Shown one piece after another: positions 1 to 64,000 of a stretch of DNA of 64,000 nt. The notes under the pieces are model-generated. The model ran no database searches. It had not been told where the DNA came from and saw only the letters and a list, made by a program, of their open reading frames with translations. Position 1 is the first letter of the stretch. The number at the start of each line of letters is the position of its first letter. The translations under genes were made by a program, and so were the position numbers. The DNA comes from Ascidia mentula (Eukaryota; Chordata; Ascidiacea; Phlebobranchia; Ascidiidae): assembly GCA_947561715.1 (NCBI GenBank), contig OX387201.1, forward strand, positions 20,908,001-20,972,000, in the 5' to 3' direction.

Positions 1-250
1 AGCGCCGCACACCTGCGAGTATAAGGACGATCGGAGGGCGGACAACTGTTCAAAACTGTTTTCTTGTATGCGGGGAATTCAATAGCAATAATTCCAATTT
101 CATACAGTGTCAGAAAATCAGAATCTATAAACAAGATATCCAAAATGTAAAATGCAGTGACGTATAGAGTAAAACCAAGATTTAACGTGCAGTATTCAAT
201 TATATTTCTTGTTTTGGGCGTCCAAGCTTTGCGGGCCTTGATGACCTATG
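1..250. other. Left-edge sequence, nothing recognised
   Basis: AT-rich single-copy-looking sequence before the minisatellite. I see no gene, tRNA or recognisable repeat in it. Confidence 0.5.
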
Positions 251-815
251 GCACATAGCTCCACATACTTGCACATAGCTTCACAAAGTTGCACATAGCT
301 CCACGTAGCTTCACGTAGCGACACATAGCTTCACGTAGCGACACATAGCTTCACATAGTTGCACATAGCGACACATAGCTTCACACAGTTACACATAGCT
401 CCAAATAGCTTCACATAGTTGCACATAGCTCCACATAGTTGCACATAGCGCAACATTGCTCCACATAGTTCCACATAGTTGCACATAGCGACACATAGCG
501 ACACATAGTTGCACATAGCGACACATAGCTCCACATAGTTGCACATAGCTCCACATAGTTGCACATAGCGACACATAGCTCCATATAGTTGCACATAGCG
601 ACACATAGCTCCACATAGTTGTACATAGCGACACATAGTTGCACATAGCGCCACATTGCTCCACATAGTTGCACATAGCGCCACATAGCTCCACATAGTT
701 ACACATAGCTCCACATAGTTTCACATAGTTACACATAGCTCCACATAGTTGCACATAGCTCCACATAGCTCCACATAGTTGCACATAGCTCCACATAGTT
801 GCACATAGTTGCACG
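251..815. repeat. 10-bp minisatellite, about 56 units
   Basis: The unit is CACATAGYTS with variants (CACATAGCTC, CACATAGTTG, CACATAGCGA). The 10-bp phase is kept across the whole block, with only point changes between units. Because 10 is not a multiple of 3, long open frames occur on the minus strand with a 10-residue period rich in Cys, Met, Tyr and Val; these come from the repeat and are not a gene. It occurs only at this left edge and not at the other LTR-like block copies. Confidence 0.93.
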
Positions 816-874
816 AGCACATTTTAGAAGGACCGGTGATGCGTGACTGAAAAAATATTTGTAACGGTTTTTAA

Positions 875-1480
875 GGTCAATGAATTAAGAAGACTAAAAA
901 CGTAGCGGACTCTTATATAAAATAGTTATTTTGACTAAAATAGTAAAATAGTTGTGTCAGATTAGTCCGACCACACTTTGTGAAATGCCTGTTATGTAAC
1001 TACGTAACCTAGCAACCAAAATAACAAAAACCTTGGTTACACACAAAAAAAGAAATAATAGATATAGTTTCCCTTGGCATATTGTTTACACTTAATATTG
1101 TTGTCATGTAATTTTCTGGTCATTGTTTGTTGGTCGTTTCCATGGCGCCAGTTTTCCTGTGTAAAGTTTAACCCGGTTTTCCAGTATCTGAATGTCTTCT
1201 GTTAAATGCTTGCTGTGAACAATACTTTTTTCAGAACCCCTACACCGTCACGCCTCTCTCTAGTATATAAAGTGTGCTTTTATCAGTCTCAGCCTTTACT
1301 ACTTAACCTAATAGTCTCCGCTTTATGTGTTAAGTCTGTATGCTTACATACCGATAGTGTATTTGTTAATGCGTGTGTCTAATTCTTTGACTAACTTTGT
1401 ATCAATGTAGTTTTAATGAAGTAATAAAGATGTATTTAGTGTAATTCTCTGTGTTACATCTTGTTTGCCAGTAATTGCCG
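875..1480 (+). repeat. LTR-like block (possible solo LTR fossil), copy 1
   Basis: The block has the layout of a long terminal repeat: a TATA box (TATATAAA, 1264-1271) followed about 155 bp later by a polyadenylation signal (AATAAA, 1423-1428), in an AT-rich context with TGT/ACA-like ends near 958 and 1455. No internal retroelement genes adjoin it, so if it is an LTR it is a solo copy. The same block heads the two other 3.4-kb arrays. It could instead be a host promoter and short non-coding transcription unit. The exact ends are uncertain. Confidence 0.4.
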
Positions 1481-2785
1481 ATTTCTATGAATGAGCATTT
1501 TTCTTTGCACTAATGTGTGTTGCAATATCATACGGTCTGTGACGCAATAATAAGAGACCAGGTTTTAAGTGACAACGCAACGTGGTTGTGTCCTTTTTGT
1601 GTCCGACAACTGTGCAGCACAGTGCTACGTCATTTTCATTCTTGCAAAAGGTTTTTGTGTTGCGAGCGGACATTTTCTGGTGAGTCTATTTGTACATATG
1701 TGTGAAACTACTCAAGAATCAAATAACCGAGATGTGTAAATTGTAATTTTGGCAAATTTAACTGCGATGACTTAGAAGTCAGTTCGCTGAACAGTATAGC
1801 TGGCCTTGATAATGTGATTAAGTTTACGCACGGTGTTGACGCTGTCTTTGTACTCACAGTGTCTCTCTTGCATTTGTACACACGTGAAGCGTGTGGTATT
1901 CAATCTTCTGTCGCCCAAAGTTATCGGTAAGCATTGTGTGTGTTACGTCATAGTGGCGCATTGTAGTTTATGTTGCCTGTTTCGTTTAGGTGTGATACAG
2001 TAACTGCTTGGACCGTCTTTGTGGTCCAGAGTTTCCCGGTTCCCAAATAGTTGGTGAGCCTTATGCTGTAATTATCTACGTGAAGTGTATTTGTTTGACA
2101 CATTGCCTTCTGTGTAGAAACCGTGTTCTAAGGGTCCACGTGTCCTATACGTGTCTTTCGTCTCCTCCCGACGTCTGTACCGTCTATACTTCGAATACAT
2201 TCCATCTTGCGTACGAGTGCGTACTGCACATTCGATAACAAACATAACATCAACTGAGTGAGCGAGTTTGAGGCCCATTAAAACTGCGGGAATTCCGCCT
2301 CGTGTGACGTTCCGCGCCAAGAACCGGGGCGCATTCAACGGACGTTACACTCTGCATCAGGTTTTCAATTAAAGTCATGCTAGGGAAGAACATAAGAACT
2401 CACGTGCGACTTTATGTCAAATGTACTGAACAAATAGGATTTCCCAATTAAATGTTACTCAAGTTATATTAGATTTATGTATCGCAAAAATGGGAAACAA
2501 ATTATAAAAAATAGTAACGATTGAAGAGTGCAATTCATCATAACGTAATTAAATAATTGGGTAAACTCAGTTTGATCAAATGTACATAAAACAAATATCA
2601 ACACAACAAAAGGTCATGTTTAATATTTACATCGCAGTAATAAATGCTTAACTGATCGGAACCGGGGGCACCCTGGGGTTGTGGATTATTGATTTAAGCG
2701 TGTGAGAAGTCACAAGGTTTGTGTTAAAAAACTTCAAATTTCAACATTCTGCCCCAGGCTTGCACCATCCCAGGGTGCACATTTT

Positions 2786-2840
2786 CGAGGCGCGAGTCAG
2801 ACAAAATGACGTAAGAATCTGCATTTTGTCTCGCGCCTCG
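2786..2840. repeat. GC-rich hairpin inside the 3.4-kb unit
   Basis: The left arm (CGAGGCGCGAG, 4-nt bulge TCAG, ACAAAATG; 2786-2808) pairs with the right arm CATTTTGTCTCGCGCCTCG (2822-2840), giving 19 base pairs with a 13-nt loop. In later units the left arm has a T (CGTGGCG) or GGTGCG variant, slightly weakening the stem. It may be a foldback remnant or a structured RNA; nothing shows transcription. Confidence 0.75.
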
Positions 2841-3331
2841 AATTTTTTTTGCTGCATTCGGGCAACTTTGAAACGTAAATTCCAATGCGAACCGTTTGTG
2901 GCCTTGTAATTATCATGCTTTTTGTCTTTGGTTAAAATTGAAGAAAGATAATTGTTCATGCCTCAGCGGTTTGGTCTTTCGACAATATCTGCGAAGGAAT
3001 GTCAACCGTGAAGTTGTCATAAAATACCTTGGTTATTCAGCCACAATTTACACTTCCGTCAGGATTTTTATATTATTTGTGGTACAATCTATCCGCGGTG
3101 GAGTTAGCATGGACGTGAGCCACAAGCAAAACGTTGCGCGTCATCTTCTCCACTGTGGTGAATGCAGATATCAAAGAAAATTTAATACAAGAGTTACAAC
3201 TCTGTGATGTTTGATCCCGAAATAAAAGTGAGAACATGCATACGATGAACAAATTCTCCTTAGTTTGTGATCAACGTTGTAATTATCTATATATAGCGTC
3301 CTGAAACCCGGTAGAAATAAACATTGCTGGG

Positions 3332-3494
3332 CTTGCACGCACGTTCAATCTCCTTGCCGTGTTTACTGCAAACTGCTAGTAATTAACATTACTTGCACGC
3401 ACGTTCAATCTCCTTACCGTGTTTACTGCAAACTGCTAGTAATTAACATTACTTGCACGCACGTTCAATCTCCTTACCGTGTTTACTGCAAACT
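3332..3494. repeat. 60-bp tandem repeat, about 2.7 copies
   Basis: The unit begins CTTGCACGCACGTTCAATCT and ends in AATTAACATTA, with exact 60-bp spacing. The same triplet occurs in every 3.4-kb unit (starts near 6769, 10205, 34159, 53368 and 56790). Units differ only at the TCCTTGCC/TCCTTACC/TCCTCACC site, so the sets were probably copied together with the larger unit. Confidence 0.93.
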
Positions 3495-6400
3495 TGTGAT
3501 TGCAGTATTATAATGACGTTATGCAGTACCTGCTACAAGGCTAATCTCAGGTTGTTTGGTGGAAGACGAGATTAGAAGATGAAGTAAACGCTTGGCGCTG
3601 CGTGTCGCGTAGTAGCGTTTGCCGCAAAAACTTGAAATTCACAATTGCAAACGCGTTCTTGAAAACACCTATTTATAAAATTCGGGATGGTTGAACCCAG
3701 AATAATAGTTGAATGTGTCTGATATTCTGAATGTAAACGAAGAATAGGAAACATTGCAAACGAATGTCGTTTTGCGAACACTTTTCAACCACATGTCTGT
3801 AAAAAATGTGTAACTTTAATAATGACAAATTTATTGCAAAAATAACCTTGATACAAAGAATTCTGTTTAATCTTACCCTCCTGGTATTAAATGCTTAACT
3901 CAAGGTATTGACCTGAATGTGGAGTTGTTCTGTCATTAAAAATTACCTGTTTGTGTTACTTTTGTTGGTTGTGCTGCAAGCGACGATTTGGAATAAAATT
4001 GCTCTTGCAAGTAAAACGTTTGCGCATCACCTCTGTTGCGATGTCTGCTCATATCATAGAAAACATGAAACATTAAATATTCTGTGCATGGATGCGCGTT
4101 GAAATCACCTCATGTTTATTCACATATTCATGATGTCATGCAGTATCTGGTACAAGATTAGTGCTTGGCGGTGCGTGTCCCGACTGCTGAAAGTAGCAAC
4201 AACTTCGCCTCATGTGGTTGGGAAGTTACCTGCTGCGTGTTTAGTGGTAATGCAGTTTTTCTATAAAGCCGGGAGTCTTGCAGCTGTTTGTCCGCATTCA
4301 GTTGCCTGGGACAGGAAGGTTTTGAGGGACAGGTAAAGAAATGTGTTAAGAAATAATACGAGATCTAACTAACTTGGATGCAAATTACTTGGGTCGTATT
4401 ACAAGAAATTGTCGATTAACATTGGTAGCTCACCTTGGCATCAGTTTCCTAACATTTAACATTTATCTATGAAGTTAGTCGTAACTGCTTGAGGTAACAA
4501 CGTTGCTTATCCTCGACAACACGAAGTGTGTACGTCTAAAGTACAACAGGTTATCTTACATTAGAGATAATACAAGCCAGAGAATATGTGAAAAATGAAT
4601 GCAGGAACCGACCTGTTCAGGTCGCGGTGACCGGTGGATCTGTCTTTACAAATCAATATATTATATTCCTGTGACAATGAGTGAAGCACGATCACCGCTT
4701 GTGTGTAATTTTTATTTTTTCTCATAAATAATAATTTCGCCTGTTGGCATCCTCAGTTTCTGTCTTATTCAAATTGAAATGTTTCCACTCCTTTTGGAGT
4801 CTCAGGAATATAACAGAGATAATGCAAGTTCACAATTGTTAATGCGAATACAAAACAAAGACGTGAGCAGAAGAATGTGATAAAAATAATGTAGTGTTGA
4901 TATTAGTCACAAGAGTAAGTTTTGTAGCTGTTTCAAAACAGGTTTGTGTGTAGTTCGATGGAACGGTTAATGAAACACTTCTTTTCTAAAATAGGTCATG
5001 CTTTACCATTGCATCGACATTTTCACATGATTGTTTATATCGTTGTCATAGCACCGAAAGCGTGGGTGTGGCGCACCTAGTGGCCATAATTGAAAGTTAA
5101 TTATTACGAAGTTTTACAATTGGTTTACATTCTTTGTAACTTCATATGTGGAATTTATTGCAACAAGTTGATTTTTAAGATTCTCCCATCAGTCTTAGAA
5201 GTCAGTTCGCTGAACAGTATAGCTGCCCTTGTAAATGTGATTAAGTTTACACACGGTGTTGACGCTGTCTTTGTACTCACAGTGTCTCTCTTGCATTTGT
5301 ACACACGTGAAGCGTGTGGTATTCATTCTTCTGTACCCAAAGTTATCGGTAAGCATTGTGTGTGTTACGTCATAGTGGCGCATTGTAGTTTATGTTGCCT
5401 GTTTCGTTTAGGTGTGATACAGTAACTGCTTGGACCGTCTTTGTGGTCCAGAGTTTCCCGGTTCCCAAATAGTTGGTGAGCCTTATGCTGTAATTATCTA
5501 CGTGAAGTGTATTTGTTTGACACATTGCCTTCTGTGTAGAAACCGTGTTCTAAGGGTCCACGTGTCCTATACGTGTCTTTCGTCTCCTCCCGACGTCTGT
5601 ACCGTCTATACTTCGAATACATTCCATCTTGCGTACGAGTGCGTACTGCACATTCGATAACAAACATAACATCAACTGAGTGGGCGAGTTTGAGGCCCAT
5701 TAAAGATACGCGTTTTAACTGCGGGAATTCCGCCTCGTGTGACGTTCCGCGCCAAGAACCGGGGCGCATTCAACGGACGTTACACTCTGCATCAGGTTTT
5801 CAATTAAAGTCATGCTAGGGAAGAACATAAGAACTCACGTGCGACTTTATGTCAAATGTACTGAACAAATAGGATTTCACAATTAAATGTTACTCAAGTT
5901 ATATTAGATTTATGTATCGCAAAAATGGGAAACAAATTATAAAAAATAGTAACGATTGAAGAATGCAATTCATCATAACGTAATTAAATAATTGGGTAAA
6001 CTCAGTTTGATCAAATGTACACAAAACAAATATCAACACAACAAAAGGTCATGTTTAATATTTACATCGCAGTAATAAATGCTTAACTGATCGGAACCGG
6101 GGGCACCCTGGGGTTGTGGATTATTGATTTAAGCGTGTGACAAGTCACAAGGTTTGTGTTAAAAAAACTTCAAATTTCAACATTCTGCCCCAGGCTTGCA
6201 CAACCCCAGGGTGCACATTTTCGTGGCGCGAGTCAGACAAAATGACGTAAGAATCTGCATTTTGTCTCGCGCCTCGAAATTTTTTTGCTGCATTCGGGCA
6301 ACTTTGAAACGTAAATTCCAATGCGAACCGTTTGTGGCCTTGTAATTATCATGCTTTTTGTCTTTAGTTAAAATTGAAGAAAGATAATTGTTCATGCCTC

Positions 6401-9400
6401 AGCGGTTTGGTCTTTCGACAATTTCTACGAAGGAATGTCAACCGTGAAGTTGTCATAAAATACCTTGGTTATTCAGCCACAATTTACACTTCCGTCAGGA
6501 TTTTTATATTATTTGTGGTACAATCTATCCGCGGTGGAGTTAGCATGGACGTGAGCCACAAGCAAAACGTTGCGCGTCATCTTCTCCACTGTGGTGTATG
6601 CAGATATCATAGACAATTTAAAACGTGAGTTACATCTCTGTGATGTTTGATCCCGAAATAAAAGTGAGAACATGCATACGATGAACAAATTCTCCTTAGT
6701 TTGTGATCAACGTTGTAATTATCTATATATAGCGTCCTGAAACCCGGTAGAAATAAACATTGCTGGGCTTGCACGCACGTTCAATCTCCTCACCGTGTTT
6801 ACTGCAAACTGCTAGTAATTAACATTACTTGCACGCACGTTCAATCTCCTCACCGTGTTTACTGCAAACTGCTAGTAATTAACATTACTTGCACGCACGT
6901 TCAATCTCCTTACCGTGTTTACTGCAAACTTGTGATCGCAGTATTATAATGACGTTATGCAGTACCTGGTACAAGGCTAATCTCAGGTTGTTTGGTGGGA
7001 GACGAGATTAGAAGATGAAGTAAGCGCTTGGCGCTGCGTGTCGCGTAGTAGCGTTTGCCGCAAAAACTTGAAATTCACAATTGCAAACGCGTTCTTGAAA
7101 ACACCTATTTATAAAATTCGGGATGGTTGAACCCAGAATAATAGTTGAATGTGTCTGATATTCTGAATGTAAACGAAGAACAGGAAACATTGCAAACGAA
7201 TGTCGTTTTGCGAACACTTTTCAACCACATGTCTGTAAAAAATGTGTAACTTTAATAATGACAAATTTATTGCAAAAATAACCTTGATACAAAGAATTCT
7301 GTTTAATCTTACCCTCCTGGTATTAAATGCTTAACTCAAGGTATTGACCTGAATGTGGAGTTGTTCTGTCATTAAAAATTACCTGTTTGTGTTACTTTTG
7401 TTGGTTGTGCTGCAAGCGACGATTTAGAATAAAATTGCTCTTGCAAGTAAAACGTTTGCGCATCACCTCTGTTGCGATGTCTGCTCATTTCATAGAAAAC
7501 ATGAAACATTAAATATTCTGTGCATGGATGCGCGTTGAAATCACCTCATGTTTATTCACATATTCATGATGTCATGCAGTACCTGGTACAAGATTAGTGC
7601 TTGGCGGTGCTTGGCGGTGCGTGTCCCGACTGCTGAAAGTAGCAACAACTTCGCCTCATGTGGTTGGGAAGTTACCTGCTGCGTGTTTAGTGGTAATGCA
7701 GTTTTTCTATAAAGCCGGGGGTCTTGCAGCTGTTTGTCCGCATTCAGTTGCCTGGGACAGGAAGGTGTCGAGAAACAGGTAAAGAAAAGTGTTAAGAAAT
7801 AATACGAGATCTAACTAACTTGGATGCAAATTACTTGGGTCGTATTACAAGAAATTGTCGATTAACATTGGTAGCTCACCTTGGCATCAGTTTCCTAACA
7901 TTTAACATTTATCTATGAAGTTAGTCGTAACTGCTTGAGGTAACAACGTTGCTTATCCTCGACAACACGAAGTGTGTACGTCTAAAGTACAACAGGTTAT
8001 CTTACATTAGAGATAATACAAGCCAGAGAATATGTGAAAAATGAATGCAGGAACCGACCTGTTCAGGTCGCGGTGACCGGTGGATCTGTCTTTACAAATC
8101 AATATATTATATTCCTGTGACAATGAGTGAAGCACGATCACCGCTTGTGTGTAATTTTTATTTTTTCTCATAAATAATAATTTCGCCTGTTGGCATCCTC
8201 AGTTTCTGTCTTATTCAAATTGAAATGTTTCCACTCCTTTTGGAGTCTCAGGAATATAACAGAGATAATGCAAGTTCACAATTGTTAATGCGAATACAAA
8301 ACAAAGACGTGAGCAGAAGAATGTGATAAAAACAATGTAGTGTTGATATTAGTCACAAGAGTAAGTTTTGTAGCTGTTTCAAAACAGGTTTGTGTGTAGT
8401 TCGATGGAACGGTTAATGAAACACTTCTTTTCTAAAATAGGTCATGCTTTACCATTGCATCGACATTTTCACATGATTGTTTATATCGTTGTCATAGCAC
8501 CGAAAGCGTGGGTGTGGCGCACCTAGTGGCCATAATTGAAAGTTAATTATTACGAAGTTTTACAATTGGTTTACATTCTTTGTAACTTCATATGTGGAAT
8601 TTATTGCAACAAGTTGATTTTTAAGATTCTCCCATCAGTCTTAGAAGTCAGTTCGCTGAACAGTATAGCTGCCCTTGTAAATGTGATTAAGTTTACACAC
8701 GGTGTTGACGCTGTCTTTGTACTCACAGTGTCTCTCTTGCATTTGTACACACGTGAAGCGTGTGGTATTCATTCTTCTGTACCCAAAGTTATCGGTAAGC
8801 ATTGTGTGTGTTACGTCATAGTGGCGCATTGTAGTTTATGTTGCCTGTTTCGTTTAGGTGTGATACAGTAACTGCTTGGACCGTCTTTGTGGTCCAGAGT
8901 TTCCCGGTTCCCAAATAGTTGGTGAGCCTTATGCTGTAATTATCTACGTGAATTGACACATTGCCTTCTGTGTAGAAACCGTGTTCTAAGGGTCCACGTG
9001 TCCTATACGTGTCTTTCGTCTCCTCCCGACGTCTGTACCGTCTATACTTCGAATACATTCCATCTTGCGTACGAGTGCGTACTGCACATTCGATAACAAA
9101 CATAACATCAACTGAGTGGGCGAGTTTGAGGCCCATTAAAGATACGCGTTTTAACTGCGGGAATTCCGCCTCGTGTGACGTTCCGCGCCAAGAACCGGGG
9201 CGCATTCAACGGACGTTACACTCTGCATCAGGTTTTCAATTAAAGTCATGCTAGGGAAGAACATAAGAACTCACGTGCGACTTTATGTCAAATGTACTGA
9301 ACAAATAGGATTTCACAATTAAATGTTACTCAAGTTATATTAGATTTATGTATCGCAAAAATGGGAAACAAATTATAAAAAATAGTAACGATTGAAGAGT

Positions 9401-11851
9401 GCAATTCATCATAACGTAATTAAATAATTGGGTAAACTCAGTTTGATCAAATGTACACAAAACAAATATCAACACAACAAAAGGTCATGTTTAATATTTA
9501 CATCGCAGTAATAAATGCTTAACTGATCGGAACCGGGGGCACCCTGGGGTTGTGGATTATTGATTTAAGCGTGTGACAAGTCACAAGGTTTGTGTTAAAA
9601 AAACTTCAAATTTCAACATTCTGCCCCAGGCTTGCACAACCCCAGGGTGCACATTTTCGTGGCGCGAGTCAGACAAAATGACGTAAGAATCTGCATTTTG
9701 TCTCGCGCCTCGAAATTTTTTTGCTGCATTCGGGCAACTTTGAAACGTAAATTCCAATGCGAACCGTTTGTGGCCTTGTAATTATCATGCTTTTTGTCTT
9801 TAGTTAAAATTGAAGAAAGATAATTGTTCATGCCTCAGCGGTTTGGTCTTTCGACAATTTCTACGAAGGAATGTCAACCGTGAAGTTGTCATAAAATACC
9901 TTGGTTATTCAGCCACAATTTACACTTCCGTCAGGATTTTTATATTATTTGTGGTACAATCTATCCGCGGTGGAGTTAGCATGGACGTGAGCCACAAGCA
10001 AAACGTTGCGCGTCATCTTCTCCACTGTGGTGTATGCAGATATCATAGACAATTTAAAACGTGAGTTACATCTCTGTGATGTTTGATCCCGAAATAAAAG
10101 TGAGAACATGCATACGATGAACAAATTCTCCTTAGTTTGTGATCAACGTTGTAATTATCTATATATAGCGTCCTGAAACCCGGTAGAAATAAACATTGCT
10201 GGGCTTGCACGCACGTTCAATCTCCTCACCGTGTTTACTGCAAACTGCTAGTAATTAACATTACTTGCACGCACGTTCAATCTCCTCACCGTGTTTACTG
10301 CAAACTGCTAGTAATTAACATTACTTGCACGCACGTTCAATCTCCTTACCGTGTTTACTGCAAACTTGTGATCGCAGTATTATAATGACGTTATGCAGTA
10401 CCTGGTACAAGGCTAATCTCAGGTTGTTTGGTGGGAGGCGAGATTAGAAGATGAAGTAAGCGCTTGGCGCTGCGTGTCGCGTAGTAGCGTTTGCCGCAAA
10501 AACTTGAAATTCACAATTGCAAACGCGTTCTTGAAAACACCTATTTATAAAATTCGGGATGGTTGAACCCAGAATAATAGTTGAATGTGTCTGATATTCT
10601 GAATGTAAACGAAGAACAGGAAACATTGCAAACGAATGTCGTTTTGCGAACACTTTTCAACCACATGTCTGTAAAAAATGTGTAACTTTAATAATGACAA
10701 ATTTATTGCAAAAATAACCTTGATACAAAGAATTCTGTTTAATCTTACCCTCCTGGTATTAAATGCTTAACTCAAGGTATTGACCTGAATGTGGAGTTGT
10801 TCTGTCATTAAAAATTACCTGTTTGTGTTACTTTTGTTGGTTGTGCTGCAAGCGACGATTTAGAATAAAATTGCTCTTGCAAGTAAAACGTTTGCGCATC
10901 ACCTCTGTTGCGATGTCTGCTCATTTCATAGAAAACATGAAACATTAAATATTCTGTGCATGGATGCGCGTTGAAATCACCTCATGTTTATTCACATATT
11001 CATGATGTCATGCAGTACCTGGTACAAGATTAGTGCTTGGCGGTGCGTGTCCCGACTGCTGAAAGTAGCAACAACTTCGCCTCATGTGGTTGGGAAGTTA
11101 TCTGCTGCGTGTTTAGTGGTAATGCAGTTTTTCTATAAAGCCGGGATCTTGCAGCTGTTTGTCCGCATTCAGTTGCCTGGGACAGGAAGGTGTCGAGGGA
11201 CAGGTAAAGAAAAGTGTTAAGAAATAATACGAGATAACCAAAATTCGCCTGTTGGCATCCTCAGTTTCTGTCTTATTCAAATTGAAATATTTCCACTCCT
11301 TTTGGAGTTTCAGGAATATAACAGAGATAATGTAAGTTCACAATTGTTAATGCGAATACAAAACAAAGACGTGAGCAGAAGAATGTGATAAAAATAATGT
11401 GGTGTTGATATTAGTCACAAGAGTAAGTTTTGTAGCTGTTTCAAAACATGTTTGTGTGTAGTTCGATGGAACGGTTAATGAAACACTTCTTTTCTAAAAT
11501 AGGTCATGCTTTACCATTGCATCGACATTTTCACATGATTGTTTGTATCGTTGTCATAGCACCGAAAGCGTGGGTGTGGCGCACCTAGTGGCCATAATTG
11601 AAAGTTAATTATTACGAAGTTTTACAATTGGTTTCCATTCTTTGTAACTTCATATGTGGAATTTATTGCAACAAGTTGATTTTTAAGATTCTCCCATCAA
11701 TCATTTTGTCGAAGTTGAGTTGTTTTATGTTCAGAATAAGTTTCTGAGTAAAGTTGAAAATATCAATCAAGCAGACAGCTCAAAGATGTTTAATATCAGA
11801 CAAATATATTTCGCCTAAAGAGGCATCATCAGTTTCTGTGACTGCAGAGTG

Positions 11852-11858
11852 TATAAAT
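11852..11858 (+). promoter_or_regulatory. Possible TATA box of the ZP gene
   Basis: TATAAAT lies about 80 bp upstream of the first ATG of the ZP gene. It is in the unique DNA just after the 3.4-kb array, and the copy before 58889 keeps it. Position alone supports it. Confidence 0.3.
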
Positions 11859-11936
11859 CAGAAGCAACGTAACCATTTAAGTTAACACAAGGTTTATAAC
11901 TTCTATTACAATAACTTCTATTCTCTTCAGTTGTCG

Positions 11937-14900
11937 ATGTTAGGAAAAACATTTGAAATGGAAATTATTTTCCTCTTATGTTTGTTTCGGCATGTTGCAG
12001 GTTTTGTGCCAGCTGCAGGTATTTATATAAAGACATTATGTTAAAATCGTTATATGTTATTCACGAATATATTAAACGCCATACTTGTGTAGATTTGATG
12101 GCGTCCAAATGCCGACCATCAGCTTATAGTGGACAGAGAACTATTTTCAGCATCTTTTCGTTTTGTCCAACGTTTGAGAAAGGTTTATCCACTGGAAATG
12201 ATGGGGGAATTGCTGCAATACATTTGTCCTCCAGATCACTCGGCAACAAGATTTGTTCGGTAAATATGTCCGCTCTGTAGTTCTGCTCAACCAACCTTAA
12301 CTTTGAGTTGTGGGAGATCTTGTGCTTCCGTGAACCAAACTTATTACAACAAGTTTATGAATATTCCTGTTCGCAACTGCAAGATATAATAATAATTAGC
12401 GGGACGATAAATTCTAACGTTATTTTTGCGTATCGAATATTCTACTTTAACATTTGTGGCATTTTTTAATTATCTGTATAATTTATTCAGGCGTCAGTGG
12501 TTGAATTCTTTTCTGATAATGATAATAAAACAACCTGAAAGCGAACCATAGAAATAACTGACTAATGCGTTTAGAGGGCAAATACCGGTATGTGGAACAG
12601 GGAAATCCCTATTTTTCATACTAGTTATTTGTATGTTTTGTTATATTGTAGGTTTTCGAAGGAAAATTCGGACCCGGTGACATGACAGGAGCCTTGTTAG
12701 GAGAGTTTACTGGTGATGGAAGTGCAACAGGAATTGTGAAATCGGATACAGGTTTCATGTATTTATATTGTTGGACGATGAAAGGCATTCCTTCTGTGAC
12801 TTTTCCCTTCGTTGCATTCATGGAAGGTAAGAAACGTAAAACCAAACAATGTAAGAAACAAGCAGGAAATGTATTTGAATATCATAAATCGATTAAAGTT
12901 AAGATGCAACGGCATTCGGCCAACTTTCAGTTTAATTTAATTTCTACAAACTCATGCAAGTACGTAAAATACGAAATGTTGTTTAGTTAACAAACAATCT
13001 TGTGATTCGGAGTTGAACGTGGACGATCTTCCAACAACTCTTGTTTTTCCAACTTCGAGCGATGGGAACTTGTTACAATACCTAGCTTGTAATTATACTG
13101 TGACAAGCCCAGTGAGATGTAATTTCACAATATCTGCTTCCTCTGTTAGCCCTAGGTTTGAAGGCCCTGACGGACTCTATGTAAGCTGCATTCTGAAAGT
13201 TTTCGTGACTGCCATTATAGAGACGTTGTTGTTATCTTTGATATAAAACAAACTAAGTTCATTTGACCTACTGTACCTTGTTGTTGGATAGATTTTATCC
13301 GATGATCCTTCACATACTGGGGTAATTGATGGCGGGGATCAAATAATAAAACTTCAAGCCCGAAGAATTAATATTCAAATATTCGTATATGACTCTGACA
13401 CTCCTCCTCCTTCAATCAGCATAAGCTCAGGTTTGTATTATATCAAGTTCGAGAATAATGTGAGGCAGAAGTAATGAAGTGGGTTGAACAAGTTGAGCAA
13501 CCGATCATATAAAGAGACTTAAACACAAACCGATTACATAATTTAAAAATGCGGACACTGTGTAGTGCACAATGCTTAGTGTGTGTGGATGACGTAGTTA
13601 TTATGTGTCTGACTTATGGAATTTTCAAACAAATATTTTTCATACAAGTTTGTGTTTAATTACACCCTGTTCTCACGGGGAAAGTTATGTGTCACCATAA
13701 GCACTTTCACTACATGGCTTTGCCTATGATATTACGCACTTCTTGTGTTTGCAAGATTTTGCTTGACATTTCGATGCAAAGCTAACTCTGTGATGGTCAG
13801 CTGCTTTCATTTTTAAAACTTCCAGTAATTAATGTAAACATAATAGTCAGAAAGATTAACTGAGAATATAAATTGAGACGAAATAAGGTTTATTGACCCA
13901 GGAATATTTTTGCACTAAAATCAAAGTAGTTTAAAACAGGAAAAGTGAAACTAGAATATTATTTTATATTCAGATTGCAAGATGTATAACGAAAAGGAAT
14001 GCAACTCAAATTCTATCAAGTTAAAGTAAGACTTAAAACTTATAAAAATTGCTAGAGGAATAAATATTTTTTTCATGAATTTGTTACTTTGAATTCATCC
14101 AAACTGAACCAAAACAATGATATAAAATTTCTTTGTTTTAGTTATAAGTTTTGTTGCTTGCATGATATTTGTTTTGATAAAACTTCAGTTAATCTAAAAT
14201 AATAAACAAGTTATGATGAGTAATCACAATCTCATTCAGATGTCGGTCATCCGAACTTTTCTAACTGATTATAAATATAAACGACATCTTACACATCTAT
14301 TATTTTCTTCTATTGCTTTTTTATAGGTTATAAATTAGCGACGTATTTTACAACATCAAGTTCACCAATCTTATGGTTATTTAAACAACTTTTATTCCAG
14401 TGTCAGTTCCTATGGGTTAAGAGCATTGGATGCAAGTGGAAAAGATATTTTGTATATTTCAAATCGTCCCATGACAAGTCTTGATTGTCTCCCTGGAAGT
14501 TGTAAAGCTGCAGCGAAAGATCCTGTTTTCCAATTTGAACTGGGCGCGTGTTCTTCAACTCTGGAGGTATTTGTATTTAGTGAAGAAATATTATCCGATG
14601 TACATCTGAATTTATTGAATCTGGCAGTAACTAATCTGGTCCGCAATACAGTTAATAATAACATGGTTATTACATAGAAATGTGGGGTTGTTCAGTAGCA
14701 GAAAACAAACTACTGTCGCCCCCCTTAGAGCGACCGAGGGATACGACTGCGTCTCGGGCGTCGCACCCAAAGGGCCCGACTGAGTCTCGATGGCAATTCG
14801 GCCTCGTAGGCAACTTGCCTACTCTATCTCAAGGTTACTGTTGGAGTTAAATAACTCCTTTACACAAGTCTGTGCGTCTTCTAAGTAGTCTAACTCCCGG

Positions 14901-17900
14901 CTAAACACATACGTCCACCAAGCTTCAAACCAGTCCAAAGGTGTTCATAAATCCGTTTATTGTCGATAATCCAGTAAAGTAATACAGCACACAGCACAGA
15001 AGTTTATTTGACTTTGTTTATGATTTCAGTTATATATATGGCTTTATGGCCTAAATGTCGTGGTTTATGACACAAGTTTAATGTCGCTGCCTCTGCAGGC
15101 TAGCATTTTTTCACATGCTACTGACGCCGCTTTGTTGGACATCACAACATGGGCATTCGTTGAACGCGTGATTACAATGACTTTGGTTTTAACTCCCGGC
15201 TTGGTTTTAACATAAATTAGCTGTAAGTTTTAGGGCCTTTTTTCTTTGTAAACATGTGTTGTGCAGCGACACTACTGATGCAACCTGAGTCAATAGATAA
15301 GTTTCGTGTAAGAGGTGATTTCCATTAACTTAACTTACTTTGCACGTTAATGATGTCATCGTCGTTAGAGTTGTTGACCTATTTTCAAAGCGATAATATT
15401 TGACTTCACTCACAACTTAAGGCGTCACTCATGTTATGAAAAGTTAAAATGATAAGCAGCGTAACATGTGAGTGCACGTATGATAAGTTGCGATTTTCTT
15501 GATATTTTCTCTGAATTACTTTCGAAGAAAACTAAAATCAACCCAAGTTTTGTAAACGAACTTAGCAATTAGGCATATTAATCTTGAATAAGACAAAGCA
15601 TGTCATGAACCTTTCAAAAACATATAACGATTTTCATTATCGACCAACTGATCAGAGCATAATCTTCATTATTAATTATTCCAACAAAAATATACTTTAC
15701 ATGTTTTTTCGAAGAAATCCCAAAGCAACGTAAGCATCATGTACCAAGTTCGCAATTACAAATTTACCACTCAAGTTGTGAGACGGAGATCTTACAATCC
15801 ACACTTGGAAATATCGTGCTTTATTTCGGAAATATTAAACAGAGATATCAAAACTGCTTCTAGAGCAATGTCAACTAAACTGTACGCATTGTAATTTAAT
15901 TACTTTTTTAATTTGGTGACATTTATGCTTTTGTTGAAACTTAACAGGAAAGAAAGTTATCTGACTTCACATCGTAGTGTCGGGAATATTACGATCAGAT
16001 TTGAGTTGTTTAGTGACGAGCAAATGAAAAATCCACTCAGATCAAATTCAATCGTCCAAGTTCCAAACTTCGTTTACGCTAAGGTTGATTCGGCCAGTGG
16101 AAGTGGAAAGTTTCACACATCTCTAAGGGTATGTTTGTTCAATAATAATTTGAAATAAATATGTATCAGTGCATTATTAAGGCTCTGCTGGTCATAAGTT
16201 AAGTCTTAGAAGTGTGGCCTGAAATACACATATATACGTTCACACACGGTAAAAATTTTATGCTAAATAAATAAATTCATTGATGAATTCCTCGAAGTCA
16301 AGTTTGTGAATAAATTAAAAAAAAACTTTGTTGACCATTCTACTCCTTTATTACTAAACTTACGTCATAAGTTATGTAGGTGGACTGGATTATTGGCTGG
16401 ACCTAAATGCGCTCGTTGTTGTTGGCTGACAAAGCGTTGTTTATTTATGTATGGTTTCTATTAGATATATTAGGAATTTTTTTCATATGATTTGTGCAAG
16501 GATTCCATGTTTAGCCACTGTTTTAATGAAACTCTGTTTGTCAGTTAAAATCGTGCTGGGTCAGCAACATGGATTCTGATGAAGGAGGTTTGATACATGA
16601 ACTCATCACAGAAAGGTAAAATGTCGACGAAAAAAACCTTCCAAATACATTCCTGTCAATTATGTTCAAGTGAAAGTGAATTAAGAATGCCAGAAAACAT
16701 AAGCACGAAACTTCACATATTTCCAACCTTACCCACTATTTCTCATTTAAATTCAGTGTTTTTTCTACTTCTATTTCATGCCACAATATTAACACAGGTC
16801 TATAGAAATTTGTTTTATTCTTGCTCAAAATGTTTGATGGCATCTTATTAGAGATTTGTTCGTGTTAAAATATAAAAAGTTTACAGATAAAATCATATTA
16901 TCGCAGTTGCAAAGTCGTCCACGAGATGGAGTCTGAAGATTCAATCGTAATTTTGAGAAACTACCAAAGCACTTTCGGATCCTTTAAGTTTCGCTCATTC
17001 GTGTGGAACAACGTGCCTGTGAACGAACAATCACTGTACGCTCACTGTTACGTGCAATTATGCGACAACACTTCTGATGGTTGTCAACAACCGGTGAGGT
17101 TTTGTATAGACAGTAAAATTGACTCTTTCTTCCTTGGCAGAATTACGTACATAGTAACATATTAGCTGTCCTACACAAGAACAAAACTGATTTTACGAAA
17201 AAATACTCACACAATTTTCAATCGAATAATCTTGATAAGCTTCTGGATTTATTTACAAATTTTCAGAGTTTTATTATGAAAACGCAAAACATTTATTCAT
17301 GTGTGTTTCACAGGATTGCTCACAAAGACGTGAACGGCGATCAGTGGATGCGGATATAGAAGAGATTTTAACGGTTGGACCATTCTACGTTTCAGCTCAG
17401 GATTTGTGTGGAAAGGTGAGTAGATGCATTTAAGCTCTCGGTATATAGCATAGAGCCGTACTTAGTTGTACATCACGTTATATACTAAACGAAAAACAGA
17501 TTAACTAATCTTCAAAAACACGTAAGCAGCTAAGTTAGTGAAAGGTCCAGTGTGTATTGGTGCGTTCGTATATTTAGTTTTACACATAAACTACTAACAG
17601 GGTTATCGATCCACAGTCTACCGGGGCAGTCATCAGTAATTCAGTTTGTTAATTTTTTTGTGCTATTTTTTTGGTTGTACAAATACTCCAGTCTGTTGTC
17701 TAGTCTGTATCATAAATATCTTTTATTGTAGGAAAATGGTGGATGCACAGATTTCTGCAACGAAGAACTTGGAGTTGTCCAATGTTCTTGTTTTAAAGGC
17801 CGCTATCTCGGGAATGACGAAAAAACTTGCATTGGTGAGAACTTATATCTTTCGCTATTTGAATATCGTCTGATCCGATTTTAAGCTGCAATTTTTGAGG

Positions 17901-18271
17901 AACAAAATTACCTTTCCAAGTCAAAGAACAACAAAAGAGAGTTCCACATCTTATCTTCAAAAATAATTGAAGTTGTCTGACTTAAAAATTCTAAAACGTT
18001 TGCTGATGAAAATTCTATAAATCATGACAACCAATCAGCAAATAAACAATACTGGTATTTCTTTTTCCATACCATGTAACTATATGTCCCAATAACTCTA
18101 TCTTACCTTAATATATGTGTGTGTGCAGAGGTGGAAAAAGCATTGGAATCAGAAGGTGTCCAGGATATGAAAGGTGTTTACATAGCAGTTGGATTCATCG
18201 TCGTTCTGCTTATTATTGTGCTTGGGTTGGTTGCTTGGTTTATGAGACGTCGTTTCAACAAGGATGTTTAA
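11937..18271 (+). CDS. ZP-domain, EGF-like, single-pass membrane protein, copy A
   Basis: Proposed exons: 11937-12018, 12093-12259, 12652-12826, 12987-13180, 13292-13430, 14401-14566, 15948-16128, 16545-16615, 16907-17093, 17314-17415, 17732-17834, 18129-18271, all with GT/AG borders. The start gives a short hydrophobic signal peptide (MEIIFLLCLFRHVAG after a few residues; an in-frame ATG at 11958 is an alternative). Cysteine-rich N-terminal exons follow, the 12987-13430 pair being CUB-like at best. Exons from 14401 to 17415 form a ZP module, including LKSCWV and LYAHCYVQLC. RRERRS at about 17332-17349 is a furin-type site. One EGF-like module (GGC...C...CSC...C, 17732-17834), a hydrophobic helix and a short RRRFNKDV tail end the protein. 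ZP proteins are secreted or membrane-tethered and polymerise into egg coats or other matrices; such a role here is inference. Phases do not match at 13430/14401 and 14566/15948, so one or two small exons are missing from my model. Confidence 0.82.
14690..15078 (-). repeat. LTR-like or other interspersed repeat in a ZP intron
   Basis: A GC-rich end (TGTCGCCCCCCTTAGAGC) opens a block unlike the AT-rich intron around it. On the minus strand it runs from TGTGTC through a TATA-like run and AATAAA to GGCGACA, the order expected of an LTR. No coding parts adjoin it and no target duplication is clear. If it is an LTR it is an isolated fossil. The copy at 61644-62032 is nearly the same. Confidence 0.3.
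15079..15274. mobile_element. MITE with 12-bp inverted ends, in a ZP intron
   Basis: The ends are TAATGTCGCTGC and GCAGCGACACTA, inverted with one mismatch, 196 bp apart. Inside are GGCTAGCATTTTTTCACATG and GAACGCGTGATTACAATGA. A related copy lies in the opposite orientation at 18792-18963. Short length, inverted ends with TA at the tips and no coding capacity fit a non-autonomous DNA transposon, possibly of the TA-target type; the family is not recognised. Confidence 0.65.
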
Positions 18272-18791
18272 TGTGATAACTGAAGACATAAGTGTACCCT
18301 GCGTGTAACTAACTGACTGATTTAATTAACAGCTTAACGTATATTTGTATAATCCCGTGTATAACGCACACTTTTGTATCTTGCTGCAAAAATACAACCT
18401 GACATATATCTGTGTGTGTAGAATTGTTGCTTTATAAGAGATTAGTTTCAAAGTGCTGCGTTGTCTCCAAGCACAATCCAACCACTCAACTTAAAAAAAA
18501 ATAACGCTAACACCGCTTGTGAAATCACGTGATGTTATCGAAATACAATATGCCTGACAGCAACAGAAACATAAAATAGTATTTGAACATACGCATAGCA
18601 ATGTCTATTCATTGCACCAAGAAGTATCAAGATTCACTTTTAACATGAGATTATCGCTATTATGGGAAACGCCGTTTGGCAGAAGGTTATTTAACGAAAG
18701 GGAGTTTACTTATCTAAGTAAGGGTCACTTGTTTGCGGAAGAATTTGCTTCATACCATATGGCGCTGATGTACAGCGACATGGTCTATGTC
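18272..18791. other. 3' flank of ZP gene copy A
   Basis: Probable 3' UTR and intergenic DNA. Past about 18488 it lacks an approximately 310-bp insert that the second period carries at 37397-37703. A 60-codon open frame at 18612 matches no known family and I do not call it. Confidence 0.4.
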
Positions 18792-18963
18792 TAGTGTCGC
18801 CGCACAACATATGTGCATACAAAAATCCCAAACTTACAGCTTTGTTGTGCCTGAGAGTTAAAACCAAATCATTATAATCACGCGTTCAATGAATGCCCAA
18901 GTTGTGATGTCAAACGAAACGACATGGGTGAAAAAGTGCTAGCCAGTAGATGCAACGACATTA
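18792..18963. mobile_element. MITE, inverted relative of the ZP-intron copy
   Basis: The ends are TAGTGTCGCCGC and GCAACGACATTA. Read on the minus strand it matches 15079-15274 along its length (TTTGACATCACAACTTGGGC, GAACGCGTGATTATAATGA, GCTGTAAGTTTG). Similarity continues for about 15 bp beyond the ends, so the true borders may be wider. The second period repeats it at 38001-38172. Confidence 0.65.
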
Positions 18964-19208
18964 TAGCTGTGTTATAAACCATGTTATGTAGGCAATCAAG
19001 CGATATAGTTAACTTAGGCAACCAAACTAACTACGTAAATAGTTATATTAAACATAGGTACTTCTTGCAAATAATAAATAACGTTAATTTAAACACAAAT
19101 ACTTGTTTCGCAAATGATAAATAAAGCTAAAATAAACATAACTACTTTTAGTTAATCGGAAAACAAAGACTTGGATTTCAACATAAACAACATATTTGGG
19201 GCACTTAC

Positions 19209-19490
19209 GTAATCTAGCAATATAAATAACTGACGTAATCGACCAAATCGGTAAGCAAGTTCAAGTTGCGCAATAAGGTGTATTTGGTAGTCATCCACCC
19301 CTTTAAAAATCACAGGGTCAGCGTTCACGTCGTCAATATTTAACTGTAGTTCATGCGGATCTAAATATAATAAAAGTAGAAATGATTGTGAAATAACTTC
19401 AGGAAAGACAAAGAAACAAACAACCAAAATATGTTACGGAGAATTCTTACCATCAACGAGCATTACCAGTTCATCTGTGGTGCAGTTGTC
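19209..19490 (-). CDS. Two unrecognised candidate coding exons
   Basis: The upstream exon ends at 19451 with CTTAC (donor GTAAG) and reads ...SDNCTTDELVMLVD. The second (19360-19209) opens after an ATTTAG acceptor, joins in phase and reads DPHELQLNIDD...FGRLRQLFILLDY before a GTAAGT donor. Good splice sites and about 65 open codons favour real exons, but I do not recognise the family. They lie downstream of the ANKAR-like gene on the same strand and could be its extra 3' exons or a separate partial gene. The second-period copy is at 38418-38700, with substitutions such as NADPV to NAGLV. Confidence 0.4.
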
Positions 19491-19669
19491 TGACGTTGGT
19501 TTATTTTGTATTTGGAAAATCAAACCAAACATACGTTAATGTTGGTTTGTATTCTGTTGGCTTGTTTCGAGAGATGCTTGATAACCGTCGCCAGACATTG
19601 ATCCAGCAAAGCACGTTCTCTGAGCAGTGATGCGTGACTGAAAAAATATTTGTAACGGTTTTAAGGTAC

Positions 19670-20900
19670 AACATACTATTTGAATCAACAAATCAAGCAC
19701 TCAGCCTAAGGTGAGGTTCTTGAGCAAACATCTACGTTATCATGTCCTCAATAACAAACAACCTTGGTTGGAATTTGTATGTGTTGATGTCTTTGAAAAG
19801 GTCGGACTACGAACAACGCTGTGTAAATATCTCAATCCGCTACTGCGTCAAACAGCAAAGTTATCTGCGTATTCGATAATTTACCCAACAATATATTGTC
19901 AATCTCTCCGCCGTCGACTCACTCGCTTTGTCCGCAGTAAGATTGTGACGCAACAAATATCAGCTGTCCAGCCAAGCGGAACCAGTAATTCCTCTCTCAG
20001 CAGCGAAACAAAATGCGGAACTTAATTCACAATCGTTGCCTGGGGCAGCATTTGTGAGGAAACTATTACTTTGTGAAAGCGGATTCCTTTATTCGTTTTT
20101 AAGTGTAGCAGCAAGATCTTAAACAAACTAATTCCCAAGAAAATTGTAAACAAAATTCGTCTCTTGCACGCTTCAGTGATTTTCCAACACGAACAGCGAT
20201 TTTATCCTCGCAACCAGAACATTAACTTTTCCAATGCTGATTGCTGACTTGCAACATAGAATACTGTTTTAGTATTCTATGCTTGCAATAATTACCTAAT
20301 TTTTTTTGTATACACAAAATAGACAGATTGAATCAAGTTGATATACATTTTGCATGAAAGAGCAATATTATATATTACAAATATTCGGTTGGAAGCCAAC
20401 AATTTATTGAAGTAAAGCTACTCGATTTCTACAAAAATTTAAGGTAAATATGCATATGTCTAACTTTGTCAAACAATCTTTACTAAGTGCACACGATGCA
20501 ATTATGAGTAAAAAAATGTTACATCAGTGGAAGAATCTGGGATGTTCACAGTTTTATAAATCTCACAAAACGTGTCACTTCAAAAGAAAATGCAAGAACA
20601 TAAAAAAACAGCATCGTATCTTTCACATAATACAGGAAGCATACAAATTTTCACAGTGAAATATTTACAAACTACACGAACTTGTCGCGCAACTGCATAC
20701 AATGTTTTGAACCTGACAAGAAAAGAAAAACAGGAAACTGTTGTTCTAAAATAAGTAAAACTTGGGAACAGAAAAGTTTTATTTGTTTGTAGAAACTTTT
20801 CTGTTGGCCGGGGAAATCGAACGTGCTCTCATCGTCCGGTGAGCAGCTCTGAAAAATCCATATTTCAGTGTTCCTGTATTTTAACGCACACTACGAGGCA
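19670..20900. other. Stretch without a recognised gene
   Basis: Contains a 104-codon open frame on the plus strand (19711-20025, GTG start, no family match) and a strong hairpin at 20249-20288. Otherwise AT-rich with no recognised gene. Confidence 0.4.
20249..20288. repeat. Hairpin with 17-bp stem
   Basis: The arm TTGCAACATAGAATACT (20249-20265) pairs with AGTATTCTATGCTTGCAA (20271-20288) around a 5-nt GTTTT loop, with one unpaired base. It could be a MITE remnant or a small structured RNA. The second copy is at 39458-39497, unchanged. Confidence 0.8.
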
Positions 20901-20908
20901 TTTCCTAC

Positions 20909-23900
20909 CCGTTGACATGTAAGGTGTTTCCCCTCGTTTGCGATGTGTGAGGTCTTGGCGGCCCTGAATAAAGAAAGCTTGATATTTTTATGATTGAAAC
21001 AAACCCCAGAACTTTTGCTGCATGAAAGCTTGTGTCTAAGCTCAGTAGAAATGTACGTTAACACAAATTGTAACGAACTTACTCCTCTTTTCTTTAACAA
21101 TCGGCAAACCGATGGTCGCCTGTCGTTTAAACTCGGCTACAAACTCATCAGACACTTTTCCATCTTCACCCAAATTATCCGTAAGAGTGACGTAAAGGCC
21201 TTCAGTCGCTCTACATGACGTCATCAACTCTCTGCTCGCCGTTCGGTTGAAAGATAAATATCCTAAAAATGTCATCATAAAGTTTAAACCACGTGGAAAT
21301 AGATAAATGTCAATGTAATACATAAGGTAATAGGGAAACCAAGTGCATGTTTTCCTAAACAATCTCACGTTATTTTGTCACCCGACAACTCCATAGAAAT
21401 TATATATAGACAGCTAACCTAATGCCTGGGCAGCAGTTTGTCGAACCAACTGATTCTCCGACTTCACTTTACCAAGAAGTTTCTCCACAGCGCCGCAAGT
21501 GACGATGGCTTCAGGAACGCCCGCCCTCGTGTGGGCGAGTGACGCAAGATAATCCGCTGTAATACGTCATCATTACGTCATCTTTCTTTCATGTGAAACT
21601 ACAAATCACCCAAAAAGTCGAATATATATGCTTGCACCGAAATAAATCCTCAAGCGTTGTGATGGCTCAAACCACCGAAGCGTGAAATCCGTTGTTGTTG
21701 TTGGATTCGGTTGAATGCGAACATGGTTAGTGCGGATACTGCTTGTAATTTCACCGCCTTAGAAAGAACAAAACAATTGTAAGTAAAAATTACGTCCAAT
21801 TCTTTCACACATAAACTTGCACACGCAATTAACTTTATCGCCAATTATTTATACGTAAATTTCAATAGAAAGTAAATACCCTGGCTTAAAGCAAGCTTCG
21901 CAGATTCAACAGGAGTTGTGGGAAACAAGTAGTAGAGGTGGGGATTACCCACCCGGTACTATATATTGAGCATTCTTTATTACATCACAAAGGTTTTACA
22001 ACAAACCCACCATACTGGGCGAGTTGCAGACTTGCAGAATAATTTCGAATCCGAATCCGTCCAATTCGTTCCGTTTGTCTTCGTTCTCCTGACAACCGCT
22101 AACAAGACACGATAAACAATGGAGAAGATCGACCTTTAGAACAAACATCTTTTGTTTAATCGCGACTCTATGTCGTAATTTCTGGCATCGCGTCACCTGC
22201 ATCTTCTCGTCACGTGACGTTTTCCACACTCTGTTGACCAGCAGCTCAATGGCGCCCACTTCGGCAATTGTAAGTTGAGAGTTCTTGTTGTTTATGTGGG
22301 CTACACCTGGACCGATGTGAAAATAAAGTGAAATAATAATTAACAAATTTATCAAAAACAAACTTCAGGAAATCTGAACGAAATCAATATTTTCTAATAG
22401 TGAAAAAAAACCAACACCAGACGATCAAACTCCCTCTAATGCTTTAGGAAACAAAAAAGCGTTCACGCGCAGCCATTGTCGTCATTATAATACCTGAAAT
22501 GCACGTTCCTTCACCTCATCCGATCAAATCTGTTACGAAAATGACAGTTGATGAAAATCTTTACATTGGGTTGATTAATGTTTTTTTGCAAAATGGAAAG
22601 GAAAAATCAAAAAATGCCGTAAAAGAGTTCCACTAAAAGTCACAAGGTTTCAATAAGAAATTTCTTTAAACTCGACAAACTTGATTTTTGTAACTTCATT
22701 TTCTACTTACTTGAAACAGACGACACAGAGCGGTCGGAGCTTCTTCTAACAACGCCTCGTGTTGGGCTCTCTGGTTCCCTCTAGTGATGCATCCAACAGC
22801 AAGCGCAGCTTTCATCTGAGCGGGAATGCAATGACCTCGCAGTATCGCCACCAGCGGCGCTAACACTCCGATTTGAACAAACTCGTTCTGTGTAAAATTT
22901 TCAGTAAATCTTTTGCAAAAACAACACTGGCCAAACAAAATGATTACTGCAAGCAATATAAACAACGACTCCTCTTCTTGACTGAAAATATTCAATTCTT
23001 CAACAGGTGCAAAATCCCACAAGTGTGGATTAATATTTAGGTCACAATTCACAACAAGCTTCATTCCCACACCCGTTATACCTGGTTGTCCTGGTTGTCA
23101 TTGCAAACAGCGGCAATCGCGTCAGCAGTCGCCGTCTGAAGCGAATCGTCCTTCACCGTGAGAAAATCAACCAGGAATCCGGAAGCTCCACACTCCATAA
23201 TTCTCCGCTGGATGTCGCCCGCACCACTCGTGTCTCCCCGACAGAGTGAAGCCAGGGTGTTGATGACGTTGACAATCCACAACCTGGAACAGTACAAGCT
23301 GGAAAGTTACAATTTCCTCAAATCCCATGGGAAGTATACGACGGACGTGAGGCATCGATTTTAAACCAACTGCAATAAATTTAATCCAGAATTCCCCTCC
23401 TGTTATTTTTGACTCACGTCAACTTGGAGGAGTTCAACTAACGGCCGGATACCACCATGTGCGGCGATGCGTGACGCGTTGTCATCCACGTGAGCGACAT
23501 CCGAGAGAACAACAGAGGAACGCGATTGAATCTCGCATGTCCCATCCGTAGATTCCAGATCCTGGTTCTCCGGATCAAGATCGTGGGAGGCCATGGGTTT
23601 TAACAGAGAAATAAGAGCTGCGAAAAATAGTCCCCGATTGAAAAGAAACAAGTCTGACCAATCGACGGCATATTCAATATATTTTACACTTAACTTAATC
23701 AAATGCTGTACGATAAGCAGACAATGCACAAATTACATAATTTTTACGCAAAGTTACTGCAGACATGAACAGAAAACGTGATACATGAAATAGCACCGAT
23801 AAAACCATGAGGGTTTCCGAGTCAGACACACAATTTCTCTTACGTTTTTACGTGGTTTTCAAAAAAATACTGAACAGATATTTAAATACGATTTCTATCC

Positions 23901-24665
23901 TGACAAAAGTGAAATATTGACCACGTGACTTAACACCTACTTGGAATCGCTCCAGCGTTCGCAATCTCAACTTTGACGTCATCCTGTTCCGACATGAGGC
24001 AAATAACAGAACAAGCGAGTGATCTTATGGGTGAAGTCGTCTCGTCTTCAAAATCCTTCCCTAAACCTTCAACACAAATGTTCACTGAGTCCTCGACCAT
24101 CAAGTTCGATGGTTTGGGATTTCTGGAGTTACAACTTGGACGCCAACCCCAAACACACACTCAGTGCATCCGCGTAAAGATTTAACGAAGCTTATTGCGG
24201 GAATAAAAACGTTGCAGCGACATTTAGCGGCAAACAACACAGGTCTTTTAGTGAGTGCCAGTCAGGTTTAGTGGGTGTTTCGACCATTAGGTCTCATCCG
24301 TGCAGCTTTTTTCAGTGACTTGTTGTGGGGTTACAATAATATTAGGGAATTATAAATAAATCAATAAATGGTCACATTTGTCACATACAGAGTTTCTGAT
24401 TAATTAAATATTACGCAATCAATGACGTCACTCACCAACTAATGCTGGCCACACGTTTCAACTTTCCTCGTCATCACCATCCTTCCTCCCCTCCAAACTA
24501 ATCAAATATTTGATGACGTCAGTGTGGTAACTGAGGGCTGCTCTTTGCACGGGACCGTCATTGTTGATGTCACGCGATCGCACGGTGGCGCCAGACTTGA
24601 TGAGAAATTTGAGACAATCGAGCGCTCCACTTGAGGCAGCAACGAGCAGTGGTGTAGCGTTGTCC
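20909..24665 (-). CDS. ANKAR: ANKAR-like gene (ankyrin and armadillo repeats), 5'-truncated, copy A
   Basis: Exons in transcription order: 24665-24436 (one ankyrin repeat block, NATPLLVAASSGALDCLKFL), about 24110-23941, 23617-23418 (joins as NAGAIPTLISLLK), 23282-23082, 22887-22711 (IGVLAPLVAILRG, PAQMKAALAV), 22310-22005 (GVAHINNKNSQ), about 21750-21680 (SALTMFAFNR), 21556-21419 (ASLAHTRAGVPEAIVTCGAV), 21262-21083 (joins as ALGYLSFN) and probably 20963-20909 (basic, Pro-rich). Order and motifs match the C-terminal half of vertebrate ANKAR as I remember it. Most of the N-terminal half is absent, armadillo blocks expected between 22711 and 22310 and between 21680 and 21556 are not visible, and the ankyrin exon runs into TGA at 24458-24460 before its apparent donor. 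The 23418/23282 junction does not keep phase. Likely a truncated, decaying copy; molecular role unknown. Confidence 0.8.
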
Positions 24666-24717
24666 CTGTTTCAACAACATTGGTGAAGGCGCTCGACGTT
24701 AAATTAAGCACAAAAAT

Positions 24718-24775
24718 CCTGATCGGGATTCATGGCAAGGAGAGTGCGGGTTCGAACCCCGGTCAGGTAAAAAAT
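24718..24775 (+). repeat. tRNA-derived SINE fragment
   Basis: Contains a perfect pol III B-box core (GGTTCGAACCC). CCTGATCGGG and CCCGGTCAGG flank it as an inverted repeat with one mismatch. It is too short for a tRNA and has no usable anticodon arm. It shares GATCGGGATTC and GCGGGTTCGAA with the element near 29075-29165, so both are probably one tRNA-derived SINE family. The second copy is at 43927-43984. Confidence 0.5.
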
Positions 24776-25159
24776 TAGCAGCTGTTTTTCATTAAATTCC
24801 CATTTTCGTGACTTTTAATGTTGGTTTCATTGATGACGAAATTAGCTTCGGATACCCGGTTAGTTTAAATAACGTTGCAAGGCACAAGTGCAATACACAG
24901 GGATGAGTCTAACACGAATATCGTACGTGGAATGAGCTCCACTCAGATTGTAACAACATCGCTAGGAATCACACACCTGTTTATATATTAATGTCGCTGT
25001 TTCTTTTGAGACCAATTAGAATTGATGACGCAACTCTGGCAATATATGATAAATGTGCGGCAAGTTGAAAGTAAAAATAAACTAGGTTGATATATACTGG
25101 TTAGTACAGTAATTATGGATGTGTGTTAGATCTGCGGACACATGCACGCACTGTTTCAA

Positions 25160-25335
25160 TCTATAAAGGTCTCATCAGTGCAGCTGGTGACTGTGACACT
25201 GGTTGGGGCAGCTTGGATACTGACAAGGACACAGATTTTAACTTCATGGTGTCTGTGGTGTAAGTGTGCATGGTAGTCTACAAGCTAGCCCAGTGCCACA
25301 GTCACACCAAACTGCACTAATGAGACCTTATAGGA
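25160..25335. mobile_element. Foldback element or MITE
   Basis: The arms begin CTATAAAGGTCTCATCAGTG on the left and end CACTAATGAGACCTTATAGG on the right. They pair imperfectly over about 45 bp (CTGTGACACTGG against CCAGTGCCACAG). No coding content. A weaker relative of one arm lies near 24288 (AGGTCTCATCCGTGCAGC). The second copy is at 44369-44544. Confidence 0.65.
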
Positions 25336-25619
25336 TGAAATATTGTGTGCAAGTGTCTGCAGTTCTCATGGATTATTATGGTTCTTTACTGCTTGTAAGG
25401 AAGAAACACATTTTGTGCTTGTTTTGTATTTGGACCGATTCTGTTTAAAGTCAGAACACTGCACTTCATTATAGATTTAAAGTATAAGCGGGTATAGTGC
25501 CTTTTTACAACATGTTACCATGATAACATGTTTACAACATGACAGCATTAAATATCCAGATTCAGTCGAAAATTGGCTGCAGGTATTTTTATATAAGTTA
25601 CTACACCCCTAAAACTTAC

Positions 25620-26262
25620 TTGTACATAACCATTATCGAAGCTAGCAGCAAAAATAAAATATTCATGAGGATTGAACTGAACACTTCTCACGCCATCAGC
25701 TTTGCTTTGAAATGTGTAGGTACTTTCCCTTCTCCTCAAATCGAACAGCTTCATCGTTCCGTCCTTTAAAAAACAAATGATACAATATGGCTTCTAAGCT
25801 TGTGATTTGAATAAACACATAAAATATATTTTTATAAACTTTACACTCTGCTTTGACTTGTATGCAGCCAAAAGCAAAATACCACTTGTGATGCATATAT
25901 TTTCTTGCAGAAAAATGTACATGCTCTGCTCCTGTAAGAAGTGTTACAAGTTACATTGAGCACGAAAATAAACTTCAACGAACAAGATTTGCTGATTGCG
26001 AAAAAGGCTTGTGTCACATAAAAATGCAAATTTAAACAAACTTGTCTAACGGTCTTGACAGGTCCCATCTACATAAGAAACTCATTTTTATTTAAAAACC
26101 ATACATATATATAACACCTGTGATCCACTTAGCAAAAGAGTTCCATCAGAGTTGTGAAACTTTGGTGACCATGCGACGATGTTCAGACAATATAGCGAGC
26201 TTCTTCTCACGACCAGGAGTGTTTAAATCCCAAGCTACAACTGCTCCATTAGTTTTCATCAG
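25620..26262 (-). pseudogene. WDR24: WDR24 fragment (two exons), copy A
   Basis: The first exon (26262-26118) reads TNGAVVAWDL, then LSEHRRMVTKV, then (after a frame change near 26155) HNSDGTLLLSGSQ up to a GTGTTA donor. The second (25763-25620) joins in phase as DGTMKLFDLRRRESTYTFQS and ends SFDNGYVQ before GTAAGT. Order and wording match two WD40 blades of WDR24, a GATOR2 subunit that regulates mTORC1 at the lysosome. In the first exon the reading frame shifts by two bases (TCA CAA CTC TGA in the original frame). The rest of the gene (further blades, C-terminal RING) is not nearby. It is therefore a gene fragment, probably a pseudogene; a sequencing error in the first exon is possible, but both copies show it. 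Confidence 0.78.
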
Positions 26263-26678
26263 CTAATTATGTGTTAGGACTAACATGTCGATGACCAGGA
26301 ATGTTGATCATGTCAAATATTAGGTTCAGTGAATTATTTCAACTATATGATTTTATTGGGTGATGACTAGCAACATGTTACAATATAAACTTATTGATGT
26401 TTGTTGTTTAAACAAACAGTTGCCTGAATACTCAGGTTATAGGGTGAGAAATTCTTACCACAGACAAATCAAAGTTTGGGTCAACTTCTGACATTGTAAA
26501 TGCAAGTTGAATTATAACCACAATTACTTTAATCATTATCACAGCTTTGTTTTGACCCCAAACTTATTGTACCTCATTTTTGCCTTCATTTTAACACATA
26601 CCGCAGGTTCAAGTATTTTCCCATGGATCATCATGAGATCACAAACAAAAAAACAGAAATTTGTCTTGTTAGACTTAC

Positions 26679-27772
26679 CAGACGCAGTGTTTCCACAAAT
26701 TATTTGAGCAGTTGGTTGGGATTTGAGAACTGCAACTAAATCATTGAATGAAGTTGGTCGGATCCATGAAGTTCCACCATTAAATAATTCAAGCCTGGTT
26801 GCTTTTTGTTGCAGTATTTGTTGGTCACAGAAAAGGAATCAGGAAGTTTGTACAACTTAATGCATGTTGTACCTCAATGTCTGAAAATTTTTTCAGCAGT
26901 TTTGGGTCAGCATCTGTTGCAAAATATTTCATTGCATCAAGTAAGGGACGATATCCTGTACAAAATGGAAACATTTGTCGTTGTATAATAAGCACAGTTG
27001 AAAGGCCAGAAAAACATACTCTGAATAACCCACCACAAATTTTCTCTGTATTCTAATTTATAAGCGAACCTGTACATATTCATGACGAAGCCAGGAGTGC
27101 AATAACCACACTGTAAACCATCGAACTCAGCTACACGAGTTTGTATTGTATTGTAGCCATCTCTTCTTGACCCAAGTCCTTCCACAGTTGTTACTCTGCA
27201 CCCGTCCACTGAAGCAAGCAGGCTGAGGCACTAAATACATTTGTCAATACATAAATTTTTTTTAAATATGCATTTTTATGTCAAACACAGTAAAATTAGT
27301 TCATGAACAGGAAGCATCTGCATATCAGTTATGATTAAACAACAAACCGAGACATAAAGTTTAACTTTCAACAATCACCGAGTTTACAGCTTCTATCTTT
27401 CCAGGAGTTTTCTCCATGGCAACCACGCAACATCCACATCCTCCCTCATAACACATCACTTTTGTACCAGTGAGTCCTGGTTGTGATCAGAGCCATGAGT
27501 TCAGGCTCATCATTGTATCCACATCATCAACTGAAGTAAACAAATAGGTTTACAACAACTAATAATTTCTATTTCTATCTTTAACAAGGACGTCCACATT
27601 TTTGTGTTATCTGTTGCCAACAACTAAAATTAACTAAATAAAAATGCATTAAAAAGCTAAAAAAAAGAAACGCAGAAGTTTTTTTGCAAATAAGCTTCAA
27701 CAAACCTGTATACAGTTGTCCATTTACATGGAATGATATTGAGGTACTTGTCATTGTACCAAGTATAACCAC
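26679..27772 (-). pseudogene. Xanthine dehydrogenase/aldehyde oxidase N-terminal fragment, copy A
   Basis: Four exons match the N-terminus of this molybdo-flavoenzyme family: ISFHVNGQLYT (ending 27706), 27530-27379 (LTGTKVMCYEGGCGCCVVAM, the first 2Fe-2S loop), 27230-27070 (VTTVEGLGSRRDGYN, QCGYCTPGFVMNMY) and 26955-26679 (GYRPLLDAMK, then WIRPTSFNDLVAVLKSQP, CGNTAS before GTAAGT). Family members oxidise purines or aldehydes using 2Fe-2S, FAD and molybdenum cofactor. Signs of decay: the expected Arg in NSWLRSQPGL is a TGA (consistent with CGA to TGA), the CRC pair of the second cluster before GYRP is not visible, and the last exon changes frame between its two conserved parts. FAD and molybdopterin domains are absent. 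Confidence 0.78.
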
Positions 27773-29070
27773 CTAAAGTGGATGCATAGAAAGTTTTGTC
27801 CCACGTATTTAAGAATTAGCTACAAAATTTTGTTGACAAAAAATGCACCATCGGTTTTGTATTAAAATTAATAACCTTTTACAACGGGGTTGAGAGATAA
27901 AATATATAAAAAAATTCACAAATGGTTGACAAACCACAGCAAATCAATACATGGATCCCAGAGTGGAAAGTTTGTTTTTTGCTCAGAGGATTTTGTTTCG
28001 GCGATCGTTAATTTCGCAGACGTTTTTTTCATATGTTAATGCATTAGCTCATTAATATTTTGCGGATTATCGGTAAATTTTCACAAAATTATTTGACATT
28101 TTTTCCTAAAACATGATAATGATAAATCTTGATAATATAAATTTAAAATTAACGTGAAAACAAAACTTTTGTAAATCAGAAGAAATACACAAAAGCTTTC
28201 ACAGCATTGGAATTAAACCTCGCTGGTGAACTCTCTGCGACGCTTAGCTTAAAAGTCATCATTCATTTGTTTTTCTGAGTTTCCATTTTTTCCTAAAAAC
28301 GTGACTTTGCACTGGACCGATAGGGGATTTCCCAATTCGCAAAAATAGTGACGTCAGCTATTTTTAATGATAAGAAATGGTTGGTCTTGAGGGGCCTTTT
28401 AACTGACGCCATAAAAAATTATGGATTTTTTGTAATGCCATAATTTTATCTGTTTCTTTCCATAACAATACATTTTCCAAACAGAAATAGAAACAAAATT
28501 TGTGTCCGAAGAGAACCTCCCCTTACGCGAAACCCTGTGTAGGTTTCAAGTTACGCATCAACTTCTATGTAACGGTTACGACCCACTGAAACTAAACACA
28601 CCCTGTCTCCTCGCAACCAGCATTCAGTTGCTAAGTGTGTAGTAGTTTGCTGATTCACTGAAGGTTTGCAAGGGTTAATATTTGTCACTAAGTTTGTTCT
28701 AGCTGACTTTGCGAGCAATCAGTTAAGAAACCGTGAAACTCTGGCTTATTGTGAAGTGGACAGGGGTCTACTTTCATATTGAACTGAGGAAACGTTATGT
28801 GGAAACGGTTTGAGTTATAGTAGAAGTTAAAAAGAAACATTGGATTTTATGATTATGATGATACATGCGATCAATCAACTCACCAACGTTGGAATTTAAG
28901 GATGTAATTTAATGGTTCTCAAACTGTTCGTCGCGTCACCTCGGTGCGTTGTTTCGAATATCCAAGGGCGTCGGGTAACTTAAAACCCGGCCTTTTACAA
29001 TAATCAGTGCGTCACACGTACTGTGAATATCTGCATATGCGTCGCACTGCAATATGTTCATTTACTTATT
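27773..29070. other. Stretch without a recognised gene
   Basis: AT-rich. A palindromic piece at about 28419-28448 (CCATAAAAAATTATGG and TAATGCCATAATT) may be the end of a DNA transposon. No coding exon is convincing on either strand. Confidence 0.4.
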
Positions 29071-29073
29071 TGT

Positions 29074-29165
29074 TGCCACACCGGGATTCGAACCCGCGAG
29101 ATCCTGTGGACGAATCCCGATCGCTCTTTTGTTTGTTTGACTCGGGTGCTTTAACCGATGTAGAA
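29074..29165 (-). repeat. tRNA-derived SINE fragment
   Basis: On the minus strand, GGTTCGAATCCCGGTGTGGC contains a B box and lies about 50 bp after a weak A-box-like GGTTAAAGCACCCGAGT. The tRNA fold is not complete. It shares its core with the element at 24718-24775. The second copy is at 48283-48374. Confidence 0.5.
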
Positions 29166-29688
29166 GTTTTATGTCATTCGATGTGCTCTCCAGCGACACC
29201 TATCGCATCAGCCACATATATACAAAGTAATTTCCTTCAATGACGTAACAGCGGTCGGTTTCGCTTTGCAATCAATTGTTTTGATCGCGTAGCGTTAAAA
29301 TGAGTTGAAAGCGAGAAGTTGGTAAATGATATGTGACGTCAAGTAGCAAATGTGGAGACTCATAGTTTTATGTACGGTTGTGAATGCGTACAAAGCTGTT
29401 GTATTTGAACAAGAATTTGTATGTCAAATTTTATTTGTTACTCACGGAAAAGAAGATAACATTTATGATTTAATCGATAGCAAACAAAACAAGATCTTGG
29501 TTTATTTACTTGCGATAAAGTGCACAGCAGTAGTTTAGCGTTGATTAAATTATTCCGGCAATTACTAAGTTATTTATTCCAACATTTAATTTAGTTGATT
29601 AGCTAATTAAAAAGCATTGATTTGTTTATCAAATGTAGTATCACCCCATATTGTGCATTGTTGGAATGTGGCTGCACCGTATATGCAG

Positions 29689-30045
29689 AGAAACTTATAC
29701 GCAGCAAAATGATGTAATATATAATATGCCCTGACGTGGCGTGATAACTTATCATATACCGTTATCATGTTTATACTTACTGGCACGTTTATGTAGGCAT
29801 AACTTTAAACTGAAACTTTTAATGTTTTGTGGTAGGTCATTCCACACTGTAACGCAAGAATATTGCAATGTCCGTTGGGCGCGTTTGGTCCGGACACGGG
29901 GTAAGAAGAGGTTATTTGCTGTGCAATGTCTTGTGCCGTGGCCATGTACCTCAATTGCAAGAGCAAAGTAATTGTCAAATACTTCCGGTAGGCGTTCATT
30001 TTTGAAAAGGTAAACAAATTTTGCAAGAAAAAGTAAACATTTTAC
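29689..30045 (-). mobile_element. 5'-truncated LINE, RT C-terminal end
   Basis: On the minus strand a frame of about 90 codons runs from FVYLFKNERLPEVFDNYF through VHGHGTRHCTANNLFLPRVR to VWNDLPQNIKSFSLKLCLHK and stops at about 29752-29754. The WNDLPQNIK...L...K pattern is the signature of the C-terminus of the LINE open reading frame in CR1/Jockey-like non-LTR retrotransposons. The frame is open here but only this tail remains. About 65 bp of 3' UTR follow. A second truncated copy of the same 3' end adjoins it. Confidence 0.8.
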
Positions 30046-30175
30046 AGAAACTTATACGCAGCAAAATGATGTAACCCATAGTATATCCTGGCGTTGAAAT
30101 GGTGATAACTTATCATATACCGTTATCATGTTAATACATAGGCTACTGGCACGTTTATGTAGGCATAACTTTTTT
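30046..30175 (-). mobile_element. Second 5'-truncated LINE tail, same family
   Basis: Begins AGAAACTTATACGCAGCAAA, as does 29689, and repeats that element's 3' end (ATAACTTATCATATACCGTT, GGCACGTTTATGTAGGCATA) over about 120 bp with differences. The two tails lie head to tail on the same strand, as when one truncated copy inserts next to another or by local duplication. Confidence 0.75.
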
Positions 30176-30193
30176 GCTTCAACGTACTGAACA

Positions 30194-31116
30194 ATGTTTG
30201 GCGATCTTGATGATGACGTAGATCAAGTATGGAATGAGTGGATCGCAAAATACAGTACGTTTATTCCTGGTTTCCACCAAATTGCTTTAATAGGTTTCAT
30301 TCTTAATTTACATCGATTTAACATTTACAGTTATGTTGCAGTTATTTCGATGGTTTGCAGATAAACAATATTTAAACGAGGACGAACTTCGTGAAAGAAA
30401 AAGTATTTGGGAAAGAAGTTTAGCTGAAGTGAAAGAAGACAATGAAGATTTCAAGACTGGAAAGTTCACATACAGGATTTCACTGACACAGTTCAGCGAT
30501 CGGGTAAAAAACAACACATGTCCAAATCAACGCAGTAATGTTTCATACAATGGTGGCTGACACAGCTAGACTGCAATACCTGGGCTGCGAAACCTGTTAA
30601 CCTAATGATTTCCAACTAAGTTTTGAGTAAACGTTTGTTTAAATACATTTCAACACAGAAAAACGATGAACTCCCATGGATGAACGATCGGAATGTGGCA
30701 GAATGTTACAGACCACCCTTGTTATTCGGAGCATCGAATCTGGGTGAAGAATGTCAAGAAACTGACCCAGATGTTGACATTGAGGAACTTAACCCTAAAA
30801 GTATTGACTGGAGGGTCAAGGGTTGTGTAACACCCGTGCAAGACCAAGGAACTGAGTTACCCGCTTGCTGGATATTCAGTGCAGTAAGCGTTCGTTACAA
30901 ATGCCTAACTAGTATAGCTACTGTGATTTGAATATGCAGGTAGCAGCCGTTGAATCCCATCACAAGATAAACAACGGAGAATTGGTCAAACTTTCTGAAC
31001 ACCAATTAGTTGATTGTGACGAAAAGGGTGGAGGAACAGGAGATCTGGAATGGGCGTTTGATTACATTCGAAGGAATGGACTCGTTTTTTAACATGAATA
31101 TCCGTTCATTGGCAAG
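30194..31116 (+). pseudogene. Cathepsin-like (papain family C1) protease fragment, copy A
   Basis: Exons: 30194-30254 (MFGDLDDDVDQVWNEWIAKY), 30361-30503 (joins in phase as NKQYLNEDELRERK and ends LTQFSDR), 30659-30883 and 30940 onward. The first two form an I29 propeptide, which inhibits the protease until it is cleaved. The third starts the mature enzyme (SIDWRVKGCVTPVQDQG). The usual CGSCWAFSA becomes ELPACWIFSA, so the nucleophile Cys seems present but its partner Cys and the GS are not. Exon 4 reads LSEHQLVDC and AFDYIRRNGLVF, then a TAA (31090-31092) directly before HEYPFIGK. No signal peptide precedes the first ATG, and the half with the catalytic His and Asn is missing. Truncated, probably dead copy. 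Confidence 0.8.
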
Positions 31117-31697
31117 GTTGATTTAACGAAAATCCATTTTTAATGTTAAACAACAATTGGATCTTTAGTGTGCTTTTTACCTCATAACATACTTCCCATA
31201 GACGTCCATTACTAAAGTACCTTGTAGATTGCCAGAGTTATAACGTAACCACCACTAAAGTACTGGTTTCTGCAAATGAGAGTTTAATTGGATCCTCCGG
31301 GTACTAGCTAGTTTCGAGAAACCAAACATAAAAATCAGCAAACATTTCCGCTCGCGCAACGCTTTTTAGATAGAACAATAATAATCTAAATTTACGACAA
31401 GGTCTTCAGCATTTATATTCGACAACTTAACATAATACATCATGATTTGGCGAAAATATGTGTACGACAATTAGTGCTGTTACATTGGACATTTTTCCTT
31501 GTTGCTATAGTCTTTAAACTTCTTACAAATAATTTAAAATTACTCAAATTTCCAATATTTGCTCAGTTGGGGAGTTGGTGAAAATGATTCAGGTTTCAAG
31601 ACCGAGACAACAATTGTTTTGTTTCTGGACAAGCAATTTATCCTGTTCGCGTGGGTTGCTACTCACCATCAGAGGAAAGCCAGACCACAGTTAAATA
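31117..31697. other. Stretch without a recognised gene
   Basis: AT-rich tail of the fragment block up to the LTR-like block. No further cathepsin exon with the catalytic His is visible here. Confidence 0.4.
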
Positions 31698-31699
31698 AT

Positions 31700-32305
31700 G
31701 TCAATGAATTCAGAAGACTAAAAACGTAGCGGACTCTTATATAAAATAGTTATTTTGACTAAAATAGTAAAATAGTTGTGTCCGATTAGTCCGACCACAC
31801 TTTGTGAAATGCTTGTTACGTAACTACGTAACCTAGCAACCAAAATAACAAAAACCTTGGTTACACACAAAAAAATAAATAATAGATATAGTTTCCCTTG
31901 GCATATTGTTTACACGTAATATTGTTGTCATTTAATTTTCTGGTCATTGTTTGTTGGTCGTTTCCATGGCGCCAGTTTTCCTGTGTAAAGTTTAACCCGG
32001 TTTTCCAGTATCTGAATGTCTTCTGTTAAATGCTTGCTGTGAACAATACTTTTTTCAGAACCCCTACACCGTCACGCCTCTCTCTAGTATATAAAGTGTG
32101 CTTTTATCAGTCTCAGCCTTTACTACTTAACCTAATAGTCTCCGCTTTGTGTGTTAACTCTGTATGCTTACATACCGATAGTGTATTTGTTAATGCGTGT
32201 GTCTAATTCTTTGACTAACTTTGTATCAATGTAGTTTTAATGAAGTAATAAAGATGTATTTAGTGTAATTCTCTGTGTTACATCTTGTTTGCCAGTAATT
32301 GCCGA
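31700..32305 (+). repeat. LTR-like block (possible solo LTR fossil), copy 2
   Basis: Same order as copy 1: TATATAAA at 32088-32095 and AATAAA about 155 bp further on. It again stands immediately before a 3.4-kb array, so block and array were amplified together. Confidence 0.4.
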
Positions 32306-32606
32306 TTTCTATGAATGCGCATTTTTCTTTGCACTAATGTGTGTTGCAATATCATACGGTCTGTGACGCAATAATAAGAGACCAAGTTTTAAGTGACAAC
32401 GCAACGTGGTTTTGTCCTTTTTGTGTCCGACAACTGTGCAGCACAGTGCTACGTCATTTTCATTCTTGCAAAAGGTTTTTGTGTTGCGAGCGGACATTTT
32501 CTGGTGAGTCTATTTGTACATATGTGTGAAACTACTCAAGAATCAAGTAACCGAGATGTGTAAATTGTAATTTTGGCTAATTTAACTGCGATGACTTAGA
32601 AGTCAC

Positions 32607-35512
32607 AGTATAGTGAACAGTATAGCTGCCCTTGTTAATGTGATTAAGTTTACGCACGGTGTTGACGCTGTCTTTGTACTCACAGTGTCTCTCTTGCATT
32701 TGTACACACGTGAAGCGTGCGGTATTCAATCTTCTGTCGCCCAAAGTTATCGGTAAGCATTGTGTGTGTTACGTCATAGAGGCGCATTGTAGTTTATGTT
32801 GCCTGTTTCGTTTAGGTGTGCGACAGTAACTGCTTGGACCGTCTTTGTGGTCCAGAGTTTCCCGGTTCCCAAATAGTTGGTGAGCGTTATGCTGTAATTA
32901 TCTACGTGAAATGTATTTGTTTGACACATTGCCTTCTGTGTAGAAACCGTGTTCTAAGGGTCCACGTGTCCTATACGTGTCTTTCGTCTCCTCCCGACGT
33001 CTGTACCGTCCATACTTCGAATACATTCCATCTTGCGTACGAGTGCGTACTGCACATTCGATAACAAACATAACATCAACTGAGTGAGCGAGTTTGAGGC
33101 CCATTAAAACTGCGGGAATTCCGCCTCGTGTGACGTCCCGCGCCAAGAACCGGGGCGCGTTCAACGGACGTTACACTCTGCATCAGGTTTTCAATTAAAG
33201 TCATGCTAGGGAAGAACATAAGAACTCACGTGCGACTTTATGTCAAATGTACTGAACAAATAGGATTTCACAATTAAATGTTACTCAAGTTATATTAGAT
33301 TAATGTATCGCAAAAATGGGAAACAAATTATAAAAAATAGTAACGATTGAAGAGTGCAATTCATCATAACGTAATTAAATAATTGGGTAAACTCAGTTTG
33401 ATCAAATGTACATAAAAAAAATATCAACAGAACAAAAGGTCATGTTTAATATTCACATCGCAGTAATAAATGCTTAACTGATCGGAACCGGGGGCACCCT
33501 GGGGTTGTGGATTATTGATTTAAGCGTGTGAGAAGTCACAAGGTTTGTGTTAAAAAACTTCAAATTTCAACATTCTGCCCCAGGCTTGCACAACCCCAGG
33601 GTGAACATTTTCGAGGTGCGAGTCAGACAAAATGACGTAAGAATCTGCATTTTGTCTCGCGCCTCGAAATTTTTTTGCTGCATTCGGGCAACTTTGAAAC
33701 GTAAATTCCAATGCGAACCGTTTGTGGCCTTGTAATTATCATGCTTTTTGTCTTTAGTTAAAATTGAAGAAAGATAATTGTTCATGCCTCAGCGGTTTGG
33801 TCTTTCGACAATATCTACGAAGGAATATCAACCGTGAAGTTGTCATAAAATACCTTTGGTTATTCAGCCACAATTTACACTTCCGTCAGGATTTTTATAT
33901 TATTTGTGGTACAATCTATCCGCGGTGGAGTTAGCTTGGACGTGAGCCACAAGCAAAACGTTGCGCGTCATCTTCTCCATTGTAGTGAATGCAGATATCA
34001 TAGAAAATTTAATACAAGAGTTACAACTCTGTGATGTTTGATCCCGAAATAAAAGTGAGAACATGCATACGATGAACAAATTCTCCTTAGTTTGTGATCA
34101 ACGTTGTAATTATCTATATATAGCGTCCTGAAACCCGGTAGAAATAAACATTGCTGGGCTTGCACGCACGTTCAATCTCCTTGCCGTGTTTACTGCAAAC
34201 TGCTGGTAATTAACATTACTTGCACGCACGTTCAATCTCCTTACCGTGTTTACTGCAAACTGCTAGTAATTAACATTACTTGCACGCACGTTCAATCTCC
34301 TTACCGTGTTTACTGCAAACTTGTGATTGCAGTATTATAATGACGTTATGCAGTACCTGGTACAAGGCTTATCTCAGGTTGTTTGGTGGGAGACGAGATT
34401 AGAAGATGAAGTAAGCGCTTGGCGCTGCGTGTCGCGTAGTAGCGTTTGCCGCAAAAACTTGAAATTCACAATTGCAAACGCGTTCTTGAAAAAACCTATT
34501 GATAAAATTCGGGATGGTTGAACCCAGAATAATAGTTGAATGTGTCTGATATTCTGAATGTAAACGAAGAATAGGAAACATTGCAAACGAATGTCGTTTT
34601 GCGAAAACATTTCAACCACATGTCTGTAAAAAATGTGTAACTTTAATAATGACAAATTTATTGCAAAAATAACCTTGATACAAAGAATTCTGTTTAATCT
34701 TACCCTCCTGGTATTAAATGCTTAACTCAAGGTATTGACCTGAATGTGGAGTTGTTCTGTCATTAAAATTACCTGTTTGTGTTACTTTTGTTGGTTGTGC
34801 TGCAAGCGACGATTTAGAATAAAATTGCTCTTGCAAGTAAAACGTTTGCGCATCACCTCTGTTGCGATGTCTGCTCATATCATAGAAAGCATGAAACATT
34901 AAATATTCTGTGCATGGATGCGCGTTGAAATCACCTCATGTTTATTCACATATTCATGATGTCATGCAGTTCCTGGTACAAGATTAGTGCTTGGCGGTGC
35001 GTGTCCCGACTGCTGAAAGTAGCAACAACTTCACCTCATGTGGTTGGGAAGTTACCTGCTGCGTGTTTAGTGGTAATGCAGTTTTTCTATAAAGCCGGGA
35101 GTCTTGCAGCTGTTTGTCCGCATTCAGTTGCCTGGGACAGGAAGGTGTCGAGGGACAGGTAAAGAAAAGTGTTAAGAAATAATACGAGATCTAACTAACT
35201 TGGATGCAAATTACTTGGGTCGTATTACAAGAAATTGTCGATTAACATTGGTAGCTCACCTTGGCATCAGTTTCCTAACATTTAACATTTATCTATGAAG
35301 TTAGTCGTAACTGCTTGAGGTAACAACGTTGCTTATCCTCGACAACACGAAGTGTGTACGTCTAAAGTACAACAGGTTATCTTACATTAGAGATAATACA
35401 AGCCAGAGAATATGTGAAAAATGAATGCAGGAACCGACCTGTGCAGGTCGCGGTGACCGGTGGATCTGTCTTTACAAATCAATATATTATATTCCTGTGA
35501 CAATGAGTGAAG
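32607..35512. repeat. 3.4-kb unit, cut by the assembly gap
   Basis: One unit of the same family, with the three-fold 60-bp repeat at about 34159-34321. It stops at the N run at the base that corresponds to 54721 in the third array. How many further units existed cannot be seen. Confidence 0.9.
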
Positions 35513-35712
35513 NNNNNNNNNNNNNNNNNNNNNNNNNNNNNNNNNNNNNNNNNNNNNNNNNNNNNNNNNNNNNNNNNNNNNNNNNNNNNNNNNNNNNNNN
35601 NNNNNNNNNNNNNNNNNNNNNNNNNNNNNNNNNNNNNNNNNNNNNNNNNNNNNNNNNNNNNNNNNNNNNNNNNNNNNNNNNNNNNNNNNNNNNNNNNNNN
35701 NNNNNNNNNNNN
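35513..35712. other. Assembly gap, 200 N
   Basis: Exactly 200 N. The left side is inside a 3.4-kb unit and the right side is inside the intron between ZP exons 11 and 12, so comparison with the other periods implies at least 9 kb missing. Confidence 0.97.
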
Positions 35713-35756
35713 AGCATAGAGCCGTACTTAGTTGTACATCACGTTATATACTAAAC

Positions 35757-36284
35757 CAGGGGTGCACAACCTTTTTACTATTGCCGGCCGCAACACACAC
35801 ACTACTGTGTGCTAACGGCCGCCACTGAATATACTGCTTTTTCAACGATATACCCCTGATAATTACGACAAGTTGACGTGAGCAATATAAGAAAGGAATG
35901 GAAATGATTCCATACCTGAAAAATGTGCACTATTTATTATTTACATTTGCCAAATTACGTATGTTACAATGTAATGAAATGTCGAATTATTCAATGACTG
36001 CCTTGTTCTTGTACGCTAGGTTCACGTCTCCATCATAAAATAATTCACTTCCCATTTGGGATTAAACGCCCTTTTCTCTTGTTTTAACAACCTTTTACGT
36101 TTCAGCGACATGACTGAGCGATTCCACTGTTTAGCTTTTCGACAACTGTACATGCGTACATAACAATTCACCGATATACTATTGATGTTTTATGACGTCA
36201 CCATTTTGATACAAATGTGCACGGCCGCAAAAAATAGCGTCCGCGGCCGCATGCGGCCGTACGGCCGCAGGTTGTGCACCGCTG
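35757..36284. mobile_element. hAT-like MITE, 528 bp, with 8-bp target duplication
   Basis: The ends are CAGGGGTGCACAACCT and the inverse of AGGTTGTGCACCGCTG (15 of 16 match). TACTAAAC is duplicated on both sides (35749-35756 and 36285-36292). The first period has the empty site, with one TACTAAAC, near 17487. CAGGGGTG-type ends plus an 8-bp target duplication are hallmarks of hAT elements. Near both ends are GGCCGC-rich runs. No transposase frame is present, so it is non-autonomous. Confidence 0.93.
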
Positions 36285-36533
36285 TACTAAACGAAAAACA
36301 GATTAACTAATCTTCAAAAACACGTAAGCAGCTAAGTTAGTGAAAGGTCCAGTGTGTATTGGTGCGTTCGTATATTTAGTTTTACACATAAACTACTAAC
36401 AGGGTTATCGATCCACAGTCTACCGGGGCAGTCATCAGTAATTCAGTTTGTTACTTTTTTTTTTGCTATTCTTTGGTTGTACAAATATTCCAGTCTGTTG
36501 TCTAGTCTGTATCATAAATATCTTTTATTGTAG

Positions 36534-37171
36534 GAAAATGGTGGATGTTCAGATTTCTGTAACGATGAACTTGGAGTTGTTCAATGTTCTTGTTTTAAAG
36601 GCCGCTATCTCGGGAATGACGAAAAAACTTGCATTGGTGAGAACTTGGCAACAAAAACACTTTCTCTAAAGTTTGAATTATTCCCACGCACCGTGGCCCA
36701 AATGCTTACATATATTTCGGGCACATTCATACTTTTCGGCAATATATCTTTCGCTATTTGAATATCGTCTGATCCGATTTTAAGCTGCAATTTTTGAGGA
36801 ACAAAATTACCTTTCCAAGTCCAAAGAACAACAAAAGAGAGTTTCACATCTTATCTTCAAAAATAATTGAAGTTGTCTGGCTTAAAAATTCTAAAACGTT
36901 TGCTGATGAAAATTCTATAAATCATGACAACCAATCACCAAATAAACAATACTGGTATTTCTTTTTCCATACCATGTAACTATATGTCCCAATAACTCTA
37001 TCTTACCTTAATATATGTGTGTGTGCAGATGTGGAAAAAGCATTGGAATCAGAAGGTGTCCAGAATATGAAAGGTGTTTACATAGCAGTTGGATTCATCG
37101 TCGTTCTGCTTATTATTGTGCTTGGGTTGGTTGCTTGGTTTATGAGACGTCGTTTCAACAAGGATGTTTAA
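36534..37171 (+). CDS. ZP-EGF membrane protein, copy B, last two exons only
   Basis: Exons 36534-36636 (EGF-like module) and 37029-37171 (membrane helix and tail, stop TAA) match exons 12 and 13 of copy A with the same splice sites. The upstream exons fall in the assembly gap, so this is a partial view and not necessarily a truncated gene. Its EGF exon differs from copy A at five bases within about 45, changing Thr to Ser and Glu to Asp. The last exon changes Glu to Asp and Asp to Asn near its start. The helix and tail are unchanged. The intron between the two exons is about 100 bp longer than in copy A (extra DNA at about 36645-36745). Confidence 0.82.
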
Positions 37172-37396
37172 TGTGATAACTGAAGACATAAGTGCATCCT
37201 GCGTGTAACTAACTGATTGATTTAATTAACAGCTTAACGTATATTGGTATAATCCCGTGTATAACGCACACTTTTGTATCTTGCTGCAAAAATACAACCT
37301 GGCATATATCTGTGTGTGTAGAATTGTTGCTTTATAAGAGATTAGTTTCAAAGTGCTGCGTTGTCTCCAAGCACAATCCAACCACTCAACTTAAAA

Positions 37397-37703
37397 GCTG
37401 ACTCAAAGTTGGTAATGTAACAAACACAACGAAAATATACAAACATAAAAACGCATACAATGACTTCAGCACATTCAGATTTGCATTAATTCGTCAATTT
37501 GTTGTAAACCAAAGCAGCCGACCGTGTAACTCCACTTACAAACTAGTAATTGTATTTCACCATAGTAATTGAATCTTAACAGTCTGTTCTTCTGGCACAT
37601 ATATAAAAACGTAACTTTATTCACCGACGTTTCGCCTGTTATCCAACAACGCTTTCTCAGGGTAATGATACAGGTACAGCACACAACTAACGCCAAGAAA
37701 ACG
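37397..37703. mobile_element. About 310-bp insertion absent from the first period
   Basis: Compared with 18488, copy B carries about 310 extra bases between ACTTAAAA and AAAAATAACG. It holds CCGACGTTTCGCCTGTTATC and CTTTCTCAGGG, a motif seen elsewhere in the window, next to a run that looks like an interspersed repeat. Borders are A-rich, so no target duplication can be assigned. Confidence 0.55.
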
Positions 37704-38000
37704 AAAAAATAACGGTAACACCGCTTGGGAAATCACGTGATGTTATCGAAATACAATATGCCTGACAGCAACAGAAACATAAAATAGTATTTGAACATAC
37801 GCATAGAAATGTCTATTCATTGCACCAAGAAGTATCAAGATTCATTTTTAACATGAGATTATCGCTATTATGGAAAACGCCGTTTGGCAGAAGGTTATTT
37901 AACGAAAGGGAGTTTACTTATCTAAGTAAGAGTCACTTGTTTGCGGAAGAATTTGCTTCATACCATATGGCGCTGATGTACAGCGACATGGTCTATGTCT

Positions 38001-38172
38001 AGTGTCGCCGCACAACATATGTGCATACAAAAATCCCAAACTTACAACTTTGTTGTGCCTGAGAGTTAAAACCAAATTATTATAATCACGCGTTCAATGA
38101 ATGCCCAAGTTGTGATGTCAAACGAAACGACATGGGTGAAAAAGTGCTAGCCAGTAGATGCAACGACATTAT
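38001..38172. mobile_element. MITE with 12-bp inverted ends, second-period copy
   Basis: Corresponds to 18792-18963 with few substitutions, so it was duplicated with its surroundings rather than inserted anew. Confidence 0.65.
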
Positions 38173-38417
38173 AGCTGTGTTATAAACCATGTTATGTAGG
38201 CAATCAAGCGATATAGTTAACTTAGGCAACCAAACTAACTACGTAAATAGTTATATTAAACATAGGTACTTCTTTGCAAATAATAAATAACGTTAATTTA
38301 AACACAAATACTTGTTTCGCAAATGATAAATAAAGCTAAAATAAACATAACTACTTTCAGTTAATCGGAAAACAAAGACTTGGATTTCAACATAAACAAC
38401 ATATTTGGGGCACTTAC

Positions 38418-38700
38418 GTAATCTAGCAATATAAATAACTGACGTAATCGACCAAATCGGTAAGCAAGTTCAAGTTGCGCAATAAGGTGTATTTGGTGGT
38501 CATCCACCCCTTTAAAAATCACGAGGCCAGCGTTCACGTCGTCAATATTTAACTGTAGTTCATGCGGATCTAAATATAATAAATGTAGAAATGATTGTGA
38601 AATAACTTCAGGAAAGACAAAGAAACAAACAACCAAAATATGTTACGGAGAATTCTTACCATCAACGAGCATTACCAGTTCATCTGTGGTGCAGTTGTCT
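38418..38700 (-). CDS. Two unrecognised candidate coding exons, second copy
   Basis: Same splice sites and open frames as 19209-19490. Reads DPHELQLNIDD...FKGVDDHQIHL before the GTAAGT donor. The open frames survive a few amino-acid changes relative to the first copy, which mildly favours coding; the family is not recognised. Confidence 0.4.
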
Positions 38701-40117
38701 GACGTTGGTTTATTTTGTATTTGGAAAATCAAACCAAACATACGTTAATGTTGGTTTGTATTCTGTTGGCTTGTTTCGAGAGATGCTTGATAACCGTCGC
38801 CAGACATTGATCCAGCAAAGCACGTTCTCTGAGCAGTGATGCGTGACTGAAAAAATATTTGTAACGGTTTTAAGGTACAACATACTATTTGAATCAACAA
38901 ATCAAGCACTCAGCCTAAGGTGAGGTTCTTGAGCAAACATCTACGTTATCATGTCCTCAATAACAAACAACCTTGGTTGGAATTTGTATGTGTTGATGTC
39001 TTTGAAAAGGTCGGACTACGAACAACGCTGTGTAAATATCTCAATCCGCTACTGCGTCAAACAGCAAAGTTATCTGCGTATTCGATAATTTACCCAACAA
39101 TATATTGTCAATCTCTCCGCCGTCGACTCACTCGCTTTGTCCGCAGTAAGATTGTGACGCAACAAATATCAGCTGTCCAGCCAAGCGGAACCAGTAATTC
39201 CTCTCTCAGCAGCGAAACAAAATGCGGAACTTAATTCACAATCGTTGCCTGGGGCAGCATTTGTGAGGAAACTATTACTTTGTGAAAGCGGATTCCTTTA
39301 TTCGTTTTTAAGTGTAGCAGCAAGATCTTAAACAAACTAATTCCCAAGAAAATTGTAAACAAAATTCGTCTCTTGCACGCTTCAGTGATTTTCCAACACG
39401 AACAGCGATTTTATCCTCGCAACCAGAACATTAACTTTTCCAATGCTGATTGCTGACTTGCAACATAGAATACTGTTTTAGTATTCTATGCTTGCAATAA
39501 TTACCTAATTTTTTTTGTATACACAAAATAGACAGATTGAATCAAGTTGATATACATTTTGCATGAAAGAGCAATATTATATATTACAAATATTCGGTTG
39601 GAAGCCAACAATTTATTGAAGTAAAGCTACTCGATTTCTACAAAAATTTAAGGTAAATATGCATATGTCTAACTTTGTCAAACAATCTTTACTAAGTGCA
39701 CACGATGCAATTATGAGTAAAAAAATGTTACATCAGTGGAAGAATCTGGGATGTTCACAGTTTTATAAATCTCACAAAACGTGTCACTTCAAAAGAAAAT
39801 GCAAGAACATAAAAAAACAGCATCGTATCTTTCACATAATACAGGAAGCATACAAATTTTCACAGTGAAATATTTACAAACTACACGAACTTGTCGCGCA
39901 ACTGCATACAATGTTTTGAACCTGACAAGAAAAGAAAAACAGGAAACTGTTGTTCTAAAATAAGTAAAACTTGGGAACAGAAAAGTTTTATTTGTTTGTA
40001 GAAACTTTTCTGTTGGCCGGGGAAATCGAACGTGCTCTCATCGTCCGGTGAGCAGCTCTGAAAAATCCATATTTCAGTGTTCCTGTATTTTAACGCACAC
40101 TACGAGGCATTTCCTAC

Positions 40118-43100
40118 CCGTTAACATGTAAGGTGTTTCCCCTCGTTTGCGATGTGTGAGGTCTTGGCGGCCCTGAATAAAGAAAGCTTGATATTTTTAT
40201 GATTGAAACAAACCCCAGAACTTTTGCTGCATGAAAGCTTGTGTCTAAGCTCAGTAGAAATGTACGTTAACACAAATTGTAACGAACTTACTCCTCTTTT
40301 CTTTAACAATCGGCAAACCGATGGTCGCCTGTCGTTTAAACTCGGCTACAAACTCATCAGACACTTTTCCATCTTCACCCAAATTATCCGTAAGAGTGAC
40401 GTAAAGGCCTTCAGTCGCTCTACATGACGTCATCAACTCTCTGCTCGCCGTTCGGTTGAAAGATAAATATCCTAAAAATGTCATCATAAAGTTTAAACCA
40501 CGTGGAAATAGATAAATGTCAATGTAATACATAAGGTAATAGGGAAACCAAGTGCATGTTTTCCTAAACAATCTCACGTTATTTTGTCACCCGACAACTC
40601 CATAGAAATTATATATAGACAGCTAACCTAATGCCTGGGCAGCAGTTTGTCGAACCAACTGATTCTCCGACTTCACTTTACCAAGAAGTTTCTCCACAGC
40701 GCCGCAAGTGACGATGGCTTCAGGAACGCCCGCCCTCGTGTGGGCGAGTGACGCAAGATAATCCGCTGTAATACGTCATCATTACGTCATCTTTCTTTCA
40801 TGTGAAACTACAAATCACCCAAAAAGTCGAATATATATGCTTGCACCGAAATAAATCCTCAAGCGTTGTGATGGCTCAAACCACCGAAGCGTGAAATCCG
40901 TTGTTGTTGTTGGATTCGGTTGAATGCGAACATGGTTAGTGCGGATACTGCTTGTAATTTCACCGCCTTAGAAAGAACAAAACAATTGTAAGTAAAAATT
41001 ACGTCCAATTCTTTCACACATAAACTTGCACACGCAATTAACTTTATCGCCAATTATTTATACGTAAATTTCAATAGAAAGTAAATACCCTGGCTTAAAG
41101 CAAGCTTCGCAGATTCAACAGGAGTTGTGGGAAACAAGTAGTAGAGGTGGGGATTACCCACCCGGTGCTATATATTGAGCATTCTTTATTACATCACAAA
41201 GGTTTTACAACAAACCCACCATACTGGGCGAGTTGCAGACTTGCAGAATAATTTCGAATCCGAATCCGTCCAATTCGTTCCGTTTGTCTTCGTTCTCCTG
41301 ACAACCGCTAACAAGACACGATAAACAATGGAGAAGATCGACCTTTAGAACAAACATCTTTTGTTTAATCGCGACTCTATGTCGTAATTTCTGGCATCGC
41401 GTCACCTGCATCTTCTCGTCACGTGACGTTTTCCACACTCTGTTGACCAGCAGCTCAATGGCGCCCACTTCGGCAATTGTAAGTTGAGAGTTCTTGTTGT
41501 TTATGTGGGCTACACCTGGACCGATGTGAAAATAAAGTGAAATAATAATTAACAAATTTATCAAAAACAAACTTCAGGAAATCTGAACGAAATCAATATT
41601 TTCTAATAGTGAAAAAAAACCAACACCAGACGATCAAACTCCCTCTAATGCTTTAGGAAACAAAAAAGCGTTCACGCGCAGCCATTGTCGTCATTATAAT
41701 ACCTGAAATGCACGTTCCTTCACCTCATCCGATCAAATCTGTTACGAAAATGACAGTTGATGAAAATCTTTACATTGGGTTGATTAATGTTTTTTTGCAA
41801 AATGGAAAGGAAAAATCAAAAAATGCCGTAAAAGAGTTCCACTAAAAGTCACAAGGTTTCAATAAGAAATTTCTTTAAACTCGACAAACTTGATTTTTGT
41901 AACTTCATTTTCTACTTACTTGAAACAGACGACACAGAGCGGTCGGAGCTTCTTCTAACAACGCCTCGTGTTGGGCTCTCTGGTTCCCTCTAGTGATGCA
42001 TCCAACAGCAAGCGCAGCTTTCATCTGAGCGGGAATGCAATGACCTCGCAGTATCGCCACCAGCGGCGCTAACACTCCGATTTGAACAAACTCGTTCTGT
42101 GTAAAATTTTCAGTAAATCTTTTGCAAAAACAACACTGGCCAAACAAAATGATTACTGCAAGCAATATAAACAACGACTCCTCTTCTTGACTGAAAATAT
42201 TCAATTCTTCAACAGGTGCAAAATCCCACAAGTGTGGATTAATATTTAGGTCACAATTCACAACAAGCTTCATTCCCACACCCGTTATACCTGGTTGTCC
42301 TGGTTGTCATTGCAAACAGCGGCAATCGCGTCAGCAGTCGCCGTCTGAAGCGAATCGTCCTTCACCGTGAGAAAATCAACCAGGAATCCGGAAGCTCCAC
42401 ACTCCATAATTCTCCGCTGGATGTCGCCCGCACCACTCGTGTCTCCCCGACAGAGTGAAGCCAGGGTGTTGATGACGTTGACAATCCACAACCTGGAACA
42501 GTACAAGCTGGAAAGTTACAATTTCCTCAAATCCCATGGGAAGTATACGACGGACGTGAGGCATCGATTTTAAACCAACTGCAATAAATTTAATCCAGAA
42601 TTCCCCTCCTGTTATTTTTGACTCACGTCAACTTGGAGGAGTTCAACTAACGGCCGGATACCACCATGTGCGGCGATGCGTGACGCGTTGTCATCCACGT
42701 GAGCGACATCCGAGAGAACAACAGAGGAACGCGATTGAATCTCGCATGTCCCATCCGTAGATTCCAGATCCTGGTTCTCCGGATCAAGATCGTGGGAGGC
42801 CATGGGTTTTAACAGAGAAATAAGAGCTGCGAAAAATAGTCCCCGATTGAAAAGAAACAAGTCTGACCAATCGACGGCATATTCAATATATTTTACACTT
42901 AACTTAATCAAATGCTGTACGATAAGCAGACAATGCACAAATTACATAATTTTTACGCAAAGTTACTGCAGACATGAACAGAAAACGTGATACATGAAAT
43001 AGCACCGATAAAACCATGAGGGTTTCCGAGTCAGACACACAATTTCTCTTACGTTTTTACGTGGTTTTCAAAAAAATACTGAACAGATATTTAAATACGA

Positions 43101-43874
43101 TTTCTATCCTGACAAAAGTGAAATATTGACCACGTGACTTAACACCTACTTGGAATCGCTCCAGCGTTCGCAATCTCAACTTTGACGTCATCCTGTTCCG
43201 ACATGAGGCAAATAACAGAACAAGCGAGTGATCTTATGGGTGAAGTCGTCTCGTCTTCAAAATCCTTCCCTAAACCTTCAACACAAATGTTCACTGAGTC
43301 CTCGACCATCAAGTTCGATGGTTTGGGATTTCTGGAGTTACAACTTGGACGCCAACCCCAAACACACACTCAGTGCATCCGCGTAAAGATTTAACGAAGC
43401 TTATTGCGGGAATAAAAACGTTGCAGCGACATTTAGCGGCAAACAACACACGTCTTTTAGTGAGTGCCAGTCAGGTTTAGTGGGTGTTTCGACCATTAGG
43501 TCTCATCCGTGCAGCTTTTTTCAGTGACTTGTTGTGGGGTTACAATAATATTAGGGAATTATAAATAAATCAATAAATGGTCACATTTGTCACATACAGA
43601 GTTTCTGATTAATTAAATATTACGCAATCAATGACGTCACTCACCAACTAATGCTGGCCACACGTTTCAACTTTCCTCGTCATCACCATCCTTCCTCCCC
43701 TCCAAACTAATCAAATATTTGATGACGTCAGTGTGGTAACTGAGGGCTGCTCTTTGCACGGGACCGTCATTGTTGATGTCACGCGATCGCACGGTGGCGC
43801 CAGACTTGATGAGAAATTTGAGACAATCGAGCGCTCCACTTGAGGCAGCAACGAGCAGTGGTGTAGCGTTGTCC
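40118..43874 (-). CDS. ANKAR: ANKAR-like gene, 5'-truncated, copy B
   Basis: Exons are those of copy A shifted by 19209 (43874-43645 ankyrin block, 42826-42627, 42491-42291, 42096-41920, 41519-41214, 40765-40628, 40471-40292, 40172-40118). I noticed only two or three base differences from copy A across this length, one of them at 40123 in the last proposed exon. It has the same missing N-terminal half, the same missing armadillo blocks and the same early TGA in the ankyrin exon. The damage therefore predates the duplication, or both copies derive from one assembled sequence. Confidence 0.8.
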
Positions 43875-43926
43875 CTGTTTCAACAACATTGGTGAAGGCG
43901 CTCGACGTTAAATTAAGCACAAAAAT

Positions 43927-43984
43927 CCTGATCGGGATTCATGGCAAGGAGAGTGCGGGTTCGAACCCCGGTCAGGTAAAAAAT
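43927..43984 (+). repeat. tRNA-derived SINE fragment, second copy
   Basis: Identical by eye to 24718-24775, including the GGTTCGAACCC B-box core. Confidence 0.5.
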
Positions 43985-44368
43985 TAGCAGCTGTTTTTCA
44001 TTAAATTCCCATTTTCGTGACTTTTAATGTTGGTTTCATTGATGACGAAATTAGCTTCGGATACCCGGTTAGTTTAAATAACGTTGCAAGGCACAAGTGC
44101 AATACACAGGGATGAGTCTAACACGAATATCGTACGTGGAATGAGCTCCACTCAGATTGTAACAACATCGCTAGGAATCACACACCTGTTTATATATTAA
44201 TGTCGCTGTTTCTTTTGAGACCAATTAGAATTGATGACGCAACTCTGGCAATATATGATAAATGTGCGGCAAGTTGAAAGTAAAAATAAACTAGGTTGAT
44301 ATATACTGGTTAGTACAGTAATTATGGATGTGTGTTAGATCTGCGGACACATGCACGCACTGTTTCAA

Positions 44369-44544
44369 TCTATAAAGGTCTCATCAGTGCAGCTGGTGAC
44401 TGTGACACTGGTTGGGGCAGCTTGGATACTGACAAGGACACAGATTTTAACTTCATGGTGTCTGTGGTGTAAGTGTGCATGGTAGTCTACAAGCTAGCCC
44501 AGTGCCACAGTCACACCAAACTGCACTAATGAGACCTTATAGGA
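44369..44544. mobile_element. Foldback element or MITE, second copy
   Basis: Same arms as 25160-25335, with no difference that I could see. Confidence 0.65.
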
Positions 44545-44828
44545 TGAAATATTGTGTGCAAGTGTCTGCAGTTCTCATGGATTATTATGGTTCTTTACTG
44601 CTTGTAAGGAAGAAACACATTTTGTGCTTGTTTTGTATTTGGACCGATTCTGTTTAAAGTCAGAACACTGCACTTCATTATAGATTTAAAGTATAAGCGG
44701 GTATAGTGCCTTTTTACAACATGTTACCATGATAACATGTTTACAACATGACAGCATTAAATATCCAGATTCAGTCGAAAATTGGCTGCAGGTATTTTTA
44801 TATAAGTTACTACACCCCTAAAACTTAC

Positions 44829-45471
44829 TTGTACATAACCATTATCGAAGCTAGCAGCAAAAATAAAATATTCATGAGGATTGAACTGAACACTTCTCAC
44901 GCCATCAGCTTTGCTTTGAAATGTGTAGGTACTTTCCCTTCTCCTCAAATTGAACAGCTTCATCGTTCCGTCCTTTAAAAAACAAATGATACAATATGGC
45001 TTCTAAGCTTGTGATTTGAATAAACACATAAAATATATTTTTATAAACTTTACACTCTGCTTTGACTTGTATGCAGCCAAAAGCAAAATACCACTTGTGA
45101 TGCATATATTTTCTTGCAGAAAAATGTACATGCTCTGCTCCTGTAAGAAGTGTTACAAGTTACATTGAGCACGAAAATAAACTTCAACGAACAAGATTTG
45201 CTGATTGCGAAAAAGGCTTGTGTCACATAAAAATGCAAATTTAAACAAACTTGTCTAACGGTCTTGACAGGTCCCATCTACATAAGAAACTCATTTTTAT
45301 TTAAAAACCATACATATATATAACACCTGTGATCCACTTAGCAAAAGAGTTCCATCAGAGTTGTGAAACTTTGGTGACCATGCGACGATGTTCAGACAAT
45401 ATAGCGAGCTTCTTCTCACGACCAGGAGTGTTTAAATCCCAAGCTACAACTGCTCCATTAGTTTTCATCAG
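44829..45471 (-). pseudogene. WDR24: WDR24 fragment, copy B
   Basis: The same two WD40 exons as copy A (45471-45327 and 44972-44829) with the same frame change in the first exon. One substitution turns MKLFDLRR into MKLFNLRR. That changes the Asp of the WD-type motif, consistent with no selection on the fragment. Confidence 0.78.
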
Positions 45472-45887
45472 CTAATTATGTGTTAGGACTAACATGTCGA
45501 TGACCAGGAATGTTGATCATGTCAAATATTAGGTTCAGTGAATTATTTCAACTATATGATTTTATTGGGTGATGACTAGCAACATGTTACAATATAAACT
45601 TATTGATGTTTGTTGTTTAAACAAACAGTTGCCTGAATACTCAGGTTATAGGGTGAGAAATTCTTACCACAGACAAATCAAAGTTTGGGTCAACTTCTGA
45701 CATTGTAAATGCAAGTTGAATTATAACCACAATTACTTTAATCATTATCACAGCTTTGTTTTGACCCCAAACTTATTGTACCTCATTTTTGCCTTCATTT
45801 TAACACATACCGCAGGTTCAAGTATTTTCCCATGGATCATCATGAGATCACAAACAAAAAAACAGAAATTTGTCTTGTTAGACTTAC

Positions 45888-46981
45888 CAGACGCAGTGTT
45901 TCCACAAATTATTTGAGCAGTTGGTTGGGATTTGAGAACTGCAACTAAATCATTGAATGAAGTTGGTCGGATCCATGAAGTTCCACCATTAAATAATTCA
46001 AGCCTGGTTGCTTTTTGTTGCAGTATTTGTTGGTCACAGAAAAGGAATCAGGAAGTTTGTACAACTTAATGCATGTTGTACCTCAATGTCTGAAAATTTT
46101 TTCAGCAGTTTTGGGTCAGCATCTGTTGCAAAATATTTCATTGCATCAAGTAAGGGACGATATCCTGTACAAAATGGAAACATTTGTCGTTGTATAATAA
46201 GCACAGTTGAAAGGCCAGAAAAACATACTCTGAATAACCCACCACAAATTTTCTCTGTATTCTAATTTATAAGCGAACCTGTACATATTCATGACGAAGC
46301 CAGGAGTGCAATAACCACACTGTAAACCATCGAACTCAGCTACACGAGTTTGTATTGTATTGTAGCCATCTCTTCTTGACCCAAGTCCTTCCACAGTTGT
46401 TACTCTGCACCCGTCCACTGAAGCAAGCAGGCTGAGGCACTAAATACATTTGTCAATACATAAATTTTTTTTAAATATGCATTTTTATGTCAAACACAGT
46501 AAAATTAGTTCATGAACAGGAAGCATCTGCATATCAGTTATGATTAAACAACAAACCGAGACATAAAGTTTAACTTTCAACAATCACCGAGTTTACAGCT
46601 TCTATCTTTCCAGGAGTTTTCTCCATGGCAACCACGCAACATCCACATCCTCCCTCATAACACATCACTTTTGTACCAGTGAGTCCTGGTTGTGATCAGA
46701 GCCATGAGTTCAGGCTCATCATTGTATCCACATCATCAACTGAAGTAAACAAATAGGTTTACAACAACTAATAATTTCTATTTCTATCTTTAACAAGGAC
46801 GTCCACATTTTTGTGTTATCTGTTGCCAACAACTAAAATTAACTAAATAAAAATGCATTAAAAAGCTAAAAAAAAGAAACGCAGAAGTTTTTTTGCAAAT
46901 AAGCTTCAACAAACCTGTATACAGTTGTCCATTTACATGGAATGATATTGAGGTACTTGTCATTGTACCAAGTATAACCAC
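45888..46981 (-). pseudogene. Xanthine dehydrogenase/aldehyde oxidase fragment, copy B
   Basis: The same four N-terminal exons as copy A, with the same TGA in the NSWL*SQPGL segment and the same missing CRC pair. I saw no new differences. Confidence 0.78.
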
Positions 46982-48282
46982 CTAAAGTGGATGCATAGAA
47001 AGTTTTGTCCCACGTATTTAAGAATTAGCTACAAAATTTTGTTGACAAAAAATGCACCATCGGTTTTGTATTAAAATTAATAACCTTTTACAACGGGGTT
47101 GAGAGATAAAATATATAAAAAAATTCACAAATGGTTGACAAACCACAGCAAATCAATACATGGATCCCAGAGTGGAAAGTTTGTTTTTTGCTCAGAGGAT
47201 TTTGTTTCGGCGATCGTTAATTTCGCAGACGTTTTTTTCATATGTTAATGCATTAGCTCATTAATATTTTGCGGATTATCGGTAAATTTTCACAAAATTA
47301 TTTGACATTTTTTCCTAAAACATGATAATGATAAATCTTGATAATATAAATTTAAAATTAACGTGAAAACAAAACTTTTGTAAATCAGAAGAAATACACA
47401 AAAGCTTTCACAGCATTGGAATTAAACCTCGCTGGTGAACTCTCTGCGACGCTTAGCTTAAAAGTCATCATTCATTTGTTTTTCTGAGTTTCCATTTTTT
47501 CCTAAAAACGTGACTTTGCACTGGACCGATAGGGGATTTCCCAATTCGCAAAAATAGTGACGTCAGCTATTTTTAATGATAAGAAATGGTTGGTCTTGAG
47601 GGGCCTTTTAACTGACGCCATAAAAAATTATGGATTTTTTGTAATGCCATAATTTTATCTGTTTCTTTCCATAACAATACATTTTCCAAACAGAAATAGA
47701 AACAAAATTTGTGTCCGAAGAGAACCTCCCCTTACGCGAAACCCTGTGTAGGTTTCAAGTTACGCATCAACTTCTATGTAACGGTTACGACCCACTGAAA
47801 CTAAACACACCCTGTCTCCTCGCAACCAGCATTCAGTTGCTAAGTGTGTAGTAGTTTGCTGATTCACTGAAGGTTTGCAAGGGTTAATATTTGTCACTAA
47901 GTTTGTTCTAGCTGACTTTGCGAGCAATCAGTTAAGAAACCGTGAAACTCTGGCTTATTGTGAAGTGGACAGGGGTCTACTTTCATATTGAACTGAGGAA
48001 ACGTTATGTGGAAACGGTTTGAGTTATAGTAGAAGTTAAAAAGAAACATTGGATTTTATGATTATGATGATACATGCGATCAATCAACTCACCAACGTTG
48101 GAATTTAAGGATGTAATTTAATGGTTCTCAAACTGTTCGTCGCGTCACCTCGGTGCGTTGTTTCGAATATCCAAGGGCGTCGGGTAACTTAAAACCCGGC
48201 CTTTTACAATAATCAGTGCGTCACACGTACTGTGAATATCTGCATATGCGTCGCACTGCAATATGTTCATTTACTTATTTGT

Positions 48283-48374
48283 TGCCACACCGGGATTCGA
48301 ACCCGCGAGATCCTGTGGACGAATCCCGATCGCTCTTTTGTTTGTTTGACTCGGGTGCTTTAACCGATGTAGAA
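48283..48374 (-). repeat. tRNA-derived SINE fragment, second copy
   Basis: Matches 29074-29165 by eye, with the same B box. Confidence 0.5.
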
Positions 48375-48897
48375 GTTTTATGTCATTCGATGTGCTCTCC
48401 AGCGACACCTATCGCATCAGCCACATATATACAAAGTAATTTCCTTCAATGACGTAACAGCGGTCGGTTTCGCTTTGCAATCAATTGTTTTGATCGCGTA
48501 GCGTTAAAATGAGTTGAAAGCGAGAAGTTGGTAAATGATATGTGACGTCAAGTAGCAAATGTGGAGACTCATAGTTTTATGTACGGTTGTGAATGCGTAC
48601 AAAGCTGTTGTATTTGAACAAGAATTTGTATGTCAAATTTTATTTGTTACTCACGGAAAAGAAGATAACATTTATGATTTAATCGATAGCAAACAAAACA
48701 AGATCTTGGTTTATTTACTTGCGATAAAGTGCACAGCAGTAGTTTAGCGTTGATTAAATTATTCCGGCAATTACTAAGTTATTTATTCCAACATTTAATT
48801 TAGTTGATTAGCTAATTAAAAAGCATTGATTTGTTTATCAAATGTAGTATCACCCCATATTGTGCATTGTTGGAATGTGGCTGCACCGTATATGCAG

Positions 48898-49384
48898 AGA
48901 AACTTATACGCAGCAAAATGATGTAATATATAATATGCCCTGACGTGGCGTGATAACTTATCATATACCGTTATCATGTTTATACTTACTGGCACGTTTA
49001 TGTAGGCATAACTTTAAACTGAAACTTTTAATGTTTTGTGGTAGGTCATTCCACACTGTAACGCAAGAATATTGCAATGTCCGTTGGGCGCGTTTGGTCC
49101 GGACACGGGGTAAGAAGAGGTTATTTGCTGTGCAATGTCTTGTGCCGTGGCCATGTACCTCAATTGCAAGAGCAAAGTAATTGTCAAATACTTCCGGTAG
49201 GCGTTCATTTTTGAAAAGGTAAACAAATTTTGCAAGAAAAAGTAAACATTTTACAGAAACTTATACGCAGCAAAATGATGTAACCCATAGTATATCCTGG
49301 CGTTGAAATGGTGATAACTTATCATATACCGTTATCATGTTAATACATAGGCTACTGGCACGTTTATGTAGGCATAACTTTTTT
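48898..49384 (-). mobile_element. Pair of 5'-truncated LINE tails, second copy
   Basis: The longer tail (48898-49254, with the VWNDLPQNIKSF signature on the minus strand) and the shorter one (49255-49384) keep the head-to-tail order of 29689-30175. They were copied with the block. Confidence 0.78.
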
Positions 49385-49402
49385 GCTTCAACGTACTGAA
49401 CA

Positions 49403-50325
49403 ATGTTTGGCGATCTTGATGATGACGTAGATCAAGTATGGAATGAGTGGATCGCAAAATACAGTACGTTTATTCCTGGTTTCCACCAAATTGCTTTAAT
49501 AGGTTTCATTCTTAATTTACATCGATTTAACATTTACAGTTATGTTGCAGTTATTTCGATGGTTTGCAGATAAACAATATTTAAACGAGGACGAACTTCG
49601 TGAAAGAAAAAGTATTTGGGAAAGAAGTTTAGCTGAAGTGAAAGAAGACAATGAAGATTTCAAGACTGGAAAGTTCACATACAGGATTTCACTGACACAG
49701 TTCAGCGATCGGGTAAAAAACAACACATGTCCAAATCAACGCAGTAATGTTTCATACAATGGTGGCTGACACAGCTAGACTGCAATACCTGGGCTGCGAA
49801 ACCTGTTAACCTAATGATTTCCAACTAAGTTTTGAGTAAACGTTTGTTTAAATACATTTCAACACAGAAAAACGATGAACTCCCATGGATGAACGATCGG
49901 AATGTGGCAGAATGTTACAGACCACCCTTGTTATTCGGAGCATCGAATCTGGGTGAAGAATGTCAAGAAACTGACCCAGATGTTGACATTGAGGAACTTA
50001 ACCCTAAAAGTATTGACTGGAGGGTCAAGGGTTGTGTAACACCCGTGCAAGACCAAGGAACTGAGTTACCCGCTTGCTGGATATTCAGTGCAGTAAGCGT
50101 TCGTTACAAATGCCTAACTAGTATAGCTACTGTGATTTGAATATGCAGGTAGCAGCCGTTGAATCCCATCACAAGATAAACAACGGAGAATTGGTCAAAC
50201 TTTCTGAACACCAATTAGTTGATTGTGACGAAAAGGGTGGAGGAACAGGAGATCTGGAATGGGCGTTTGATTACATTCGAAGGAATGGACTCGTTTTTTA
50301 ACATGAATATCCGTTCATTGGCAAG
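49403..50325 (+). pseudogene. Cathepsin-like protease fragment, copy B
   Basis: Exons 49403-49463, 49570-49712, 49868-50092 and 50149 onward repeat copy A: I29 propeptide, SIDWRVKGCVTPVQ, the altered ELPACWIFSA active-site segment, and the TAA before HEYPFIGK. The His/Asn half is missing here too. Confidence 0.8.
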
Positions 50326-50908
50326 GTTGATTTAACGAAAATCCATTTTTAATGTTAAACAACAATTGGATCTTTAGTGTGCTTTTTACCTCATAACATA
50401 CTTCCCATAGACGTCCATTACTAAAGTACCTTGTAGATTGCCAGAGTTATAACGTAACCACCACTAAAGTACTGGTTTCTGCAAATGAGAGTTTAATTGG
50501 ATCCTCCGGGTACTAGCTAGTTTCGAGAAACCAAACATAAAAATCAGCAAACATTTCCGCTCGCGCAACGCTTTTTAGATAGAACAATAATAATCTAAAT
50601 TTACGACAAGGTCTTCAGCATTTATATTCGACAACTTAACATAATACATCATGATTTGGCGAAAATATGTGTACGACAATTAGTGCTGTTACATTGGACA
50701 TTTTTCCTTGTTGCTATAGTCTTTAAACTTCTTACAAATAATTTAAAATTACTCAAATTTCCAATATTTGCTCAGTTGGGGAGTTGGTGAAAATGATTCA
50801 GGTTTCAAGACCGAGACAACAATTGTTTTGTTTCTGGACAAGCAATTTATCCTGTTCGCGTGGGTTGCTACTCACCATCAGAGGAAAGCCAGACCACAGT
50901 TAAATAAT

Positions 50909-51514
50909 GTCAATGAATTCAGAAGACTAAAAACGTAGCGGACTCTTATATAAAATAGTTATTTTGACTAAAATAGTAAAATAGTTGTGTCCGATTAGTC
51001 CGACCACACTTTGTGAAATGCTTGTTACGTAACTACGTAACCTAGCAACCAAAATAACAAAAACCTTGGTTACACACAAAAAAATAAATAATAGATATAG
51101 TTTCCCTTGGCATATTGTTTACACGTAATATTGTTGTCATTTAATTTTCTGGTCATTGTTTGTTGGTCGTTTCCATGGCGCCAGTTTTCCTGTGTAAAGT
51201 TTAACCCGGTTTTCCAGTATCTGAATGTCTTCTGTTAAATGCTTGCTGTGAACAATACTTTTTTCAGAACCCCTACACCGTCACGCCTCTCTCTAGTATA
51301 TAAAGTGTGCTTTTATCAGTCTCAGCCTTTACTACTTAACCTAATAGTCTCCGCTTTGTGTGTTAACTCTGTATGCTTACATACCGATAGTGTAGTTGTT
51401 AATGCGTGTGTCTAATTCTTTGACTAACTTTGTATCAATGTAGTTTTAATGAAGTAATAAAGATGTATTTAGTGTAATTCTCTGTGTTACATCTTGTTTG
51501 CCAGTAATTGCCGA
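50909..51514 (+). repeat. LTR-like block (possible solo LTR fossil), copy 3
   Basis: TATATAAA lies at 51297-51304 with AATAAA about 155 bp downstream. Closer to copy 2 than to copy 1 (it shares GTCCGATTAG and GTTAACTCTG). It heads the third 3.4-kb array. Confidence 0.4.
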
Positions 51515-51815
51515 TTTCTATGAATGCGCATTTTTCTTTGCACTAATGTGTGTTGCAATATCATACGGTCTGTGACGCAATAATAAGAGACCAAGTTTTA
51601 AGTGACAACGCAACGTGGTTTTGTCCTTTTTGTGTCCGACAACTGTGCAGCACAGTGCTACGTCATTTTCATTCTTGCAAAAGGTTTTTGTGTTGCGAGC
51701 GGACATTTTCTGGTGAGTCTATTTGTACATATGTGTGAAACTACTCAAGAATCAAGTAACCGAGATGTGTAAATTGTAATTTTGGCTAATTTAACTGCGA
51801 TGACTTAGAAGTCAC

Positions 51816-54800
51816 AGTATAGTGAACAGTATAGCTGCCCTTGTTAATGTGATTAAGTTTACGCACGGTGTTGACGCTGTCTTTGTACTCACAGTGTCTC
51901 TCTTGCATTTGTACACACGTGAAGCGTGCGGTATTCAATCTTCTGTCGCCCAAAGTTATCGGTAAGCATTGTGTGTGTTACGTCATAGAGGCGCATTGTA
52001 GTTTATGTTGCCTGTTTCGTTTAGGTGTGATACAGTAACTGCTTGGACCGTCTTTGTGGTCCAGAGTTTCCCGGTTCCCAAATAGTTGGTGAGCCTTATG
52101 CTGTAATTATCTACGTGAAGTGTATTTGTTTGACACATTGCCTTCTGTGTAGAAACCGTGTTCTAAGGGTCCACGTGTCCTATACGTGTCTTTCGTCTCC
52201 TCCCGACGTCTGTACCGTCCATACTTCGAATACATTCCATCTTGCGTACGAGTGCGTACTGCACATTCGATAACAAACATAACATCAACTGAGTGAGCGA
52301 GTTTGAGGCCCATTAAAACTGCGGGAATTCCGCCTCGTGTGACGTCCCGCGCCAAGAACCGGGGCGCGTTCAACGGACGTTACACTCTGCATCAGGTTTT
52401 CAATTAAAGTCATGCTAGGGAAGAACATAAGAACTCACGTGCGACTTTATGTCAAATGTACTGAACAAATAGGATTTCACAATTAAATGTTACTCAAGTT
52501 ATATTAGATTAATGTATCGCAAAAATGGGAAACAAATTATAAAAAATAGTAACGATTGAAGAGTGCAATTCATCATAACGTAATTAAATAATTGGGTAAA
52601 CTCAGTTTGATCAAATGTACATAAAAAAAATATCAACAGAACAAAAGGTCATGTTTAATATTCACATCGCAGTAATAAATGCTTAACTGATCGGAACCGG
52701 GGGCACCCTGGGGTTGTGGATTATTGATTTAAGCGTGTGAGAAGTCACAAGGTTTGTGTTAAAAAACTTCAAATTTCAACATTCTGCCCCAGGCTTGCAC
52801 AACCCCAGGGTGAACATTTTCGAGGTGCGAGTCAGACAAAATGACGTAAGAATCTGCATTTTGTCTCGCGCCTCGAAATTTTTTTGCTGCATTCGGGCAA
52901 CTTTGAAACGTAAATTCCAATGCGAACCGTTTGTGGCCTTGTAATTATCATGCTTTTTGTCTTTAGTTAAAATTGAAGAAAGATAATTGTTCATGCCTCA
53001 GCGGTTTGGTCTTTCGACAATATCTACGAAGGAATATCAACCGTGAAGTTGTCATAAAATACCTTTGGTTATTCAGCCACAATTTACACTTCCGTCAGGA
53101 TTTTTATATTATTTGTGGTACAATCTATCCGCGGTGGAGTTAGCTTGGACGTGAGCCACAAGCAAAACGTTGCGCGTCATCTTCTCCATTGTAGTGAATG
53201 CAGATATCATAGAAAATTTAATACAAGAGTTACAACTCTGTGATGTTTGATCCCGAAATAAAAGTGAGAACATGCATACGATGAACAAATTCTCCTTAGT
53301 TTGTGATCAACGTTGTAATTATCTATATATAGCGTCCTGAAACCCGGTAGAAATAAACATTGCTGGGCTTGCACGCACGTTCAATCTCCTTGCCGTGTTT
53401 ACTGCAAACTGCTGGTAATTAACATTACTTGCACGCACGTTCAATCTCCTTACCGTGTTTACTGCAAACTGCTAGTAATTAACATTACTTGCACGCACGT
53501 TCAATCTCCTTACCGTGTTTACTGCAAACTTGTGATTGCAGTATTATAATGACGTTATGCAGTACCTGGTACAAGGCTTATCTCAGGTTGTTTGGTGGGA
53601 GACGAGATTAGAAGATGAAGTAAGCGCTTGGCGCTGCGTGTCGCGTAGTAGCGTTTGCCGCAAAAACTTGAAATTCACAATTGCAAACGCGTTCTTGAAA
53701 AAACCTATTGATAAAATTCGGGATGGTTGAACCCAGAATAATAGTTGAATGTGTCTGATATTCTGAATGTAAACGAAGAATAGGAAACATTGCAAACGAA
53801 TGTCGTTTTGCGAAAACATTTCAACCACATGTCTGTAAAAAATGTGTAACTTTAATAATGACAAATTTATTGCAAAAATAACCTTGATACAAAGAATTCT
53901 GTTTAATCTTACCCTCCTGGTATTAAATGCTTAACTCAAGGTATTGACCTGAATGTGGAGTTGTTCTGTCATTAAAATTACCTGTTTGTGTTACTTTTGT
54001 TGGTTGTGCTGCAAGCGACGATTTAGAATAAAATTGCTCTTGCAAGTAAAACGTTTGCGCATCACCTCTGTTGCGATGTCTGCTCATATCATAGAAAGCA
54101 TGAAACATTAAATATTCTGTGCATGGATGCGCGTTGAAATCACCTCATGTTTATTCACATATTCATGATGTCATGCAGTTCCTGGTACAAGATTAGTGCT
54201 TGGCGGTGCGTGTCCCGACTGCTGAAAGTAGCAACAACTTCACCTCATGTGGTTGGGAAGTTACCTGCTGCGTGTTTAGTGGTAATGCAGTTTTTCTATA
54301 AAGCCGGGAGTCTTGCAGCTGTTTGTCCGCATTCAGTTGCCTGGGACAGGAAGGTGTCGAGGGACAGGTAAAGAAAAGTGTTAAGAAATAATACGAGATC
54401 TAACTAACTTGGATGCAAATTACTTGGGTCGTATTACAAGAAATTGTCGATTAACATTGGTAGCTCACCTTGGCATCAGTTTCCTAACATTTAACATTTA
54501 TCTATGAAGTTAGTCGTAACTGCTTGAGGTAACAACGTTGCTTATCCTCGACAACACGAAGTGTGTACGTCTAAAGTACAACAGGTTATCTTACATTAGA
54601 GATAATACAAGCCAGAGAATATGTGAAAAATGAATGCAGGAACCGACCTGTGCAGGTCGCGGTGACCGGTGGATCTGTCTTTACAAATCAATATATTATA
54701 TTCCTGTGACAATGAGTGAAGCACGATCACCGCTTGTGTGTAATTTTTATTTTTTCTCATAAATAATAATTTCGCCTGTTGGCATCCTCAGTTTCTGTCT

Positions 54801-57800
54801 TATTCAAATTGAAATGTTTCCACTCCTTTTGGAGTCTCAGGAATATAACAGAGATAATGCAAGTTCACAATTGTTAATGCGAATACAAAACAAAGACGTG
54901 AGCAGAAGAATGTGATAAAAATAATGTAGTGTTGATATTAGTCACAAGAGTAAGTTTTGTAGCTGTTTCAAAACAGGTTTGTGTGTAGTTCGATGGAACG
55001 GTTAATGAAACACTTCTTTTCTAAAATAGGTCATGCTTTACCATTGCATCGACATTTTCACATGATTGTTTATATCGTTGTCATAGCACCGAAAGCGTGG
55101 GTGTGGCGCACCTAGTGGCCATAATTGAAAGTTAATTATTACGAAGTTTTACAATTGGTTTCCATTCTTTGTAACTTCATATGTGGAATTTATTGCAACA
55201 AGTTGATTTTTAAGATTCTCCCATCAGTCTTAGAAGTCAGTTCGCTGAACAGTATAGCTGCCCTTGTAAATGTGATTAAGTTTACACACGGTGTTGACGC
55301 TGTCTTTGTACTCACAGTGTCTCTCTTGCATTTGTACACACGTGAAGCGTGTGGTATTTAATCTTCTTTCGCCCGAAGTTATCGGTAAGCATTGTGTGTG
55401 TTACGTCATAGTGGCGCATTGTAGTTTATGTTGCCTGTTTCGTTTAGGTGTGCGACAGTAACTGCTTGGACCGTCTTTGTGGTCCAGAGTTTCCCGGTTC
55501 CCAAATAGTTGGTGAGCGTTATGCTGTAATTATCTACGTGAAGTGTATTTGTTTGACACATTGCCTTCTGTGTAGAAACCGTGTTCTAAGGGTCCACGTG
55601 TCCTATACGTGTCTTTCGTCTCCTCCCGACGTCTGTACCGTCTATACTTCGAATACATTCCATCTTGCGTACGAGTGCGTACTGCACATTCGATAACAAA
55701 CATAACATCAACTGAGTGAGCGAGTTTGAGGCCCATTAAAACTGCGGGAATTCCGCCTCGTGTGACGTTCCGCGCCAAGAACCGGGGCGCGTTCAACGGA
55801 CGTTACACTCTGCATCAGGTTTTCAATTAAAGTCATGCTAGGGAAGAACATAAGAACTCACGTGCGACTTTATGTCAAATGTACTGAACAAATAGGATTT
55901 CCCAATTAAATGTTACTCAAGTTATATTAGATTTATGTATCGCAGAAATGGGAAACAAATTATAAAAAATAGTAACGATTGAAGAATGCAATTCATCATG
56001 ACGTAATTAAATAATTGGGTAAACTCAGTTTGATCAAATGTACACAAAACAAATATCAACACAACAAAAGGTCATGTTTAATATTTACATCGCAGTAATA
56101 AATGCTTAACTGATCGGAACCGGGGGCACCCTGGGGTTGTGGATTATTGATTTAAGCGTGTGACAAGTCACAAGGTTTGTGTTAAAAAAACTTCAAATTT
56201 CAACATTCTGCCCCAGGCTTGCACAACCCCAGGGTGCTCATTTTCGTGGCGCGAGTCAGACAAAATGACGTAAGAATCTGCATTTTGTCTCGCGCCTCGA
56301 AATTTTTTTGCTGCATTCGGGCAACTTTGAAACGTAAATTCCAATGCGAACCGTTTGTGGCCTTGTAATTATCATGCTTTTTGTCTTTAGTTAAAATTGA
56401 AGAAAGATAATTGTTCATGCCTCAGCGGTTTGGTCTTTCGACAATTTCTACGAAGGAATGTCAACCGTGAAGTTGTCATAAAATACCTTGGTTATTCAGC
56501 CACAATTTACACTTCCGTCAGGATTTTTATATTATTTGTGGTACAATCTATCCGCGGTGGAGTTAGCATGGACGTGAGCCACAAGCAAAACGTTGCGCGT
56601 CATCTTCTCCACTGTGGTGTATGCAGATATCATAGACAATTTAAAACGTGAGTTACATCTCTGTGATGTTTGATCCCGTAATAAAAGTGAGAACATGCAT
56701 ACGATGAACAAATTCTCCTTAGTTTGTGATCAACGTTGTAATTATCTATATATAGCGTCCTGAAACCCGGTAGAAAAAAACATTGCTGGGCTTGCACGCA
56801 CGTTCAATCTCCTTACCGTGTTTACTGCAAACTGCTAGTAATTAACATTACTTGCACGCACGTTCAATCTCCTCACCGTGTTTACTGCAAACTGCTAGTA
56901 ATTAACATTACTTGCACGCACGTTCAATCTCCTTACCGTGTTTACTGCAAACTTGTGTTCGCAGTATTATAATGACGTTATGCAGTACCTGGTACAAGGC
57001 TAATCTCAGGTTGTTTGGTGGGAGACGAGATTAGAAGATGAAGTAAGCGCTTGGCGCTGCGTGTCGCGTAGTAGCGTTTGCCGCAAAAACTTGAAATTCA
57101 CAATTGCAAACGCGTTCTTGAAAAAACCTATTGATAAAATTCGGGATGGTTGAACCCAGAATAATAGTTGAATGTGTTTGATATTCTGAATGCAAACGAA
57201 GAACAGGAAACAATGCAAACGAATGTCGTTTTGCGAACACTTTTCAACCACATGTCTGTAAAAAATGTGTAACTTTAATAATGACAAATTTATTGCAAAA
57301 ATAACCTTGATACAAAGAATTCTGTTTAATCTTACCCTCCTGGTATTAAATGCTTAACTCAAGGTATTGACCTGAATGTGGAGTTGTTCTGTCATTAAAA
57401 ATTACCTGTCTGTGTTACTTTTGTTGGTTGTGCTGCAAGAGACGATTTAAAATAAAATTTCTCTTGCAAGTAAAACGTTTGCGCATCACCTCTGTTGCGA
57501 TGTCTGCTCATATCATAGAAAACATGAAACATTAAATATTCTGTGCATGGATGCGCGTTGAAATCACCTCATGTTTATTCACATATTCATGATGCCATGC
57601 AGTACCTGGTACAAGATTAGTGCTTGGCGGTGCGTGTCCCGACTGCTGAAAGTAGCAACAACATCACCTCATGTGGTTGGGAAGTTACCTGCTGCGTGTT
57701 TAGTGGTAATGCAGTTTTTCTATAAAGCCGGGAGTCTTGCAGCTGTTTGTCCGCATTCAGTTGCCTGGGACAGGAAGGTGTCGAGGGACAGGTAAAGAAA

Positions 57801-58653
57801 AGTGGTAAGAAATAATACGAGATCTAACTAACTTGGATGCAAATTACTTGGGTCGTATTACAAGAAATTGTCGATTAACATTGGTTGCTCACCTTGGCAT
57901 CAGTTTCCTAACATTTAACATTTATCTATGAAGTTAGTCGTAACTGCTTGAGGTAACAACGTTGCTTATCCTCGACAACACGAAGTGTGTACGTCTAAAG
58001 TACAACAGGTTATCTTACATTAGAGATAATACAAGCCAGAGAATATGTGAAAAATGAATGCAGGAACCAACCTGTGCAGGTCGCGGTGACCGGTGGATCT
58101 GTCTTCACAAATCAATATATTATATTCCTGTGACAATGAGTGAAGCACGATCACCGCTTGTGTGTAATTTTTATTTTTTCTCATAAATAATAATTTCGCC
58201 TGTTGGCATCCTCAGTTTCTGTCTTATTCAAATTGAAATGTTTCCACTCCTTTTGGAGTCTCAGGAATATAACAGAGATAATGCAAGTTCACAATTGTTA
58301 ATGCGAATACAAAACAAAGACGTGAGCAGAAGAATGTGATAAAAATAATGTGGTGTTGATATTAGTCACAAGAGTAAGTTTTGTAGCTGTTTCAAAACAT
58401 GTTTGTGTATAGTTCGATGAAACGGTTAATGAAACACTTCTTTTCTAAAATAGGTCATGCTTTACCATTGCATCGACATTTTCACATGATTGTTTATATC
58501 GTTGTCATAGCACCGAAAGCGTGGGTGTGGCGCACCTAGTGGCCATAATTGAAGGTTAATTATTACGAAGTTTTACAATTGGTTTACATTCTTTGTAACT
58601 TCATATGTGGAATTTATTGCAACAAGTTGATTTTTATGATTCTCCTATCAGTC
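51816..58653. repeat. Tandem array of 3.4-kb units, two copies
   Basis: Units start near 51816 and 55231. The first is nearly identical to the unit at 32607, the second closer to units 2 and 3 of the first array (it shares CGTGGCGCGAG and GGTGTATGCAGATATC). Three-fold 60-bp repeats lie at about 53368-53530 and 56790-56953. It has one unit fewer than the first array, so copy number varies between periods. Confidence 0.92.
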
Positions 58654-58888
58654 ATTTTGTCGAAGTTGAGTTGTTTTATGTTCAGAATAAGTTTCTGAGT
58701 AAAGGTGAAAATATCAATCAAGCCCAACAGCTCAAAGATGTTTAATATCAGACAAATATATTTCGCCTAAAGAGGCATCATCAGTTTCTGTGACTGCAGA
58801 GTGTATAAATCAGAAGCAACGTAACCATTTAAGTTAACACAAGGTTTATAACTTCTATTACAATAACTTCTATTCTCTTCAGTTGTCG

Positions 58889-61800
58889 ATGTTAGGAAAA
58901 ACATTTGAAATGGAAATTATTTTCCTCTTATGTTTGTTTCGGCATGTTGCAGGTTTTGTGCCAGCTGCAGGTATTTATATAAAGACATTATGTTAAAATC
59001 GTTATATGTTATTCACGAATATATATTAAACGCCATACTTGTGTAGATTTGATGGCGTCCAAATGCCGACCATCAGCTTATAGTGGACAGAGAACTATTT
59101 TCAGCATCTTTTCGTTTTGTCCAACGTTTGAGAAAGGTTTATCCACTGGAAATGATGGGGGAATTGCTGCAATACATTTGTCCTCCAGATCACTCGGCAA
59201 CAAGATTTGTTCGGTAAATATGTCCGCTCTGTAGTTCTGCTCAACCAACCTTAACTTTGAGTTGTGGGAGATCTTGTGCTTACGTGAACCAAACTTATTA
59301 CAACAAGTTTATGAATATTCCTGTTCGCAACTGCAATATATAAAAATAATTAGCGTGACGATAAATTCTAACGTTATTTTTGCGGATCGAATATTCTACT
59401 TTAACATTTGTGGCATTTTTTAATTATCTGTATAATTTATTCAGGCGTCAGTGGTTGAATTCTTTTCTGATAATGATAATAAAACAACCTGAAAGCGAAC
59501 CATAGAAATAACTGACTAATGCGTTTAGAGGGCAAATACCGGTATGTGGAACAGGGAAATCCCTATTTTTCATACTAGTTATTTGTATGTTTTGTTATAT
59601 TGTAGGTTTTCGAAGGAAAATTCGGACCCGGTGACATGACAGGAGCCTTGTTAGGAGAGTTTACTGGTGATGGAAGTGCAACAGGAATTGTGAAATCGGA
59701 TACAGGTTTCATGTATTTATATTGTTGGTCGTTGGAAGGCATTCCTTCTGTGACTTTTCCCTTCGTTGCATTCATGGAAGGTAAGAAACGTAAAACCAAA
59801 CAATGTAAGAAACAAGCAGGAAATGTATTTGAATATCATAAATCGATTAAAGTTAAGATGCAACGGCATTCGGCCAACTTTCAGTTTAATTTAATTTCTA
59901 CAAACTCATGCAAGTACGTAAAATACGAAATGTTGTTTAGTTAACAAACAATCTTGTGATTCGGAGTTGAACGTGGACGATCTTCCAACAACTCTTGTTT
60001 TTCCAACTTCGAGCGATGGGAACTTGTTACAATACCTAGCTTGTAATTATACTGTGACAAGCCCAGTGAGATGTAATTTCACAATATCTGCTTCCTCTGT
60101 TAGCCATAGGTTTGAAGGCCCTGACGGACTCTATGTAAGCTGCATTCTGAAAGTTTTCGTGACTGCCATTATAGAGACGTTGTTGTTATCTTTGATATAA
60201 AACAAACTAAGTTCATTTGACCTACTGTACCTTGTTGTTGGATAGATTTTATCCGATGATCCTTCACATACTGGGGTAATTGATGGCGGGGATCAAATAA
60301 TAAAACTTCAAGCCCGAAGAATTAATATTCAAATATTCGTATATGACTCTGACATTCCTCCTCCTTCAATCAGCATCAGCTCAGGTTTGTATTACATCAA
60401 GTTCGAGAATAATGTGAGGCAGAAGTAATGAAGTGGGTTGAACAAGTTGAGCAACCGATCATATAAAGAGACTTAAACACAAACCGATTACATAATTTAA
60501 AAATGCGGACACTGTGTAGTGCACAATGCTTAGTGTGTGTGGATGACGTAGTTATTATGTGTCTGACTTATGGAATTTTCAAACAAATATTTTTCATACA
60601 AGTTTGTGTTTAATTACACCCTGTTCTCACGGGGAAAGTTATGTGTCACCATAAGCACTTTCACTACATGGCTTTGCCTATGATATTACGCACTTCTTGT
60701 GTTTGCAAGATTTTGCTTGACATTTCGATGCAAAGCTAACTCTGTGATGGTCAGCTGCTTTCATTTTTAAAACTTCCAGTAATTAATGTAAACATAATAG
60801 TCAGAAAGATTAACTGAGAATATAAATTGAGACGAAATAAGGTTTATTGACCCAGGAATATTTTTGCACTAAAATCAAAGTAGTTTAAAACAGGAAAAGT
60901 GAAACTAGAATATTATTTTATATTCAGATTGCAAGATGTATAACGAAAAGGAATGCAACTCAAATTCTATCAAGTTAAAGTAAGACTTAAAACTTATAAA
61001 AATTGCTAGAGGAATAAATATTTTTTTCATGAATTTGTTACTTTGAATTCATCCAAACTGAACCAAAACAATGATATAAAATTTCTTTGTTTTAGTTATA
61101 AGTTTTGTTGCTTGCATGAAATTTGTTTTGATAAAACTTCAGTTAATCTAAAATAATAAACAAGTTATGATGAGTAATCACAATCTCATTCAGATGTCGC
61201 TCATCCGAACTTTTCTAACTGATTATAAATATAAACGACATCTTACACATCTATTATTTTCTTGTATTGCTTTTTTATACGTTATAAATTAGCGACGTAT
61301 TTTACAACATCAAGTTCACCAATCTTATGGTTATTTAAACAACTTTTATTCCAGTGTCAGTTCCTATGGGTTAAGAGCATTGGATGCAAGTGGAAAAGAT
61401 ATTTTGTATATTTCAAATCGTCCCATGACAAGTCTTGATTGTCTCCCAGGAAGTTGTAAAGCTGCAGCGAAAGATCCTGTTTTCCAATTTGAACTGGGCG
61501 CGTGTTCTTCAACTCTGGAGGTATTTGTATTTAGTGAAGAAATATTATCCGATGTACATCTGAATTTATTAAATCTGGCAGTAACTGAACTGGTCCACAA
61601 TACAGTTAATAATAACATGGTTATTACATAGAAATGTGGGGTTGTTCAGTAGCAGAAAACAAACTACTGTCGCCCCCCTTAGAGCGACCGAGGGATACGA
61701 CTGCGTCTCGGGCGTCGCACCCAAAGGGCCCGACTGAGTCTCGATGGCAATTCGGCCTCGTAGGCAACTTGCCTACTCTATCTCAAGGTTACTGTTGGAG

Positions 61801-64000
61801 TTAAATAACTCCTTTACACAAGTCTGTGCGTCTTCTAAGTAGTCTAACTCCCGGCTAAACACATACATCCACCAAGCTTCAAACCAGTCCAAAGGTGTTC
61901 ATAAATCCGTTTATTGTCGATAATCCAGTAAAGTAATACAGCACACAGCACAGAAGTTTATTTGACTTTGTTTATGATTTCAGTTATATATATGGCTTTA
62001 TGGCCTAAATGTCGTGGTTTATGACACAAGTTTAATGTCGCTGCCTCTGCAGGCTAGCATTTTTTCACATGCTACTGACGCCGCTTTGTTGGACATCACA
62101 ACATGGGCATTCGTTGAACGCGTGATTACAATGACTTTGGTTTTAACTCCCGGCTTGGTTTTAACATAAATTAGCTGTAAGTTTTAGTGCCTTTTTTCTT
62201 TGTAAACATGTGTTGTGCAGCGACACTACTGATGCAACCTGAGTCAATAGATAAGTTTCGTGTAAGAGGTGATTTCCATTAACTTAACTTACTTTGCACG
62301 TTAATGATGTCATCGTCGTTAGAGTTGTTGACCTATTTTCAAAGCGATAATATTTGACTTCACTCACAACTTAAGGCGTCACTCATGTTATGAAAAGTTA
62401 AAATGATAAGCAGCGTAACATGTGAGTGCACGTATGATAAGTTGCGATTTTCTTGATATTTTCTCTGAATTACTTACGAAGAAAACTAAAATCAACCCAA
62501 GTTTTGTAAACGAACTTAGCAATTAGGCATATTAATCTTGAATAAGACAAAGCATGTCATAAACCTTTAAAAAACATATAACGATTTTCATTATCGACCA
62601 ACTGATCAGAGCATAATCTTCATTATTAATTATTCCAACAAAAATATACTTTACATGTTTTTTCGAAGAAATCCCAAAGCAACGTAAGCATCATGTACCA
62701 AGTTCGCAATTACAAATTTACCACTCAAGTTGTGAGACGGAGATCTTACAATCCACACTTGGAAATATCGTGCTTTATTTCGGAAATATTAAACAGAGAT
62801 ATCAAAACTGCTTCTAGAGCAATGTCAACTAAACTGTACGCATTGTAATTTAATTACTTTTTTAATTTGGTGACATTTATGCTTTTGTTGAAACTTAACA
62901 GGAAAGAAAGTTATCTGACTTCACATCGTAGTGTCGGGAATATTACGATTAGATTTGAGTTGTTTAGTGACGAGCAAATGAAAAATCCACTCAGATCAAA
63001 TTCAATCGTCCAAGTTCCAAACTTCGTTTACGCTAAGGTTGATTCGGCCAGTGGAAGTGGAAAGTTTCACACATCTCTAAGGGTATGTTTGTTCAATAAT
63101 AATTTGAAATAAATATGTATCAGTGCATTATTAAGGCTCTGCTGGTCATAAGTTAAGTCTTAGAAGTGTGGCCTGAAATACACATATATACGTTCACACA
63201 CGGTAAAAATTTTATGCTAAATAAATAAATTCATTGATGGATTCCTCGAAGTCAAGTTTGTGAATATATTAACTTTTAATACAAAAACTTTGTTGACCAT
63301 TCTACTCCTTTATTACTAAACTTACGTCATAAGTTATGTAGGTGGACTGGATTATTGGCTGGACCTAAATGCGCTCGTTGTTGTTGGCTGATAAAGCGTT
63401 GTTTATTTATGTATGGTTTCTATTAGATATATTAGGAATTTTTTTCATATGATTTGTGCAAGGATTCCATGTTTAGCCACTGTTTTAATGAAACTCTGTT
63501 TGTCAGTTAAAATCGTGCTGGGTCAGCAACATGGATTCTGATGAAGGAGGTTTGAAACATGAACTCATCACAGAAAGGTAAAATGTCGACGAAAAAAACC
63601 TTCCAAATACATTCCTGTCAATTATGTTCAAGTGAAAGTGAATTAAGAATGCCAGAAAACATAAGCACGAAACTTCACATATTTCCAACCTTACCCACTA
63701 TTTCTCATTTAAATTCAGTGTTTTTTCTACTTCTATTTCATGCCACAATATTAACACAGGTCTATAGAAATTTGTTTTATTCTTGCTCAAAATGTTTGAT
63801 GGCATCTTATTAGAGATTTGTTCGTGTTAAAATATAAAAAGTTTACAGATAAAATCATATTATCGCAGTTGCAAAGTCGTCCACGAGATGGAGTCTGAAG
63901 ATTCAATCGTAATTTTGAGAAACTACCAAAGCACTTTCGGATCCTTTAAGTTTCGCTCATTCGTGTGGAACAACGTGCCTGTGAACGAACAATCACTGTA
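58889..64000 (+). CDS. ZP-domain membrane protein, copy C, cut by window end
   Basis: Exons match copy A: 58889-58970, 59047-59213, 59606-59780, 59941-60134, 60246-60384, 61355-61520, 62902-63082, 63507-63577 and 63869 to the window end. The furin site, EGF-like module and membrane helix lie beyond the window. Exon 3 reads CWSLEGIPS where copy A has CWTMKGIPS: three replacements in a run, with no silent change beside them. Exon 4 has SSVSHRF for SSVSPRF. All other exon frames stay open. The same phase mismatches as in copy A remain at 60384/61355 and 61520/62902, so a small exon is probably missing from both models. Confidence 0.82.
61644..62032 (-). repeat. LTR-like or other interspersed repeat, copy in ZP intron C
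   Basis: Nearly identical to 14690-15078. The GC-rich end and the minus-strand AATAAA are kept. Confidence 0.3.
62033..62228. mobile_element. MITE with 12-bp inverted ends, ZP copy C intron
   Basis: Same position in the intron and same ends as 15079-15274. The insertion therefore predates the split between copies A and C. Confidence 0.65.

Follow-up and report, generated by a model that had tools for sequence, protein, structure and literature searches.

A block of half-genes in the ascidian Ascidia mentula as a very probable seam between old, tandemly duplicated segments

Introduction

How do halves of unrelated genes come to lie side by side in one block, and to recur together in many copies? 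This question is raised by the window analysed here, by which we mean the whole 64,000-nucleotide stretch of Ascidia mentula DNA, which holds such a block twice (Table 1). We argue that the block very probably arose where the copies of an old tandem segmental duplication meet head to tail, and was later reshaped by deletion and exchange. Tandem duplications with breakpoints in genes are expected to leave truncated halves at their internal junctions and the complementary halves at their outer edges. One duplication with breakpoints inside two genes can leave a heap of half-genes that resembles the product of gene capture.

Sequence examined place by place comprised the window and about 0.22 Mb more, of which 60 kb came from a copy on C1. 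A look through the literature on WDR24, ascidian tandem duplication and duplication in Ascidia mentula, shallow and not a proof, found no title on the array described below among those listed, and a narrower one on gene fragments and unequal crossing over found no paper.

Table 1. Features of the window, with positions counted from its first base
Feature	Position	Strand	Evidence or remark
3.4-kb tandem-repeat region	872..11702	.	related stretches 31696-35512 and 50905-58653 flank the block on the right
3′ exons of a ZP-domain gene that also has an EGF-like exon and a transmembrane stretch	11241..18496	+	partial second copy 58192-64000
First 19.2-kb copy of the block-bearing unit	18496..37703	.	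18496-35512 repeated at 37704-54721, 99.86% identical (self-comparison)
130-bp remnant of WDR24 upstream flank; remaining WDR24 gone here	20105..20231	-	94.7% to C69:21428546-21428675
3′ half of ANKAR and flank; right end ~24975 = proposed founding breakpoint q	20282..24975	-	homology to C69:21428958-21435026 in five pieces, ending here
Junction spacer	24976..25527	.	25128-25366 has inverted counterparts at other junctions, 67-69% for matches of its whole length
Intron-bearing WDR24 piece within the junction: exon 3, part of exon 2	25528..26253	-	93.4% to C69:21426996-21427714
Junction spacer left of XDH	26254..26598	.	seam and junction-locus comparison
XDH/aldehyde oxidase, 5′ half plus upstream flank; proposed founding breakpoint p at its left end, 26599	26599..29249	-	homology to C69:19874632-19877837; Fer2_2, FAD_binding_5
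Fragment of a cathepsin-type protease, with the propeptide and the start of the papain domain	30345..31086	+	I29; Peptidase_C1 profile positions 2-34 and 32-84 of 220
200-N gap	35513..35712	.	first Ns of the window at 35513
Second copy of the ANKAR / WDR24 / XDH / cathepsin block	39491..50295	.	self-comparison, homology

Composition of the block

The original prediction had described fragments of ANKAR, WDR24, XDH/aldehyde oxidase and a cathepsin, and this composition was borne out, with ANKAR as a 3′ half and XDH as a 5′ half. Domains were called with Pfam profiles at their curated cut-offs on 30 of the unit's larger open reading frames (ORFs), of which 22 lie inside the block. Ankyrin repeats (24461-24670, minus strand, E 2.1e-8), Fer2_2 (26940-27230, minus, E 5.4e-13), Inhibitor_I29 (30294-30557, plus, E 2.2e-7) and two Peptidase_C1 exons (plus; 30620-30928, E 1.3e-4; 30913-31089, E 3.3e-8) pass these cut-offs. 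WD40 (25551-25793, E 1.8e-4), FAD_binding_5 (26542-26838, E 2.2e-4) and Arm repeats (23406-23732, E 0.045; 23079-23306, E 0.017) fall below them. The combination of Arm and ankyrin repeats is what we take to denote ANKAR, a tentative name that no library returned. LINE tails, which had also been predicted, found no confirmation, the stretch concerned (29755-30051) matching no Pfam family in the profile search. The exon-like ORF at 19155-19433 likewise has no Pfam family, and its sole matches were to occludin at E 0.2-0.8.

The pieces are genomic, as had been proposed, and retrocopies are ruled out by the retained introns. The WDR24 piece aligns with the gene at C69:21426996-21427714 straight through the intron, at 93% over 731 columns, and introns align at 90-97%. 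The prediction of two WDR24 exons stood for exon 3, which is complete, and only partly for exon 2, which keeps residues 23-69 of 69 with the break inside the exon; the piece has one frame shift. Compared with PDB, the WD exon matched WDR24 of GATOR2 (7e-13, residues 5-59, among the 60 of 122 sequences listed), with two designed Tako8 propellers and PkwA above it over shorter stretches and many WD proteins below. Exon 6 of the WDR24 gene of the array, absent from the window, matched WDR24 alone (4 of 4 sequences). WDR24-derived sequence also occurs in five of the six junction loci outside the window (L003, L004, L006, L007 and L008; not L005).

A WDR24 parent on another chromosome was considered and rejected: the sole exon-6 match outside the array and its C1 copy is a short scrap of 65% at C1:9589191. 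An ORF near this scrap appears, by eye, to be a putative reverse transcriptase.

The array and its breakpoints

The window lies inside an array of about 1.5 Mb on C69. Marker matches there form 33 groups, 19 with WDR24, ANKAR and XDH together and 14 without at least one of the three, and the median spacing of the three markers is 51-55 kb. Wherever two or three markers co-occur the gene order is constant, and none of the 33 groups breaks it: the 26 left-hand groups all conform to WDR24-ANKAR-XDH, six further on show the mirrored XDH-ANKAR-WDR24, and one has WDR24-ANKAR. The block has been amplified as a unit, as originally proposed. Shared block ends at about 19670 and 31697, in contrast, did not hold, as homology to the repeat region starting at 872 begins at 31696 and the left side reflects the loss of WDR24. 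Elsewhere in the array the left side of the block runs into the WDR24 gene and the right side into the repeat region. Divergence from the window is 4-16% on the XDH side for most other units and, among the candidates scored, 5-11% across 24409-25000; units outside the window carry differing deletions. The array end at C69:21.30-21.354 Mb recurs on C1 over at least 53.5 kb at 99.94% identity.

The units share two breakpoints. XDH homology sets in at 26599 (p), which is query base 300 in a separate seam search and the same point. Of 31 places on C69 that cover the XDH side, 29 continue past this base, and the two that do not cross it, at 19874632 and 21741959, belong to the genes that close the array on either side. 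The right-end match starts 76 bases further in, at query 376, so that p is cleanly visible only at the left end. At about 24975 (q), 25 of 26 long matches of window positions 24000-25000 continue beyond the breakpoint, these counts being lower bounds from the 40 of 82 candidates scored. The single long match that ends, at query base 976, is the copy at the end of the array that goes on into ankyrin exons, and five shorter matches among the candidates scored, four on C69 and one on C1, likewise cross 24975. Four places (20138033, 20453555, 20166295 and 20029190) match the spacer side of p alone.

The outer gene halves have not been amplified. The one ankyrin exon of ANKAR checked, immediately beyond q, has a single genome copy at 100%, its eight other matches standing at 32-44%. 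The MoCo-domain exons of XDH, absent from the units, occur within the region only at 19865-19866 and 21751-21752 kb, at the two array ends. Parent genes had been predicted elsewhere in the genome; the missing halves of XDH, ANKAR and WDR24 were indeed found, and the genes that carry them stand at the ends of the array (XDH, ANKAR) or inside it (WDR24), not on another chromosome. Further XDH/aldehyde-oxidase exons, which may include an older parent, lie on C52 and at C69:15.75 Mb, and neither locus matched the seam region in the seam-query search.

Between q and p lie about 1.6 kb, so the seam is not a simple join; besides the WDR24 piece it contains about 0.9 kb of sequence from elsewhere. WDR24 homology extends further into the matching stretch in L003, and judging from this alignment part of the spacer 26254-26598 may also come from WDR24. 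A dispersed repeat lies near the seam at about 24670-24780, with short matches of 75-84% on C2, C67, C70, C71, C72 and C73.

Origin of the junction

The founding segment very probably started inside the XDH/aldehyde-oxidase gene, at p, and ended inside ANKAR, at q, with the cathepsin, the ZP-domain gene and WDR24 between them. Copying from end to start would have placed ANKAR's 3′ half next to XDH's 5′ half across the composite seam, and the other halves are absent because the duplication breakpoints fell inside these two genes. Copy number would then have risen until about 30 units, six in mirrored orientation, filled about 1.5 Mb, and deletions and exchange between units would have shaped today's mosaic, in which the units of the window have lost WDR24. 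Serial duplication, one option named in the original prediction, fits the common breakpoints and the neighbouring position of the genes in one segment. A single founding event predicts one XDH gene with the missing half; there are two, one per end, so the account needs another duplication or an inversion besides.

The array is a further case of the known process of tandem segmental duplication. As expected for breakpoints within genes, joined halves lie inside, missing halves at the outer edges, and the order is kept. It differs in its approximately 30 units of about 50 kb, its mirrored section and its extra seam sequence; the mechanism is ordinary, the scale unusual. FoSTeS/MMBIR, in which template switching yields duplications with junction inserts, offers a likeness in that the junction includes, with orientation unchanged, a small fragment of a gene from the vicinity (WDR24 exons 2-3). 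We infer that the insert came from template switching and that unequal exchange was the engine of growth, and the same holds for any reason given below for the size of the array. The joins of the seam are heavily diverged, too much for microhomology to be read. About thirty copies of one junction on a chordate chromosome represent a natural series for timing exchange and decay between units.

Alternative explanations

The block could instead have arisen if a Helitron or other DNA transposon had taken up unrelated gene pieces and then been amplified, which was the leading idea of the original prediction. Gene pieces on both strands, retained introns, many copies and the dispersed repeat adjoining the seam are compatible with this, and mixed, intron-bearing fragments of several genes are indeed what Helitron-type capture yields. 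Helitrons are marked by a 5′ TC and a 3′ hairpin with CTRR. The genes here, however, are neighbours from one source segment with their order kept, the breakpoints lie inside ANKAR and XDH, and seam matches, among those listed, are confined to one array apart from the C1 stretch. The block has no common ends, its flanks continuing differently from unit to unit, and none of the 30 larger ORFs scanned matched a helicase or transposase. Capture was rejected on the constant gene order, the pattern at p and q and the lack of common ends, and we regard it as most improbable. Scarcely more credible is a false array, produced by haplotigs or repeats placed serially in the assembly. The near-identity of the two window copies, the 200-N gap where the first matching stretch stops and the C1 stretch would suit such an artefact, but the divergence of most other units from the window, together with their own deletions, argues against it, as do the HiFi reads and QV of 64.9 given in the genome note (PMC11109543).

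Selection on genes of the array

A different kind of proposal, compatible with the duplication junction, concerns the cause of the array's size: selection for copies of WDR24, a GATOR2 subunit, or of the ZP-domain gene could have driven amplification, with the half-genes as passengers. We consider this possible, though unlikely. In most animals WDR24, which regulates mTORC1, exists in a single copy, and expression of many copies would be surprising given that state. Its exon 6 is open over the full length in 15 of the 26 C69 copies. In 10 of these 15 open copies, changes common to at least two copies were silent 16 times and not silent 6 times (p 2e-5), and all changes divided 25:25 (p 0.0014), under a null with transition weight 4. 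Private changes of single copies, however, look neutral (9:19), matching the expectation without selection (p 0.68), and the copies counted were picked for being open. ZP-C exons number 23 in the array and also form clusters on C71, C72, C73 and C67, but the count of silent to amino-acid changes was 1.5:12.5, in one comparison, for a putative exon at 12983-13210, an ORF close to the ZP exons that matches no Pfam family.

More doubtful still is a fully adaptive amplicon, in which selection would keep tens of copies of a ZP-domain gene for a surface or egg-coat protein, or of functional WDR24, with the half-genes of the seam carried along and the units partly homogenised by exchange. The likeness to ascidian egg-coat ZP-domain proteins is that the array unit carries a ZP-domain gene; this gene may have no egg role. 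Its ZP-C match lies at 16869-17162 (Pfam E 1.7e-6), a transmembrane stretch was judged by eye at 18080-18268, and FXa_inhibition (EGF-like) was found in a related stretch at 36534-36758 (E 3.5e-8).

For WDR24, summed pairwise dN over summed dS is 0.23 across 12 copies, including the C1 copy and one broken copy, a ratio that makes selection look too strong, since each shared change enters it repeatedly; the broken copy's own pairs give 0.34-0.49.

Half genes inside the array, missing halves at its ends

The block of gene fragments in the window is real, and a familiar type of event explains it. Its pieces of ANKAR, WDR24, XDH/aldehyde oxidase and cathepsin are present as originally predicted, several falling below Pfam cut-offs when taken singly. 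We analysed 195.8 Mb in 79 contigs, including C69 (22,343,712 bases), which carries the window at 20908001-20972000, and C1 (27,920,005 bases). On C79, cytochrome oxidase has an open frame under several mitochondrial codes; of six codes compared, the ascidian one (table 13) alone gives glycine for AGA/AGG at sites that normally carry this residue. This copy is not identical as a file to the kaAscMent1.1 assembly of Ascidia mentula, for which the genome note gives 95 scaffolds, 197.0 Mb and a chromosome 5 of 22.35 Mb (PMC11109543).

Along C69, the ANKAR side has at least 26 long matches (40 of 82 candidates scored), the XDH Fer2_2 exon occurs at 32 places, both end genes counted, and WDR24 exon 6 has 26 copies. 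Median spacings of the ANKAR, XDH and WDR24 markers are 53, 51 and 55 kb (ANKAR without its full-length copy). Grouping by distance, with the two end XDH genes excluded, gives 33 groups. Up to 20.96 Mb, all 26 groups are consistent with the order WDR24, ANKAR, XDH (three markers in 13, two in 12 and ANKAR alone in one); the order is mirrored in six groups at 21.00-21.34 Mb, and at 21.43 Mb a single group carries WDR24 followed by ANKAR. An inverted copy of the array end, 53.5 kb long or more and 99.94% identical, lies on C1. Sequence at the C1 breakpoint of this copy also matches C69:21406-21407 and 21412 kb.

The ANKAR copy towards the right end is followed by more exon-like ORFs with ankyrin-type sequence; one exon there is single-copy genome-wide, the remaining eight matches being 32-44% identical. 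Window homology with this gene stops at 24975 (breakpoint q), and among the long matches scored it alone stops there. The left-end XDH gene carries MoCo-domain exons, and its homology with the window starts at 26599 (breakpoint p; query base 300). Of the 31 C69 places covering the XDH side, the only two that do not cross p are the XDH genes at the left and right ends, the right-end match starting at query base 376; four further C69 places match the spacer side of p alone. With 25 of the 26 long ANKAR matches scored crossing q and 29 XDH places crossing p, internal units thus fuse an ANKAR half to an XDH half; the halves they lack are confined to the array ends. This is the pattern that a tandem duplication with breakpoints in two genes would leave.

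The original prediction had offered gene capture by a rolling-circle or other DNA element, or serial duplication shadowing. Capture, the leading reading there, is not supported; the serial-duplication alternative is.

Coordinates of features in the window and elsewhere in the genome
Feature	Position	Strand
Minisatellite, 20/30-bp units	window 251-814	
Tandem repeats of 3.4 kb, a 60-bp minisatellite in every copy	window 1771-11235	
17-kb copies	window 18496-35512, 37704-54721	
Stretch shared between units	window 18520-20280	
Exon-like ORF, 93 aa	window 19155-19433	-
200-N gap	window, from 35513	
Left-end XDH gene	C69:19865-19877 kb	
Array end with an inverted copy on C1 (L019-L024)	C69:21300996-21354494	
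Its C1 copy (L013-L018)	C1:15066501-15120000	
WDR24 gene	C69:21339546-21344558	+
Short tandem repeats (L026-L027)	C69:21371896-21385964	
WDR24 gene	C69:21423259-21428272	-
ANKAR copy	C69:21428958-21435026	
Single-copy exon	C69:21435556-21435894	
WDR24 exon-6 scrap (L048)	C1:9587501-9590500	

Seam insert and WDR24

The stretch from q to p, about 1.6 kb in total, consists of a spacer, a WDR24 piece and a second spacer. In the window this piece comprises all of exon 3 and, from the 69 residues of exon 2, residues 23-69, with the intervening intron kept, the truncation inside exon 2 and one frame shift. Of six junction loci beyond the window, five (L003, L004, L006, L007 and L008) contain WDR24-derived sequence and L005 lacks it, so the seam insert is probably old. 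It may perhaps have formed by template switching, with the duplication itself.

All that the window units keep of WDR24 is the seam piece and 130 bp of upstream flank. Two WDR24 genes elsewhere in the array have all 11 exon-like ORFs stop-free, the plus-strand one also being in the C1 copy; the ORFs were defined on the minus-strand gene, and comparison with known proteins covered exons 3 and 6. Exon 6 is open throughout in 15 of its C69 copies and has stops or is split in 11. Under an equal-rate null with an assumed transition weight, silent and amino-acid changes number 25 each among ten of the open copies (p 0.0014). Shared changes number 16 silent to 6 amino-acid (p 2e-5) and private changes 9 to 19 (p 0.68); by these counts, the older changes show constraint and the recent ones do not. 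A decayed exon-6 scrap on C1 (62-65%), with a ZP exon (78%) about 3 kb beyond, hints that a copy of the unit was dispersed at an earlier time.

Exchange, passengers and repeats

The shared stretch (table) is 99% identical at five or more further C69 places at 20.26-21.29 Mb (40 of 250 candidates scored), one being the window's own second copy. Over 24409-25000, the ANKAR matches nearest the other four (20265773, 20319025, 20777129 and 21268368) diverge from the window by 9-10%; over 24000-24310 their divergence is 2-6%. Such a patchwork of near-identical and diverged stretches suggests gene conversion or unequal exchange. The block itself is present twice in the window; the two 17-kb copies, 99.86% identical and near the 200-N gap, reflect either a duplication that took place very recently or an assembly error that doubled the stretch.

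The unit also contains a ZP-domain gene, whose ZP-C exon has 23 copies on C69 (19.89-21.30 Mb); relatives of the window's exon cluster at C71:16.19-16.75, C73:13.61-13.81, C72:18.25-18.59 and C67:8.94-9.00 Mb. An exon-like ORF upstream of the ZP gene shows 12.5 amino-acid versus 1.5 silent changes in one comparison, a lead only. For ANKAR and XDH exons the ratios are 0 to 1.6, with few changes each, and constraint is neither shown nor excluded. The 93-aa ORF, with weak occludin matches (E 0.2-0.8) and no Pfam family in a profile search, lies in a stretch present in a subset of units and may be a further trapped gene fragment.

The 3.4-kb repeats show no coding sign by eye, and their copy number varies between units (about 3, 1 and 2 within the window). 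Long blocks of short tandem repeats occur in L026-L027, the left part having overlapping ORFs with a repeated 'FRYWNRIFVTGTEFSLLEQN'-like peptide.
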